The notes under the pieces were generated by a model that searched no databases, was not told the origin of the DNA, and was given only the letters and a program-made list of their open reading frames with translations. Positions 1-64,000 of a DNA stretch of 64,000 nt are shown piece after piece. Position 1 is the stretch's first letter. The number at the start of each line of letters is the position of its first letter. Origin of the DNA: Tubulanus polymorphus (taxonomy: Eukaryota > Nemertea > Palaeonemertea > Tubulaniformes > Tubulanidae). Made by a program: the position numbers and the translations under genes. Location: NCBI RefSeq assembly GCF_964204645.1, contig NC_134029.1, positions 19,240,450 through 19,304,449 on the forward strand, read 5' to 3'.

Positions 1-107
1 GATTTTTCGTCGATCTCGAATTCGTCGGGCCGCGTAAATCCTGATCCGGTGCCGAGCGAATACGTAACTTGAGCGTTTACTCCGCAATCTGGATCTGTCG
101 CCGACAC
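1..107 (-). CDS. Protocadherin-like cadherin, downstream exon (partial, runs off window)
   Basis: Read on the minus strand from 107 down to 1. A splice acceptor (ATATTTGCAG) ends at 108. Reading continues in phase 0 from the large exon at 14221-12482, giving VSATDPDCGVNAQVTYSLG and then a segment ending FEIDEKS. This is the start of a cadherin repeat: the A/D-x-D calcium motif, then the NAQVTYS strand, then the F-x-I-D strand. It therefore continues the sixth extracellular cadherin repeat of the same protein. The 3' end of the exon, the transmembrane segment and the cytoplasmic tail lie outside the window. The join is inferred from matching phase and domain continuity; a spliced cDNA would prove it. 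Confidence 0.85.
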   Translation of the reverse strand, partial: MSATDPDCGVNAQVTYSLGTGSGFTRPDEFEIDEK

Positions 108-1458
108 CTGCAAATATACAGGTCGTTAGAAGATATATTGAAAGTCAAGGTCATTGTGATTGCAAGGTTTTTTTTATTGAAATTTTGCCATCTCATAAGA
201 AATATGAAGGGCTTAATGGTAGAATAACCACACTCCAAAGGGGAGAATAGATACTCAGTTAAAAACTATCTACTGATCTACTAAGAGTTTAAAACGTTAT
301 GTCATTTTAATTTTTTGATTGAATAAATTCTTGATTTTAAAACTTTTAAATCTATAGGCCTATCTATGTGGTGTATGTGATGGGTTTTTATCTAATCACG
401 AAGGACGAGAAGCATAAAGAGGGTTAACAAATACAGTCACTAGTATCTCATTGATACCTTTTTTCATTCGAAATGGCTTAGCAATAAATTTAGCTCAGTT
501 AACCAATAAATACTTGATTCATTAATAAAACATTGATACATTCTACAATTGATAATATATACTCTTTTTGGGATATTTGGCTAGACATTGTTATATTGTA
601 CACGGTATATTGGCTCAAATTTTCCAATTGAATGACCATTCATACATAACTAACACTCTAAAGCCTGCATGCTGTTTTTCGGCGTAGATTAACATTTTAA
701 AGGTATACGTAATAAATTCTCAAAATTCGCTAAGAATGACCAATGTTCCTTTAATAAGGGTAGGAGGAACCAGCAAGTTATAACGCCTTTTGTTCGACGG
801 CGGATTATGTCCAGTTGGACTATAGGGCATAAAATAAAGGCATTTATTGTACTTTTATGGACTATATGAGCTATACGACACCGTTTGCAAGTCGGCTTAA
901 TTACAAAACGGTTGGATTTTACTGAGCCATGCGTGTCCTTGTTCAGTTCGAAACAATATTACTGCCACACCTTACACTTCGCTGTATATACCCCACAGCG
1001 GATACATGTTTGTGTGTCCAACTCGACAAACATTTTGGCCGAAAGCCAACGCGAAAACTGAAATAATTTTCCCAAAGGGCGATCGGGAAAGAAGATTAAA
1101 ATAGTCGATTCAAAGGAGAATTCGGATATGTAATCATAATCAATGAGTTTGAGAGTACTATATGTGAACATTTTAATTCACGTAGGTTCCGAGACAAAAA
1201 TCCTATTAGTCAGTCATGAAAACAAACTCGGGAAAATATCAGAAACATCAAGGTCTTCAGCTTTTACGATATAGGTCTTATAGGTACCATTAGCAGACGC
1301 CTGTAAATTGTGGGGCGTTAGGATGACACATAAGCCCGTAAATTGCGGGGCGTTTGGATGTCAATTGAACATTTCGGCATACACAATGTTCACTTGTCAG
1401 ATTTCAAATGTTTTATGATTTTTCCATAGAGAGCTTTATAATGAAGACGGAACCGCCT

Positions 1459-1555
1459 GCCTCGTGGCCTGGGGAATTTATGGGACCTATTGCTATTATG
1501 TAATAAATATGTAGACACAAGCAACGTTGTCACCAAATATTACCCAATTAGACCG
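1459..1555 (+). repeat. 97-bp exact direct repeat, copy 1
   Basis: This segment begins GCCTCGTGGCCTGGGG and ends CCCAATTAGACCG. It is repeated without a mismatch 705 bp downstream at 2164-2260 in the same orientation. Flanking bases differ, so the identity is confined to the unit. It has no open frame of note. Confidence 0.9.
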
Positions 1556-2163
1556 GAGTGTGGGAATTATGAGACGCTTAGACCCTGCACATGAAAAGTT
1601 GATATGATATGAGTGTTCGATGGTTTGTTAATTTCGAACAATTAAGCACCAATAAAACTAATACCCGATGATCTCGTCGTATCTCCAGGTACCCAGTTGC
1701 CTAGACTACCGTCTGAGTGTATACTTAAAGCATTCCGCGATTATTTTCATATTTTCAGAAAAATCATGATGGTCGAAATTTCATCTCATTAAAGGAACTA
1801 TTTCACCTTCATGATGAATCATGACTATAAACAAGACTACATTAATAAGCAAATCTGATGTGAAAGTGGAAAAAAATGTTTTTCAGTCAATGTCCTCACT
1901 TTGTTGTAGGCCTATATACATGTACGGTAGAACCCGATTAATTCCGATAATTTCGGACCGACAAAATCCTTGCTTACTCAACATTTTTGAGAAATCTGGA
2001 TTAAACATTATATCTTGCATACATGATCGTAGGAGGAGCATAGATAATATCCAGATCAGATAAAAATCAGCCTAACTCGGACACGGCCGAATCAGACAAA
2101 TTTGACTTTTAACTCATTGCTTTTAATCATTTTCTGATTTCCGAACGTATTTTTCAACCCCCA

Positions 2164-2260
2164 GCCTCGTGGCCTGGGGAATTTATGGGACCTATTGCTA
2201 TTATGTAATAAATATGTAGACACAAGCAACGTTGTCACCAAATATTACCCAATTAGACCG
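2164..2260 (+). repeat. 97-bp exact direct repeat, copy 2
   Basis: Identical to 1459-1555. The absence of substitutions in intronic DNA suggests recent duplication or gene conversion, or insertion of two young copies of one family. Confidence 0.9.
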
Positions 2261-3929
2261 TCCATCTTACATCAACTTGTTCGACAACATTTCCATCCGC
2301 GAGCCGAAAAGTCCAGTTTTAAGGTTCATTGAAAATGTACTAATTACGTAATAATAAAAATATTGATAACAATAATTTATTTACACTAAAACCCATTATA
2401 GGTATTAGAGGGACTCAAAATTTATGACTAGCGTATCGTTACACCATCTGGTGTGTGCCGGTACCCCTGTTCGAACGACTGCTGCTGCGCATAAGACTTC
2501 AAGACCAAAACCATACGGCGTAAAATCTTGCGCGCAGTTAGTTCCCTACTGACACACTAATGAATAACGCGAGGAACGAGGACACAAAACAGTAGTTCGT
2601 CACGAAAAATATGCCAAAAATTACAACGTGACGCAAAGAATGAATATATACAGCCGATCGCAAGACGACCACGACGACGTTTTTTCGAAATCGGCGAACA
2701 TTCGTCAATCGGCGTTTAGATAAGATCTTCTTTGTGAGCAGACACGACGCTCTGAAGTACTATTCATTGACGAAATTACCGAGCACTCGACCTGAATTTT
2801 ATCCACTTTTCTATAAAAACAGAACGACGACGATGATGACTAAAACCGGCTGGTCGTGTTTTTTTTTCAAGCGAGAATGTGGAAAATTAATCTATCGCGT
2901 CTATGACACGAACGTCGAGTAAATCATTTATCAGTATTTCTCAGTGTTTAACGTCATTCTTCCCTCTATGCGCCGTGTGTGTGAAAAATCAAACATAAAG
3001 AATCGCGGACAGATTGAATTGAATTTGTGAGTTATTAATACTTAATCGAGTTGACAGCTATGAGTTTTAAATCACCGATTACGTGTTGAAATACTCGTTT
3101 GAAAATCGATACGATAGGAACGGCCGAACACGCGTCGATTTTTGGAAACGGAACAAACTTGAAGAAAGACCTATAGAATGATGAAATTGATCTACAACAT
3201 CCATACTTTTTTATGAATTAACTCTCTACATATCACAGGGTGTCTGTCCATTGTCAATGGTTCGAATAACTGAGACCAAAGTTGCGCGTAAATATAGTCG
3301 AGGTCCATGGGCAAATTTCATCGGATGTCCTGGGCGCCTGGGACACTCAAACATTTTTTCAAATAGGCCCATAGATGTTTTGCAATTATCAAAACACAAA
3401 TTTCATAGCTGAGTTGATCTACTTGCATTTGGTTCCACAGAAGCCCACAGAATATCTTTGCTTGTACCTAATTTCTTGGGGTGTATTTGTGCCTTCCTGA
3501 TATTTGCCCTTGAGTTAACAACTAGCAAACGTGTTACATTAGACACGGAAATGACTGACATGAAACTTATAATTGTATTCCCATAAATAAACGAGGGGTT
3601 TTCAAGACTATGATCATTTCTGCCCAAACATTCGGGGCTGTATTTCGCTCGAAATTTCACCGTGTACCAATACACCGTAGATACAAATTATAACTGGCGC
3701 TTGTTGAGCATTCGGACAAAGCATAGCGTGCGTTCGCGTAACCAAACCATCAGCTTGCACAGATTCGAGTAATAAATGAAATATGAATAGTAGGCGAGAG
3801 TTATGTAATAATTTCAATGCGCCTATCAATACTCGATATAGACATCCAGCGTGTACAAGCTGTGATATTACCCATCAAATAGACTGATACTAATGACGGT
3901 ATTCTACATAATTCATGAAGGCGTAGCTT

Positions 3930-4215
3930 TGAGCCGGGCCCGTGCCGAGAGGGGGTTCAGGGTTAGCAACCAAACCCCCTTAAATTTTCATAGTGCCCTT
4001 CGAAAAGTCAGTGTCAAAAAATTAGGGCCAAGATTTTTCTAAATTTGTATAGAATTTTCATGCTTTTTTGGAAAATGAAAAGTAATCGATTCTAAAATTA
4101 TTTGTTCAGGTACCCGGGCGCTTCATATTTATGATCTGCCCTTTTTCAATAGGAAAGTGCCCCTTTTTGAAATACAACTGTCCCTCAAAAAAGCTGGCCA
4201 CAGGCCTGTGAACTG
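3930..4215 (+). repeat. Dispersed non-coding repeat (family also at 47.6 and 51.8 kb)
   Basis: It starts near GCCCGTGCCGAGAGGGGGTT and ends near GCCACAGGCCTGTG. The order of landmarks is G-run, CCTTCGAA, GGAAAATGAAAAG, TTTGTTCAGGT, CCGGG, TTCAATAGGAAAGTG. The same order occurs at 51820-52085 on this strand and at 47587-47890 on the other. Divergence between copies is substantial. No ORF is conserved, so this is a non-autonomous element of unknown class. Confidence 0.65.
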
Positions 4216-7200
4216 GAAAAGGGAAATAGTTTTCTTGAAAATATGGAATGAATGGGAAATCAAAATTAGCCTGATAAATATGATATCAAATTGATATTCA
4301 GCAGCATTGTCAATAGACCTACTCTAAGATCTTAATGCTGGCACAGCAGTTGTACAATGACATGCCTTTTTGTTAAAACATATGAAAGTTCATTTATAAG
4401 GGGAAAAGTCTAGTTGACCATATCTAAATATCGCTGACCTTTCAAACTTTCTACGAATTCTAACAACAGAAAATAATTCGACTACAAAAGTCTTGTAGGT
4501 ACTCGAATTTCTATGACGGCTGGTAAAATGTAATAGGTCTGAAGCTTTCGAGAGCAAATTCAATAAAAAGTAGGCTTTTCACGTTAGGTAAAGAGATGAT
4601 ATGAGCAACAATGGGTGGTCTGAACTATTGCCTCATGGGATCACGGTAATGGTCATGACTATTCGGGTTTGGTTTTTGGGAAAAATTTGTTTCTTTACTA
4701 GGGCTCCTATTTTAGTTCTATGATAAACAATCAAAAACACTGATCCTTAAATTTTGGATACATAACTATCCTTGGGGTCAATCTCTCGGAAAATTACTCA
4801 GGGGCCACTATTATTTGACTTGCTTTTCCCCTGACTATTCCATGGCACGTACGTTTTTTTCCATGACTTGGTCTGCTAAGAATTCAACCAATTAACAGTC
4901 AAATATATATGACATAGACAGAGTTTGAATTTAAGTGCAATCTAGCAAATTTCACTGACTTTTCCATGGTTTTAGCTGTATTACAAAATTTCCCTGACCA
5001 TTCCCCGAATTTTTTGATAGATAGATTTTTTGATGAACACTTTTGATAGATGGAAGACATTAAGTCTTGAGCCGAATAATGACAACTTAATACAACGTTC
5101 CAACCAATTGCGGCAGCAATAGACTCAATTAAGCGGAATTTCGTACCTAGTTTCAACCACCTGTCATTTACTTCGAATTAACACAGGTAATTTTAGCCTT
5201 CATATCTGAATGTCGATATACGCTAGGAACAGCCAGACAATTCACTTATATATAAATACCTTTGCCGATCATAAAAGAAGAATTGGCTTTTGAAAACAGA
5301 TATTGCAGCGCGTTATAATTAACGCCCGGGTATTTTGTATGACAAACGCGATTCAATAGAACCAAAGTCAATGTCGGTGCGAAAATAAAAAAAAAACATA
5401 TACGAAAATTGCTGGTTTCAGCCATTCCCAGTGTAACATATAACACAACGCCAAAAAAAAATCATAATACGCCTAATTCCCGAAGTAAACCCGGTGCTCT
5501 AGATTCGTTTAAAAAAAAGACTTTTCGACCAATTCGTGAATTTCGCTCAAGGAAATTGATCGTCAACGTACATTCGATTCGAGTTCTAAAGGGGCATGGT
5601 CCCTTTAGAATGTAGGAACTGGCAATATCGCCACTGAAAGTATTCGCTGGCCTTAATCTTCGAATTCCAAGCAAAATAAAAAACATTATATACATAACTA
5701 GTCGTCTCTCTCTACCCCTCTCTCGTTTAAAACCACTACAAGCAACAATTGAGTTTTTAACTGAACGTATTTTAGTTTTGTTTACTCTTCGATAATGGGT
5801 TTTCAAACTTGTTCGGATGTCGTCGGGGCCGGGATAACATTACCGGCGTTTAAGAGACGACTGTCGCCCGAAGGTAAACACGTATATTTCGGGATAATAC
5901 GAAATCCTGATGTATTAGTCTGGATTTATCTATTTGGAAGAAAATGTTTTTTTCCCCCGGATAATATCTAATAATCAGTACTGCGAAAAGCGAAGTGCGC
6001 TATCCGATATGACAAATATTTTACGTAAGGATTTCTGCGAAGAGGCCTAATATGGATCGAATCAATATTGGACTATACGGAAAGTATATGATCAGCAAAA
6101 AAATTGCCAGCACTTTTTTCCAGTGGAAAACACTTTGAAAATCTGGGTCCCAACAACGATGTAGGGCTCAGTTAGTTGATCTCTAGTTGATGCCAAGATG
6201 CTGGGATTGCTAAACTCCTCCGCGACTTCAGCCGCAACTTTACCCTTCCAGTGCGTCTACACCGCAGTGCGGTGTATAAATCAGTGATGGGTTTTGTTAG
6301 TACGCCGCATCGCAGTGTATTGATGTTATTAGTAATTAGATTCTATTTCTATTGAAAGATTGCAACACCTGTCAAACAGCGAAATACTAGTCACTAACGA
6401 TACACTGCACCATGGGGTAGACACACTACAGTGGTATGCTCGTTTTTCAATGCACTGGGGTAGAATTTTTTTTAATTTTTAAATTATCTCCAGCACTTTT
6501 GGGCATTGATTAGTCAACGCTGAAATGGTTAAGAGTTGGATCATTTCAATAGTTTTACGATATGAAAACGATATTAAAACGCATTTGTAAACTATTTAAC
6601 TACTCATTCGAGGTATTCGATTTGAGGTAGACCTAACTCGTATATCATCATCATCAATCGCTATGGAACGATCGATTTTTGAAAATATTCAACAACAAAA
6701 ATCGTCGAAAATTTCGATGAAATTCGACCGGATTGGCTGACGTTGGAGAGGTTGTTTCGGTAGTCGTCGAGTCTATATACACGACGCGGACACTCGAATC
6801 CCACTGCTGAACACATCTGCCGTACTCAGACACACGAAACCCACGCGGTATACATAAACACGTACGTGTAATGAAGTAATATCGATAATTCCCCGAGAAC
6901 AATAGACAAAATACACACAACGTTCATTGATCAGTCGATGGCTGTGCTGTCCAGTAGCGCCGGCGAGATGGTGCTGTTAATAGTAATAGCGCGCGAACAA
7001 CAGTCTCAAACAACCTCCTCCATGCTGCTCTACACGCGGCTTAACTTTCACTATATTCTATAGAAATTAGCCATACACGATGCCCACAGATACCTGAACT
7101 CAATCGGAGAATATTTGACCTATCTATCCTAATGCGAGAAAACCAACGATTTATAGGATGAAAAATTGAAACGAAGAGTAAGATATTCTGAAATTGATCT

Positions 7201-8895
7201 AAATCCACAGCGTTTTGGCAATTGAGCCTGTTCAACAGGTTTCAATGACTACGACGGCCAAGAGCAAAATTTTCACTCCAGAGTAATCAGTGAAATTTTC
7301 AGGACCTAGTTCCACAGTTCTGAGTAAATACTTGACTCGGAGTTAACTCATCGAAAATGAACTAATTTTAACTCTACGAGTCGTGACGACTGTGGAACTG
7401 AATCCATAGATGAGCAGAAAGCTCAAACTTTGGCCTAAATATTTTCCCAGGAATATTGTCACTAGTGGCCTGCTGTACGATTTAGACAGGTGTTTATCAC
7501 TTTTCGATATGTTTATAGATGACGATTAACTCATATTGTATTAAATACACAATTGTATTTGTATATAATGACCAATAGTGAGATTACCGGTTTATCAATT
7601 GGGAGTTAGGGCAATTCATCAACCAATTGTCATGTTCAGTTTGCTGTGATTGAAGAGATAAGTCATGACAGCCGTTCGTTATAATGATAGCCCAACACTT
7701 ACACGCTGATAAGACCAGTTTACAAAAATACTCCTACAAAGACGATATAACCCTTATGATAAAACACGGTGATAAGTACTCAACAAGATCTTCAACTGCA
7801 CGATAAATGTCATTCAAAGTTCCGTCAAATGACAGGTTGTATAGAAACCAAATGCGATTTTTCCGAATGAATTTTCCAAAAGAAAAACATGGACAAAGAA
7901 GAAATTTTCCGCGAGAAAAAAATTATTTGTACTTTGGTCACTGGCAGAGTCCAATTCATAGGATGTCAGTCCTACTTGAAACGTAATTACCGTATATAAA
8001 TAGCTTAGTGGTGGTGATATTAATGCTTTATTCTTTCAATAATATGATATTGCTGTAGTACATGAAACTCTCCATCGGTGAAGATCTGACAGTTTAGTAT
8101 TTCACATAATCGATATTCATTCCACGTAAATACTTGAATGTAAGCATAATTTCAGGTATTCGAATTAAAAACCTAATTGAGAATCGGAATAGAAAACAGA
8201 GCGTTGTACTGTATGGGCTTGAATCCGACGCCCGACATTAAAATATAAACGAAATGCTCGCGACCATTTTGTCATTTCCGATTAATACGAGACGTATATT
8301 AATAATGGCTCGGCGCTCTATAGTGGGAAATCGATAATTAAATCAAACATCATCACAACCATTCATTAACGGGACATACTCCCACTTGCCGGGTATATCA
8401 AACATATAGTGCGGGTACGTGTAGCCTAATAAAACCATACTTCATGTTCATTGAAATTAGTCTTTAACAAGAAAGTTAATCATAAATGCATAATTTGATG
8501 CCTCCAAAAGAAATAACGACTATTTTTCGAATCTTCGATGGACTATCGAAATGTTGTTTAATGAAATCTACAAATGTTGCATGACTTAATTAAGGGGTTC
8601 TAGCTGTAATAGGGTACTTCATTGAATTAGTACATCAAGTTATATACACCTATATACCCTGTAAATGACCTTTTTTAAAATCATGATCCAGCTAACAATA
8701 ATAGACCAGGCTGGAATAGAAATGAACTGAGTAAAAATTTGATTGCATTTTACATAAATGACCCGGTCGATTAGGAGAAACGATGTATTGTTTTGTTTTA
8801 GCCTTAAGAAATCTTATTTCATCAATTACAATGTCACAATCATCAGGTAAAAATGTTTTACATTCAACTCCTGGGTACCATGTCTGATGATAATA

Positions 8896-9144
8896 GCCGC
8901 GATCACACGAGCATTTTTGGTCCGGGCCAGACTTGGCCGACCAAAAACGTTGGACCAGGCCCGAGCCTAATTTTAGCACCAGGCAAATGATTGCGTTTGA
9001 ATTGCAACTGGCACCGGAAATGATCCACTTCGTTTTGTTTGAGCATTGTTGAGTATCGAGTGAATGGTTTGCTTGTGAACACGCTTTCTAATTAGGCACG
9101 GGCCAAATTTGGCCCGGGCCAAATCTTCTCCGTGTGATCGCGGC
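8896..9144 (+). mobile_element. 249-bp inverted-repeat transposon (MITE) with TAATA duplication
   Basis: The element begins GCCGCGATCACACG and ends with the exact complement CGTGTGATCGCGGC. Imperfect inverted similarity, including GGGCC-rich blocks, continues for about 45 bp inward. The bases TAATA directly flank both ends (8891-8895 and 9145-9149), as expected for a target-site duplication. No coding capacity is seen. The superfamily is not assigned; a 3-bp or 2-bp duplication reading is also possible. Confidence 0.75.
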
Positions 9145-10096
9145 TAATATACCTACTAAAATCTACGAATTGCTCAGACCAACAAATCGTACTGAAACCC
9201 ATGCCCCTAAATCATGTACTTAATTGTGTAAAAGCGAACTTTTCAATACGTTTATGATGTGAAAAACACGATTTCGTTCATTCACATTCGATCCCCCATG
9301 AAATCGGTTTAATGACTTGGAAATAAAAGCCGTAAAAGTCTCGAGATCTCGAAGGCGAAAATAATTGCCTTTTCCTTAAAAAGAGGAAATATTCTATCGC
9401 CCCAGCGATACAGGCATTTTCAAGGGTTATCGGGTCAGAATGATTTCCTGTGTTTTCCAGACTTGATTAACATCAGTTCTCTCGCGTTAGACCATGAAAA
9501 TTTTTCCCGCCGCCACGACAAAAATTTTTACGACGTCTGAAAATACGTCGGTTTAATCGGCGGAAAATACAAGAAGCAAATTGGTCGAACACTGAAACCT
9601 GTCTCATAAATTTTCAACTATCCAGTAGGCCTATTAGAAACAAAATGAGCACTCACTTAACCCGACAGTGATAACCATAAAACAAGCCAAAAGTTCAAAA
9701 CGGCAAAACAGGCAAAACGGCAAATCTTTCCGTAATCTATTGTATATGCATAGATATATATACATAATATACCCTTTTGATCTGATTCGGACCGATTTCA
9801 CATTTGCCATCGCTCACTACAGGAGTTTCTAGACTGGAAGGCAAAAAGATTAATCAGACTCCTTGAAGACTGCGCAAACTAAATCATATCGGAAACTTGG
9901 GGGTGATCAAACACTGGCGCGGTATATTATCACTGAGTTAAAATGCTAAGCTGGCCTTTCATCTGACATTAAAGAGCGCCACTACAAAAAAAATACACAG
10001 TTGTTTATACAAATATACATATATATTCAAGCAGGCCTAAGCTAGAATGCCGAAATCGAATTGTATCCAAGTCATTTAAGAAAATGCTTAATGTAA

Positions 10097-10345
10097 CCAA
10101 CAGCACAGCCACTCTACAACGCTAAGTTTGACTGATCTACAAGTAACTTCAGCCTTCTAAATTAATTTTATTATCAATTATTTTGATCCTATAGCAAAGA
10201 AAACTGGATTCAGCCAAAAAACCAACAGCGAAGACTCTACAACGCTAAGTTTGGCAGATCTACAAGGAGCTTCAGCCTCCCAAATTAATTTTTCAAATAC
10301 CTATCATTTTGATCCTATAGCAAAGAAAACTGGATTCATCAAACA
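10097..10345 (+). repeat. Tandem duplication, 125-bp unit
   Basis: Two head-to-tail copies, 10097-10221 and about 10222-10345. Each starts CCAACAGC and ends AAAGAAAACTGGATTCA. The copies differ by scattered substitutions and small indels. A 76-codon open frame begins in the second copy but lacks an ATG start and any recognisable domain, so I do not call a gene. Confidence 0.8.
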
Positions 10346-10802
10346 CGTTCAATACATTTCTCAGGTCTTACAATTCATAAGCGTAATTTTTATCAAATCT
10401 TGGTACGAAACTGCTTATTCTTATCGCAGAAGTATGAAAAGATACATATATAGAGTGCCCAAAGTAGAATCCTGCCCCTAGCCGACGAATTTAATGGTAA
10501 TGTTCTTGCTATGGAAACTACGGGTCACGTCGAAGTCAGATTTTATGGGTTTTCGTGCATTCTTAATGTCATTGCTCATAACCATGTACTATAACTTAAG
10601 GCTATGAGTCTTTCCGATATAAACGCATTCAAGTAATGTCGAGCGACGATTATTCAGGCTTGACACAACCGCGGATCGTTTCAATCGTTCTTTTTACAGT
10701 ATATACCTGCAGGCCGGCGTATAAGACGAATACCTGCGGGTCACTAATAAGTCACAACACAGCAGAATGAATAAGAAATACATAAACAACCAACTAATAC
10801 AG

Positions 10803-10805
<3 letters not shown>

Positions 10806-10860
<55 letters not shown>
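10806..10860 (+). repeat. (TA)n microsatellite
   Basis: About 27 uninterrupted TA units in intronic sequence. Confidence 0.97.
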
Positions 10861-10862
<2 letters not shown>

Positions 10863-11240
10863 CCGGAACACACATATATTATACAATTTTCAAACGAATA
10901 CTGAATTTTTTGAATGAGCAAGAAAGACGGGATTGGTAAAAATCTTCTTTACCGAATAAAATTCGCAGGGCCTGAACCCACAATTATCGAATAGATTTTC
11001 ATTGGACCCATGAAATCAAGGGTATTTTTTCGATTACAACTTCATAATTATAACAATAATAATAATGATGATAATAATTTATTTTTTAAAGCACTTTAGA
11101 TTAAGATCAATCTTAAAGCTCTCTACGACTCGACGCAATCAGAAAAATTAGTTAAGATAATATTCTAATAAACTTCCATCGAGATTAGTGTAATTTCAAA
11201 ACTTCAATCTCGGTTATGTTTGAACTCATTTTGAGAAATG

Positions 11241-11243
<3 letters not shown>

Positions 11244-11283
<40 letters not shown>
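11244..11283 (+). repeat. (TA)n microsatellite
   Basis: About 20 TA units, followed by a short interrupted tail. Confidence 0.95.
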
Positions 11284-11290
<7 letters not shown>

Positions 11291-12481
11291 AATCAAAGTT
11301 TATGTAAGCGTTTGGAACTACAAGGCTTCAATCTACCATCAAACATAGGCTACAGTTTAGACCGATGAAGCATGGTAGGATTGGAACCACTTATGATATT
11401 ACTATTTTCTAATAAACTAATTTAGTTATTTCAAACTTCATCGAAATATTATACATATTTTTCCCCCACCTATTTTCCCCGCAGCCGGTAAGCTGTACCA
11501 GAACTCTCTCTCCCCTCGCCTCAGGCTAACCATTTTTCACCTGTTCCGAGCAATTATACGAGGCCAGCGTTTTTCCCGGAAAGAAAAGAATTTTCCGCCA
11601 GCAAATTGCGGCGGTGCACTAAAACGTGAGGATTTGTAAATGCGAAAAGTGCGCGGAGAGAAAAGGTTTCCCGTTAAAAACGACAACGGGCGCATTTCGC
11701 TATCGAGAAAATATCTAGAGGAACTATCGACAACAACCTTCAAATATTTGTAAACTGTTAACTCAACGGCCTATATAACATCAAATAAAGAAATATTTGG
11801 TCAGGTAAAGCAAGCTTTTGCGGAGCAAACAACTCGGACAGGAAATGCTGGTCACTCATATTCGAAGCTAAATAGTGACGTAAAGGAAACTACGCAAACT
11901 ACTGATGTTTGTCTCGAAGGAATAAACGACGCTTAACCCCTTAGGCCTAATCAATATCCACCTAGTTGATATAACGTTTTAATAATTGTAGCTCGTGGAG
12001 TCAGACATATTTCATTCGGAGGTTCATTAGTGACAATTAAAACTTCATTGTAACTACATGTATTCTATCTATCCGCCGGTTATCATAAAAAAAACTTTTG
12101 AGCAACTGACCCTAGTATGCTAAGTTCCACCGCCTAAAAAAAGCTTATTTTCTTATGAGTTATGATAGTGCAAATGTGATTAGATTTTTGATATCATAAA
12201 TTCAATCACTTGCACTATATGCCTGAAGATACTCTCTAGAGATCATTTCACCTCTCTAAGGAGAGTTCGAAACACTGTGTCTTTATATCTTTTTTTGACT
12301 CAATAAATTATCAGTTTTCAATACTTTTAATCCGTAAATAGTGGGTTTTATCATATCATATCGTCTCTCCGCGTTTGATTGAGGCTATTCTACCAATAAA
12401 TATATTGACTCATTAGAAATTGAGAATTCTACTTGATATTTTCAACTGTTGTGAAATCATTGGCCGAGATGAAAAACTTAC

Positions 12482-14221
12482 CTTAAGAATGCACGAGTCG
12501 ACATTAGCCGATTCATCGACGGTTGTGTCGTAATAACTCTGATCGAAAACCGGCTGATTATCGTTAACATCCTTGATCGTGACGATGACCGTCGCGTTGC
12601 TCGACAACGGTGGCGAGCCGTGATCGGTGGCCGTAACCGTAATCCTCGGCCGCGAAACCGTCTCGCAATCCAAACGCGACGCCGACATCACGAGTCCGGT
12701 CGTCGCGTCGATGCGAAACCACGCCGAATACGCGCTCGCGACGATGCCGTACGTTATACGCGAGTTGTTGCCGAAATCTGAGTCGGTCGCCGTCACTTTC
12801 ACGACGGACGAGCCGGGCGGCGAAACCTCGGCCAGCGAAGCTTCGTACGTGTCGGCCGTGAATTTCGGCGCGTTGTCGTTTGTATCGGAGACGACCAGGT
12901 TGAACGACTCGCGGCTGGTTAACGGCGGCACGCCGGCGTCGGTCGCGATGATCGTCAGTCGATAGAATGGCCGGCGCTCGCGATCGAGCGGCTTCGATAC
13001 GATCATCAGGTAGACGACGTTGTTCTGCGTCGTCAGTCCGAAATGGCCGTCGCCGCCGTCCAGCGTGACGTTGATGTTCGCGATGAATCCCGGCACGTCG
13101 GGATCGCTGACGGAGATACGCGCGACGTAATCGCCCGGCGATGCCTTCTCTGACAACTTCGGATTGCGATCGTCCGTTAAGAAAACTAAATCGATGGACG
13201 GAGGATGTTCGTTGATGTTGTCGACTTCGATCGACACGATCGCCGTCGTCTCGAGCGGCTGCGTCGCGTTGTCACGCGCGACCACGATCAACTCGTATCC
13301 GTGTTTCGTCTCGTAGTCGAGTCGCTTGTTCAGCCGCACGACGCCCGACGTTTTGTCGATCGCGAACACCTGGTCGGCGTCGCTGCGCGCGCGGTCGATG
13401 AAGTACTCGACGCGGCCGTTTTCGCCGCCGTCCTGGTCGGTGGCGAACACGCGCACGACGCTCGTGCCGATGGTCGCGTTCTCGGGAACTTTCGCCGAGT
13501 AGCGACTCTGGTTGAATATCGGTTGATTGTCGTTGGAGTCGCTGAGCTGCACGATGACGCGCGTGCTGCCCGACAGTGGCGGGTCGCCGCCGTCGTACGC
13601 TACCAGCAACAAGTTATACGTACGCGTGGCCGGGTCGTCGTAGTCGAGATGCCCGGACACGATCAAATCGACGTACAAAATTCCGTCGGCGGCGCGACGC
13701 GAAATCAACGAAAACGCGTCGTTTGTATTTCCGGAGACGATCGCGTAACGCTGCGTCGTGAAATTACCGAAATCCGGATCGATCGCGCTGCCGAGCGCAT
13801 GTTTCGCCCCGCGCGGCGCCGACTCCGAAATCGAGATGATCGTTTCGTCTTTCGAGAACTTCGGCGCGTAATCGTTGACGTCGCTGACCGAAACGGTGAC
13901 AGCGATGTTGTTCGACGACGCCGATATCGCGTTAAACGTATAAACGTCCTGCGTTTCGCGGTCCAAAATGATCTTCGTACGGATTTCGCCGGTGTCCGTG
14001 TTGATGTCGAGGTCGGCCGACACGGGCGATTTCGAGTTATCGAATAAAATATACGGCGGGTTGTCTAATAATCGACCGACTACGCTGTTAGCCGGAAGAC
14101 CTTCCGATATCGATAGGTCCTGATTTAAAGTTACGGCCGTCCCGTGTTTAACTAGTAGAATTATCGTCCAAATTGTCCAGTGAATTATATATTCCATTTT
14201 CAGTCGTTCGAATTGCACCAT
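12482..14221 (-). CDS. Protocadherin-like cadherin, 5' coding exon (signal peptide and EC1-EC5)
   Basis: Minus-strand exon encoding residues 1-580 of a cell-surface calcium-dependent adhesion protein. The start is the ATG at 14219-14221. A second ATG (residue 9, 14195-14197) gives a better-placed signal peptide with a hydrophobic run near IIHWTIWTIILLV, so either start may be used. Five cadherin repeats follow, each ending in the linker motif: DVNDYAPKF (about 114-122), DSNDNQPIF (228-236), DNINEHPPS (334-342), DTNDNAPKF (446-454) and DVNDNQPVF (552-560). A sixth begins near 561. DRE/DYE calcium motifs occur in each. EC1 has the short INTDTGEI form usual in protocadherins. The exon ends at 12482 with AAG|GTAAGT; its open frame runs 22 codons into the intron, which is not coding. 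A GC-rich body contrasts with the AT-rich introns. A possible 5'UTR splice acceptor lies at 14393-14394 on this strand. Confidence 0.93.
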
Positions 14222-16507
14222 TTTTCTACGTTAACAAAATATGACGGAAAATCTCCTTATATTTCGCGTACATCCGATATGTATATATTCTGTATTAGAG
14301 GGATGACTTTCTGTTCCTATGATTTACGAGGCGTTAGTGTGTTGTGTACTTGAATTCTCCTGCCCACACTTTCATAGTTTGCCCACTGTCACCTGCGAAA
14401 AGAAATAAGGGACTAATTACTCTCAGAGATGGTATTTACTTAGCAACGGGGTGCCAACTATAGACAAATACCCCCTAGAATAAACAATAGGTATAATTGA
14501 ACGACACAAAAGGCAAAGCTGTCAAAGCAGATCAAAAGAGTACTTAGTGGGAGATAGCTTTGTTAGTAATTAGTTAATTACTAAGATTTTATAAACTGAG
14601 GCATGACTAACTTGCTCGAAATTCCCTTTCACGAAACAATAGTGCACACAGTGGAAATCGAGAATTAGCGATTACAGTGTGTTTACTAGAGAATGTTTTA
14701 AAGGGAATGTTATTCATAGAATGCGCTGGACCTACTAGTATGAGGCATCAAATTGTCTAATTATCATCCATGTTAAAATGATATCTCAGGATAGATAGCG
14801 CTGCCATCTACCCAAAATAAAAAAAAAGAAGAATTTTGTTTCTGATATTGTACGTATATAACATGTTGTAGGCCTATTCTCTGTTTTGCTCTAAGCAAAT
14901 GTATTTTGTGAGCAATTATTTATATTCTATTAAAACGGGTCATCCTTATTACGGAGATGACGTATTTTACCGAGATGAACCGAGATGAAATGAAATATAG
15001 CATATCTATTTATTCGTTATCGATTTTAACACTTGAAATCATGTTATATCAGTAATAAATACCTCCTAGAGTCATATTTTACATATTTTTTTTATTTAAA
15101 AAAATTTTGATTACAAATACGAAAACTTGGTTAGCAATAGAATTTCATTGAATTTGATTGATCGAAGATCTCATCTCGGTAAAGTTAAGTTATTTTTCTA
15201 CAAAAATATCCGAAAAAATATGTAAAATATGACTCCAGCAGGCATTTATTACTGATATGATGTCAATTGTTAAAATCGATAAGGAATAAATAAATATGTT
15301 ATATTTTATTTCATCTCGGTTGATCTCGGTTCATCTTGGTAAAATACGTCATCTCGGTAATAAGGATGACCGATTAAAACCACACTCTTAAATCAAATGA
15401 TACCTTTGACAAAAAATAAAAGCAATTGTTAATTTTTTAGATTATACTCCGTAACACATTTTGTTTAACTAAATTCAGGGTATAGGCATAACCTAATGCT
15501 TAGTTTCAAGATAAAGTTTAATTTCAAAGTTTAATTTAATATTTTTTCATTTTTATTCAAATTATCTTTAAACAATTCAAAAGTTCATCATGTTTCTAAA
15601 ACTATTATTTACGCTCTACCAAATGTTTGAAAATTCCAGAGCAAATTCATAGAAACACACAATTCCAAATATTTTCAATTAATAATTCAAGTCCTAATTA
15701 AATACATTTAAAATAAGAAAATATTTTTTAAAAATAGTTCGATTTCCTTTCTATTTGTAAAACTTGCTCAAAAAGGTTGTACATTCTTTCTTCATTCGTG
15801 AAAAAAATTTGCAATAATGATGACAAACAAACATTTAATGAAAACAAAATTTCGTGTATCGACAATTGATCACAATAAACTGTATTTATGTTGACGTTTG
15901 TTACGACGCTTTTACCTGTGTTTACGTTTCAAATGCATTTTTGCTGGAATTGAATGGCAATAAAGCCGAATAAACAATCGAAGTTACAATTCTAATCTAA
16001 AACGACATATTTACCAAGATAAATCTAGTTCACGTATTCCATAGGCAGGTAGTTTATCCATTTCACAGCGGACAACAAACAACACCAACGACCAGCTTTC
16101 ATTTGTCATAACTACTAATGCATTGAAGAGTGACAATACAATACAATTCAATATCGACTTTATTGCACCACTGTACACAAAATCTCCACCTGTCGTCGTT
16201 TATAGATTCCAATATTTCCGATAACAACGTTCAACGTCTATGAAATAGCGGCGATTTTACAAAAAGATCCAGTTTTAGGGATGAGAGCTTTCCGATTTTA
16301 TCTAGCCTAAAAGGCCTGCCCTATTTAGCTTCATTTCTTAAACAAAAAGAAGAACTATTAAATTCGTTTAATGAATTGTTATTCTTTTCTTAGATATTTG
16401 TTCAATATGAAAAGAATAAACAGATAAACGTTGACCTTTTCCTAGGCCTAGTGCAATGAACAAAATACATTGAATTAAATTTGACTTTTGATAGTTAGCA
16501 ATTCATC
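14222..16507. other. Intergenic region between the protocadherin-like gene and MPHOSPH10 (divergent)
   Basis: The two flanking genes are transcribed away from each other, so promoters for both should lie here. Visible features are a candidate minus-strand 5'UTR acceptor near 14393, a 436-bp inverted-repeat transposon (14937-15372) and otherwise AT-rich sequence with no ORF of note. I cannot place a TATA box or transcription start with confidence. Confidence 0.6.
14937..15372 (+). mobile_element. 436-bp inverted-repeat transposon (MITE) with 8-bp target duplication
   Basis: The ends are GGGTCATCCTTATTAC and its near complement ending AATAAGGATGACCG. Inverted similarity extends over about 170 bp per arm and includes repeated CCGAGATGA / TCATCTCGG blocks. 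ATTAAAAC flanks both sides (14929-14936 and 15373-15380), a convincing 8-bp target-site duplication. An 8-bp duplication is usual for hAT and P-type transposases, but no transposase is encoded, so the family is inference. Confidence 0.82.
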
Positions 16508-18054
16508 ATGGCCGCGCCCATGAAACGTGGAACGAAAATGCATGTGCTTGAAAATGTGGACAAAAATCTCCAAAAATACACCGACAAACCGGAGATATTT
16601 TTAAGGTATAGCAATCTTGATTTACGATAATTCTGCTGTTTGTTTGTGCGGCTTGTATATCCCTTAATGATGAAATGACTCGTCAAATTTCAATTCAATC
16701 AAATTAAATTCAAGAAAAAGAATTAAGCACTTATTCTTCGCTCCTAGTCCACTGTCTTCTTTGTAAGCGTTATTTCGTTGCGCTAATGGTGAATGCATTA
16801 TTTTACTTAATGGATCAACATTGATAATTGCTCAATGCAAACAATAGGGCCTACCTGCCTTTTTTTAAATTATACCGCTGCCGATAAGTAGCGCTACTAA
16901 TTTACTCTACTTTTATTTTTTATCACCACTGCGAGTACTGGTAGATCCGAAAATTCATTTAATCATATTCTAAATCGGTCTTAATCGTTGCATTTTCTCT
17001 ACATCTGAATTATTTCAGCACCCAAAAGACGGTCGAGAAGGGGATGAAATCATGTACGAAAGAACTATATGATTTCATGAAAGAGTTCGACTCAGCCGCC
17101 GACTCTAACAGTACCGACGCATTGCCCGAATTGATTGTCGAAAATTTCGACGACGAACAAATTTGGCAGGAAATCGAACTTCAAAACGATCCGCACATCA
17201 GTGGACTCGTGAAGGGTTTGTCTCAATTGATCGCGTTTAAAGGCGATCTGAATTTGCAATTAGCGGACGATGATGATGTCGGACGCGGTGAGAATGAAAG
17301 CGATCAGGAGGAATCGGACCAATCCGAGGATGATGGAAGCGATTCGGAATTCGATGCGGACAATCTCGAAAATGAAACTTACGATTTCGACGATGAAGAT
17401 ATCGATGAATTCGATTTATTAAGAAAACCCGGTGAGGAGTTAGATGACGATGAAGATGACAGTAGCGACATTGGCGAGGATGACGGCGAATGCGGTCGAA
17501 AAAAACTGGTATCGAAGAAACGACGTAAAACTGTCGTCGATGAAAAGTTTTTCAAAATGGCCGACATGGAGGAATTTTTGGAGATGGAAGACGCGAAAGA
17601 AGAGAGACGCTTGAATGGCGACGATGTAAATGATGCAGGAGATATTGATTATTTCACCGAAATTGGCAGCGACGATGAAGGGGATGACGTAGAAGGGGTA
17701 AGTGAAGAGGTAAGGAAATACAGCGTCGCCATTTGAACGGCGGTTGCCTTTCTGTTATCATTCTGCGGTTCAACTCTTGGATATAGTCGATAGTCATATG
17801 CTCAATTGAGTAAACCTAGCTTACCTCGGAATAACTGGGACCGACAAAATCGGTCTGAGGTAAACGAAGTCTGAGTAAATGATTGGAAAATACGTTTAGA
17901 AGTCAAAAAAAATTTTGTGTTGGACATGTCCGAGTAGAGAGAGGTTTACTGTCTTCAAAAATTGGTTTCGTTTATTTTAGGGTAAAAAAGATACCAAGTA
18001 TGGCGACTTCTTTGATTTACCAGAAGGAGAAAATAAGAAAAATGATAGCAATGG

Positions 18055-18087
<33 letters not shown>

Positions 18088-21000
18088 GAATGATGATGGT
18101 GATGAGGAAGAATCTGGGTATGATTTGGGAAAATTGTTGAATAAGCCAAATCTATCCGATTCCTGCTAATTATAGACCTATTCTTTTTCATTGTAGCTTC
18201 AATTTAGAAGATGTTGATGAGGATAATGAAAATGATGACAAAATAAAACACATACCTTTCAAAACTGCGAAACTGTTGTCCGACGACGAAGAAGATAACG
18301 ACGCGTCTCAGAAATCATCGTTTGAAAAGCGACAAGAAAGGGTATGAAATATCATGGAGGCTATCATCCATTTCAAGGGTCTTAATCCACCTCAATTCTT
18401 ACCTACTTCCCTATTTCACATTTTGAATTGGAGCATTAGATTTAAAAGAAATTGTAAACGAGACAGTCAAATTGATAGAATGGAACCTCTTTTATAATGA
18501 ACTCGGATACAATGATTCATCGGATATAACAAATATAGAATTTCGTCCAAAGTATGTTAGACAATTTGATTAATTTCATACTGGATATAACAAACTATCG
18601 GTTATAACGAACATATTTTCTGGTACTGTGTAAGTTCATCGTTACAAAGTTCCGCTGTAGAGCAAAAAACAAACAAGGCGAATTATATTTGAAGATAACA
18701 AGAGAAATCCCACAATAAGTTCAGCCAAAACGAGAAACTTGAATAGAAGAGTTATATATATTTGCGCAACGTTTCGGCTAAAGACTATTAGCCATCATCA
18801 GGCGTACTGAGTACAGGAGAATATTACAAGATATTTATACAAGACCAAAACAATAGAAGCAGAGTGAGTGATTAAATTTGGTCTTGTATAAATATCTTGT
18901 AATATTCTCCTGTACTCAGTACGCCTGATGATGGCTAATAGTCTTTAGCCGAAACGTTGCGCAAATATATATAACTCTTCTATTCAAGTTTCTCGTTTTG
19001 GCTGAACTTATTGTGGGATTTCTCTTGTTATCTTCTTACACGGATATTGTGTATCTTCTCGTCTCATATTTGAAGATCATCAATCCATTATCCACTTCTA
19101 TTGAGCTTTGGCCATGCGGTCCCTGAAATGAATTTCGGTGTGTTTGTGTCATCGCGATATTCTTACCTTCAGTTGCAAAAGCGCATAAGAGAAATGGAAG
19201 ACGTCGCTTTGATGGAGAAACCGTGGCAGCTGTCTGGTGAGGTGACCGGTGGTAAACGTCCTGAGAATAGTCTGCTTCAAGAAAACGTACAGTTCGACCA
19301 AACGGCAAGACCAGGTTAGAACTACTGAAATGATGACGATTAATAAATAAGTAGAGTTATGTTAAACAACGAATATACATGCAAATCTACATTAGATCAG
19401 TTTGATTCTGATTGTGGATAGCGATATCTGGGTAGATTCTACTGCTAAATATGATGTGTGTACCATTTGTAATTTTGGGTTGAAATACTCTATTTTCAGC
19501 TCCAGTCATTACAGAAGAAACGACTAAGCAGTTAGAAGATCTAATAAAGCAGCGCATTAAAGATCAGGTTTATTATCAATCGAGACGTTCTTTACTAGAG
19601 TTAAGGTATTACAATCGGAATGACGTTTGACGGGACTAATTTTCGGTTAATATTTGCATGTAGGCGTGGGATGATGTCACGCGCAAGATTAAACCAAAAG
19701 ATGCGCCGTACGAGTACAAGAAGCGCATCACACTCGATCAGGAAAAGAGTAAGATTAGTCTCGGCGAAGTTTACGAACAGGAATATATAAAACAGACGGA
19801 GGTAAATTGGCCGTTTTGACTGGAATTTCATTTGCCTCACCTGGAATTGATCGTGGTTCTGAAATCGATGATCTGTTCACATTTTAGGAAGAGGCTGAAG
19901 AGAAAGCCGACCCGCAACATGAGGAAATCAAGAAAATGCTGGAATCGCTGTTCATTAAGTTAGACGCTCTTTCTAATTTCCACTATACTCCGAAACCAGT
20001 AAGTATACTGTTCTGTTTTACAAAATGAATCCAAGCGAAACAAAAAATGCATTTAACCTTCTGTAAGTCGGATAAACACTTAAGTCAGAAGAAAAGGTCG
20101 AATATGGCTATTTTCTCATTCGGAAATATATTTTTGTCCCAAAATTGCATATTTGAAATCGGGAACTTACTTGCCTAAGTTGGTAGTATTCTTACGGTGC
20201 GAACAATTAGGATTGTATCAAAACAACTATGGTAGCTGTATGAAGCTATTCATGTGATATTCCCGTCATTGAACCAAACATGCTACAATACAGGGAATAC
20301 ATGTAGGCCCCGCCTCTGATTCAACAAGATAAGTTGAGACGTGCTACATATAAGTTAAAGACCTAAGATTAAACACTCATTTTTTCGAAAGTTTGAAATT
20401 CTGACTTTCTCATACTCAGAATTTTTCTAATTCAAAGAAAATGATCCAGTTGCGAAAGATGCAAAATACGCATGGTTTACTGTATCAGCGTGAAATCATT
20501 GATGTTGATTCAGAATCTGGCTTCTATATATGATAGAGACTTAATGGCTTAAAATCTGTTCATTTCAGGCTATGCCAGAGGTAGAAATAGTCAGTAATTT
20601 GCCGTCAATAGCGATGGAAGAGGTTGCGCCAGTCAGTGTTAGTGATGCAGCGATGTTGGCGCCTGAAGAAATCCAGGTGAGAAAAAAGATAATCTATAGT
20701 ATTATGAAGTGAAATTTGCTCATTCTGTATGAGTTAGGTTGATATTGTCCTATTTTTTTTGTACGATACTTCTAGAAATGTTGTACAAATTCAACCTTGT
20801 GTAGAATACGTTGAACGAGACGGATAGTGCTTTATAAGTTAATTTGTTTATTTGAAGTACGGGCTTTCGCTACTGATGTATATTAACTTTATCAGTGAAT
20901 AAAATCTCTCATTCACGTGATGAAGCTACAATACATTGGTGGCGAAAAGCTCATATTTTATCAGATATCTTGTTTATATGTATGAGCTTTCAATACTAAT

Positions 21001-22637
21001 GTAAAGTAGCTTCATCAGGTGACTGAGAAATTTTCTTCACCTGATGAATTTACAATACATTAGTGGCAAAAGCTTGTACTTCAAATGAACAAATTAACTT
21101 ATAAAGTACTTTCCGTTCCGTTTTACACGTAGAAGAAATTAAAACTTCTCTAGTTCGAGCAGAACCATGTGTTTTATCAGGGTCCCTACGACTCCTTGAT
21201 TCCTTAAAAACTCCTAAACAGAAATTACTTTTAAAGGTACTTGAAACTCCTTTAATTTGGGCAAAATGCCCAAAACTCCTTTGAAACTCTTCAATTTTGA
21301 GAAATAGGCAACTAAGATATTTGTTGTTGCACAATAAACTGTGCCTGAATCGATACTGTTGGATTTTCACCAGGATTCTTTAGTAATGTAAAGCATGAAA
21401 ATTTGCTTACAAAACCACAGAATTATCCGTTCACCTAAATAGCTTAAACAGTACCAATTTAGGAGCAGTTTACAGTAATTGGAATATAAAAGTGATGCAG
21501 AATTTGAAATTTCCTCCTTGAAATCTCCTTATATCCGGCAATGACCAATCTGTAGGGACCCTGGTTATTCTGATTCATATCGATGCTCCATTCATCATGA
21601 TTTTCATCATTCATCATTTTTTGTGTTCAATCTCAAGGAGAAGAATCGCGGCATCGAAATCGGAAAAAGCGAACGAACCGAAACCGACAAGAAGCGCGAT
21701 CGACGTAAGATAAAAACGGCGAAGCGCAAGAAGATCAAGGAGAAAGAACAACGCGAGAAACTCGTCGAAAAAATCAGACCGGGTTTGGGTAACAAGTACA
21801 GTAAAGAACGAGCGCTTTCCGAACTAGAGAAGGCTAGTAAAGCAACGGATAAACTCAGCCTCATTAAGGTATATTTCAGAATATGATCAGATTTTATAGT
21901 ATGGATACTGAGTAGGGTTCATGATGGAACCTCTTTAGGATGAATGTGATGTAACGAATTATTGAATTTAACAAACCTAGATTTTTGTCCACAATGGTCC
22001 GCTGATCGCTGGTCCACCGAAGTTTGTTGTACTACCGCGGTACTTTTCACCTCGTTCAGGATATTCAAAAACATTTTATGTGTAGTTTTATCTTTCCTTC
22101 TTGAGTGAAAAGTTTTTTCAAACAGTTGAATAGATAAGTAGATTAATTTCGTGATTGCAACAGAAAGAAAGTGGAGAAAGCCAAATTAAAGTTGAGGAAG
22201 CTCTATAACAAAAATGTTTGATACAATGTAGACTCTATAATCAGGTCTACTTGGAATGACCCAAGGCTGTATATTTGACATATACATTTTTGGAAAGCCT
22301 TTCAATTTTCTTGATCCTCAAGTAGATATCTAGATATCTAGATAACTTGGTGGCCAACATTACTGGATAAGGCAAAGTCCACTAAACTAATGAATTGTTC
22401 ATCTAACTGATGTCAAATGAAGATTGAATGCTTGCATACATGTACGAAACATTTATCGTAGTTGTTGCTTATGTATATTTCTAGGATAAATCTAGTTCTG
22501 CTAAAAAGTCTCTGACCTCGTCGAAACAGTTCTTCAACCAATTGCAAGATGAAGTTACGTCCCATATAAATCGTCAGAAAGGGGCGCCGCAAGTGAAGAA
22601 AAAGCAAAAAAGTTCCGCTACAAAATTGATGTTGTAA
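16508..22637 (+). CDS. MPHOSPH10: M-phase phosphoprotein 10 (MPP10), U3 snoRNP / SSU processome subunit, complete, 11 exons
   Basis: MPP10 is a nucleolar scaffold of the U3 snoRNP, needed for 18S rRNA processing, where it partners IMP3 and IMP4. Coding exons: 16508-16605, 17019-17697, 17981-18117, 18197-18341, 19173-19314, 19500-19567, 19664-19801, 19888-19998, 20569-20676, 21638-21868, 22485-22637. All junctions are GT-AG and all phases agree. The total is 2010 nt, 669 aa, close to the usual length of about 680. The start context is CATCATGGCC. Landmarks in order: [14 protein letters not shown] (near residue 75); long Asp/Glu-rich tracts (about 110-165 and 230-290); [95 protein letters not shown] Lys-rich C-terminus follows. 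Exon 3 contains a pure (GAT)10 Asp run, so length polymorphism is likely. Introns 4 and 9 hold hammerhead-like inverted elements. Confidence 0.96.
18691..19035 (+). mobile_element. Perfect 159-bp-arm palindromic element with hammerhead-like cores, MPHOSPH10 intron 4
   Basis: Arms 18691-18849 and 18877-19035 are exact reverse complements around a 27-nt spacer. On the plus strand the right arm has CTGATGA (18925-18931), a six-pair stem GGCTAA/TTAGCC (18933-18938 with 18945-18950) and GAAAC (18951-18955). This is the layout of a hammerhead ribozyme core with stem II. One extra base sits between the core and the stem. The left arm carries the mirror copy on the minus strand (18795-18801 and 18771-18775). 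Such cores are known from Penelope-like elements and retrozymes; assignment here is inference. No ORF is present. Confidence 0.75.
20799..21131 (+). mobile_element. Inverted element with four hammerhead-like motifs, MPHOSPH10 intron 9
   Basis: The outer arms (about 20799-20865 and 21065-21131) are imperfect inverted repeats sharing CTTTATAAGTTAATTTGTT. Inside are four related blocks. Plus strand: GTGATGA (20917-20923), stem GCTAC/GTGGC, GAAA (20944-20947); and CTGATGA (21041-21047) with a decayed AAAA. Minus strand: CTGATGA (21018-21012) with GAAA (20991-20988); and CTGATAA (20895-20889) with GAAA (20868-20865). Two cores on each strand, facing each other, suggest an inverted dimer of a ribozyme-bearing retroelement terminus. 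Activity cannot be judged by eye. Confidence 0.65.
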
Positions 22638-22680
22638 AAGTGAATCTAGAAATATTTTGTATATAAATAAATTAATTGTA

Positions 22681-22686
22681 AATAAA
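22681..22686 (+). terminator. Polyadenylation signal of MPHOSPH10
   Basis: AATAAA lies 44 bases after the stop codon. The same signal is conserved in the pseudogene copy at 40971-40976. Confidence 0.75.
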
Positions 22687-24035
22687 ACTAAAAGTATTTA
22701 GAATCATTGACTTGCTGGTATTTTTTTGGAAGATTGCAGAAGTTAGAATATTCATATATTGGAATCATTGCCATCCTGTATCGTGGCGTATCCGAATTTT
22801 TGCGAATCAATCGGGATGAATTGACTCGTCAGGGCCGTACCTGGCATTATAATTTTTTTTGGTGGGGGGGGGGGAGGTACCTGAAAAAGGGCAATTCTAT
22901 AGGATAAAACAAATTGTAAAACTGCTCTTTCCAAAATTTCTTGGGGGAGGGCCTTGCAACCCCCCCTTTAAATACGGCAAGCCATCATTCTGCTCATATC
23001 ACCTTGATTAACTTAAAATCGTCTAACGTCGGATATCTCGTTCGTGGTGTAAGCAAATAACACATTCAACGGTTGCGTTTACTAAAATTTAAATTTCGTG
23101 AATTCAAAAATTGAAACGTAACTAAAATAACTACCGTATTTGACTCGTATTGCACGTCTTCCACTCGGGAGTAATTTTACTTAGTCGGTGATTTAACCGA
23201 ATGTGAGTTTGCTACAAGAAAGAACTCCGTTTACAAGACTAAAACCAAAGGGTAGGTTACCCTCGGGATACTTCCTAATAGGCATGAAGTGGGGAACCAT
23301 TTATAGGTAAAACTTCATGTTTCCAGGAGGATTTCGACCCCGAAAAACTTATAATCACATCCTTCCTAGACAGAGATTCGAACCTGATGGAATCGCTCGA
23401 CTCGCTTGTATCCAAATTTCGAAAAATCTTGACAAAACGTTTCCGACACTGACATTTTGAAGTGCACATAGAGAAGTTTATTAGGCGTTCGTTCGCAGGA
23501 ATCCCTCCCTGGATCCGTCACTGGGCAGGCCCTCGTTCCGTGGCGCGAGTCTCGATACCACCAGGTTCTTGCCTAGGGAGGATGTTATAATCACAGATGT
23601 ATGACCGCTGTTAGGATGGTGCGTTCGTTGCACGCGAAGTACATCTGCGAAAAAGATTAAAACATCATGTGAGAAGTTAATATTCAGGAAACCTGTACGA
23701 TGCGAAAATAATTAGAAATCGGCATGTACGACACGTGGAAACATAAAACTGAAAATTGCTGCATTTATAGATTGGTTGGTAATTACTGGGAAGCTCGTTA
23801 TTTTTGTCATTTTAGAATCTCGGAAAATCGAACTTTTAATGATGGATCAGATATCGCTCAAAGATAATCAGCGGCTGAAAAATTGAGAATTCTGTATTGC
23901 TGAGGGAAGTGAATAATTCCAAACATACGTTAGTATAATCTGTTAAGAGCGGCCTTAGCCTGGCGTGACAACCAAGCTGTGGAATTCAAATAGTGAAGGA
24001 ATTTTGTTCTTTGTATCGTAAAGAAATTGTTCGTT
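22687..24035 (+). other. Intergenic region between MPHOSPH10 and the GRL101-like receptor gene
   Basis: The first ~75 bases are also present in the pseudogene copy near 41 kb, so the duplication extended past the gene. A poly-G tract (22865-22874) and a C-run lie in a 22.83-22.98 kb segment that resembles other short GGGCCGTACC-type dispersed repeats. I see no ORF with a recognisable domain. The receptor promoter must be here, but no core motif is clear. Confidence 0.5.
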
Positions 24036-27000
24036 ATGAATCGGCAGCTGTGGGGGCTGTTTATAGCGTCAATGATCCTCTGTCAAGTTTGCATCGCACG
24101 CGCTGATCGCGTAGAATCTATCGAGGAATCGTCAGTGACGGTAAGTTCGTCTTGTAACAACACGTGGTACCCCATCGATTCTACATCTGGTTATATCGTT
24201 TCACCAAATTATCCTTCGTTAACACGCGGCGTTGAATGTCGCTGGTTAATCAACAGCTCTTTACCAGGAGCCGTTCAAGTTTACTACGACATCGATCCGT
24301 CAATATTCTGTAGTGACAACTACCTTCTCGTCCATGAGTCTGATAACAGATTGTGCGGTGATGGAAAACATGATATCCGCAGTAGCGATTTTATACCGTT
24401 GATGTTTAGGAGTAACGTCGATGGTGCGCGGGGTAGCCGGGTTTTTGTCATATATCGTTACGAACGAAACCGATTGAGAATTAGTCACAACTGTCGATAC
24501 AACTTCTATTTAGATAAACTCAATTCGTCAACTGGTTATAAATTCTTCTTGAAAAGACGAGGGATGCCTAATTGCAAATTATTTTTGAATCGGATCGGAA
24601 TATCACGGGATTATGCGATGAATCTCACATTCATTCAGATCATACTCAAATATCAACCTAGACGTCAATCTACCACTAAAATCCACGATGGATGGAATAG
24701 CAGTGATCCCATTGGTATTATACGAAAACAAACTGGATATCCACCATCATCATTTTATACAAAAACAAACAAAGCCCTCATTTCTTTAAATGTTCCAACT
24801 CAGTTCAAGCTTTTTGTTCAGCTGTATAAGATATCAGATTGGAACGTCTCTAATCCATTGATTCGGATCTCAGATAACGAGTCGTCGGGAGTGCTCATAC
24901 CTAGTGACAAGAGCTTACACGTAATAACCCGATCAAAACACTTACACTGCTGGTCTATCACAGTGCAGGTATTACAGTACGTCATATTCAACTGGACCAG
25001 TGATCTCATCATATCCGGTGACGTCATTGCTGTATATAAACTAGAAGGATTACGTATTGTAGGAACTGATATCTTGCTCGGTTACAACTACTTGGAATCA
25101 TTGAATGTCAAAACCGACGGCTTTCTCGTCATACTATGCGTTTTATTGAGGATGGAAGCAGAAAAGTTGCTACAAAAGTTCAACTATGAAATTAAATCGC
25201 ATTCTTTAGAAGACATGTACGTCTACAAATACCGAGTGAGTATTAGGCCTAAATGATATACTTGAATGCATGTGTTACCCGATTTCTCTTATAGAAGTGT
25301 TTCTATTTTCCAGGTGTTATACTGGCGTGCTCACTATTTGAGACATTCCCAACTTTTTCAATACAAAACGAAATCGATTTACAGAATCAAACGTTTTGAT
25401 TTTAAATGGAATGTCAATATCTATGAAGAAACGGACTTTCAATTTTCAGTTTTATCAGAGAACTGTGAGCGAGCTGGATTTTATATATATGATGGTGGCA
25501 ATTTCACAGCTAGACGCTGTGGTCCGTATTGTCCTGGTTCAAAGGAAGGAGGTTACGGTCGATCTATGATCAGCCTGGTTACATCAGGAGGACCGGTTCT
25601 TATAGTAGCATACGCATACAAATACCTGCCGAGAAAATCTCCGTCAAGACTAGTTATTCGCTCTACTGACTGTGACGGGTATGTTCTACAAGAAGGTGAA
25701 CGTCAAATCAATATAACGTCACACTGTCTTGTGATTACACCAGAAACCCGACGCATTGTTTTCACAAATATTCAAGTGTTATCAAAAAAAGAATATGAAA
25801 TTGGTGATTGTTTGCATAATATTGCACCATCAACAATGAGCTGCAAACGGATCCTAAGTCTCAAGAGTGATATACTGAATAACAGTGTCGTATCGTATAC
25901 CGTGAAATTACGATTTAATAACGCATTGCTGAACTATCGATTTATAATCAAACTGCAAACCAAATGTCAGAGGTTGAAAAAGACTCGAAAAGACTACACG
26001 GGGGTGATGTCCTTCGTAAAGAATGAATGTGGTTTGATACAGTCAGATAATTTCCCAGAAAATGCCGGATATAAACTTCAAACTGTATACTATGCATTCG
26101 GTTGGATGGGATACATTAATTACTTTTATAGATTTTATAGATTCATAATAAAATACATAAGCAAGAGAGTGCCATGTATGGGATCACCAGGATTAGACAA
26201 AACCCCAATCATTCTCAAACAATTTGTTAATGATATATCTAGAAGACAGATCACGCACGAATATAAAATATGCGATAAAAGAGCCGAAGTGGGTACTGTA
26301 TTTTACAGCCTTCTTAGTTACAACTTAGGGCTCGAGGTAAAAAGTCGAGTCCCAACATTTCGAATACAATATACATTTGAAAGACCGCCATCAATAGATA
26401 CGCGTGATAGACCGTGTCGTTCAAAATTTCGGGATTCGGGAATTTCATGCGTAAACTATATCAGAGATGAACGTCTGAATTGGGAGAATGCAGAATTGTA
26501 CTGTAGGCAGAAGTTTGCGGGACATTTACTCAGTGTCAACTCAGAACAGGAAATGACTTCCATGAAAAAATTATTCGCTACATCCTTTCTGCATAATGCA
26601 TATTCACAGAAAGCACTCCTAATGATGATTGGATTAAAACTGCAGGTGAATCAGAATTGAAAATAAGTTACATATGGGAAGTTTTCATATAAGAAAACAG
26701 TGTATTTTATCTTCTATTTTGATTTTTTTTCAGCCAAGTTCTGGTCATTACACGTGGACTGATGGGAAACCATTAAGCTACACTGAGTGGTATAAACCTA
26801 CAAATAACGACACGATACCAGAAGTATTACAAGGATTCATATCTCCTTTAAGAAAACAACCGATAAATGACGTCGATATGCCATGTACAGCGATGGTACT
26901 AAATAATCCACGAGGATCGGCGAACTGGTTTCGATTCCCCTGCAAATTCGAAGAGGTTCACTCGAGTTTCATGTGTGAAACAGAAAGAATCGAAAATTTT

Positions 27001-29985
27001 AAGAATGTAAATGCAAAGTTTACATCTACGAACAATGAAACATATTTGATAGGACAAAATGTATTTCAAGACGCCGGTTTCAATGAATCGAGTTGTTCGA
27101 TTGGTTGGGTAAGCATAAATAAACAATGCTATCAAATACTGACAGACTGGAACAAAGATCGAGTTTTAGATATGATAACTGCGGCAGCGATGTGTCATGC
27201 TATCAATGGTGAAATAGTTACTGCTACGATAAGTTACACAGAAACTGAAACTATGAACTTAGTAAGAACATTTAGCTACCAGCCTGTATATAGCTCTATA
27301 CTAACAATGGCTTCTAATGATAGACTGCTAATTATAAACCCAAAAATAACTAGAGATGAAATAACTTATATTCAATCAGTTAAATGGACGACGAAACAGT
27401 TTGATAATGCGACAGATACAGCGCACTCTGTCTTGTGTTCTTACAACGCAACTAGTGATACGTTAGCTTCTACAAGCAGTTGTAAATCGTGGCAGTTTAA
27501 ATGTAACGATCAAAGATGTATTAGTGACCATCGTGTATGTGACACCAGACACGACTGTCATCACGGTGAAGATGAATTCAACTGTACGGATATAAATAAT
27601 CTATATAGTCAGTTTCAGTGCTATGATGGCCAGGTCATATCAATGAGTGGTTTCTGTGATTTCATGCACGATTGTGCGGATGGTTCTGATGAGAACTCGT
27701 GTTTTCATCCCGCGTGTTTGTCCGAACAATTTCGCTGCAACAGTGGGCGATGTATCAGTCGGTCAAACAGGTGTGACGGAGTCACTGATTGTAAAGACGG
27801 CTCCGATGAAAGTGGATGCACCGCTCAACTGTGCCAGGGGTTCTTGTGTAACAGTGGTGACTGCATTAGTTCTCAGTTGTATCAAGATGGTGTCGTGGAT
27901 TGCAGTGGAAGCCTCGAAGAAGATGAATTAGTGACAGCTACTAATGTTACAATGAATCCTACGATTGAATGCAATAATGAGAACCATTGTACATTTAACT
28001 TCACAAATCTCTGTAAAGCTTCGGACGAACAAAGATGTTCTTTCAATTCTCCGCATTGTTATGCAAGACGTCATAGATGTATTCTAGAAAGAACAGCAAA
28101 TGGTAACCCAGTTTGTAGAAATCTTGAGCACGTATTGAGATGTGAAGAATTTGAATGTCCAGCTAGTACCGTAAAATGTCCAACATCGTACTGTATACCA
28201 ATCAGACAGGTATGCGATGGTCAATCAGATTGTCCTAATTCAGAAGATGAAAAAAACTGTGAGACATTTACATGCCCACGTATGTTCAAATGTGGCCAGG
28301 AAAATCGATGTATTCCACAATCTGAAGTTTGTGATGGCGTCATAAATTGTAAGCATACAACTGATGACGAGGCTTTCTGTAACGTCACCTGTCCGAGAGG
28401 TTGTACATGTCAAGGCTATTTAATTGATTGTAAAAATACTGGTTTAACAGATATCACTCGCCTTTTCCCACCATCAACTCGGGTTTTGGTTTTATCAAAT
28501 AACCGAATCATCTTGAACGCGTCGACGTTATCGTTATTTGTCTATCTTCGTATGCTCAACATCTCCTCCAATGAATTTTCCTATATTTTACCAAACTTGT
28601 TCAAAAACCTGAATAATTTACATACATTAGACCTAACGTATAACAACATAAGATCATTATCCACAAACACATTCACTGGTTTATATAGTTTGAAAGAGTT
28701 ATTCATAACTGAAAATCCACTACGTCATTTGATGGACGATACCTTCCAAGATTTGAAGTCACTTAAAGTTCTTAATCTTGATGGACTTTCCTTATTGGTG
28801 CTTGGTAGAAATGTATTTCGAGGTTTATCTACATTACATTCGTTGAATATCAGCACTAACAGAATCAATCGTATTTCAAGATATGCATTTTCTGGATTAA
28901 CTTCACTTGAAATGCTAGATATAACCAATAACTACAAAGTTATTTCTGTCGACAAAGATGCTTTCAACAACATGACATCTCTAGTCTTTCTAACGTCTGA
29001 TGCTTACAAATTTTGCTGCATGGCTCCTAATGTTGACCAGTGCCTTCCTGAAGCTGACCAATTTTCCTCCTGTTCTGATCTGATGGGTAATACAGCCCTT
29101 AGAGCTATCATCTGGGTAATCGCTGCATTTAGTTTTTTCGCTAATGGAATTGTCATTTCTCTTCGCATTCATGCGATATGTTTCTCCTCAAATCCATCCT
29201 CAGACATCATCATCATTAATGTTGCTGTGTGTGATTTCATGATGTCTATATATCTATTTTTGATCGCGGGAGCCGATCACATTTATAGAGGTATTTACTT
29301 CCTAAATTCAGAATCATGGACGGACAGTTTGTATTGTCGTCTTGCGGGGGTCGTGGTGTTTATTTCTTGCGAAGGTTCATTGACATTTTTGCTGGTAATG
29401 ACGCGTCACAGATTATCAAATATAGTTAATCCATTTTCTGGAAACCCGATTACATCTATAAGATATGTGTGCGTGATTTGTTGTACCTGTTGGATTGTCT
29501 TAAGTGTCATTGCACTACTACCACTTATGCCAGTCCCATACTTTGGAAGCAACTTCTACGGTACTACAGGAGTTTGTTTACCTATGAATTTAATTTCAAT
29601 TGATGTTAGTGCCTGGCAATATTCATTCGCTATTTTCTCTTTATCCAACTCGCTCATACTAGCTACGATAATGGGGACTTATTTTCAAATGTACAGACTC
29701 GTATCTGGAAGCAGGTCTGGTTCGGGTAGAGCTGATCCTACCGAACTGATTCTGGCACGTAGGAGTTTGGTAATAAATCTTTGTAATTTATTTTGCTGGC
29801 TGCCGTTAATAATTGTTCAGTTTTGCGCGGTATTTCGTGTAGAAATACCGAATCAGGTGGCGGCTTGGCTAGCGGTTCTTTTCTTACCGATAAACTCGTC
29901 TCTCAATCCCCTTCTTTACACTATACTGACTATTGATATGAAATCCATACGAGCTAAAACTAAACGCTGGCAACATAGAAAATGA
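24036..29985 (+). CDS. GRL101-like class A GPCR with CUB-like, C-type lectin-like, LDLa and LRR ectodomain (3 exons)
   Basis: Exons 24036-25235, 25314-26645 and 26734-29985 join in phase 0 (CGA|gtgagt..ccag|GTG; CAG|gtgaat..tcag|CCA) to give 1927 aa. Domains: signal peptide 1-23; CUB domain about 37-160 (GYIVSPNYP); further Cys-poor CUB-like segments to about 760; C-type-lectin-like domain about 768-930 with WTDGKPLSYTEW, split by intron 2; a second degenerate lectin-like domain about 965-1085; five clear LDL-receptor-A modules plus two degenerate ones about 1091-1392 (DCKDGSDESGC type); LRR N-cap CPRGCTC and about seven leucine-rich repeats to about 1610; seven-helix domain about 1630-1915. 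Class A residues: N in ANGIV (TM1), D in AVCDF (TM2), C before RLAG (TM3), NPLLY (TM7). The DRY site reads TRHR. The C-tail is short. The ligand is unknown. The tracked frame begins upstream with TTG; the first ATG is 24036. Confidence 0.92.
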
Positions 29986-29986
29986 A

Positions 29987-29992
29987 AATAAA
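29987..29992 (+). terminator. AATAAA beginning one base after the receptor stop codon
   Basis: The stop TGA is 29983-29985 and AATAAA starts at 29987. If used, the 3'UTR would be only about 20-30 nt. Further AATAAA-like sites lie downstream, so usage is uncertain. Confidence 0.35.
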
Positions 29993-30600
29993 ATAGCTAC
30001 GTGTATATTCCTACCCAGGAATGGAGTGGCATTACCAGTCAGTACGATGTTTCAATTGTATTTTCTGGTGGGGATATTTCATGTTAGAACATAATTTCAT
30101 ACGTGTACTAGACACCACACTAAGAATATTTAGTTCACCGATTTTTCCACATTTAATGTTTATCATCACTTTCACTGATGCAATGTTAGTACTTCGTATC
30201 GATAATGGAAACAATGAATGCTTTGACTGGGTATCAAGTGTCAATATCTGCAATGAATGTGGGGGAGATATTATGATGGCTGACACGATATAACAATTAA
30301 TGAACGCATTTTTTTTTCGCCCGGATAATTAAAACTTTATCGGTTTCGCAGGTAAAAAAATTTCTCGGTCAAGAAAACCAAACCTTTTGATTTTGACTTC
30401 TCGTGCTAGAAAATTTGCGTTTATATTAAAGTTTATGATCGTGCGTTAAGGCATACCGAAATACTATGCGTATTTTTTTAGTATAGCTCGTATTAGCTAC
30501 CGTAGGTAACAGCTTGCTCATTTATTTACCTGGCACTCGCTAATAAATCAAGTCAGGTACCACTGCGAAGACGCGAAGACAACCCGAGGGGATGACAACT
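29993..30600. other. Gene-poor stretch downstream of the receptor gene
   Basis: A 90-codon ATG frame at 30021-30293 has no recognisable domain, is matched by a similar frame on the opposite strand, and is not called. I see nothing else. Confidence 0.5.
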
Positions 30601-31130
30601 GAGCTATAGTTCTTTTGATCTTAAAATATGGATTGTCCCTGTTATTTATTTGGTTGGTAAATTTCGTTTGATTTTTTGATTGGATGTCCCTTACAGACCC
30701 ACCACCTGCCGGAAGCGAAACAGGGGTTTGATTTTGAAATCGGACTCGGAATTCGAAGTACAGATATAGTTGTGTGATCGGCGGTCGAGTTTACAAAAGT
30801 ATTTTGTTTAAATCGAAGTACATAATTGGGAAATTCGGTTCCGGTTCATTCAAGCAATCTTCCATTCAGTCTGAACCGGCAAGCGACCGATTGGGTTGAA
30901 TTTTCTTGGCTGCCTAATTTAATACATCGAAATTTTGGAAATAGCTATATTACAAGGTTGAAGATCATTTTGTCCATTTTCAATTTTTTCTGTCGTTTTC
31001 TATACGTGTAAATAGTCCGATAGTTTATTTTAGTTTTTTTTCGGATAGGTGTTGATGTAGAAGTCCTCTAAGTTGATTTTCCTGCGTTTTGACTAGATAG
31101 AAAGGAAGCACATTTCGAAACGCTAATTTT
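30600..31130 (+). repeat. About 0.5-kb duplicated non-coding segment, copy 1
   Basis: Starts near TTCTTTTGATCTTA and continues through CAGACCCACCACCTGCCGG, GATCGGCGGTCGA, ATCGAAGTA, TTCGGTTCCGGTTCATTC, GGCTGCCTAAT and GTAGAAGTCCTCTAAG to ACATTTCGAAACG. The same ordered blocks occur at 48007-48520 in the same orientation with scattered differences. No conserved ORF. Confidence 0.8.
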
Positions 31131-31474
31131 CCAGATGAGAGTATCCGAAGTGTAGTTGTATGACATCGACGGGGCAGCTCCGATAGGATGGGTATCTCCG
31201 TCAAGGGGTGCGCAGTTGATACTTCACATCTGGTGCTGAGTTTGCCTAAAAATAAAAGTTGTACACAGGGAGCAGTTTTGTGTTTCTGATGAATGTAGGA
31301 AAAATGGCCAAGGAAAGAATGGCCAAGGTATTTGCCCAGGAAAAAATGGCCACGGAAAAAAAGGCCAAGGAAAATTTATGAGAACTACTGACAATGTTAA
31401 TAAACATTAAGCTTTCAATTTAATGACATCATTTATTTTTCATGGGGCTAAAACAATCAAAATCGGTATAATGA

Positions 31475-31743
31475 GTTCAGAAATTTGATGAACTTACATT
31501 TAATTTCATTGCATATAATATACAGTGCATAGGTGGATGCGTAGATGAGAGTGAGTTCCAACTAGAAAACAATAATGTCAATAAAAATCAATATTATTGT
31601 CAATATTGTAAAAAATACATCGATAAATCTTACATGGAAAATGTTAGAAATTATATTGATTCACTAGAAATAAAAGATATAATTAAAATTTTAGAAATAT
31701 TACGTAATAAAATTGTGACACACATAAACAGTGAGTGCGCGTA
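31475..31743 (+). CDS. AT-rich Cys-containing ORF fragment crossing the left edge of the palindrome
   Basis: An open frame free of stops runs from after the TGA at 31472-31474 to the TAA at 31741-31743. It includes CIGGCVDESEF, then YYCQYCKKYIDKSYMENV, and ends KIVTHINSECA. The pair of CxxC-like cysteines suggests a small zinc-binding domain. There is no ATG at the start. A plausible 3' splice site (ATATACAG) lies just before the codon for C in CIGGC, so this may be a last exon, or the remnant of a longer gene. Base composition matches the palindrome rather than the flank. The last ten codons lie inside the left arm, so the right arm holds a copy of only the 3' end. Function unknown. Confidence 0.45.
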
Positions 31744-31815
31744 ACAACAGCTGCTTTTTTTTTGCTTTTTTCCAAAAATAAACACACTTTTTAATATAAA
31801 AGCGCTAATAAAATG

Positions 31816-32093
31816 ATAAAATTGTTCAATATTAAAAGTGTGAGTAAAGTGTGAGTAAAATAATTGAGATTTTCAATATTAAAAGTGTGAGTAAAGTGTG
31901 AGTAAAATAATTGAGATTTTCAATATTAAAAGTGTGAGTAAAGTGTGAGTAAAATAATTGAGATTTTCAATATTAAAAGTGTGAGTAAAGTGTGAGTAAA
32001 ATAATTGAGATTTTCAATATTAAAAGTGTGAGTAAAGTGTGAGTAAAATGATAAAATTGTTCAATATTAAAAGTGTGAGTAAAGTGTGAGTAA
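31816..32093 (+). repeat. 47-bp tandem repeat upstream of the 207-aa ORF (about six copies)
   Basis: The unit carries TTCAATATTAAAAGTGTGAG followed by TAAAGTGTGAGTAAAAT. Four central copies (from 31863) have ATTGAGATTTTC and the outer two have ATAAAATTGTTC. The last copy runs into the ATG region of the next ORF. The position suggests a promoter or origin-like role, which is inference. Confidence 0.9.
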
Positions 32094-32109
32094 TAATTTT
32101 GTTATAAAA

Positions 32110-32733
32110 ATGAAGAAAGAAGAACCCAACTTCAAAATCGAAATCAATGAACCCAATAAATCATTTTCACAGTTTAACATTAAAAATTATATTTCAGCAA
32201 CAAATTTAGTGTCCGCAAGACATTATAAAATTGATAATATTACTGTAATTAATCAAATATTATTAAATGAAACTTATTTAATTACTGAACTAATAGATAC
32301 TTTAGATAATGGCGCCAAAAATCCTAAAATATTTAATACAGTTTTAAATTATAAAGGTAATTTAGATGAAAACATAATAAATATTCTTAAATGTCCTTTT
32401 AATGAAAGAGAAAGTGATATAATACTTTCAAAAGGTAATGATAGGATAGACTTAAGAATTGAAAAACGACAATTATATTATTATAATTTTGATAATAAAC
32501 AAATTATCTATAATGAAAATTCATCAAATATTGGAATTCAATGTGATTTAGATAATGAAAAATCATATAAAGATGTTGCAGTTCAATGTAACTTAGATAA
32601 TGAAATTGTTACGCCTAAATATGAACCTAATGAAAAAGTGTTATGTGATTGTGGAAAATATTATACTCGAAGCAATAAATCCCACCATCTTAAATCAAAA
32701 TATCATAACTCGAAATTAATAATTCAACTCTAA
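32110..32733 (+). CDS. Unknown 207-aa protein with C-terminal CxCG...H...H zinc-finger-like motif (left-arm copy)
   Basis: The start is the ATG at 32110 (MKKEEPNFKIEI); the frame can be opened upstream only with a GTG. The protein is Asn/Lys/Ile-rich and intronless, with very AT-rich codons. Near the C-terminus are two tandem acidic repeats, IGIQCDLDNE and VAVQCNLDNE. They are followed by VLCDCGKYYTRSNKSHHLKS and a final His, a C-x-C-G...H-x(5)-H arrangement likely to bind zinc. Similar short CxCG...H tails are common in small proteins of large DNA viruses and Polinton-like elements, but I cannot name a family. An exact second copy lies at 39637-39014 on the other strand. It is followed by a related frame at 32709-33023. 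Confidence 0.75.
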   Translation: MKKEEPNFKIEINEPNKSFSQFNIKNYISATNLVSARHYKIDNITVINQILLNETYLITELIDTLDNGAKNPKIFNTVLNYKGNLDENIINILKCPFNERESDIILSKGNDRIDLRIEKRQLYYYNFDNKQIIYNENSSNIGIQCDLDNEKSYKDVAVQCNLDNEIVTPKYEPNEKVLCDCGKYYTRSNKSHHLKSKYHNSKLIIQL

Positions 32734-33023
32734 AAATCAAAACAAATAACATAAGAAAAGACTTAACAACATTAAAACATAATTTTGATTTTCGCAATTA
32801 TCCCAAAGATCATGAACTATTTAGCAATGATAATAAAAAGATTCCGGATTTAGAAAATAGTAAATCTTTTAAACATATCGCAATTCAATGTGATTTAGAA
32901 AATGAATTCAAAAGATTTAATCCTAATGAAAAAATTCATTGTTATTGCGGAGGTAAATATTCAAAATCACATAAATCAAAGCATTACCAAACAATTAAAC
33001 ATAAAAACTGGTGTAAAGAGTAA
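32709..33023 (+). CDS. Second ORF paralogous to the C-terminus of the 207-aa protein (no ATG; left-arm copy)
   Basis: This frame overlaps the end of the preceding ORF in a different register and stays open for 104 codons to the TAA at 33021-33023. It contains IAIQCDLENEF, then NEKIHCYCGGKYSKSHKSKH and TIKHKNWCKE. This repeats the module of the upstream protein: IQCDLxNE, then NEK, then CxCG, then His-rich tail. No ATG is available, so expression would need a frameshift, splicing from the upstream gene or a non-ATG start. Otherwise it is a decayed duplicate. Its long open frame in both arms suggests recent function. Mirror copy at 39038-38724. Confidence 0.5.
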   Translation, partial: LEINNSTLKIKTNNIRKDLTTLKHNFDFRNYPKDHELFSNDNKKIPDLENSKSFKHIAIQCDLENEFKRFNPNEKIHCYCGGKYSKSHKSKHYQTIKHKNWCKE

Positions 33024-33096
33024 CAATTCTACATTGAAAATAAATTAAATAGTCAAATAATTATTGAATTTAGTTAAATGATTTAAATATTTAATA

Positions 33097-35279
33097 GACT
33101 GTTGAAATGATAAATTGTTTGGCTGTTAAAATGATAAATTGTTTGACATTTGAAATGATAAATTGTTTGACTGTTGAAATGATTTGACAGTTGAAATGAT
33201 AAATTGTTTGACAGTTGAAATGATTTGACAGTTGAAATAATAAATTGTTTGACAGTTGAAATGATAAATTGTTTGACAGTTGAAATGATAAATTGTTTGA
33301 CAGTTGAAATGATAAATTGTTCGACTGTTGAAATGATAAATTGTTCGACTGTTGAAATGATTTGACAGTTGAAATAATAAATTGTTTGACAGTTGAAATG
33401 ATAAATTGTTTGACAGTTGAAATGATAAATTGTTTGACAGTTGAAATGATAAATTGTTCGACTGTTGAAATGATAAATTGTTCGACTGTTGAAATGATTT
33501 GACAGTTGAAATAATAAATTGTTTGACAGTTGAAATGATAAATTGTTTGACAGTTGAAATAATAAATTGTTTGACAGTTGAAATGATAAATTGTTTGACA
33601 GTTGAAATGATTTGACAGTTGAAATAATAAATTGTTTGACAGTTGAAATGATAAATTGTTTGACAGTTGAAATGATAAATTGTTTGACAGTTGAAATGAT
33701 TTGACAGTTGAAATAATAAATTGTTTGACAGTTGAAATGATAAATTGTTTGACAGTTGAAATGATAAATTGTTTGACAGTTGAAATGATAAATTGTTTGA
33801 CTGTTGAAATGATAAATTGTTTGACAGTTGAAATGATTTGACAGTTGAAATAATAAATTGTTTGACAGTTGAAATGATAAATTGTTTGACAGTTGAAATG
33901 ATAAATTGTTTGACAGTTGAAATGATAAATTGTTTGACAGTTGAAATGATAAATTGTTTGACAGTTGAAATGATAAATTGTTCGACTGTTGAAATGATAA
34001 ATTGTTTGACAGTTGAAATGATAAATTGTTCGACTGTTGAAATGATAAATTGTTCGACTGTTGAAATGATTTGACAGTTGAAATAATAAATTGTTTGACA
34101 GTTGAAATGATAAATTGTTTGACAGTTGAAATAATAAATTGTTTGACAGTTGAAATGATAAATTGTTTGACAGTTGAAATGATAAATTGTTTGACAGTTG
34201 AAATGATAAATTGTTCGACTGTTGAAATGATAAATTGTTCGACTGTTGAAATGATTTGACAGTTAAAATAATAAATTGTTTGACAGTTGAAATGATTTGA
34301 CAGTTGAAATAATAAATTGTTTGACAGTTGAAATGATAAATTGTTTGACAGTTGAAATGATAAATTGTTTGACAGTTGAAATGATAAATTGTTTGACAGT
34401 TGAAATGATAAATTGTTTGACAGTTGAAATGATAAATTGTTCGACTGTTGAAATGATAAATTGTTTTACAGTTGAAATGATAAATTGTTTGACAGTTGAA
34501 ATGATTTGACAGTTGAAATAATAAATTGTTTGACAGTTGAAATGATAAATTGTTTGACAGTTGAAATGATAAATTGTTTGACAGTTGAAATGATAAATTG
34601 TTTGACTGTTGAAATGATAAATTGTTTGACAGTTGAAATGATTTGACAGTTGAAATAATAAATTGTTTGACAGTTGAAATGATAAATTGTTTGACAGTTG
34701 AAATGATAAATTGTTTGACAGTTGAAATGATAAATTGTTTGACAGTTGAAATGATAAATTGTTTGACAGTTGAAATGATAAATTGTTCGACTGTTGAAAT
34801 GATAAATTGTTTGACAGTTGAAATGATAAATTGTTCGACTGTTGAAATGATAAATTGTTCGACTGTTGAAATGATTTGACAGTTGAAATAATAAATTGTT
34901 TGACAGTTGAAATGATAAATTGTTTGACAGTTGAAATAATAAATTGTTTGACAGTTGAAATGATAAATTGTTTGACAGTTGAAATGATAAATTGTTTGAC
35001 AGTTGAAATGATAAATTGTTCGACTGTTGAAATGATAAATTGTTCGACTGTTGAAATGATTTGACAGTTGAAATAATAAATTGTTTGACAGTTGAAATGA
35101 TTTGACAGTTGAAATAATAAATTGTTTGACAGTTGAAATGATAAATTGTTTGACAGTTGAAATGATAAATTGTTTGACAGTTGAAATGATAAATTGTTCG
35201 ACTGTTGAAATGATAAATTGTTTGACAGTTGAAATGATAAATTGTTTGACAGTTGAAATGATAAATTGTTTAGCTGTAA
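33097..35279 (+). repeat. 24-bp/17-bp tandem array, left arm (about 2.2 kb)
   Basis: The main 24-bp unit is TTGACAGTTGAAATGATAAA plus TTGT. A 17-bp shortened unit (lacking ATAAATT) recurs at intervals and sets up higher-order blocks. A TTCGACTG variant and an AATAATAA variant also recur. The unit is a multiple of three, so it reads as endless TVEMINCL, with apparent ORFs of 60-80 codons broken at each 17-bp unit. These lack ATG starts and are not genes. The unit contains no spacer diversity, so this is not a CRISPR array. Confidence 0.97.
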
Positions 35280-35395
35280 ATTTAATTGTTATTTGATTTA
35301 ATCATTTAAAAGTTTAATATTTTAAAAATGATTTTAAAATATTTAAATAAAAACAAGCAAATGTTTATTAATTTTCTAATTTCTTTCTTAAATAA

Positions 35396-35614
35396 ATGGA
35401 TGGTTTCATTCCAACTGGGAAAAGTGATTTAAAACATTATTTAGTTGCTGGAGGTTTAATTTTAGCTGCGCTTTACTTTTATTATGAAAATATTTCAAAA
35501 GATTTAATAAATGAAAATAATAAATTAAGCAAGAAAATAAAGAAGTTAAATACTAAAAATGGAAATAATTATAAAAACGGTAATAATCACAAGAAAGTTG
35601 TTGAATCAGATTAA
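35396..35614 (+). CDS. Unknown 72-aa predicted single-pass membrane protein (left-arm copy)
   Basis: ATG start; the protein begins MDGFIPTGKSDLKHY. A strongly hydrophobic segment follows (VAGGLILAALYFYY, about residues 17-31). Then comes a Lys/Asn-rich, coiled-coil-prone tail with NGNNYKNGNNHKK. The layout resembles small membrane proteins of DNA viruses, but no family is recognised. The mirror copy at 36906-36688 differs at one residue (Ile to Leu, codon 48). Confidence 0.7.
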   Translation: MDGFIPTGKSDLKHYLVAGGLILAALYFYYENISKDLINENNKLSKKIKKLNTKNGNNYKNGNNHKKVVESD

Positions 35615-35650
35615 ATAGTGAATTAATCTATTAAAATCTTTTCTTATTAA

Positions 35651-35932
35651 ATGAGTGAAAATATATTAAATTTGTTAAATCTTATTTACAGAAATCAAGA
35701 GAAAATGAAATTAATTATGATGATTTCAGGGTTACTTTCATTTTCAGTTTATAGTTTGAAACAATTGTTTCATTTTTATGATGATTGTAAAATAAAATAT
35801 ATTGAATTGAAAAATAATATCAATTACATTTCAGATAGAATGAATAATATTAAAAGATGCGAAATTTGTAGTAAAAAATACAAGACGGAAAAAGGATTTA
35901 GAAATCATAAAATTGGGCATAAATTGGAATGA
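35651..35932 (+). CDS. Unknown 93-aa protein with N-terminal hydrophobic segment and C-terminal C2H2 finger (left-arm copy)
   Basis: ATG start at 35651, 36 bases after the stop of the preceding ORF, same strand. It begins MSENILNLLNLIYRNQEKMK, followed by a hydrophobic stretch LIMMISGLLSFSVYSL (about 21-36). The C-terminus holds CEICSKKYKTEKGFRNHKIG then H, a complete C-x2-C...H-x3-4-H classical zinc finger. A membrane-anchored C2H2 protein is unusual. Identical copy at 36651-36370. Function not known. Confidence 0.72.
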   Translation: MSENILNLLNLIYRNQEKMKLIMMISGLLSFSVYSLKQLFHFYDDCKIKYIELKNNINYISDRMNNIKRCEICSKKYKTEKGFRNHKIGHKLE

Positions 35933-36134
35933 TTAAATAACAAATTAAAGTAAAGAATTTAAAAAAAATCTCATTTATTGTGTAAAATTGAAATACTTTG
36001 AACTACGACTAAAATTAAACTAAAATAGACAACTTTGTTTATCTAATGAAATTTTAGTTATATTTTAGTTGAATTGTAATTAAAGTTAGTTGCAACTAAC
36101 TTCAACTAGAATTTAACTAGAATTGACTAAAAAT

Positions 36135-36167
36135 TTAAAAAGATTAACAAGACAGTTGATTTAGTGT
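36135..36167. other. 33-nt centre of the palindrome
   Basis: The only unpaired part of the inverted repeat, running from TTAAAAAGATTAAC to GATTTAGTGT. The arms on each side are rich in short nested palindromes. This would be the loop of a hairpin telomere or the breakpoint of a fold-back duplication. Confidence 0.9.
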
Positions 36168-36369
36168 ATTTTTAGTCAATTCTAGTTAAATTCTAGTTGA
36201 AGTTAGTTGCAACTAACTTTAATTACAATTCAACTAAAATATAACTAAAATTTCATTAGATAAACAAAGTTGTCTATTTTAGTTTAATTTTAGTCGTAGT
36301 CCAAAGTATTTCAATTTTACACAATAAATGAGATTTTTTTTAAATTCTTTACTTTAATTTGTTATCTAA

Positions 36370-36651
36370 TCATTCCAATTTATGCCCAATTTTATGATTT
36401 CTAAATCCTTTTTCCGTCTTGTATTTTTTACTACAAATTTCGCATCTTTTAATATTATTCATTCTATCTGAAATGTAATTGATATTATTTTTCAATTCAA
36501 TATATTTTATTTTACAATCATCATAAAAATGAAACAATTGTTTCAAACTATAAACTGAAAATGAAAGTAACCCTGAAATCATCATAATTAATTTCATTTT
36601 CTCTTGATTTCTGTAAATAAGATTTAACAAATTTAATATATTTTCACTCAT
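36370..36651 (-). CDS. 93-aa C2H2-finger protein (right-arm copy)
   Basis: Amino-acid identical to the product of 35651-35932, on the opposite strand. The two copies converge on the palindrome centre. A single substitution lies four bases after the stop codon. Confidence 0.72.
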   Translation of the reverse strand: MSENILNLLNLIYRNQEKMKLIMMISGLLSFSVYSLKQLFHFYDDCKIKYIELKNNINYISDRMNNIKRCEICSKKYKTEKGFRNHKIGHKLE

Positions 36652-36687
36652 TTAATAAGAAAAGATTTTAATAGATTAATTCACTAT

Positions 36688-36906
36688 TTAATCTGATTCA
36701 ACAACTTTCTTGTGATTATTACCGTTTTTATAATTATTTCCATTTTTAGTATTTAACTTCTTTAATTTCTTGCTTAATTTATTATTTTCATTTATTAAAT
36801 CTTTTGAAATATTTTCATAATAAAAGTAAAGCGCAGCTAAAATTAAACCTCCAGCAACTAAATAATGTTTTAAATCACTTTTCCCAGTTGGAATGAAACC
36901 ATCCAT
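36688..36906 (-). CDS. 72-aa membrane protein (right-arm copy)
   Basis: Same as the product of 35396-35614 except Leu for Ile at residue 48 (TTA against ATA). Confidence 0.7.
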   Translation of the reverse strand: MDGFIPTGKSDLKHYLVAGGLILAALYFYYENISKDLINENNKLSKKLKKLNTKNGNNYKNGNNHKKVVESD

Positions 36907-37022
36907 TTATTTAAGAAAGAAATTAGAAAATTAATAAACATTTGCTTGTTTTTATTTAAATATTTTAAAATCATTTTTAAAATATTAAACTTTTAAATGA
37001 TTAAATCAAATAACAATTAAAT

Positions 37023-38650
37023 TTACAGCTAAACAATTTATCATTTCAACTGTCAAACAATTTATCATTTCAACTGTCAAACAATTTATCATTTCAACAG
37101 TCGAACAATTTATCATTTCAACTGTCAAACAATTTATCATTTCAACTGTCAAACAATTTATCATTTCAACTGTCAAACAATTTATCATTTCAACTGTCAA
37201 ACAATTTATCATTTCAACTGTCAAACAATTTATTATTTCAACTGTCAAATCATTTCAACTGTCAAACAATTTATTATTTCAACTGTCAAATCATTTCAAC
37301 AGTCGAACAATTTATCATTTCAACAGTCGAACAATTTATCATTTCAACTGTCAAACAATTTATCATTTCAACTGTCAAACAATTTATCATTTCAACTGTC
37401 AAACAATTTATTATTTCAACTGTCAAACAATTTATCATTTCAACTGTCAAACAATTTATTATTTCAACTGTCAAATCATTTCAACAGTCGAACAATTTAT
37501 CATTTCAACAGTCGAACAATTTATCATTTCAACTGTCAAACAATTTATCATTTCAACAGTCGAACAATTTATCATTTCAACTGTCAAACAATTTATCATT
37601 TCAACTGTCAAACAATTTATCATTTCAACTGTCAAACAATTTATCATTTCAACTGTCAAACAATTTATCATTTCAACTGTCAAACAATTTATTATTTCAA
37701 CTGTCAAATCATTTCAACTGTCAAACAATTTATCATTTCAACAGTCAAACAATTTATCATTTCAACTGTCAAACAATTTATCATTTCAACTGTCAAACAA
37801 TTTATTATTTCAACTGTCAAATCATTTCAACTGTCAAACAATTTATCATTTCAACTGTCAAACAATTTATCATTTCAACTGTCAAACAATTTATTATTTC
37901 AACTGTCAAATCATTTCAACTGTCAAACAATTTATCATTTCAACTGTCAAACAATTTATCATTTCAACTGTCAAACAATTTATCATTTCAACTGTCAAAC
38001 AATTTATCATTTCAACTGTCAAACAATTTATTATTTCAACTGTCAAATCATTTCAACTGTCAAACAATTTATCATTTCAACAGTCAAACAATTTATCATT
38101 TCAACTGTCAAACAATTTATCATTTCAACTGTCAAACAATTTATCATTTCAACTGTCAAACAATTTATTATTTCAACTGTCAAATCATTTCAACTGTCAA
38201 ACAATTTATCATTTCAACTGTCAAACAATTTATCATTTCAACTGTCAAACAATTTATTATTTCAACTGTCAAATCATTTCAACTGTCAAACAATTTATCA
38301 TTTCAACTGTCAAACAATTTATTATTTCAACTGTCAAACAATTTATCATTTCAACTGTCAAACAATTTATTATTTCAACTGTCAAATCATTTCAACAGTC
38401 GAACAATTTATCATTTCAACAGTCGAACAATTTATCATTTCAACTGTCAAACAATTTATCATTTCAACTGTCAAACAATTTATCATTTCAACTGTCAAAC
38501 AATTTATTATTTCAACTGTCAAATCATTTCAACTGTCAAACAATTTATCATTTCAACTGTCAAATCATTTCAACAGTCAAACAATTTATCATTTCAAATG
38601 TCAAACAATTTATCATTTTAACAGCCAAACAATTTATCATTTCAACAGTC
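37023..38650 (-). repeat. 24-bp/17-bp tandem array, right arm (about 1.6 kb)
   Basis: Same units as 33097-35279 in reverse complement. The 555-bp deficit equals, for example, 21 long plus 3 short units, so the arms differ by whole repeats. Block order matches near both ends, and the difference is internal. Confidence 0.97.
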
Positions 38651-38723
38651 TATTAAATATTTAAATCATTTAACTAAATTCAATAATTATTTGACTATTT
38701 AATTTATTTTCAATGTAGAATTG

Positions 38724-39038
38724 TTACTCTTTACACCAGTTTTTATGTTTAATTGTTTGGTAATGCTTTGATTTATGTGATTTTGAATATTTACCTCCGC
38801 AATAACAATGAATTTTTTCATTAGGATTAAATCTTTTGAATTCATTTTCTAAATCACATTGAATTGCGATATGTTTAAAAGATTTACTATTTTCTAAATC
38901 CGGAATCTTTTTATTATCATTGCTAAATAGTTCATGATCTTTGGGATAATTGCGAAAATCAAAATTATGTTTTAATGTTGTTAAGTCTTTTCTTATGTTA
39001 TTTGTTTTGATTTTTAGAGTTGAATTATTAATTTCGAG
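38724..39038 (-). CDS. Second paralogous ORF without ATG (right-arm copy)
   Basis: Mirror of 32709-33023, with the same stop and the same absence of an ATG. I saw no difference between the two copies. Confidence 0.5.
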   Translation of the reverse strand, partial: LEINNSTLKIKTNNIRKDLTTLKHNFDFRNYPKDHELFSNDNKKIPDLENSKSFKHIAIQCDLENEFKRFNPNEKIHCYCGGKYSKSHKSKHYQTIKHKNWCKE

Positions 39039-39637
39039 TTATGATATTTTGATTTAAGATGGTGGGATTTATTGCTTCGAGTATAATATTTTCCACAATC
39101 ACATAACACTTTTTCATTAGGTTCATATTTAGGCGTAACAATTTCATTATCTAAGTTACATTGAACTGCAACATCTTTATATGATTTTTCATTATCTAAA
39201 TCACATTGAATTCCAATATTTGATGAATTTTCATTATAGATAATTTGTTTATTATCAAAATTATAATAATATAATTGTCGTTTTTCAATTCTTAAGTCTA
39301 TCCTATCATTACCTTTTGAAAGTATTATATCACTTTCTCTTTCATTAAAAGGACATTTAAGAATATTTATTATGTTTTCATCTAAATTACCTTTATAATT
39401 TAAAACTGTATTAAATATTTTAGGATTTTTGGCGCCATTATCTAAAGTATCTATTAGTTCAGTAATTAAATATGTTTCATTTAATAATATTTGATTAATT
39501 ACAGTAATATTATCAATTTTATAATGTCTTGCGGACACTAAATTTGTTGCTGAAATATAATTTTTAATGTTAAACTGTGAAAATGATTTATTGGGTTCAT
39601 TGATTTCGATTTTGAAGTTGGGTTCTTCTTTCTTCAT
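39014..39637 (-). CDS. 207-aa zinc-finger-like protein (right-arm copy)
   Basis: Identical translation to 32110-32733, with ATG at 39637-39635. It is preceded on its own strand by the mirror 47-bp repeats (39931-39654). Confidence 0.75.
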   Translation of the reverse strand: MKKEEPNFKIEINEPNKSFSQFNIKNYISATNLVSARHYKIDNITVINQILLNETYLITELIDTLDNGAKNPKIFNTVLNYKGNLDENIINILKCPFNERESDIILSKGNDRIDLRIEKRQLYYYNFDNKQIIYNENSSNIGIQCDLDNEKSYKDVAVQCNLDNEIVTPKYEPNEKVLCDCGKYYTRSNKSHHLKSKYHNSKLIIQL

Positions 39638-39653
39638 TTTTATAACAAAATTA

Positions 39654-39931
39654 TTACTCACACTTTACTCACACTTTTAATATTGAACAATTTTATCATT
39701 TTACTCACACTTTACTCACACTTTTAATATTGAAAATCTCAATTATTTTACTCACACTTTACTCACACTTTTAATATTGAAAATCTCAATTATTTTACTC
39801 ACACTTTACTCACACTTTTAATATTGAAAATCTCAATTATTTTACTCACACTTTACTCACACTTTTAATATTGAAAATCTCAATTATTTTACTCACACTT
39901 TACTCACACTTTTAATATTGAACAATTTTAT
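39654..39931 (-). repeat. 47-bp tandem repeat, right arm
   Basis: Mirror of 31816-32093, about six copies, upstream of the 207-aa ORF on the minus strand. Confidence 0.9.
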
Positions 39932-40034
39932 CATTTTATTAGCGCTTTTATATTAAAAAGTGTGTTTATTTTTGGAAAAAAGCAAAAAAAAAGCAGCTGT
40001 TGTTACGCGCACTCACTGTTTATGTGTGTCACAA

Positions 40035-41065
40035 GAAGTGAAACGCAAGAAGATCAAGAAGAAAGAACAACGCGAGAAACTCGTCGAAAAAATCAGACCG
40101 GGTTTGGGTAACACGTACAGTAAAAAACGAGCGCTTTCCGAACGAGAGAAGGCTAGTAAAGCAACGGATAAGCTTATTAAGGTATGTTTCAGAATATGAT
40201 CAAATTTTATAGCGTGGATACTAGGCAGGGGTTTACAACGAAACCTCGTTATAATGGATGTCGATATAGCGAATTATTACATCTGAAAACATAGAATTTC
40301 GTCCAAAATGAGAAAATCTATCTTTATTTCGTACTATAGACTATAGACAAGTAACGTAAGGAACAGATCTGTTCGGCGTTGTGCCGATATTCTGCGGTAT
40401 TTTTCACGTGCAGTTTAATCTTTTCTTTCTGATTGAAAAGTTGTTAATCTGACCCTGTAGATAAACGGGACGATTTCATGAATGTAACAGACAAGAAAGC
40501 AAAGAAACTCAATGCAATCGTTAGAAAGCAGGGGCCAGACTTTTGTCAGATAAAAATGTTGAATATGCGTAGACTGGAAATGACTGAAGGCAGTCTATTT
40601 AACAAATACATTTTTTGAAAGCCTTCAAATTTTCTTGATCCTCAAGTGATTATCTGGTGGAGCCTGCAGTATAAAATCACTGGTCGCTTCTTGACGTGAT
40701 TTATGATGATTGAATGCAATAGATGGTGCATGCATCGCACAAAACATTCGTCGTCTTCGTTGCTATATTTCTGGGATAAATCCAGTTCCGCTAAAAAGTC
40801 TCTGACCTCGTCGAAACAGTTCTTCATTTCAAGGCAAAGTTACGTCCCATAAAATCGTCAGAAAGGTGCGCCACAAGTGAAGAAGAAACAAAAAAGTTTG
40901 GCTACAAAATTGATGTTGTAGTAGACAAAGTGATTCTAGAAATATCTTGTATATAAATAGATTAACTGTCAATAAAACTATAACGATATTTAGAATTTTT
41001 TTGACTTGCCGGTGTTTTATTTTCGGATGGTTGCAGAAGACAAGCTGTTCATATTGGAATTATAA
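40035..41065 (+). pseudogene. MPHOSPH10: Truncated MPHOSPH10 copy: 3' part of exon 10, intron 10, exon 11 and 3' flank
   Basis: Similarity to 21690-22760 begins within a few bases of the palindrome edge, mid-exon (AAACGCAAGAAGATCAAG). It continues through the exon 10 end (ATTAAG|GTATG), intron 10, exon 11, the AATAAA at 40971-40976 and about 75 bases beyond. The intron is retained, so this is a DNA-level duplication, not a processed copy. The exon 11 acceptor has changed from CTAG|G to CTGGG (about 40771). Exon 11 has indels around TTCTTCATTTCAAGG and in CATAAAATCG that break the frame. The upstream ten exons are absent. The copy is non-functional, and its divergence shows it is much older than the divergence between the palindrome arms. 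Confidence 0.9.
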
Positions 41066-41225
41066 TCTATAGACGTTACAAATTCGTTTACTGCTGTGGC
41101 CACATAAGATTCCTGATTTTCTTTAGAAGAATATCTGAACGACCCCGATGATTTAGTTTAAAAAAGTTTATTGAATTGCTTTCAACGAATGACTTCCCTA
41201 GGAAGCGAGTGCGTGCTGCGTTCAG

Positions 41226-42060
41226 GCATAGAACTATTCCGTTAAGGCTGACTTATGTCGACAAGCAACGCGACGCCTACCGACGCAACTGGATTTATCG
41301 CCGATTAGCGGCATCTAGCGGCCTACAAGAGGCCGCCAGTTGCTCCTCAATCGGTTCGACATAAGCCGGCTTGCGACGGCAACGCGACGCCTACCGACGC
41401 CTACCGACTCGTCGCAAGCCGTATCCGGCTAGTTGCCCATGTTCTACTCCGGCCTACGGTAGGCGGGCAGTTGCTTTCGATCGCAGCCGACATAAGCTCA
41501 TCTGCGACGCGACGGAACTGAGCGCAGGGGTTCCAGCCAATGAGAAACTGCATATACATAGTACAAATTATCACCGCTAGTTAGCGTCATTCGTAATTAG
41601 TCATAAACTTTCAAATTCAAGTAGTTCAAAACGTAAAACAAACCTACAGCACGGCAGAGGACTGGACCGAAGATCTAGAAACGAAATTGGTAGAATTATG
41701 GTGTGAGCGGCCATCTTTATAGATGTCGCTAGCACATCGTATTCAAAACAGAATCAGAAAGATCAAAGTCTTAAAGAAATAGCTTTTCTAATAGAAATAT
41801 ATTTCCTAATAATTCAAATTTATTCTCAAAGTGCTAATCACGTGACCATTTGAGCCGTTGCAGTTGCTAGTAATCGCAACCGACATAAGCAGGGAATCAA
41901 CTGGGAGGATCTCATATCCCGCTAGTCGGCCTCAGTTGCTGCGAATCGGAGCGCAGTCGACATAAGCTGGGCTGCGATCGCGGTTGCTCTCAGTTGCGTC
42001 GGTAGGAATCGGTAGGCGTCGCGTTGCTTGTCGACATAAGCCAGCCTTTATAGTTCTATG
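41226..42060 (+). mobile_element. 0.83-kb non-autonomous DNA transposon with about 60-bp terminal inverted repeats and MADF-like remnant
   Basis: The ends are GCATAGAACTAT and ATAGTTCTATG. The inverted repeat continues through CTTATGTCGACAAGCAACGC and GACGCCTACCGA. GTTCAG flanks both ends (41220-41225 and 42061-42066), compatible with a 5-6-bp target duplication. Further ACATAAGC/GTCGC blocks are scattered inside. The interior holds the decayed domain at 41657-41780, which suggests descent from a two-gene element of Harbinger/PIF type. The duplication length does not fit the usual 3 bp of that family, so the class is open. Confidence 0.75.
41633..41780 (+). pseudogene. Decayed MADF / Myb-SANT-like DNA-binding domain
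   Basis: The frame reads YSTAEDWTEDLETKLVEL, then WCERPSL and a stop. It continues in the same frame as MSLAHRIQNRIRKIKVLKK and a second stop. The pattern W-T-x-D...L-x-E-L-W..x-R-P-x-L followed by NRxRKIKxLK is the helix 1-2 signature of MADF/Myb-SANT domains. A CTACAG just upstream could be an old splice acceptor. Two in-frame stops make it non-coding now. Confidence 0.6.
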
Positions 42061-42066
42061 GTTCAG

Positions 42067-45000
42067 GGTCGTTGGACCATGACTAACGAACGAGGAACGC
42101 GCGTCGCCGTCAAAATAAGCACAAACACTTAAACATTAATAGGAATAGGACATTATTATTGTCGATCAAAGTTTATCACAAGTATAATAACAATACTCTA
42201 CATCTTGTTTCTTTCCCGGGACATTATGCGAAAGAACTTTGGAATAAAACGAATACCTTTTCTAAAATCGACCTAATTCTCCCCACACACACAGTGTTGG
42301 ACGCGGGAAGCAAAGAAACATGGAATCGAACATGTTTGATCTAGGAAACATTGTTGCCGTGACTATGTTTCTCAGTTCTTGTAAACGAACACATATGTCA
42401 CAGGAAAACATTCGTTTCTTCTCCTGTTTCCGTGTTTTTTCTGCGTCGGGTGCGTTGGGCTTCATGTCGATTTGGTTTCCTAGTTCAGTACGTATGCTCT
42501 TCCGTCCAATTGGTTCTTGTTAAGATAAGCGATGCAAAATGACTTTATCGCCATCCATCAGTAGGACACTAAGAATTTCAAAACCCAACTCTGCGAAACC
42601 GAGAGAGCGAGAAAATAATGATTCTCATCCATTAGATATATGAGTTGATAGATGAGATGCGAAAACATGTTAAAACTTGCCGAGGGATATTCAATTTTTT
42701 TATAACCTATTACACATTTGCTTTGTTATTTCTTTGTTATGTGAGAATATAATATTAATCATCAATTACGGCTCGCGGATATATACGAATATGTGAATGT
42801 ATTTTGAACCGTTGGCGCTTTTCATTTCAGTGGATAATTTCAAAGTGAAACATTACGCATCGGAGTTAGCCCGCGGTGTGCCCGCAAGATTGATTTTTTT
42901 TCGCGTTAAAACGTTTACAACGCGGAGAAAAAAAAACAAAAATATGTGCGCAGATACCTCGCCTACCCAGGACAAACTTTGACCGGTAATATTGGTCCGA
43001 GGTAAGTTAAGTGTGAATTTAAAAAAAATATTATAATCGTTTTTGTCCGAGTCAAAAGCCCAAGTAGGCGTCACATATCCGGTGAGTGCGAGTGTGCTCT
43101 GAGAGTGCCCTTATTTACCGAGAGGTGCCCTAAATCTTTCCTGCTCCCCCTCCTTGATTTATACCCGAGATCCTCCCCTGTATACATAGCCTTATAGTAA
43201 ATAGTAACGTTAAAAAATTTTGTTTACATCGGAATGCATTTTACCCATATATCGATCTCATAATACAATTTATAGATATATGTATAATAAAAATCCATAA
43301 ATGAACACTCGTTAATTGTAGTTGTTTTCACGCCCGATTTTCCGATAGATAGAGACTACTGTATATTAAAGACATATTCTCTCATTATAGGAAAAAAGCT
43401 TTGCGACGGGAAGGTGCACCGTCGCCAGTGCATGGCCCCGAGCGTCGAGGCTGAACATATCTGCGGTTTATTTGCCGTAGATTTGTGCGGATGATAATTA
43501 TTAGTCCTGTGTCATCATTGATTAGATAGAAATTGTCTATCAAACACGAAGCCAATTCCGTCTTCGGTTCTCGGGCAATTAACGGCTAATAAACCAGTTT
43601 TAGCAACGCCGACGGAAAATACCGTGTGGGTGATGTATCGACGTATTTGGAATCTATCTTAAACGTGAAACGGCTTCATCACGGGGATTCACATAGGAAA
43701 AGTTTTTATGGTTTTCTTTTAAACTTTCTTTTCTCGCTGATTCGAAATATAGCCCTTGGCAATTTTACCTGCTTAATATATTCTCGGTCGTGTAACACAG
43801 CTTTGCATTTAGCGCGACGATGCCGGCTTTTCGTTGGGAACCAACTTCACTCATTTGAAGTTCGATGTTTTTTTTTCAAACTATAAGAGCTATTTCTGGC
43901 TTGAGCCCGAAGCTGTTTTTGTAAGAAGTTACCCTTCCGAGGTTTTGTAGTCCCCGCGGCGCTGCTAACCGATGACTAACGGCAATGATTTTTTTAGTCT
44001 CCGGACAACGCTCGCGATTGTCGCAATTTTTTCAGCGCGGCGAAGGCGAATAGCCATCGATTTATAATTCAGAAAGCTGCCGGTAAACGTTCCACATCAG
44101 TGATCGGAAAACAAAGTGCCGTGTCTATATAGCAAAGCAGTTGCTTGTGGCCCTGTTGGTTTGAATCCGAAATTCACGAGTCAGATTGTACGTCCTTCCC
44201 GCTTTGCTCGTTGATCGTTCACCTGCTTCCTCAGCCGAGGGAGTTTCTAACCCTTCTCGAAGCCTCTAATTAGCTCACCGATACTCCGCTCAGTCTGTAC
44301 GTCTGCATACCTATCCTTTCGCGAATTATGCTGCTTTGATAATATAAGCACCTAGAAACACCCAGTTTGACATTTCAACTATGATATGTATATTGATCAG
44401 TTTGTTCTTTTATGCAATGTCTCTCAAATTGTATACGAAATTCATGAGATATAATGCCGCAAAATATCTATAGATAGCACTTGGAGAATGGTGACCGACA
44501 CAGAATATCTAATGTAGAAAATTATTGACTTTAAAGTGTGACATTTATTTTCGTTAAATATTGTGAATTACACACCTCGATTGTGCCGCAATTTCCAAGA
44601 TAAAAGCCTTTGCTGCAAACTTAGTGAAAATTCTAGAATTTACTATTTTGATCCTTTGAAAGGAACGCACAACTTGGTACAATGAATCGAATTGCTATCG
44701 ATAGAAATTGCATCAGCACCATGAGTTGAAAGTATTCGATTTTGTGTCATGTCATGAAACAGTTGTCTTCGGTCGAATCTTTTCAAGGATATTTCCAAGA
44801 TGGAATTCTACCAGGCTATATATATGTTTTATAGAAAGTTTATATATTGATTATGTTACCATCAGGTTTTGCCGTCTATATAAGATTATCTACGTAATAA
44901 TGAACGGAATTGTAGATGATTATTTCCTCACATAAATGACATTGTATTTCACGCCGATTACGACCAATATTTGTTAGGATTGGTCGTATACGTAAAAATC

Positions 45001-45150
45001 CCCAATGCTTCAAAGTAGGTAATCTCCCGTTTAAATGCGAAGTGCATTCAATTTATTCATATTTTACTAAGTATACATTACATACGAATATCATGAGCAT
45101 TGATTGAATTTGAATTGAAAAATACGAATTACAAATCAGAAGTCCAGTAT
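42067..45150. other. Gene-poor stretch
   Basis: No ORF shows a recognisable domain. A 42.28-42.52 kb segment has short imperfect inverted repeats around GTGTTGGACGCGGGAAGC, possibly another small element. A GC-richer stretch (43.4-44.3 kb) shows no coding pattern I recognise. Confidence 0.5.
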
Positions 45151-45475
45151 TTACGGAAGCGTCCTGGGGACATAATTAATTTTTCTATTTTTTGCTGATT
45201 GAAAAATCATAGAATAAATTAAAATTCGATTTCCGACTTTTTTCACGGAATTAAATCACCACCGGTCGAAAAAAATGAAATTTGGAATTAAATCGCCAAA
45301 GGTCGAAAAAAGATAAATCTAATAATAAATGATTTAATTTCGTGAAAAAAGTCGGAATTAAATCGCCACCGGTCGAAAAAAACATTACATTTTCTAGAAA
45401 ATCGAATCTTTATTTGATTCTATGATTTTTTAATCAGCAAAAAAAATCAATGATATCCCCAGGACGCTTCCGTAA
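45151..45475 (+). mobile_element. 325-bp inverted-repeat element (MITE)
   Basis: Ends TTACGGAAGCGTCCTGGGG and its complement CCCCAGGACGCTTCCGTAA. Inside are three copies of a GAATTAAATCGCCACCGGTC-like block followed by an A-run, and inverted ATTTTTTGCTGATTGAAAAA / TTTTTTAATCAGCAAAAAA segments. No clear target duplication and no ORF. Confidence 0.8.
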
Positions 45476-45642
45476 GTTAACTGAAAATTATCGCACAGCT
45501 AAAATATAGTTATATCAAAAGTTAAAAAGAGGGTCTATCGCAGAAGAGGATTATGCGCAAGGATCATGCATTAATTGGTGATTCTGTTAATCACATCCAT
45601 CATGTAGGTTAGTAACTCAACTTCAATTTCCATTTCAGTCCC

Positions 45643-45656
45643 CCCCCCCCCCCCCA
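45643..45656 (+). repeat. Poly-C tract
   Basis: A run of about 14 C after CATTTCAGT. Similar G-runs lie at 22865, 58322, 61889 and 62199. Confidence 0.9.
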
Positions 45657-47586
45657 GTTTTTGTCACACGATACCGGATGTACAATACTTTCAAGTAGAA
45701 TATTTGATGACAAAGAAGCGTCGGATTTAACTTAATTTTCTAATATTTGTCTCAGGTTCACACATCGCATTAAAGCAATCACTAAATCTTGTGCTAGAAT
45801 ATCAAATAATTTTTCTTTGGAGATTTAACATTTTAAAAAAACTCCTTCTTGGACGCCCAGAGATACATAACAAACACTGGTATTCCCTATATACGCTGCC
45901 AAATTGATAACTTCGAAAACATATCATGATCATACAGATTCGCAGGCATATATAATCAGTTTGTCAGTCCGAATTATTTTTAAGCGGATCGATATGTACG
46001 ACGAAGCTGACAAGTAAGAGGGACTATTTTTTGACACGATTCGTCCATTATCTCTACATAGAAAAATGACATTTGACGTCGAATCAGCTGGCATATAATA
46101 TGAAAGCCGCCTCCAATCGATCGCAGGTGGACATACGTAGCTGTAACGGAAAACAGCTTGCTTCAAAGCAACTTATTCTGGAACGTGTTCTGTGTCCAAG
46201 CTTCGTCCATGTTTAGTCCTAGCGGTGGCCTTGTATAAATATTCCGTATCAAGCGCTCATATTTCTGCAGGCGGATACAAAATTCTTGGGAGGAAAAACT
46301 TTTCAAACTATCATCTTACGGACCTAGGAAAAGGATACTTGACCATAACGAAGGCTGTAGCTCGTTAAGCTAAGTTGGTTTATATGTTAAAAATTAGAAT
46401 ATACAGTAGTTTTGAAACCAACTGTATAGGCTGAGCAACCTTTCTTCTTGAGTTTAGGCCGAAAATGCCAGAACGAATCAGTCCTGGATACAATTTTACG
46501 CGATTTTATTCGTTACGAAGTTCTGTTACGAAGTTCTGGCGCCCTAAATTGCCTTTCGCGTTAATTTATTCAGAATTCTGTCATCGTTATTTGCGTGGTA
46601 CGAATTTTCCTTTTTATTCCGTGGCAAATACTTACGAGCGTTATTGAACTGGTAAAATATTTACTTTTTTTCCAACGTATAAATGAATAGTTCGTTTCTC
46701 GGATTACCGACTAACGATAAAGGCAGTTCGATAAAAACCCGGCAGCAGTTATCGTATAGAGCTTTTAAAATAAAGATGATGTCAACTGCGACTGTTCCTC
46801 GGGCGCTGGAAATTATTTCGAATGATCACAAACATTCGTTGTATACAGGGGCGCTATATTATAGGGTGTAATATAATGCCGTTTAATTCTTAGCGGCTTC
46901 AAAAGCATAATGAAAAGGCAATACGTTTGCGTATGACGAAAATGAAAAAAAAAATGTCAAAATCATTTCCGGGTTAGACTTTCTCGATCTTGATTCGTTG
47001 AGTGCATTCGGCGATGAAATTCTGGATTGCCCCTCAGAGCGGCTGTGATGTCTGCCTTTTGTCAAAGATAATTATACATATTCTTTATACTCATTTTATT
47101 AAGAGCCATTTTAGCCTGTATACACAGTATAATCCGATTAGGCCATTAAACGCTTTAAAAGAAAATGAATTATTATTATTATTATTATGATAGGAACTAT
47201 ATATATAAATTCTTTATCGAATATGCTTCAGAAGATCCATCGCGGCCACAGTAATCGCTAAGCTGAAATTCGTACGGCCATACCTATTGAATAGGCTTAA
47301 TTTTCGATTAGACTTCTTCGTACAACATCAAACGTTAATGGAACAGCTTTGTTTCGTGGATGTTAGTTTATTTCGCGTGTTCATTTTTTTGGTCCAGACT
47401 ATATTCTCAGGTGAATCTTTCCAACAATGCGAGACCCGCGGGACCGCCTCAAAATGGCGACTTCCCTATTGTATCCTACGATATTGATATCAGTGGTTTC
47501 GTGAGAGTTCCAGTCGAATACACATAAGAAACGATCTTTATATAACAAACCATTAAATACGCGATGATATCAATATACCTCGTCCA
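45657..47586. other. Gene-poor stretch
   Basis: No supported gene. A short (ATT)n run lies near 47170-47188. Open frames here have no domain that I can identify. Confidence 0.5.
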
Positions 47587-47890
47587 TCAGGCCCATGCCG
47601 ATCTTTTTTGAGGGGCAGTTCAATTTCGAGGAAAATACCACTTTTTCACCGTGAAAAGGGACACTTTCCTATTGAAAGAGGACAGATCTTGAATATGAAG
47701 TGCCCGGGTACCATGGATAAATCATTTCAGGATGGATTACTTTTCATTTCCAAATAATAAACGTGAAAATTGTATCCAAATTTCGGGAAATCCTAACCCG
47801 AATTTTTTTACACTGTCTTTTGAAGGGCACCTCTGAGGCCTCTTTGAAAATTCTGGGTGGTTCGTTCGCTACCTCTGGACGGGCCTGGCA
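47587..47890 (-). repeat. Dispersed non-coding repeat, inverted copy of the 3.9-kb family
   Basis: In reverse complement it repeats the landmark order of 3930-4215 (CCTTCAAAAG, CATTTCCAAAT, AATCATTTC, CCCGGG, TTCCTATTGAA). The ends show CAGGCCCATGCCG and GGGCCTGG, so short terminal inverted repeats are possible. Confidence 0.6.
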
Positions 47891-48006
47891 TCTTGCTCTA
47901 TTGGTCACACTGACCAAATGGTATGGAGCATGACGTTACGAGTTGACAGGTACCACACCCTCTCCTAATAAGAAAATCAATCGTAAGGTGCCCCTAGAGA
48001 TCACGC

Positions 48007-48520
48007 GGTTCATCTTTTGATCTTAGAATCGGGATTGAGCCTGTTATTTATATGATTGGTATATTTCGTTTGATTTGTTTTGATTTGGTGTCCGTTACAG
48101 ACCCACCACACCTGCCGGGAGCGAAACGGAGGAGCGAAAGGGAAGTTTGATTCTGATATCGGAAATCGAAGTACATATAGTTGTTTAATCGGCGGTCGAA
48201 TTTACAGAGATCGTTGTTTACATCGAAGTATATGATTGAAAATTTCGGTTCCGGTTCATTCTGACAATCTTCCTGCCTGAACCGACAAGCGACAGATTGG
48301 GATCAATTTTGTTGGCTGCCTAATCTAATACATAGAATTTAGAAATTACTATATTACAAAGTTGAAGATAATTTTGTCCATTTTTACATATTTTGGTCGT
48401 TTTCCTCGTGCAAATAGTCCGATTGTAGTTTTTCCCGGGTATATGTCGATGTAGAAATCCTCTAAGATGAGTGTCCCGCGTGCTGACTAAAAAGAAGCAT
48501 ACATTTCGAAACGAAAATTA
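48007..48520 (+). repeat. About 0.5-kb duplicated non-coding segment, copy 2
   Basis: Same block order and orientation as 30600-31130. Together with the MPHOSPH10 pseudogene it brackets a second, gene-less interval of about 7 kb (41.07-48.0 kb). The interval between MPHOSPH10 and copy 1 is about 7.8 kb and contains the receptor gene. Confidence 0.8.
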
Positions 48521-49067
48521 TGGTCCTGGTATCAGCATCTTATGTCTTATCAGCATCTGCGGTTGTGTTGTGTGTTCGGTGCTTTCATCGTTTTTATTCA
48601 TAACTCGCAACACAACCTGCGCTATCAAAAAAAGATCATTACAATCGATTTTTATTATGATATTTAAGGGCAGGGCTTTTGAGCCGAACTTCAAAAGTAA
48701 GATTTTACAACGATTGTACACTTCATTAATGATTTCACGTATATATGGGAGACGCCCGCGCTGTCTATCTAAAAAGTACCAATTTTTCTGACGTATCGAA
48801 TTTTCTCAATTTCAATCAATTTACGATTCTCATATTTCTGGAGTCGGTTTCGACCCGACTCGTTTAAAATGGGTTTCTATGTAACATCAAACGGCTGAAA
48901 ATCGCCACCCTATTTATAGCAAGTTGTCTTCGTAAAAGTTTCGAGCGAAACCCGCGGCGCTTTTTTTATACTCGCGAATTCGTAGCATAGTTACTCAGCG
49001 GTATCGTTTACTTGTTTTAAAACCTTTCGTTCTCCCTTTTTTTTGATCATGTACATCTTCGTATATG

Positions 49068-49529
49068 AAGCTGAAACTGAGAGAAGCATTTCTTGTTAAA
49101 CTACGTTTACGAGACCAATTTAAACAGAAATGGCACCAGACTATTGAAGCCTCAACAAAACTAGATGCTTATGGAAGTATTAAGCTGAATTGTGGGTGGG
49201 AAATAATGTTCACTAGCATTACCATTTGACCTAAGGACAAATTTAATACGGTTCCGTTGTCCTAACCATTACCTACCGATTGAAACGGAAGATACGAAAA
49301 TATTCCCCGGAATGAACGACTTTGTACCAAATGTAACCTTGGAAAAATTGGCGACGAATACCATTTCATAATGGAGTGTACTTTTTTCCATCCTCGCTTG
49401 CCAGGGGTCCAGTATCACTCCCGAACTCGCTTCCACCAGCCCCCTGGCCTCACGAAGCGTGATTTCATTACTGGCGCTGTTGCGCATGACGTCATATATC
49501 GATTTGCGAAATACTTCCTTGTTCGGTAA
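49068..49529 (+). pseudogene. LINE reverse-transcriptase C-terminal remnant (CCHC tail), two frameshifts
   Basis: Frame 1 reads KLKLREAFLVKLRLRDQFKQ then WHQTIEASTKLDAYGSIK. After a frameshift near 49215 comes LPFDLRTNLIRFRCPNHYLP then IET. After a one-base loss near 49285 comes GRYENIPRNERLCTKCNLGK then IGDEYHFIMEC, and finally the run to a stop at 49527-49529. The C-x2-C-x8-H-x4-C tail after an IETGRY...IPR segment is the usual end of many invertebrate non-LTR retrotransposon polymerases. The rest of the polymerase is not present. No function is expected. Confidence 0.8.
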
Positions 49530-49644
49530 AACGTTCGCTGATTGGTCCATTTAACGGGAAAACAAACAGAAGTCTACTGTCGGTTTGTTACAAGCGCTGT
49601 GATTGGTACGACCGGATTCTGGTCGGCTAGTAACGACTCCAACG

Positions 49645-49709
49645 ACTCGTGAGGTCAAGGGGTTCGGGAAACAGCTTTAGCGTAGTGGGTTCGAATCCCT
49701 TGACGGGTG
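49645..49709 (+). repeat. tRNA-like sequence with A/B-box features (tRNA-derived SINE or pseudo-tRNA)
   Basis: GTGGGTTCGAATCCC (T-arm / B box) ends 15 bases before a segment that pairs 6 of 7 with ACTCGTG at 49645-49651. An A-box-like GGTCAAGGGGTTCGGG lies between. It is only about 65 nt, and the anticodon arm is not convincing, so not a functional tRNA. Confidence 0.35.
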
Positions 49710-50379
49710 AAGATGACTTTTTTCGAAAGTTTAAGAAGTCGGTACACACCGCAACAACTAGTAAATTTCCCTAACTTAAGAAAATGTATGAATGTTTTTA
49801 CATCACAACACCGGAACATCTTGAAGAAGCTAGCAGTATTTATAAAAAAGGCACATAGCCTCATCTAGCCATCGCTGTGCACACACGTCTTAATTGCGTG
49901 TATAGTGATATGTATAGGAGAAATAACTTTTACTGTATTTCTGGAGCAATAAATCAAATCTGAATCTTCTCGATTTACGTAATGACATATTTCTGAGATC
50001 AATCTCATCCCGGGACTGTAGACATCTATCGTTTATCTATTTTTTTCATTTTATTTATTCATTTATTCTAGTGACTTGTACATCATATATGAAAATAAAA
50101 ATAATTTAATTTTGTTCAAATTTGCCCCAACCATACTGAATTTCGATCTATCTTACTGCAGCAAAAAATGAATTCGAAGGCTTTGAATTAAAATCACCCG
50201 AATCCAAATTTATAAATATCACGAAGAACCTTCAATTCAAATTTTCACACTATATCTCATCAGCCTTGACAAAATGGAATTCGTGCTTGAATAAAAAATC
50301 TAAGAACTTTTCCCCTTTTTCTCCTGTACTATCTGCCTATCGTAGCTGATTTTTTTCTTCTGTTTTTCGTATATTTGGC

Positions 50380-50560
50380 CATGATTGTGTTTGACCTATG
50401 TTATTTTCTAATTCTCTTACACATTTCTTATGGCTTGTAGCCTATATAATTGTAAATACAATTGTGACTTGTTAGCCCATTTTGGCTGGGCACCAATTTA
50501 TATGTTATATGTTAATCTAAATATATGTGTATGTCACATAAATAAATAGATAAAAAAATG
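50380..50560 (+). repeat. Possible LINE 3' end
   Basis: The stretch holding GACTTGTTAGCCCATTTTGG then CTGGGCACC, followed by an AT-rich tail ending CACATAAATAAATAGATAAA, has the look of a non-LTR element 3' terminus. No coding support. Confidence 0.3.
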
Positions 50561-53500
50561 TACCTTAAGTACCCAGCCCTAATCATCTAATGTCGGTAAA
50601 ATGAAAATTCTACTGAGCAATAAATAAGTCGTCTCACAATTAGTGTTTGCGGGTTTATATCCTGTAACTTTAACTTCATAACTCTAACTTTATCGACAAA
50701 CTCAAGGTCACAAAGTAATGTCTGTCATGAGAATTATGATAATAACAAGCGAAGTTTACATAGAGAAGAGAAAGCATAATAAATACGCAATATTCCGATC
50801 GGTAGCAGTCTGTAGTAAGAAGTAGATAGTCTCTGAATTGCCCGAAAAGATGACCCAGGAAAGCTCTCCTTTTTCGAAAATATGAGTATTGTCTGTCGGT
50901 CAATGCCTGCTGAATTTCTGAATACTAGGATCACAGGTATACTGTTCAGGAATGTAATTGGATTTGATATTTTCAAATCCGCTGCAATGAAATTTTGCAA
51001 TTGCTAATGCAATTTAACCCATTTACTGCACACCAATTAAAAGCTTAATGTTTAAAAGTTGAAAACTTAAACGTTGAATTAGTTGTATGTAACATTGTTG
51101 TGTAACTTGTAAATGTCAATGCGTTAGCGAGGCGGTATCGTGTGGCTATATATTTCCCGCTACTGAAAGCAATATATGATAGTATCATATGAACGGACCA
51201 ACTTGCGTGAAATCATGATAAGGTGACGTTACGTATTTCTTGCTAAAGCATGCGATCCTTGCTAGGTAAAATTACGAATTTCGCCGCGGTTAAATTCTGA
51301 TCCCTAAGAGGAAAGCGTCGCCGTAACGTTACCCGTCTTAACACGATACCCGAGGGCCGGTTTTATACGTAACATTTACACTAATTCGGATTCAGATTCA
51401 GATTTTATTGCCAACAAAAAGGTAATTTTACACCGAGCAAAACTTAGTACGTGATGTAAATGCAAGTACGTAAATGATTTGCTTGACAGATGGTAAAAGG
51501 ATAACGATAACCGAGATCAAAAATTTTTGAAATAAAAGAAATACAAAGTAAATTGAAATGAATACATATAAAGACTTCTGAATGAATATATGGAAGCAAA
51601 AACATGAGAAAAATGAAAGAATCAGAAATTATAGCACATAATCGTTTTATTTTCTACTCAGCGTCTCCGAGTTCGTCCTGTTGTAGCTGATACGATTTGA
51701 ATAATTCGGTTTCATTTTGTAATCCGTTTTCGTATACGCTGATCGTTGAAAAAGGGTAGGTTAAAACGGAAATTGGTATTCGTTTCGCAGTACAGCTATG
51801 TTACATTTGCGGGGTATACCAGGCCGGTGCCGAGTGGGGGTTCGCGGGTATCGAACAACCCCCTAAAATCTTCAAAGTTCCCTTCGAAGTCAGTATAAAC
51901 AAATCTGGGTAAAGATTTTGCTAATTTTCATGTTTTCTTTCCGGAAAATGAAAAGGAATCCATTCTGAAATGATTTGTTCAGGTGTCCGGGAATTTCATA
52001 TTTTAGATGTGTCCTTTTCAATAGGAAAGTGGCCATTTTTCTTGAAATAGAACCGTACTCTCCCGGCACCAGCCTGGGCACGATTGTGTCGACACACAAT
52101 TCAACCGTAAAAACAGGGCAGGGTCCCGCGATGTCATTAGGTTCGAATCCCTGCCGAGGGAGGATTCGATTCGGTACACGTATATAATGTTAAAAAATTA
52201 CTGATTCATTTTAACGAATTGAACGCGGCGGGCCAAGTAACCGCTAACAAACCGGGTTGATCCTTACTTACCATAGAATCCTCGATTATCGCATTAGCGT
52301 CTAGACGTCTCAGAATAATGATGGCATAGGAAGAATAACCGGTAAACTGGAAGTTTCACTTCGACAGCGCTGCATGATTTGCATTTCTGTATACAAAGAC
52401 GGTGGTTCAGATGTATTTTCGTCCTGTAATTGAACACGGCTTTTCCATTGTAGACGAGGGGAACTTGACCAGGCTATTTATTAGACGGGGCTGGTCAGTC
52501 GATGAGTCTTGTCCATTAGTGTAAGCCGAGAAATCATTTACGCTAGCCGATTCAGTTTTCATCGGATTCATTATTCATTCGTGACGCGTTATACACTGCA
52601 GCGTGTGCGTTCGAGTCGGGCTTGCTTATGGATTTGGATTCCTAGGCCCTGTCGTAAGGTGATGACGTCTCAAGCTGATAAATCATTTCGGCCTTAATCA
52701 GATAGATCCACATCTGTATATTTTCCATTGTATCTTTTTTTCGGTGCTTGACAGTATTGTAATATATCTATTGTGTAATTCGTATGCGCTTGTGCTTCTA
52801 TTTCTCGAAGTGTTAACAGTGTTATTGTAATTCAAGTTACATACGTTCATTATTTCACAAAGAACAATGAGAATCTCTTCTTGCAGTTTACAAAAGAAAC
52901 CTTTACGAACAATACATACGTGAAAATCATCTTTCAGAATATCAAACAGAGCTTCAGTTTGATATCTTAATAAGGATAATGAGAAAGTGGTGAAATTTAG
53001 GAATTTAGAAATCAACCTAGGTGATATAGGCTTTGGCTAGCCATACGTTTAGCGTGTTAGATCCATACGTGGCCACTTGATGGAGTAGGGCTGGACGGGC
53101 TAAGAGTTTCGAAAGGTTACTATGGAGATAGTGAATGACACCGACACAACAAGAACCAATTTATACTTTCTTTGATGAGCTTTTTTGAGTAAACCAGACG
53201 TCCTGACGTCACAGGACGTAATACAATGCCAACTCTCTTTCGTTCCCCAATAATTGTATTTTGCTGGCTTGCGGAAAGCTAGTCTACTCCTACTGGGAAA
53301 AAACCTTTGAAGTTTGCATCACCATTTTCTCAATAACCGTTAGGGCAAGATCAAATTCATTCACTTTCAGTTATGTCTCCGTAACTTTTCATCGGCATTG
53401 TAATTCGAATGCGGTGTCGGTACGTTTTAATGAAATACTATAATTCTCGAAACAAATACACATAGATCTGTTAAATTCCACATGGCGAGGATTATTCAAG

Positions 53501-53784
53501 CATCTTCAAAGAATATATATAATCAGAGATTAGCGAATACACGATTTCATCCTACGTATGTGTAAGCAAAATTCGCTTTGACGGAATTCCTATGAAGTGA
53601 GATTTTATAGCTGCATCTTCGGGAAATAGCTTATCGGTACAGTATTACGAATAGTAGAGAACTCTAAATAGGAAATCTCAAATTGCAGCAGTTTTCAATA
53701 TTCGGCTTAATATAAAATTTTCCGACGATTAATCGAAACGAAAAGCGTTCCATTGAACGACGGTTCGTGTGAATAGATATCATA
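50561..53784. other. Gene-poor stretch
   Basis: Contains the dispersed repeat at 51.8 kb, a GATTCAGATTTTATTGCC segment near 51400 of LINE-tail type, and a second TTCGAATCC B-box-like hairpin near 52116-52155 (GGCAGGG paired with CCCTGCC). No recognisable gene. Confidence 0.5.
51820..52085 (+). repeat. Dispersed non-coding repeat (family of 3.9 kb)
   Basis: Begins GGCCGGTGCCGAGTGGGGGT and ends CGGCACCAGCCTGGGC. Same landmark order as 3930-4215 in the same orientation, with CCGGTGCC / GGCACC suggesting short terminal inverted repeats. Confidence 0.65.
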
Positions 53785-54175
53785 AGCCGGGCGCACACCT
53801 TTGCGATCATCGTGTCATCGTATCATCGCATGCGATGACACGACGAAAATCGCATCATCCCCGCATACCTTTGCGATTTTTATGAGGGCCTCGAGTTGGA
53901 TTCGATCACGTGACTGGGCCGCCATTTTGGGCATCAGTTGAGCGTCACGCTTCATCTTCAATTCTGATTGGCTACTAAAAAATTTCGTACAGAACATCGG
54001 CAGTGAAGTCCGCGCACCTTTACGATTTTTATCGCACGGAAAAATCGCATGCGAAAATATGTTTGATTTGTTGCGATGAAGCGATGATGCGATGAAATCG
54101 GCCCCGGATGCCACCGCATACGATGCGATAAAACCGTGCGTTGAAGCGATCAATCGCAAAGGTGTGGGCCGGGCA
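53785..54175 (+). mobile_element. About 390-bp inverted-repeat element (MITE)
   Basis: Ends AGCCGGGCGCACACCTTTGC and, inverted, GCAAAGGTGTGGGCCGGGCA. The interior is dense in GCGATGA/TCATCGC blocks, so it can fold extensively. CATA flanks both sides, a weak candidate duplication. The 127-codon antisense frame through it is a by-product of the repeats. Confidence 0.7.
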
Positions 54176-55313
54176 CATATAGACACATGGCCCTTCAAGC
54201 GTGTTGGATTCGCACCTTCGCGTCTCGTAAAGATGCAAACAACTCATTTAGTTAAACTTATTTTCGAATAACCCATGTACTGAAGTATATTACGGCTGTT
54301 TAAAAAAAATCTATTGTTTATCGAACTCCACCCATTTTAATGAAAATGTACAGAATATCCGATTTTACCCGATACTGCAGCGTGGAAAAAACAGTATCAG
54401 TCTCAACAGCAAAGGACTGCAGCGAAAAGCTCGTCGTGAATTCACTTCTAGGTCTATCGGACGAAGTAATAGCTGGCGCCTTATGGCGTATCTGCATTAT
54501 GCAGTTCACTCTGTTAGCATCGCGGCTTTAATCTCCTTACACGATGTTAAACTACCTGAGGATAGATTTTATTATCGGCGGATTCTGCTGATTTAGACGG
54601 CATTGCCGTTCTATCATCATAAAAATCCGTACTCGTCCCCCCGTGTACGTTATGTCATCTGACCTGAAGCGGTGGATTTAAGAAATATTTGGTTCCGCTA
54701 TTGTTGTCGCGTCGTAATGCGATATTCTCATCATTTTATTTTTAATGCCTCCTCTCTCTGAAATGCGATCAGTTTCTATATGAATAAAGATTATACCTTT
54801 ATACACGAACCAAAAATTCAACAAATATATTCTTCTGATTTGGGAAACGTTCTATCAATAAACATCATGCGTCCATCCTACGGTTTCGCTCATAATGAAC
54901 GGGTATTGGCCTCCTTGCTGAAACCGTTTTGAAAATCCTAATTCGTGTTATTTTTCGAGAAAAAAAGATTTCAAATAAGTTTACATAAACCCGAAGAAGA
55001 ATTCTATAGCTTTTGGTTTTTTAATGGTGTCGGTTTATTATTTCTGTCTATCATTGCTGTCGGTTCATTATATACTTTTTCTTCCATGGTGTTTAAAAGG
55101 TTTTTGTAAGTCTATCATATATGCAGTATTTATTTTCCCCGTAAGTATGTAATCTTTCTATACGTTTTGTTGACATTTAAAACCGCGACAATGACAGCGA
55201 CTTCATTCAGAAAAAAATGCAGTTTTCTGAATTTCAAACTGCATCTAATCTGTCTTTCGACGTCTATACCCTGTCGTCAACTGTAGACGCAGTCATTTTT
55301 TTCTACCCTGGCT
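54176..55313. other. Gene-poor stretch
   Basis: No supported gene, repeat family or RNA is visible here. Confidence 0.45.
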
Positions 55314-55319
55314 GTATTT

Positions 55320-56652
55320 TATGGTGGCTGATAAGGGCCATAGCGTAAAATTCCTGGTATGTAAATGAGGGCGCCAGAACGCCAGAACGCCAAAACGAAA
55401 AAAAACGTCCAATTTTCTCTAAAAGTTCGTTTTGGCGCGCCAAAACGGAGAATATTCCGTTTTGGCGCCCCCGCCAAAACGAACTTTCATTTTGGCGCCC
55501 CCGCCAAAACGAACTTTCGTTTTGGCGCCCCCGCCAAAACAACGAAAAACGTCCAATTTTCTCTAAAAGTTCGTTTTGGCGCGCCAAAACAAAGAAAATT
55601 CCGTTTTGGCGCCCCCGCCAAAACGAACTTTCATTTTGGCGCCCCCGCCAAAACGAACTTTGGTTTTGGCGCCCCCGCCAAAACAACGAAAAACGTCGAA
55701 ATTTCTCTGAAAGTTCGTTTTGGCGCGCCAAAACGGAAAAAAATTCCGTTTTGGCGCCCCCGCCAAAACGAACTTTCATTTTGGCGCCCCCGCCAAAACG
55801 AACTTTGGTTTTGGCGCCCCCGCCAAAACAACGAAAAACGTCCAATTTTCTCTGAAAGTTCGTTTTGGCGCGCCAAAACAACGAATATTCCGTTTTGGCG
55901 CCCCCGCCAAAACGAACTTTCGTTTTGGCGCCCCCGCCAATACGAACTTTAAACCACGTAAAATAATTCTATATATACGTAAAATATTTTCATTTATGCA
56001 AATTTATGCAAATTACACACAAGATCAACGCGCCAATTTGAAAAATAATTTTACTGTGGTTGAATGCTTGTTTTGGCGGGGGCGCCAAAACGAAAATAAC
56101 CGCGCCAAAACGAACTTTTCTTTGTTTTGGCGCGCCAAAACGAACTTTCAGAGAAATTTCGACGTTTTTCGTTGTTTTGGCGGGGGCGCCAAAACGAAAG
56201 TTCGTTTTGGCGGGGGCGCCAAAACGGAATATTCTCCGTTTTGGCGCGCCAAAACGAACTTTTAGAGAAATTTCGACGTTTTTCGTTGTTTTGGCGGGGG
56301 CGCCAAAACGAAAGTTCGTTTTGGCGGGGGCGCCAAAATGAAAGTTCGTTTTGGCGGGGGCGCCAAAACGGAATATTCTCCGTTTTGGCGCGCCAAAACG
56401 AACTTTTAGAGAAATTTCGACGTTTTTCGTTGTTTTGGCGGGGGCGCCAAAACGAAAGTTCGTTTTGGCGGGGGCGCCAAAATGAAAGTTCGTTTTGGCG
56501 GGGGCGCCAAAACGGAATTTTCTTTGTTTTGGCGCGCCAAAACGAACTTTCAGAGAAAATTGGACGTTTTTTTTCGTTTTGGCGTTCTGGCGTTCTGGCG
56601 CCCTCATTTACATACCAGGAATTTTACGCTATGGCCCTTATCAGCCACCATA
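55320..56652 (+). mobile_element. 1.33-kb palindromic transposon made of GC-rich hairpin units, 6-bp target duplication
   Basis: Terminal inverted repeats start TATGGTGGCTGATAAGGGCC and run about 55 bp. GTATTT flanks both ends (55314-55319 and 56653-56658). The interior is about twenty units of TTTTGGCGCCCCCGCCAAAA (8-bp stem, CCCC loop) and of the perfect 16-mer palindrome TTTTGGCGCGCCAAAA. They are separated by CGAACTTTC-type linkers and grouped in blocks that end AACAACGAAAAACGTC. The left half has the CCCCC orientation and the right half the GGGGG orientation, so the whole element is one large palindrome centred near 55986. The units are roughly 30 bp and lack stops, giving long false ORFs (FGAPAKTNF repeats) in several frames. 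Confidence 0.88.
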
Positions 56653-56739
56653 GTATTTGACAACATCCGGCGATTTTTCTATTTTTCATCGTCATCAAGT
56701 TTAAAATCATCGAATTTCCCTTTCTGTATCTGTCTCTGA

Positions 56740-57090
56740 TACGCTGTGCGCGATCGCTTTTCGCTCACTGTGCTGCAGGAGCTCGGCTGTCCTCTCTCTC
56801 TCGTGTCGCGCAATCATTCTTGAAAACAGCTGTAACTGAAAACTCAGCGCTCGTGGATCGCAGGAGAAACGAGAACCTGGCGCGCGCGCGCGCGCGCAGT
56901 TGAACAGCGTTTAAACCAATCAGCTGCCGGTTTTATTTTCTGCAGTGAGACTGCTGTTTTCAAACTATCAGTAATTGATGCGCGCACGCAGTTAGCAAAC
57001 GGAGTAGTACTGCTGAGACCACCTCTATATCCTAGTCATCGCAGTAAATCCGATTGTTTTTTAAGCACCACGCGGCTTTTAAGGTAAATG
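56740..57090 (+). promoter_or_regulatory. CpG-rich stretch with CCAAT box and (CG)n run, possible promoter / untranslated first exon
   Basis: Unusually CpG-dense for this window, with GGCGCGCGCGCGCGCGCGCA (56880-56899), AAACCAATCAG (about 56915) and a possible splice donor TTTTAAG|GTAAAT at about 57081. No coding exon follows in the window that I recognise, so this is a weak candidate. Confidence 0.25.
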
Positions 57091-58470
57091 TTCGATCCTT
57101 TTCGTTATCTTTGTTCGTATCGTCCGTCGTTTTTTCCCGCTTGTTATGTTTTCTCTCATATTTCGGGATCGGCGAAGAAGCTGTTGCTTGCGCATATATA
57201 CATGCATGTATTATTTTAAATTCATCAATTATGCGTAAAATATATTTGACGATATTATAAATTCAACTAATGATTGGATTTGAAAATAACAATCTCGAAA
57301 ATAGATTGATTTTGGTCCGTATTGTACATCATTTCCCAAGTTAACTCATAACGGAAACGTTGCTCGCGGAAATGTCAGGTGCATGCTGGTAAACGAATTT
57401 AAAAATCATTTCAAAAAAGCAATAAGTTCTTTGTGAGCAGAATTTCTTGATGGTATCTTTCATTAATATACTAGTAGCATATAGAATTTCCACCGTCAGA
57501 TGTTGCGATAATTGGACGAAGCCTTTTTCGAAAAACACTCCTACTAAATTATTCACCTTAATGCATTTTGTCGATCTTCCCCACTCGTTTTACCTTAAAC
57601 AGTCCCTGATGAAATATTGAAACTATAATCTCCAAAAGAAGCGCGATGGACTGTCGAAACTTGAGTGTAAATGTTGTTTTTGTCAAGCAAGGGGACGGAT
57701 ACAGCTGGTTAAGTTTTCTCTACCCGTTTGCGCAGTTGTGACTCCTTAAGACGAGTCATTAAGTTGTTAGATTCACTATAGAATTCTTGAATCTATGACT
57801 GGCCCCTGGGACTCAGTTGCGCCGTTGTGTCCCAAAAAATTGTTTTCATTAAAATTATCTTTGATTTTCAATTTCTAGTATGGCTACACCCTTCTGGAAA
57901 AATGGCTTCTTTCATTAAATTTCCCTACTCAACCTAGTGACATCATCCTACGAAACCTTTGATAAAGCAGACTGGTTCTAAATAAGTATTTAATATAAAT
58001 GTAATAAAATATGCCCATATACACATGTAGGGGCGAATCCAGGAAAATCGTGGTATATTCTGGTAATGAAAAAGAGCACTTCTATAGAAAGGGATCATAT
58101 AGAACTGAGTTACGGACGTACGGAGTTCAAAAGATGAAATTATCAAAAATTATAAACACAAAATTCAAATCTAGCGTAACAAAAATATTAACTCGTGATG
58201 ATATAATCGGTGCACGAACATCAGTATAGTACTATTTATCTGTTTTTATTTTGATCTGTGATACTTAAAAAGGGAACGCAAAGAGGGGTTTCGGATCCGG
58301 GAACCCACTCCCCGGGAAGGAGGGGGGGGGGTATCAAACTTCAAAGCTTTTAGTTATTGAGAGATGTTCTGAAGAAACGAGTATCAATGAGACAATGAAT
58401 TTCACCGCACAATTCGAAGAGAATTACAGAAAATTCCATAAAATAAATCCATTAAAAAGATGCCATGAAA
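57091..58470. other. Gene-poor stretch
   Basis: No domain-bearing ORF. A poly-G tract follows ACTCCCCGGGAAGGAG near 58322. Confidence 0.45.
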
Positions 58471-58473
58471 TGT

Positions 58474-58655
58474 TCTGTGAAACGTGAATGCATTTTTCAT
58501 CAACATTTCGGCTATCATAGCCATCATCAGGTGCGCTGGTGTGGGATTAAGTTACATGCATAAGAATTATTAATGATACTAGTAACATATTCCTGATGAT
58601 GGCTATTAGATAATAGCTGAAACTTTGATGAAAAACTCATTCACATTTAGCCGAA
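58474..58655 (+). mobile_element. Inverted element with hammerhead-like cores on both strands
   Basis: Imperfect arms share GTGAATGCATTTTTCATCAA / TTGATGAAAAACTCATTCAC. Plus strand: CTGATGA (58593-58599), stem GGCTATT/AATAGCT, GAAAC (58619-58623). Minus strand: CTGATGA (58530-58524), stem GGCTA/TAGCC, GAAA (58509-58506). It belongs to the same family as the palindrome in MPHOSPH10 intron 4, but is more diverged. Confidence 0.65.
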
Positions 58656-60517
58656 CCGTGGAATCTAAAACGTTTTAGTCTTATAACATGGGAATTGCTC
58701 CCCCACTATAGAATTTTTAGCAGCGTTGATAATCTATGATCGCCATCATCGAAAATTTGAAGGACACTTTTTCAAAAGGGGTCCGTCCGTCGAACTAACC
58801 CACATCCTGCGTACGGCCCAGCCCAACTGATACATGTTTCATTGATCGCCTAAACCTTATTTTCAGTAGCTCATCTATTACAATTACGTAAACACGGAAC
58901 AAGGGCTTAGAATTGCTGAAGTGACGCTTCTTAAGGATTTAATCTGTTTCTTGCAAATCAAAATCGTAAAAAACAATCAGGAATAATTCTCGTCGAAATA
59001 ATTAGAATTCTTGATATCTCCGCGCGCTTGTAAGCTTTTCCTCAAATTCGTAAAATCCGGGAAACCGGTCTGATTAGACAGATCAGTCGGACAGATTTTG
59101 AAACCGATCCTTCTAACGCAAGCCAGTTTCATTAGTGGCCGATCATTTAAGAAATTTAACAAATTCGAAGTATCGAAGTTATAAAGAGAAGACTTAAAAG
59201 TGACGGAGATTTTCAATCGAAAAATCTAAGTTCGGTGAAATCGTTGATGAGTGTCTTAACCCATAAGCCCGTTCCTTCTTAGGTCCGTGGTAGCGAGCTT
59301 TATCTTGGAGTATTAATTTTGACTGCTTTAACTATTGCATTTACAGTAAGAACCGACTGTAGTGACGAAAATAATATCACAGGTAAAAACACTCGATATG
59401 TTATTCATCGTAGTCAATTCCTCGATGGACTCGAGAATGAATACGAATTCTTTCGCCGGTCTTGTATTACAAGTATTTACCTTTGTAAGACAAGACAGCG
59501 GAGGGAACATTTGATAACCTGTTTTTTTAGCGCGACACACGAGAACCACCGACATTTGCTTTTTGTATCGGCTTTATGTCGAATCGGAGCCGAAACCAGA
59601 GGAGACAGGCGTATCAGAAAAAACTACGATCAAACGAGTAAAACCGAAAAGATTTTTTGCTTAATGGTTTCGTGATGAAAGATTAATATCGACGAAAGAT
59701 TGCAGATCTTTTTTCGCCGGGATGGATTGCTGGGTTTAGGAATTTTTCGTGACAAGGGTCAAACACTGTTAGTAAATATAAGAGACGTATTCAATGTATT
59801 AGTTTTGCTAGGAATTTTATGATATTTTATAATAAACTTATAAGTAAATATGTGTATGAAAATAAAGAAACCGCGTTTCGTATTCGTAAAAGAAACCGAT
59901 GAATCTTAAAAATATACCCGGGTCAGTGAGTTGCTCAAAAGTTGGTTAAAATTAGCAGCAAAAAAAAACAGCGGATATAGTTGGAAAAGGTCTCTCTGTA
60001 CTATGTACTAAGGAAGGCTCCTGATTCTCGAATAACGGCGCAGATCAAGAACATACAATGCATCTTAGAGAATATAACCAAAAGGATGTGGTATTGTGAA
60101 ACGGCAAACTGCAGTTTCACTGGTTAATTAGATGAATTCATTTCCAGTGATGCGCAGCCCTTGGGTCAAATTTTATGGAACTGAGTCACGTTCTATATAT
60201 TCTAATATCCAGATATTCCTTTCGGGTACAATCTCTAAATCTATGGATCCTTTTGGCGCGAACTAGCGGCTATTTCATTAGTTGTGTTAGGTCCCCAATA
60301 AAAACCTCGTAGACAAATTCTCACCAGGCGATGCATGCAAGCGGCCTGCGCATACCTAGCTGAAGTTCGCCATCTTCTCCCAGCAGATATTTCTGGAAAT
60401 ATACCGCACGCCTATGACTGATAACAACCATATACATGTACTAAGGTTGTATTTTTAAAAAACAACGTCCGCGACCTCTGCGTTTGACGAATTTGTTTAG
60501 ATCGGATGTATAGTCCG

Positions 60518-60606
60518 ACAATACATAATCTGCATAACAGAACGATAACCACACTCATCTTCAGGTCACCTGACAATACATAATCACAATACATAATCTG
60601 CATAAC
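60518..60606. repeat. Direct repeat, 68-bp spacing
   Basis: ACAATACATAATCTGCATAA occurs at 60518 and 60586. Between them is the palindrome TCAGGTCACCTGA, and GTTTCGG follows. The arrangement recalls a decayed tandem terminus of the ribozyme-like family, but a core is not convincing. Confidence 0.4.
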
Positions 60607-61770
60607 GTTTCGGTTCGTGTCGATCCGTGTTTCAGTTTGTATTCTTTTCGGGGAGTATTCATCTTACGATTCAGGGTTTTAACTTAAGATTCCGATTGGC
60701 GCTGCAATTTTTGCGGCAAACCAGCGCACCCGTTCTAGTGTGGCAGTGTATATTTACATTTTAAATAGGAAATACTTAAAATATTTCCTTTTTTTATAAA
60801 TACTTTCAAGTAGTTAATTTTTCCTTTCACTCCGCGTCCTAATTCTTCAAATATTGTTTTCCATGACACCGGATCACCCTCGGTTTCAACGGTGTTTTCG
60901 CTATGTAGTTACTGAATGTGTCTAACGGAGTTGAACTCATTGTGTTAGCGCGCAGAATGTTTTATGGATTGTTTCTTTTTATCTCTCACTTCTGGAAAAG
61001 GCGATTAAATTTTTGAGCTTTAAAAACTGTCCGCAAACCGAGGAAACGTCATACCGCAGACAGAATTCCATCAAATATATAAAACGTATTAAGCACTTAT
61101 ATATATTCTTTGAATTGAAATACTATAATTGCCATCTACCTCAATGAGTTCCGTAGGTTTTTTCTAGTGTCTAGCTTCTAGCGTGACGTACGCGCGTCTA
61201 GAATTTCTCGAAGCCATTCGCATTTTATAATCGTAACGAAATACGATCAAGTTTATTGTTTTGCGCATTCGTATTTCGAATTCAAAGCAACTGCTGAAAC
61301 TTGACGAGTGCCGATCGATTCGAAATTAGAAAAAGATTAAGTCATTTCTATTTATATGAATCATGCCACGCATTATCACCCTTGCCTACATAGATGTCGT
61401 TTGCCGATTGATTTTTGAGCCGAAAGAGCTGCTGAAAATTGAAGATATAATGTACATACTATTTGTTGATGGTGGATTTCAAATTGTAGGGAATAGGAGC
61501 TACAATCTCATATCTCACACCTTCTCTACTTTTTCGTTGAATCGTCGTTAGATTCGCAAACTTAGATTCCCGAAATCTATCTCTATGAATAATTTTCGGG
61601 ATCCGTGAAATAATTGGATTTAATTCTATCTAAATTACCATCGATTCCAAAATCTATGTCTACGGAGGAAGTAAGAGCCTGCATTCCTCTTTCTTTCGAT
61701 TCTCGTAGATAATTGAAGAAATCACACGATTCGAATTTTATATGATGAAATTTATTATTTTGAAACCACG

Positions 61771-61803
61771 ACTTTTTGGCTGTTGACTAACAGCCATTAT
61801 CAG
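61771..61803 (-). repeat. Decayed hammerhead-like motif
   Basis: Minus strand: CTGATAA (61803-61797), stem GGCTGTT/AACAGCC, then AAAA in place of GAAA. Both core segments carry a substitution, so it should be inactive. Confidence 0.4.
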
Positions 61804-62939
61804 GTGGAATGATTACCTTCAAGTATCGACACGCATTAGATTGTCATCCGACTATAATTCACGCCCGTAGCCAGCCATGTGATTGGCGGAGGGGGGGGGG
61901 GTCGGTATTTACAATAGTGAACTTTTTGTAAGGTGCACACCCCAAAAGGCGCGTAGTTTTATTCGGGGGTCCTGAGAGTGCTCACTCAGATTTTTTTTTC
62001 AAAAATCGGTTGCAAAGAGGGGCGATTTCAAGGCTTCTGGCATATTGCAATTCTGGCATCTTCTGCAATTTGGCATCGAATCAAGCAAGTTTGAAAGGAA
62101 TATGTCTTGAACTGAAAGGGCCAATGAGTGAATTAAAAAAAAATAGATGCTCGGATTTTCTTTAAGGCTGTCATCAGGGCGGTTCTTCCGAGAGGATTGG
62201 GGGGGGGGTTCATCCAAACCCCCAGAACTCCCTTTTTAATACGGACCTGGAATTGTCAAGCATTGTTTAGTATCATTCCAATGGTATCATTTTCACGGCG
62301 TTCAAACTGCGACTGACGTCTTCCATCCATAATGACTAGGTACGCAGTCGAAATGCTACATTTAGTGACGGTGTGACTCAATTTAAATTCGCGCTGATGA
62401 GGATGGAAGCTACGTCCTTCTTGTCACTTAAGGATGTTTTGCGCTGAGGAATTGCCCCGTAAATGACACGGTGGAATATCCGAGCGCGATGCGCGGTGCC
62501 TTCCGGGGCAAGGGGAACTGTCTTCAATAACGCCAAATGCTTCGACGCAGCGTGTCTCATCAATAAAATTGACAAACTTCAAGCTTGTGGATATAATTCC
62601 ACATTAAAGTAATCTCTTCGCGAAATCTCTTTTCGAATGTCCCCGCGCCCCGCGTTCTTACGGAATGGGAATTTGATGGTGGATCTGGCGGCGTGTGAAT
62701 ATACGCTACGGCAAAAATTTCGACTCGTATAAACTGGATCAAACTGGATTTTCTCAAATATGATTGATCCTCCTTCGTAAACCGGGAATCAGCTATTTGA
62801 AATGAGCTTTTGAAAATATCGTCAATTGGTTCAACTTACAACTGAAACAGTTAACTCATTTAAAAACCCAAAACTTGAAAGCAAGGAAAAACGAGACCGA
62901 AAGATTTTCTTCAGATTATTCATTTCAATAACATTAATG

Positions 62940-62948
62940 ATAATGATA

Positions 62949-63018
<70 letters not shown>
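62940..63018 (+). repeat. (AAT)n microsatellite
   Basis: About 22 AAT/TAA units with an early interruption (ATGATAATGATAATAGTAAT). Confidence 0.95.
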
Positions 63019-63021
<3 letters not shown>

Positions 63022-63105
63022 TAATCTTTATTTACATGGAAATCATAACATGATATAACACTCAGTTAGAACGATGACCACACTCAAACGTGGTGAACGG
63101 ATAAT

Positions 63106-63218
63106 AAGATAAAATCCCACTATTTACAGATTAAAAGAATTTTTAAATATTTTAGATTTAATAAATAAATTCTTGTTTTTAAATTCTTTTAATCTGTAAA
63201 TAGTGGGATTTTATCTTA
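63106..63218 (+). repeat. Hairpin-forming inverted repeat
   Basis: Left arm GATAAAATCCCACTATTTAC followed by AGATTAAAAGAATTT, with the exact complement 40 bases later. A diverged single arm (TTTTAATCCGTAAATAGTGG) lies at about 12327-12350 and a more distant one near 340-395, so this is a dispersed family. Confidence 0.8.
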
Positions 63219-63563
63219 TTATAACACTCAGTTTTATGGATGCATAATTAAATAGATATATGATTAAATAGATAAATATGTTGTAGAAGTTATAATATCG
63301 ATGAAGATGCCCAAGAAGCAAAATGCTTGTAAAAAGGGTCACCTAAACACATACACACTCACATTCATCCAGAAGAAAAATCGGTTATGTAATAAATGGC
63401 GAATAATTTATGCTAAATCATTTAGCTAGGGATTGTATTATTTTTGAATTTATATTTAAGTTCGTTCAGAGATTTAGAAATTTGTAAGCTGTTGGGATCT
63501 TTCCACTTATATCAAATTTATGAATAAAAATCCCAATACCAGTGGCCACGTTAAGGTGTTCCA

Positions 63564-63770
63564 ATGATAATTTTTGCATTGAAACTAGCCTGTTGGCTGC
63601 GTCCTGTCTTCCCCAATGTCATGGCAAGAACATGGCAATACTGTAATCTAAATATTGCTAAAAATGAATATCATGTTCTGGTAAAATGCCCGTTGTACAG
63701 AGACGAACGAATGAGACGCATCACACAAAATGTTCTTTGTAACCCAAATAGCTGTATACGCTTTTTCTGA
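63564..63770 (+). pseudogene. LINE reverse-transcriptase C-terminal remnant (second family)
   Basis: The frame reads MARTWQYCNLNIAKNEYHVL then VKCPLYRDERMRR and a stop at 63768-63770. The spacing C...NEYHVLVKC matches the H-x4-C half of the LINE polymerase tail. The first cysteine of the C-x2-C pair is Trp (TGG). No upstream polymerase is in frame. It differs from the remnant at 49 kb. Confidence 0.65.
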
Positions 63771-64000
63771 AAAATCCAGGCAATATGAATGCTTTCCCTT
63801 GTTTCTCTTAAAGTTTTAGATTAAGCGCGATATAGTATGCATTTCGTAGTTTCGAAATCAATTTCCGTTTGTAAATTGTTTATCATTTCTCTCATCAAAT
63901 TGTTTTGTTGCCCGTGTGGTCATGATATGTATTTTTCCAGATTTTTATTGTAAAAGAAATTATCGTTGACACTAAATTCTATTATTATTATCACATTCCA

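Follow-up and report, generated by a model that had tools for sequence, protein, structure and literature searches.

Polintons (Mavericks) are thought to be virus-like elements that replicate by protein priming, though to our knowledge direct evidence for their copying mode in animals is scarce. Adenoviruses likewise have linear DNA genomes with protein-primed replication, and their palindromic defective genomes, in which one end is doubled head-to-head and the replication origin is kept at both ends, are known as sporadic laboratory products. The Fold-back (FB) and Galileo-type transposons have long inverted arms that contain tandem arrays and flank a short middle, while virophages and transpovirons are giant-virus satellites, i.e., small elements with genes of their own that are tied to a larger viral one. 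Neither a palindromic Polinton nor an animal Polinton satellite appeared in the titles and abstract openings that we surveyed, mostly outside subscription journals and together with parts of PMC12220804 and PMC4028283.

The stretch of Tubulanus polymorphus DNA analyzed here (64,000 nucleotides, hereafter the window) contains a large palindrome that we interpret, with a probability of roughly 0.65, as a truncated non-autonomous palindromic Polinton satellite, a kind of element that would be regenerated by folding back and copying one of its halves. A search for further copies of its arms, as advised in the preliminary description of this DNA, revealed a multicopy family with dozens of copies in the same genome. 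This family resembles Polintons in its 5'-AG termini, 6-bp target-site duplications, and subterminal PolB sequence, and autonomous relatives with PolB, an rve-chromo integrase, an A32-like ATPase, and a capsid-like protein are found in the same genome. Compared to these, the palindromes lack polymerase, integrase, ATPase, and capsid genes and contain PolB fragments only; most of their length is mirror-symmetric, their two ends are equal, and they bring genes A, B, and C of their own. Unlike the defective adenovirus genomes, the family is inherited and multicopy, and it carries conserved genes that are absent from the helper pieces compared. FB and Galileo-type transposons differ in their termini and transposase class and have no link to PolB. 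In contrast to virophages and transpovirons, the presumed helper is an animal-genome Polinton, the element is palindromic, and no capsid gene was found in the satellite.

Geometry and gene content of the palindrome

The palindrome is real, and its arms of 4422 and 3867 bp, the 33-nt center, and the 555-bp difference in arm length, which falls inside a tandem array, were all re-measured. Outside the array, the arms differ by four substitutions (at 32274, 35537, 35936, and 36001) rather than the three reported initially. The palindrome has 23% GC compared to 38% for the remaining window. Its features are as follows:

31541..31714, plus strand: left subterminal Polinton piece, a PolB N-terminus that is itself truncated
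31713..36134, plus strand: left arm, 4422 bp
31825..32093, plus strand: 47-bp tandem array upstream of gene A
32110..32733, plus strand: gene A, 207 aa here and 206-218 aa in other copies
32730..32846, plus strand: PolB C-terminus fragment, 39 residues with 87% identity to the PolB of L041
32847..33020, plus strand: second gene-A tail, matching residues 161-218 of the L009 protein
33097..35271, plus strand: 24/17-bp tandem array
35396..35614, plus strand: gene B, 72 aa, one membrane span by eye
35651..35932, plus strand: gene C, 93 aa, membrane span (by eye) and C2H2 finger
36135..36167, no strand: palindrome center, 33 nt
36168..40034, minus strand: right arm, 3867 bp, truncated at 40034
36370..36651, minus strand: gene C, mirror copy
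36688..36906, minus strand: gene B, mirror copy, stop codon added
37031..38650, minus strand: 24/17-bp tandem array of the right arm, shorter
38727..38900, minus strand: second gene-A tail, mirror copy
38901..39017, minus strand: PolB C-terminal fragment, mirror copy
39014..39637, minus strand: gene A, mirror copy
39654..39922, minus strand: 47-bp tandem array, mirror copy
40035..40196, plus strand: host coding stretch directly adjoining the truncated right end

The 4-kb arms and the dozens of family copies are beyond what chance would produce, and the window copy is a damaged family member that has lost both termini. The left boundary had initially been placed at 31713, but the element reaches to ~31541-31547, where blastn and tblastn against the PolB end of L041 identified a piece that fuses PolB residues ~1-30 to ~120-155. 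The layout of this piece recurs with an intact AGTAAT end in L029, L030, and L031. Since the element thus extends left to ~31541-31547 and stops on the right at 40034, the mirror ends outward at the truncation point of the right arm and not at a terminus. The sequence TTGTGACACAC at 31713 had been a candidate for the element terminus and was rejected because this position proved internal. The window copy adjoins a host exon, a coding stretch that we take to resemble the C-terminal part of MPP10; an N-terminal MPP10 exon lies at 16963-17733 (Pfam match).

Three of the four open reading frames per arm described initially are gene-like (207, 72, and 93 aa), but the fourth (32709-33023) has no ATG and consists of the PolB C-terminus piece followed by the second gene-A tail. 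Full copies of the family carry one set of genes A, B, and C per arm, and dN/dS between subfamilies, calculated for non-independent pairs and without a significance test, is 0.39-0.43 for A, 0.14-0.17 for B, and 0.25-0.31 for C. No frame for a polymerase, integrase, ATPase, or capsid was found in the window arms. Gene A of the window has no Pfam match, and A, B, and C from three copies match no Pfam family at cut-off, including none of polymerases, integrases, or replication proteins. The C2H2 finger of gene C scores under the curated Pfam cut-offs, and the C-terminus of gene A shows a CxCG..H..H motif by eye. Gene A of L024 weakly matches the plasmid replication family RepL (0.037; 14.0 bits versus a cut-off of 20.3), and a search of PHROGs profiles, which have no cut-off, gave weak matches only (best 0.0045, for gene C). 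A protein search with gene A found no relative at E <= 1e-3 among 184 candidates, and an alignment search found three matches (0.07-0.36, best 0.074), whose resemblance by eye is confined to the CxCG..H..H tail. The one close relative of gene C is P0004 (95 aa, 64% identity, E 5e-36), which lies on a 1,030-base contig; a viral contig set scanned with genes C and A contained no relative. Single-sequence fold prediction of gene A gave a pLDDT of 30, which is too low for use.

Termini of the family and autonomous Polintons

Better-preserved copies of the family terminate in AGTAAT. Exact 6-bp target-site duplications flank 9 of 13 two-ended copies, compared to 0 of 182 in a control with swapped flanks, and the autonomous C8 Polinton copy also has a 6-bp duplication (GCCATT). 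The duplication is absent in L015, L022, L024, and C4:15509k (4/13). Seven of the nine copies that have it retain both arms whole or partly, and most of one arm is gone in the other two, L012 and L027. AG is present at both ends of 10 of the 13 two-ended copies and AGTAAT at both ends of 9; the right end of L012 reads AGTAAC, and the left end is mutated in L022, L024, and L027.

Looking for longer units with polymerase, integrase, and capsid genes, another check advised at the outset, uncovered ~16.6-kb Polintons in the same genome whose ends match the family. They encode PolB with an intein-like insert (PF03175, 7.8e-20 on a 461-residue part; not reported at E <= 0.1 for the whole 1,687-aa frame), an rve-chromo integrase (rve 1.7e-10; Chromo 5.2e-5, just under its cut-off), an A32-like ATPase (Pox_A32, 2.7e-13), and a weakly capsid-like protein (Capsid_N 0.0097, under cut-off). 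On the left of the autonomous element, the terminus is followed by the start of PolB, and on the right by a 108-aa gene. The ends of the palindrome family are pieces of Polintons, with termini and subterminal parts of PolB or of the right-end gene in common with the autonomous elements. These shared ends were found for copies of the AGTAATTRG type; no helper Polinton was identified for AGTAATAGGG-type copies. An unrelated element of this genome with a 1208-aa PolB (C4:15999500-16012300) is, like the palindromes, an inverted duplication (99.5-99.7%), in line with the copying mode proposed below.

The mobile, Polinton-related origin proposed in the preliminary description is thus well founded in AGTAAT termini, 6-bp duplications, PolB pieces, and Polintons of the same genome. 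By contrast, the proposed origin from a head-to-head concatemer of a hairpin-ended linear element is unsupported because the family copies sit between target-site duplications and their outer edges are transposon ends. In a remnant of such a poxvirus-type element, the palindrome center would be a fused terminal hairpin and the outer edges would not be termini, whereas AGTAAT termini and duplications lie at the outer edges of the better-preserved copies.

Proposed fold-back copying and its alternatives

We infer the replication mode of the family and its helper dependence. A Polinton integrase would insert the satellite and the protein-primed PolB of a Polinton would replicate it. During strand-displacement replication, the displaced strand could fold at the short center into one long hairpin, whose duplex would again present a single terminus, and copying through the hairpin would yield a new perfect palindrome. 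Each round would therefore rewrite one arm from the other, so that differences between arms would arise after integration. In the window copy, both termini would have been deleted later, the right one against the host exon.

The symmetry of the ends is consistent with this mechanism. All seven typed copies carry equal ends, four of them left-left (L013, L015, L016, and C4:15509k), three right-right (L009, L012, and L014), and none mixed, though they are not seven independent events because they belong to few lineages with common break points. The end pieces on the two arms of L015 are unlike each other, and six copies (L022, L024, L026, L027, C5:17389k, and C10:10193k) match neither Polinton end. 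Right-right L009 and left-left L015 differ at three sites in gene A and at none in gene C. In a test based on 100 listed of 249 ends, the terminal variant is identical in 28 of 29 facing end pairs (shuffled mean 6.2, maximum 15), including 25 of the 26 pairs that span >13 kb. Such agreement might have been passed down within lineages, and it does not date the copying.

The main rival to fold-back copying is that an ordinary insertion was followed by chromosomal gene conversion that keeps the arms alike, as in sex-chromosome palindromes, with no role of replication. Close inverted repeats are well known to undergo conversion, which would account for the near-identity of the arms, yet it poorly explains why ends agree in 16-kb elements whose interiors differ (the pairs >13 kb above) or the end-to-end symmetry of L024 (99.7% over its full 5.9 kb). 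The same-kind outer ends of all typed copies also speak against it, though conversion might spread an end change as well. Arm comparisons are mixed: for gene A, 7 of 9 elements have their partner arm as the closest of all copies, with L009 and L013 as exceptions, but this holds for only 2 of 7 elements in the inner segment (genes B and C), where young copies are nearly identical. The other five elements and both exceptions, where another copy is equally near or nearer, fit conversion. Altogether, we regard this explanation as unlikely.

Alternatively, the palindromes could be Polintons whose terminal repeats were very long and whose core was lost, and genes A, B, and C would then be passenger genes of the autonomous element. 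Common termini and PolB fragments agree with this idea, purifying selection could have acted in the parent, and at least 5 of 191 A/C clusters have PolB within 6.5 kb among the matches listed (counted against all 111 PolB rows); in two of these, C8:2482k and C8:3423k, gene A lies beside a degraded PolB, and another gene A neighbors PolB at C9:6298-6305k. However, the remaining 186 of the 191 clusters have no PolB nearby among the matches listed, the two ends of the C8 Polinton have just 80 identical bases in common, and A, B, and C find no match in the Polinton pieces L041, L043, and L044, a comparison covering the C8 copy outside 1797901-1805999. This makes core loss quite improbable.

We consider it highly improbable that A-B-C is a small virus or transposon in its own right, with a separate replication strategy, that only captured Polinton ends and needs no Polinton enzymes. 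Such an element would have conserved genes of its own as seen here, and both the lack of a gene A relative at the threshold given above and the weak RepL match in L024 would suit it, but no polymerase, integrase, or replication-protein family was detected at cut-off in A, B, or C, and the ends and the duplication length are the same as those of Polintons.

The mirror of C4:15509k extends at least ~2.1 kb beyond the element ends (96.7% over an alignment of 2.7 kb), which implies the involvement of chromosomal DNA in at least one case, but a local chromosomal fold-back duplication or assembly artefact is a very remote explanation for the family given its dozens of copies, the target-site duplications with different flanks on each side, and arms that differ by substitutions and 555 bp.

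Beyond fold-back copying of the window element, we tentatively propose, at somewhat worse than even odds, that the family represents inherited self-complementary Polinton satellites. Their whole genome would be palindromic with every gene present twice, it would be copied in snap-back fashion by the protein-primed polymerase of a helper, and both ends could be swapped together for either helper end. Many Polinton copies with near-identical genes are present in the genome, which makes helper dependence testable. If true, the same-end palindromes and the matched terminal variants would document end-to-end copying in genomic DNA, and a gene-bearing satellite of animal Polintons would parallel the virophages and transpovirons.

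The palindrome of the window and its genomic family

The palindrome is borne out: a 33-nt centre separates arms at 31713-36134 and 36168-40034, and the 555-bp difference in arm length sits within the tandem array as first claimed; the substitutions outside this array number four, not the three of the preliminary description. Its GC content is 23%, compared to 38% in the surrounding DNA. Three of the four ORFs originally assigned to each arm stand as genes A (207 aa), B (72 aa) and C (93 aa, with a C2H2 finger match under the Pfam cut-offs), and the fourth is a fragment lacking a start codon. The window copy is a truncated family member: copies with the same subterminal sequence (L029-L031) run approximately 266 bp further to a AGTAATTGG end, and a portion of this end sequence persists left of 31713, to about 31541. 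On the right side, the element ends at 40034 and immediately adjoins a coding stretch, which we take to resemble MPP10 towards its C-terminus. Pfam identifies an MPP10 exon at 16963-17733 (PF04006, 3e-31), and MPP10-like exons at 16963-20025 and 40035-40600 flank a 20-kb stretch that contains the palindrome and a receptor frame (26650-29985; LDLa, LRR and 7TM domains). MPP10 and this receptor indicate that the host is an animal. Elsewhere in the window, tandem repeats at 55303-56660 include several open frames on both strands that encode FWRGRQN or RFGAPAKT repeats.

Copies of the arm, which the preliminary description had proposed to look for, do occur elsewhere in the genome (268 Mb, 77 contigs; at least 258 and at least 92 matches in two DNA searches). 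Protein searches place gene A at no fewer than 150 sites (157 matches) and gene C at at least 150, and grouping the listed positions of A and 149 of 150 for C gave at least 191 A/C clusters, at least 37 of which hold A or C in both orientations. From the best matches we retrieved 19 further loci (L009-L027) and pieces of others. L024 (5,936 bp, 99.7% symmetry) and L026 (6.8 kb, 98%) are whole palindromes, and other retrieved copies lack parts of one arm. The centre of one copy is expanded (L016:4584-5469) into several units with a period of 118 bp, each of which matches the centre in both orientations.

Autonomous Polintons as presumed helpers

The longer units with polymerase, integrase and capsid-like genes suggested as a further search are present in the same genome. 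A PolB search gave 111 matches, or 88 loci after merging adjacent rows, many with frames of 1,000-1,690 aa.

Representative features of autonomous Polintons
C2:15018052-15023115 (L041:3553-8616), PolB frame of 1,687 aa with intein-like insert and LAGLIDADG
C8:1,797,734-1,814,383, autonomous Polinton whose two ends share 80 identical bp

A 461-residue part of the C2 frame matches PF03175 (7.8e-20), which is not among the Pfam matches of the whole frame. The LAGLIDADG match (8.7e-6, 26.4 bits) is above its cut-off and the intein-splicing match (9.5e-8, 32.4 bits) below its cut-off of 35.8; by eye, the insert interrupts the last polymerase motif, of YxDTD type. A AGTAATTGG end lies 115 bp upstream of this frame. 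The C8 copy was read as pieces on either side of 1,797,901-1,805,999, and the downstream pieces encode an A32-like ATPase (2.7e-13), an rve integrase (1.7e-10) with a chromo domain just below cut-off (5.2e-5), and a protein resembling a capsid (Capsid_N match at 0.0097, under its cut-off). A 108-aa gene lies inside the right end. A 140-aa gene of the Polinton family occurs at no fewer than 150 places (1,323 candidates) with 99-100% identity at each one listed, so this family has spread recently. A second PolB element (C4:15999500-16012300; 43% GC) encodes a 1,208-aa PolB without significant BLASTP match to the 1,687-aa protein; it is an inverted duplication too, with arms of 99.5-99.7% identity that carry a PC4-like gene; its central unique stretch of approximately 0.84 kb overlaps a C2H2 gene.

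We propose that the protein-primed polymerase of such a Polinton would replicate the palindromic element in trans by strand displacement, that the self-complementary displaced strand would fold at the centre into a hairpin, and that copying of this hairpin would yield a perfect palindrome for insertion by the Polinton integrase. One point against helper-driven fold-back copying is that a PolB row lies near 5 of the at least 191 A/C clusters; one of these (C1:14082k) is a Polinton adjoining a palindromic copy, and the others include two cases on C8 and one on C9. Gene A stands beside degraded PolB matches of another kind at C8:2478571-2482951 and C8:3419432-3423725, which may hint at a larger element bearing this gene.

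Shared ends and same-end symmetry

Polinton ends begin with 5'-AG. Family copies start with AGTAATTRGRAAAG... or AGTAATAGGG..., and the former share ends with the Polintons. Six flanking bases are exactly repeated at 9 of 13 two-ended copies (L009, L012, L013, L014, L016, L026, L027, C5:17389k and C10:10193k) and at the autonomous C8 copy (GCCATT), compared to 0 of 182 matches between left flanks and right flanks of other copies. Such 6-bp duplications are described as typical of the rve integrase of Polinton-type elements in PMC12220804. The remaining four copies (L015, L022, L024 and C4:15509k) show no 6-bp flanking duplication, which speaks against fold-back copying through a helper, as do the mirrored flanks of C4:15509k (C4:15507300-15518000). 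There the mirror extends at least about 2.1 kb past the element termini (96.7% over a 2.7-kb alignment), so that the element sits within an inverted duplication of chromosomal DNA.

Among 249 listed termini, the first 100 include 29 facing adjacent pairs, 3 palindrome-sized (6.7-10.5 kb) and 26 spanning more than 13 kb. With about six common terminal variants, 28 of the 29 pairs (25 of the 26 long ones) have the same variant at both ends, compared to a mean of 6.2 and a maximum of 15 in shuffled controls, so both ends of one copy change together, at least within lineages; these matches give no timing of copying. Termini of AGTAATAGGG type have 1,536 matches genome-wide; the 100 at the head of the list all lie on C1 and include 39 double-ended units of 184-449 bp. 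Neighbouring units are equal in length in 9 of 16 pairs there (5-24 kb span), as if whole terminal units had been copied between the ends of one element.

We typed ends by comparing the DNA just inside each terminus with the subterminal DNA of the Polinton left (PolB) and right (108-aa gene) ends. All seven typed copies carry the same end twice, right pieces in L009, L012 and L014 and left pieces in L013, L015, L016 and C4:15509k, with zero mixed copies. The few lineages behind this count weigh against fold-back copying: L009 and L014 have one break point in common, and the left-left copies carry two or three related deletions, with unlike ones on the two arms of L015. L012 retains a longer right piece including the entire 108-aa gene. 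Right pieces also occupy the ends seen in L010, L017, L018, L019 and L032, and left pieces those of L031 and the window copy; the six AGTAATAGGG-type copies match neither Polinton end and are left untyped. Right-right L009 and left-left L015 differ by 0 synonymous and 3 nonsynonymous changes in gene A and by none in gene C, so both ends switched together in elements that are otherwise alike. L012 (right-right) and L016 (left-left) are adjacent in the gene-A tree, with weak support (95/48).

Arm similarity, selection and a satellite-like family

Arm comparisons are mixed, another point against fold-back copying. Across 435 nt of gene A, no other copy is as close as the partner arm in seven of nine elements (exceptions, L009 and L013), compared to only two of seven (L024 and L026) for an inner 661-nt segment that is nearly identical among young copies. 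L009 and L010 are not independent, since they have a flank as well as arm-specific changes in common. The family's own genes are conserved: between subfamilies, gene A has a dN/dS of 0.39-0.43, gene B of 0.14-0.17 and gene C of 0.25-0.31 (non-independent pairs, without significance test), and within subfamilies 0.28-0.67 for A and 0.29-0.77 for C, from small counts (five changes for the 0.77).

Polintons and long-repeat transposons are already known kinds of element, as are palindromic defective genomes of protein-primed viruses, and the literature searched gave no description of an animal Polinton family that is palindromic with two like ends and bears genes. This family would work like a satellite of a Polinton and is not itself an autonomous Polinton.
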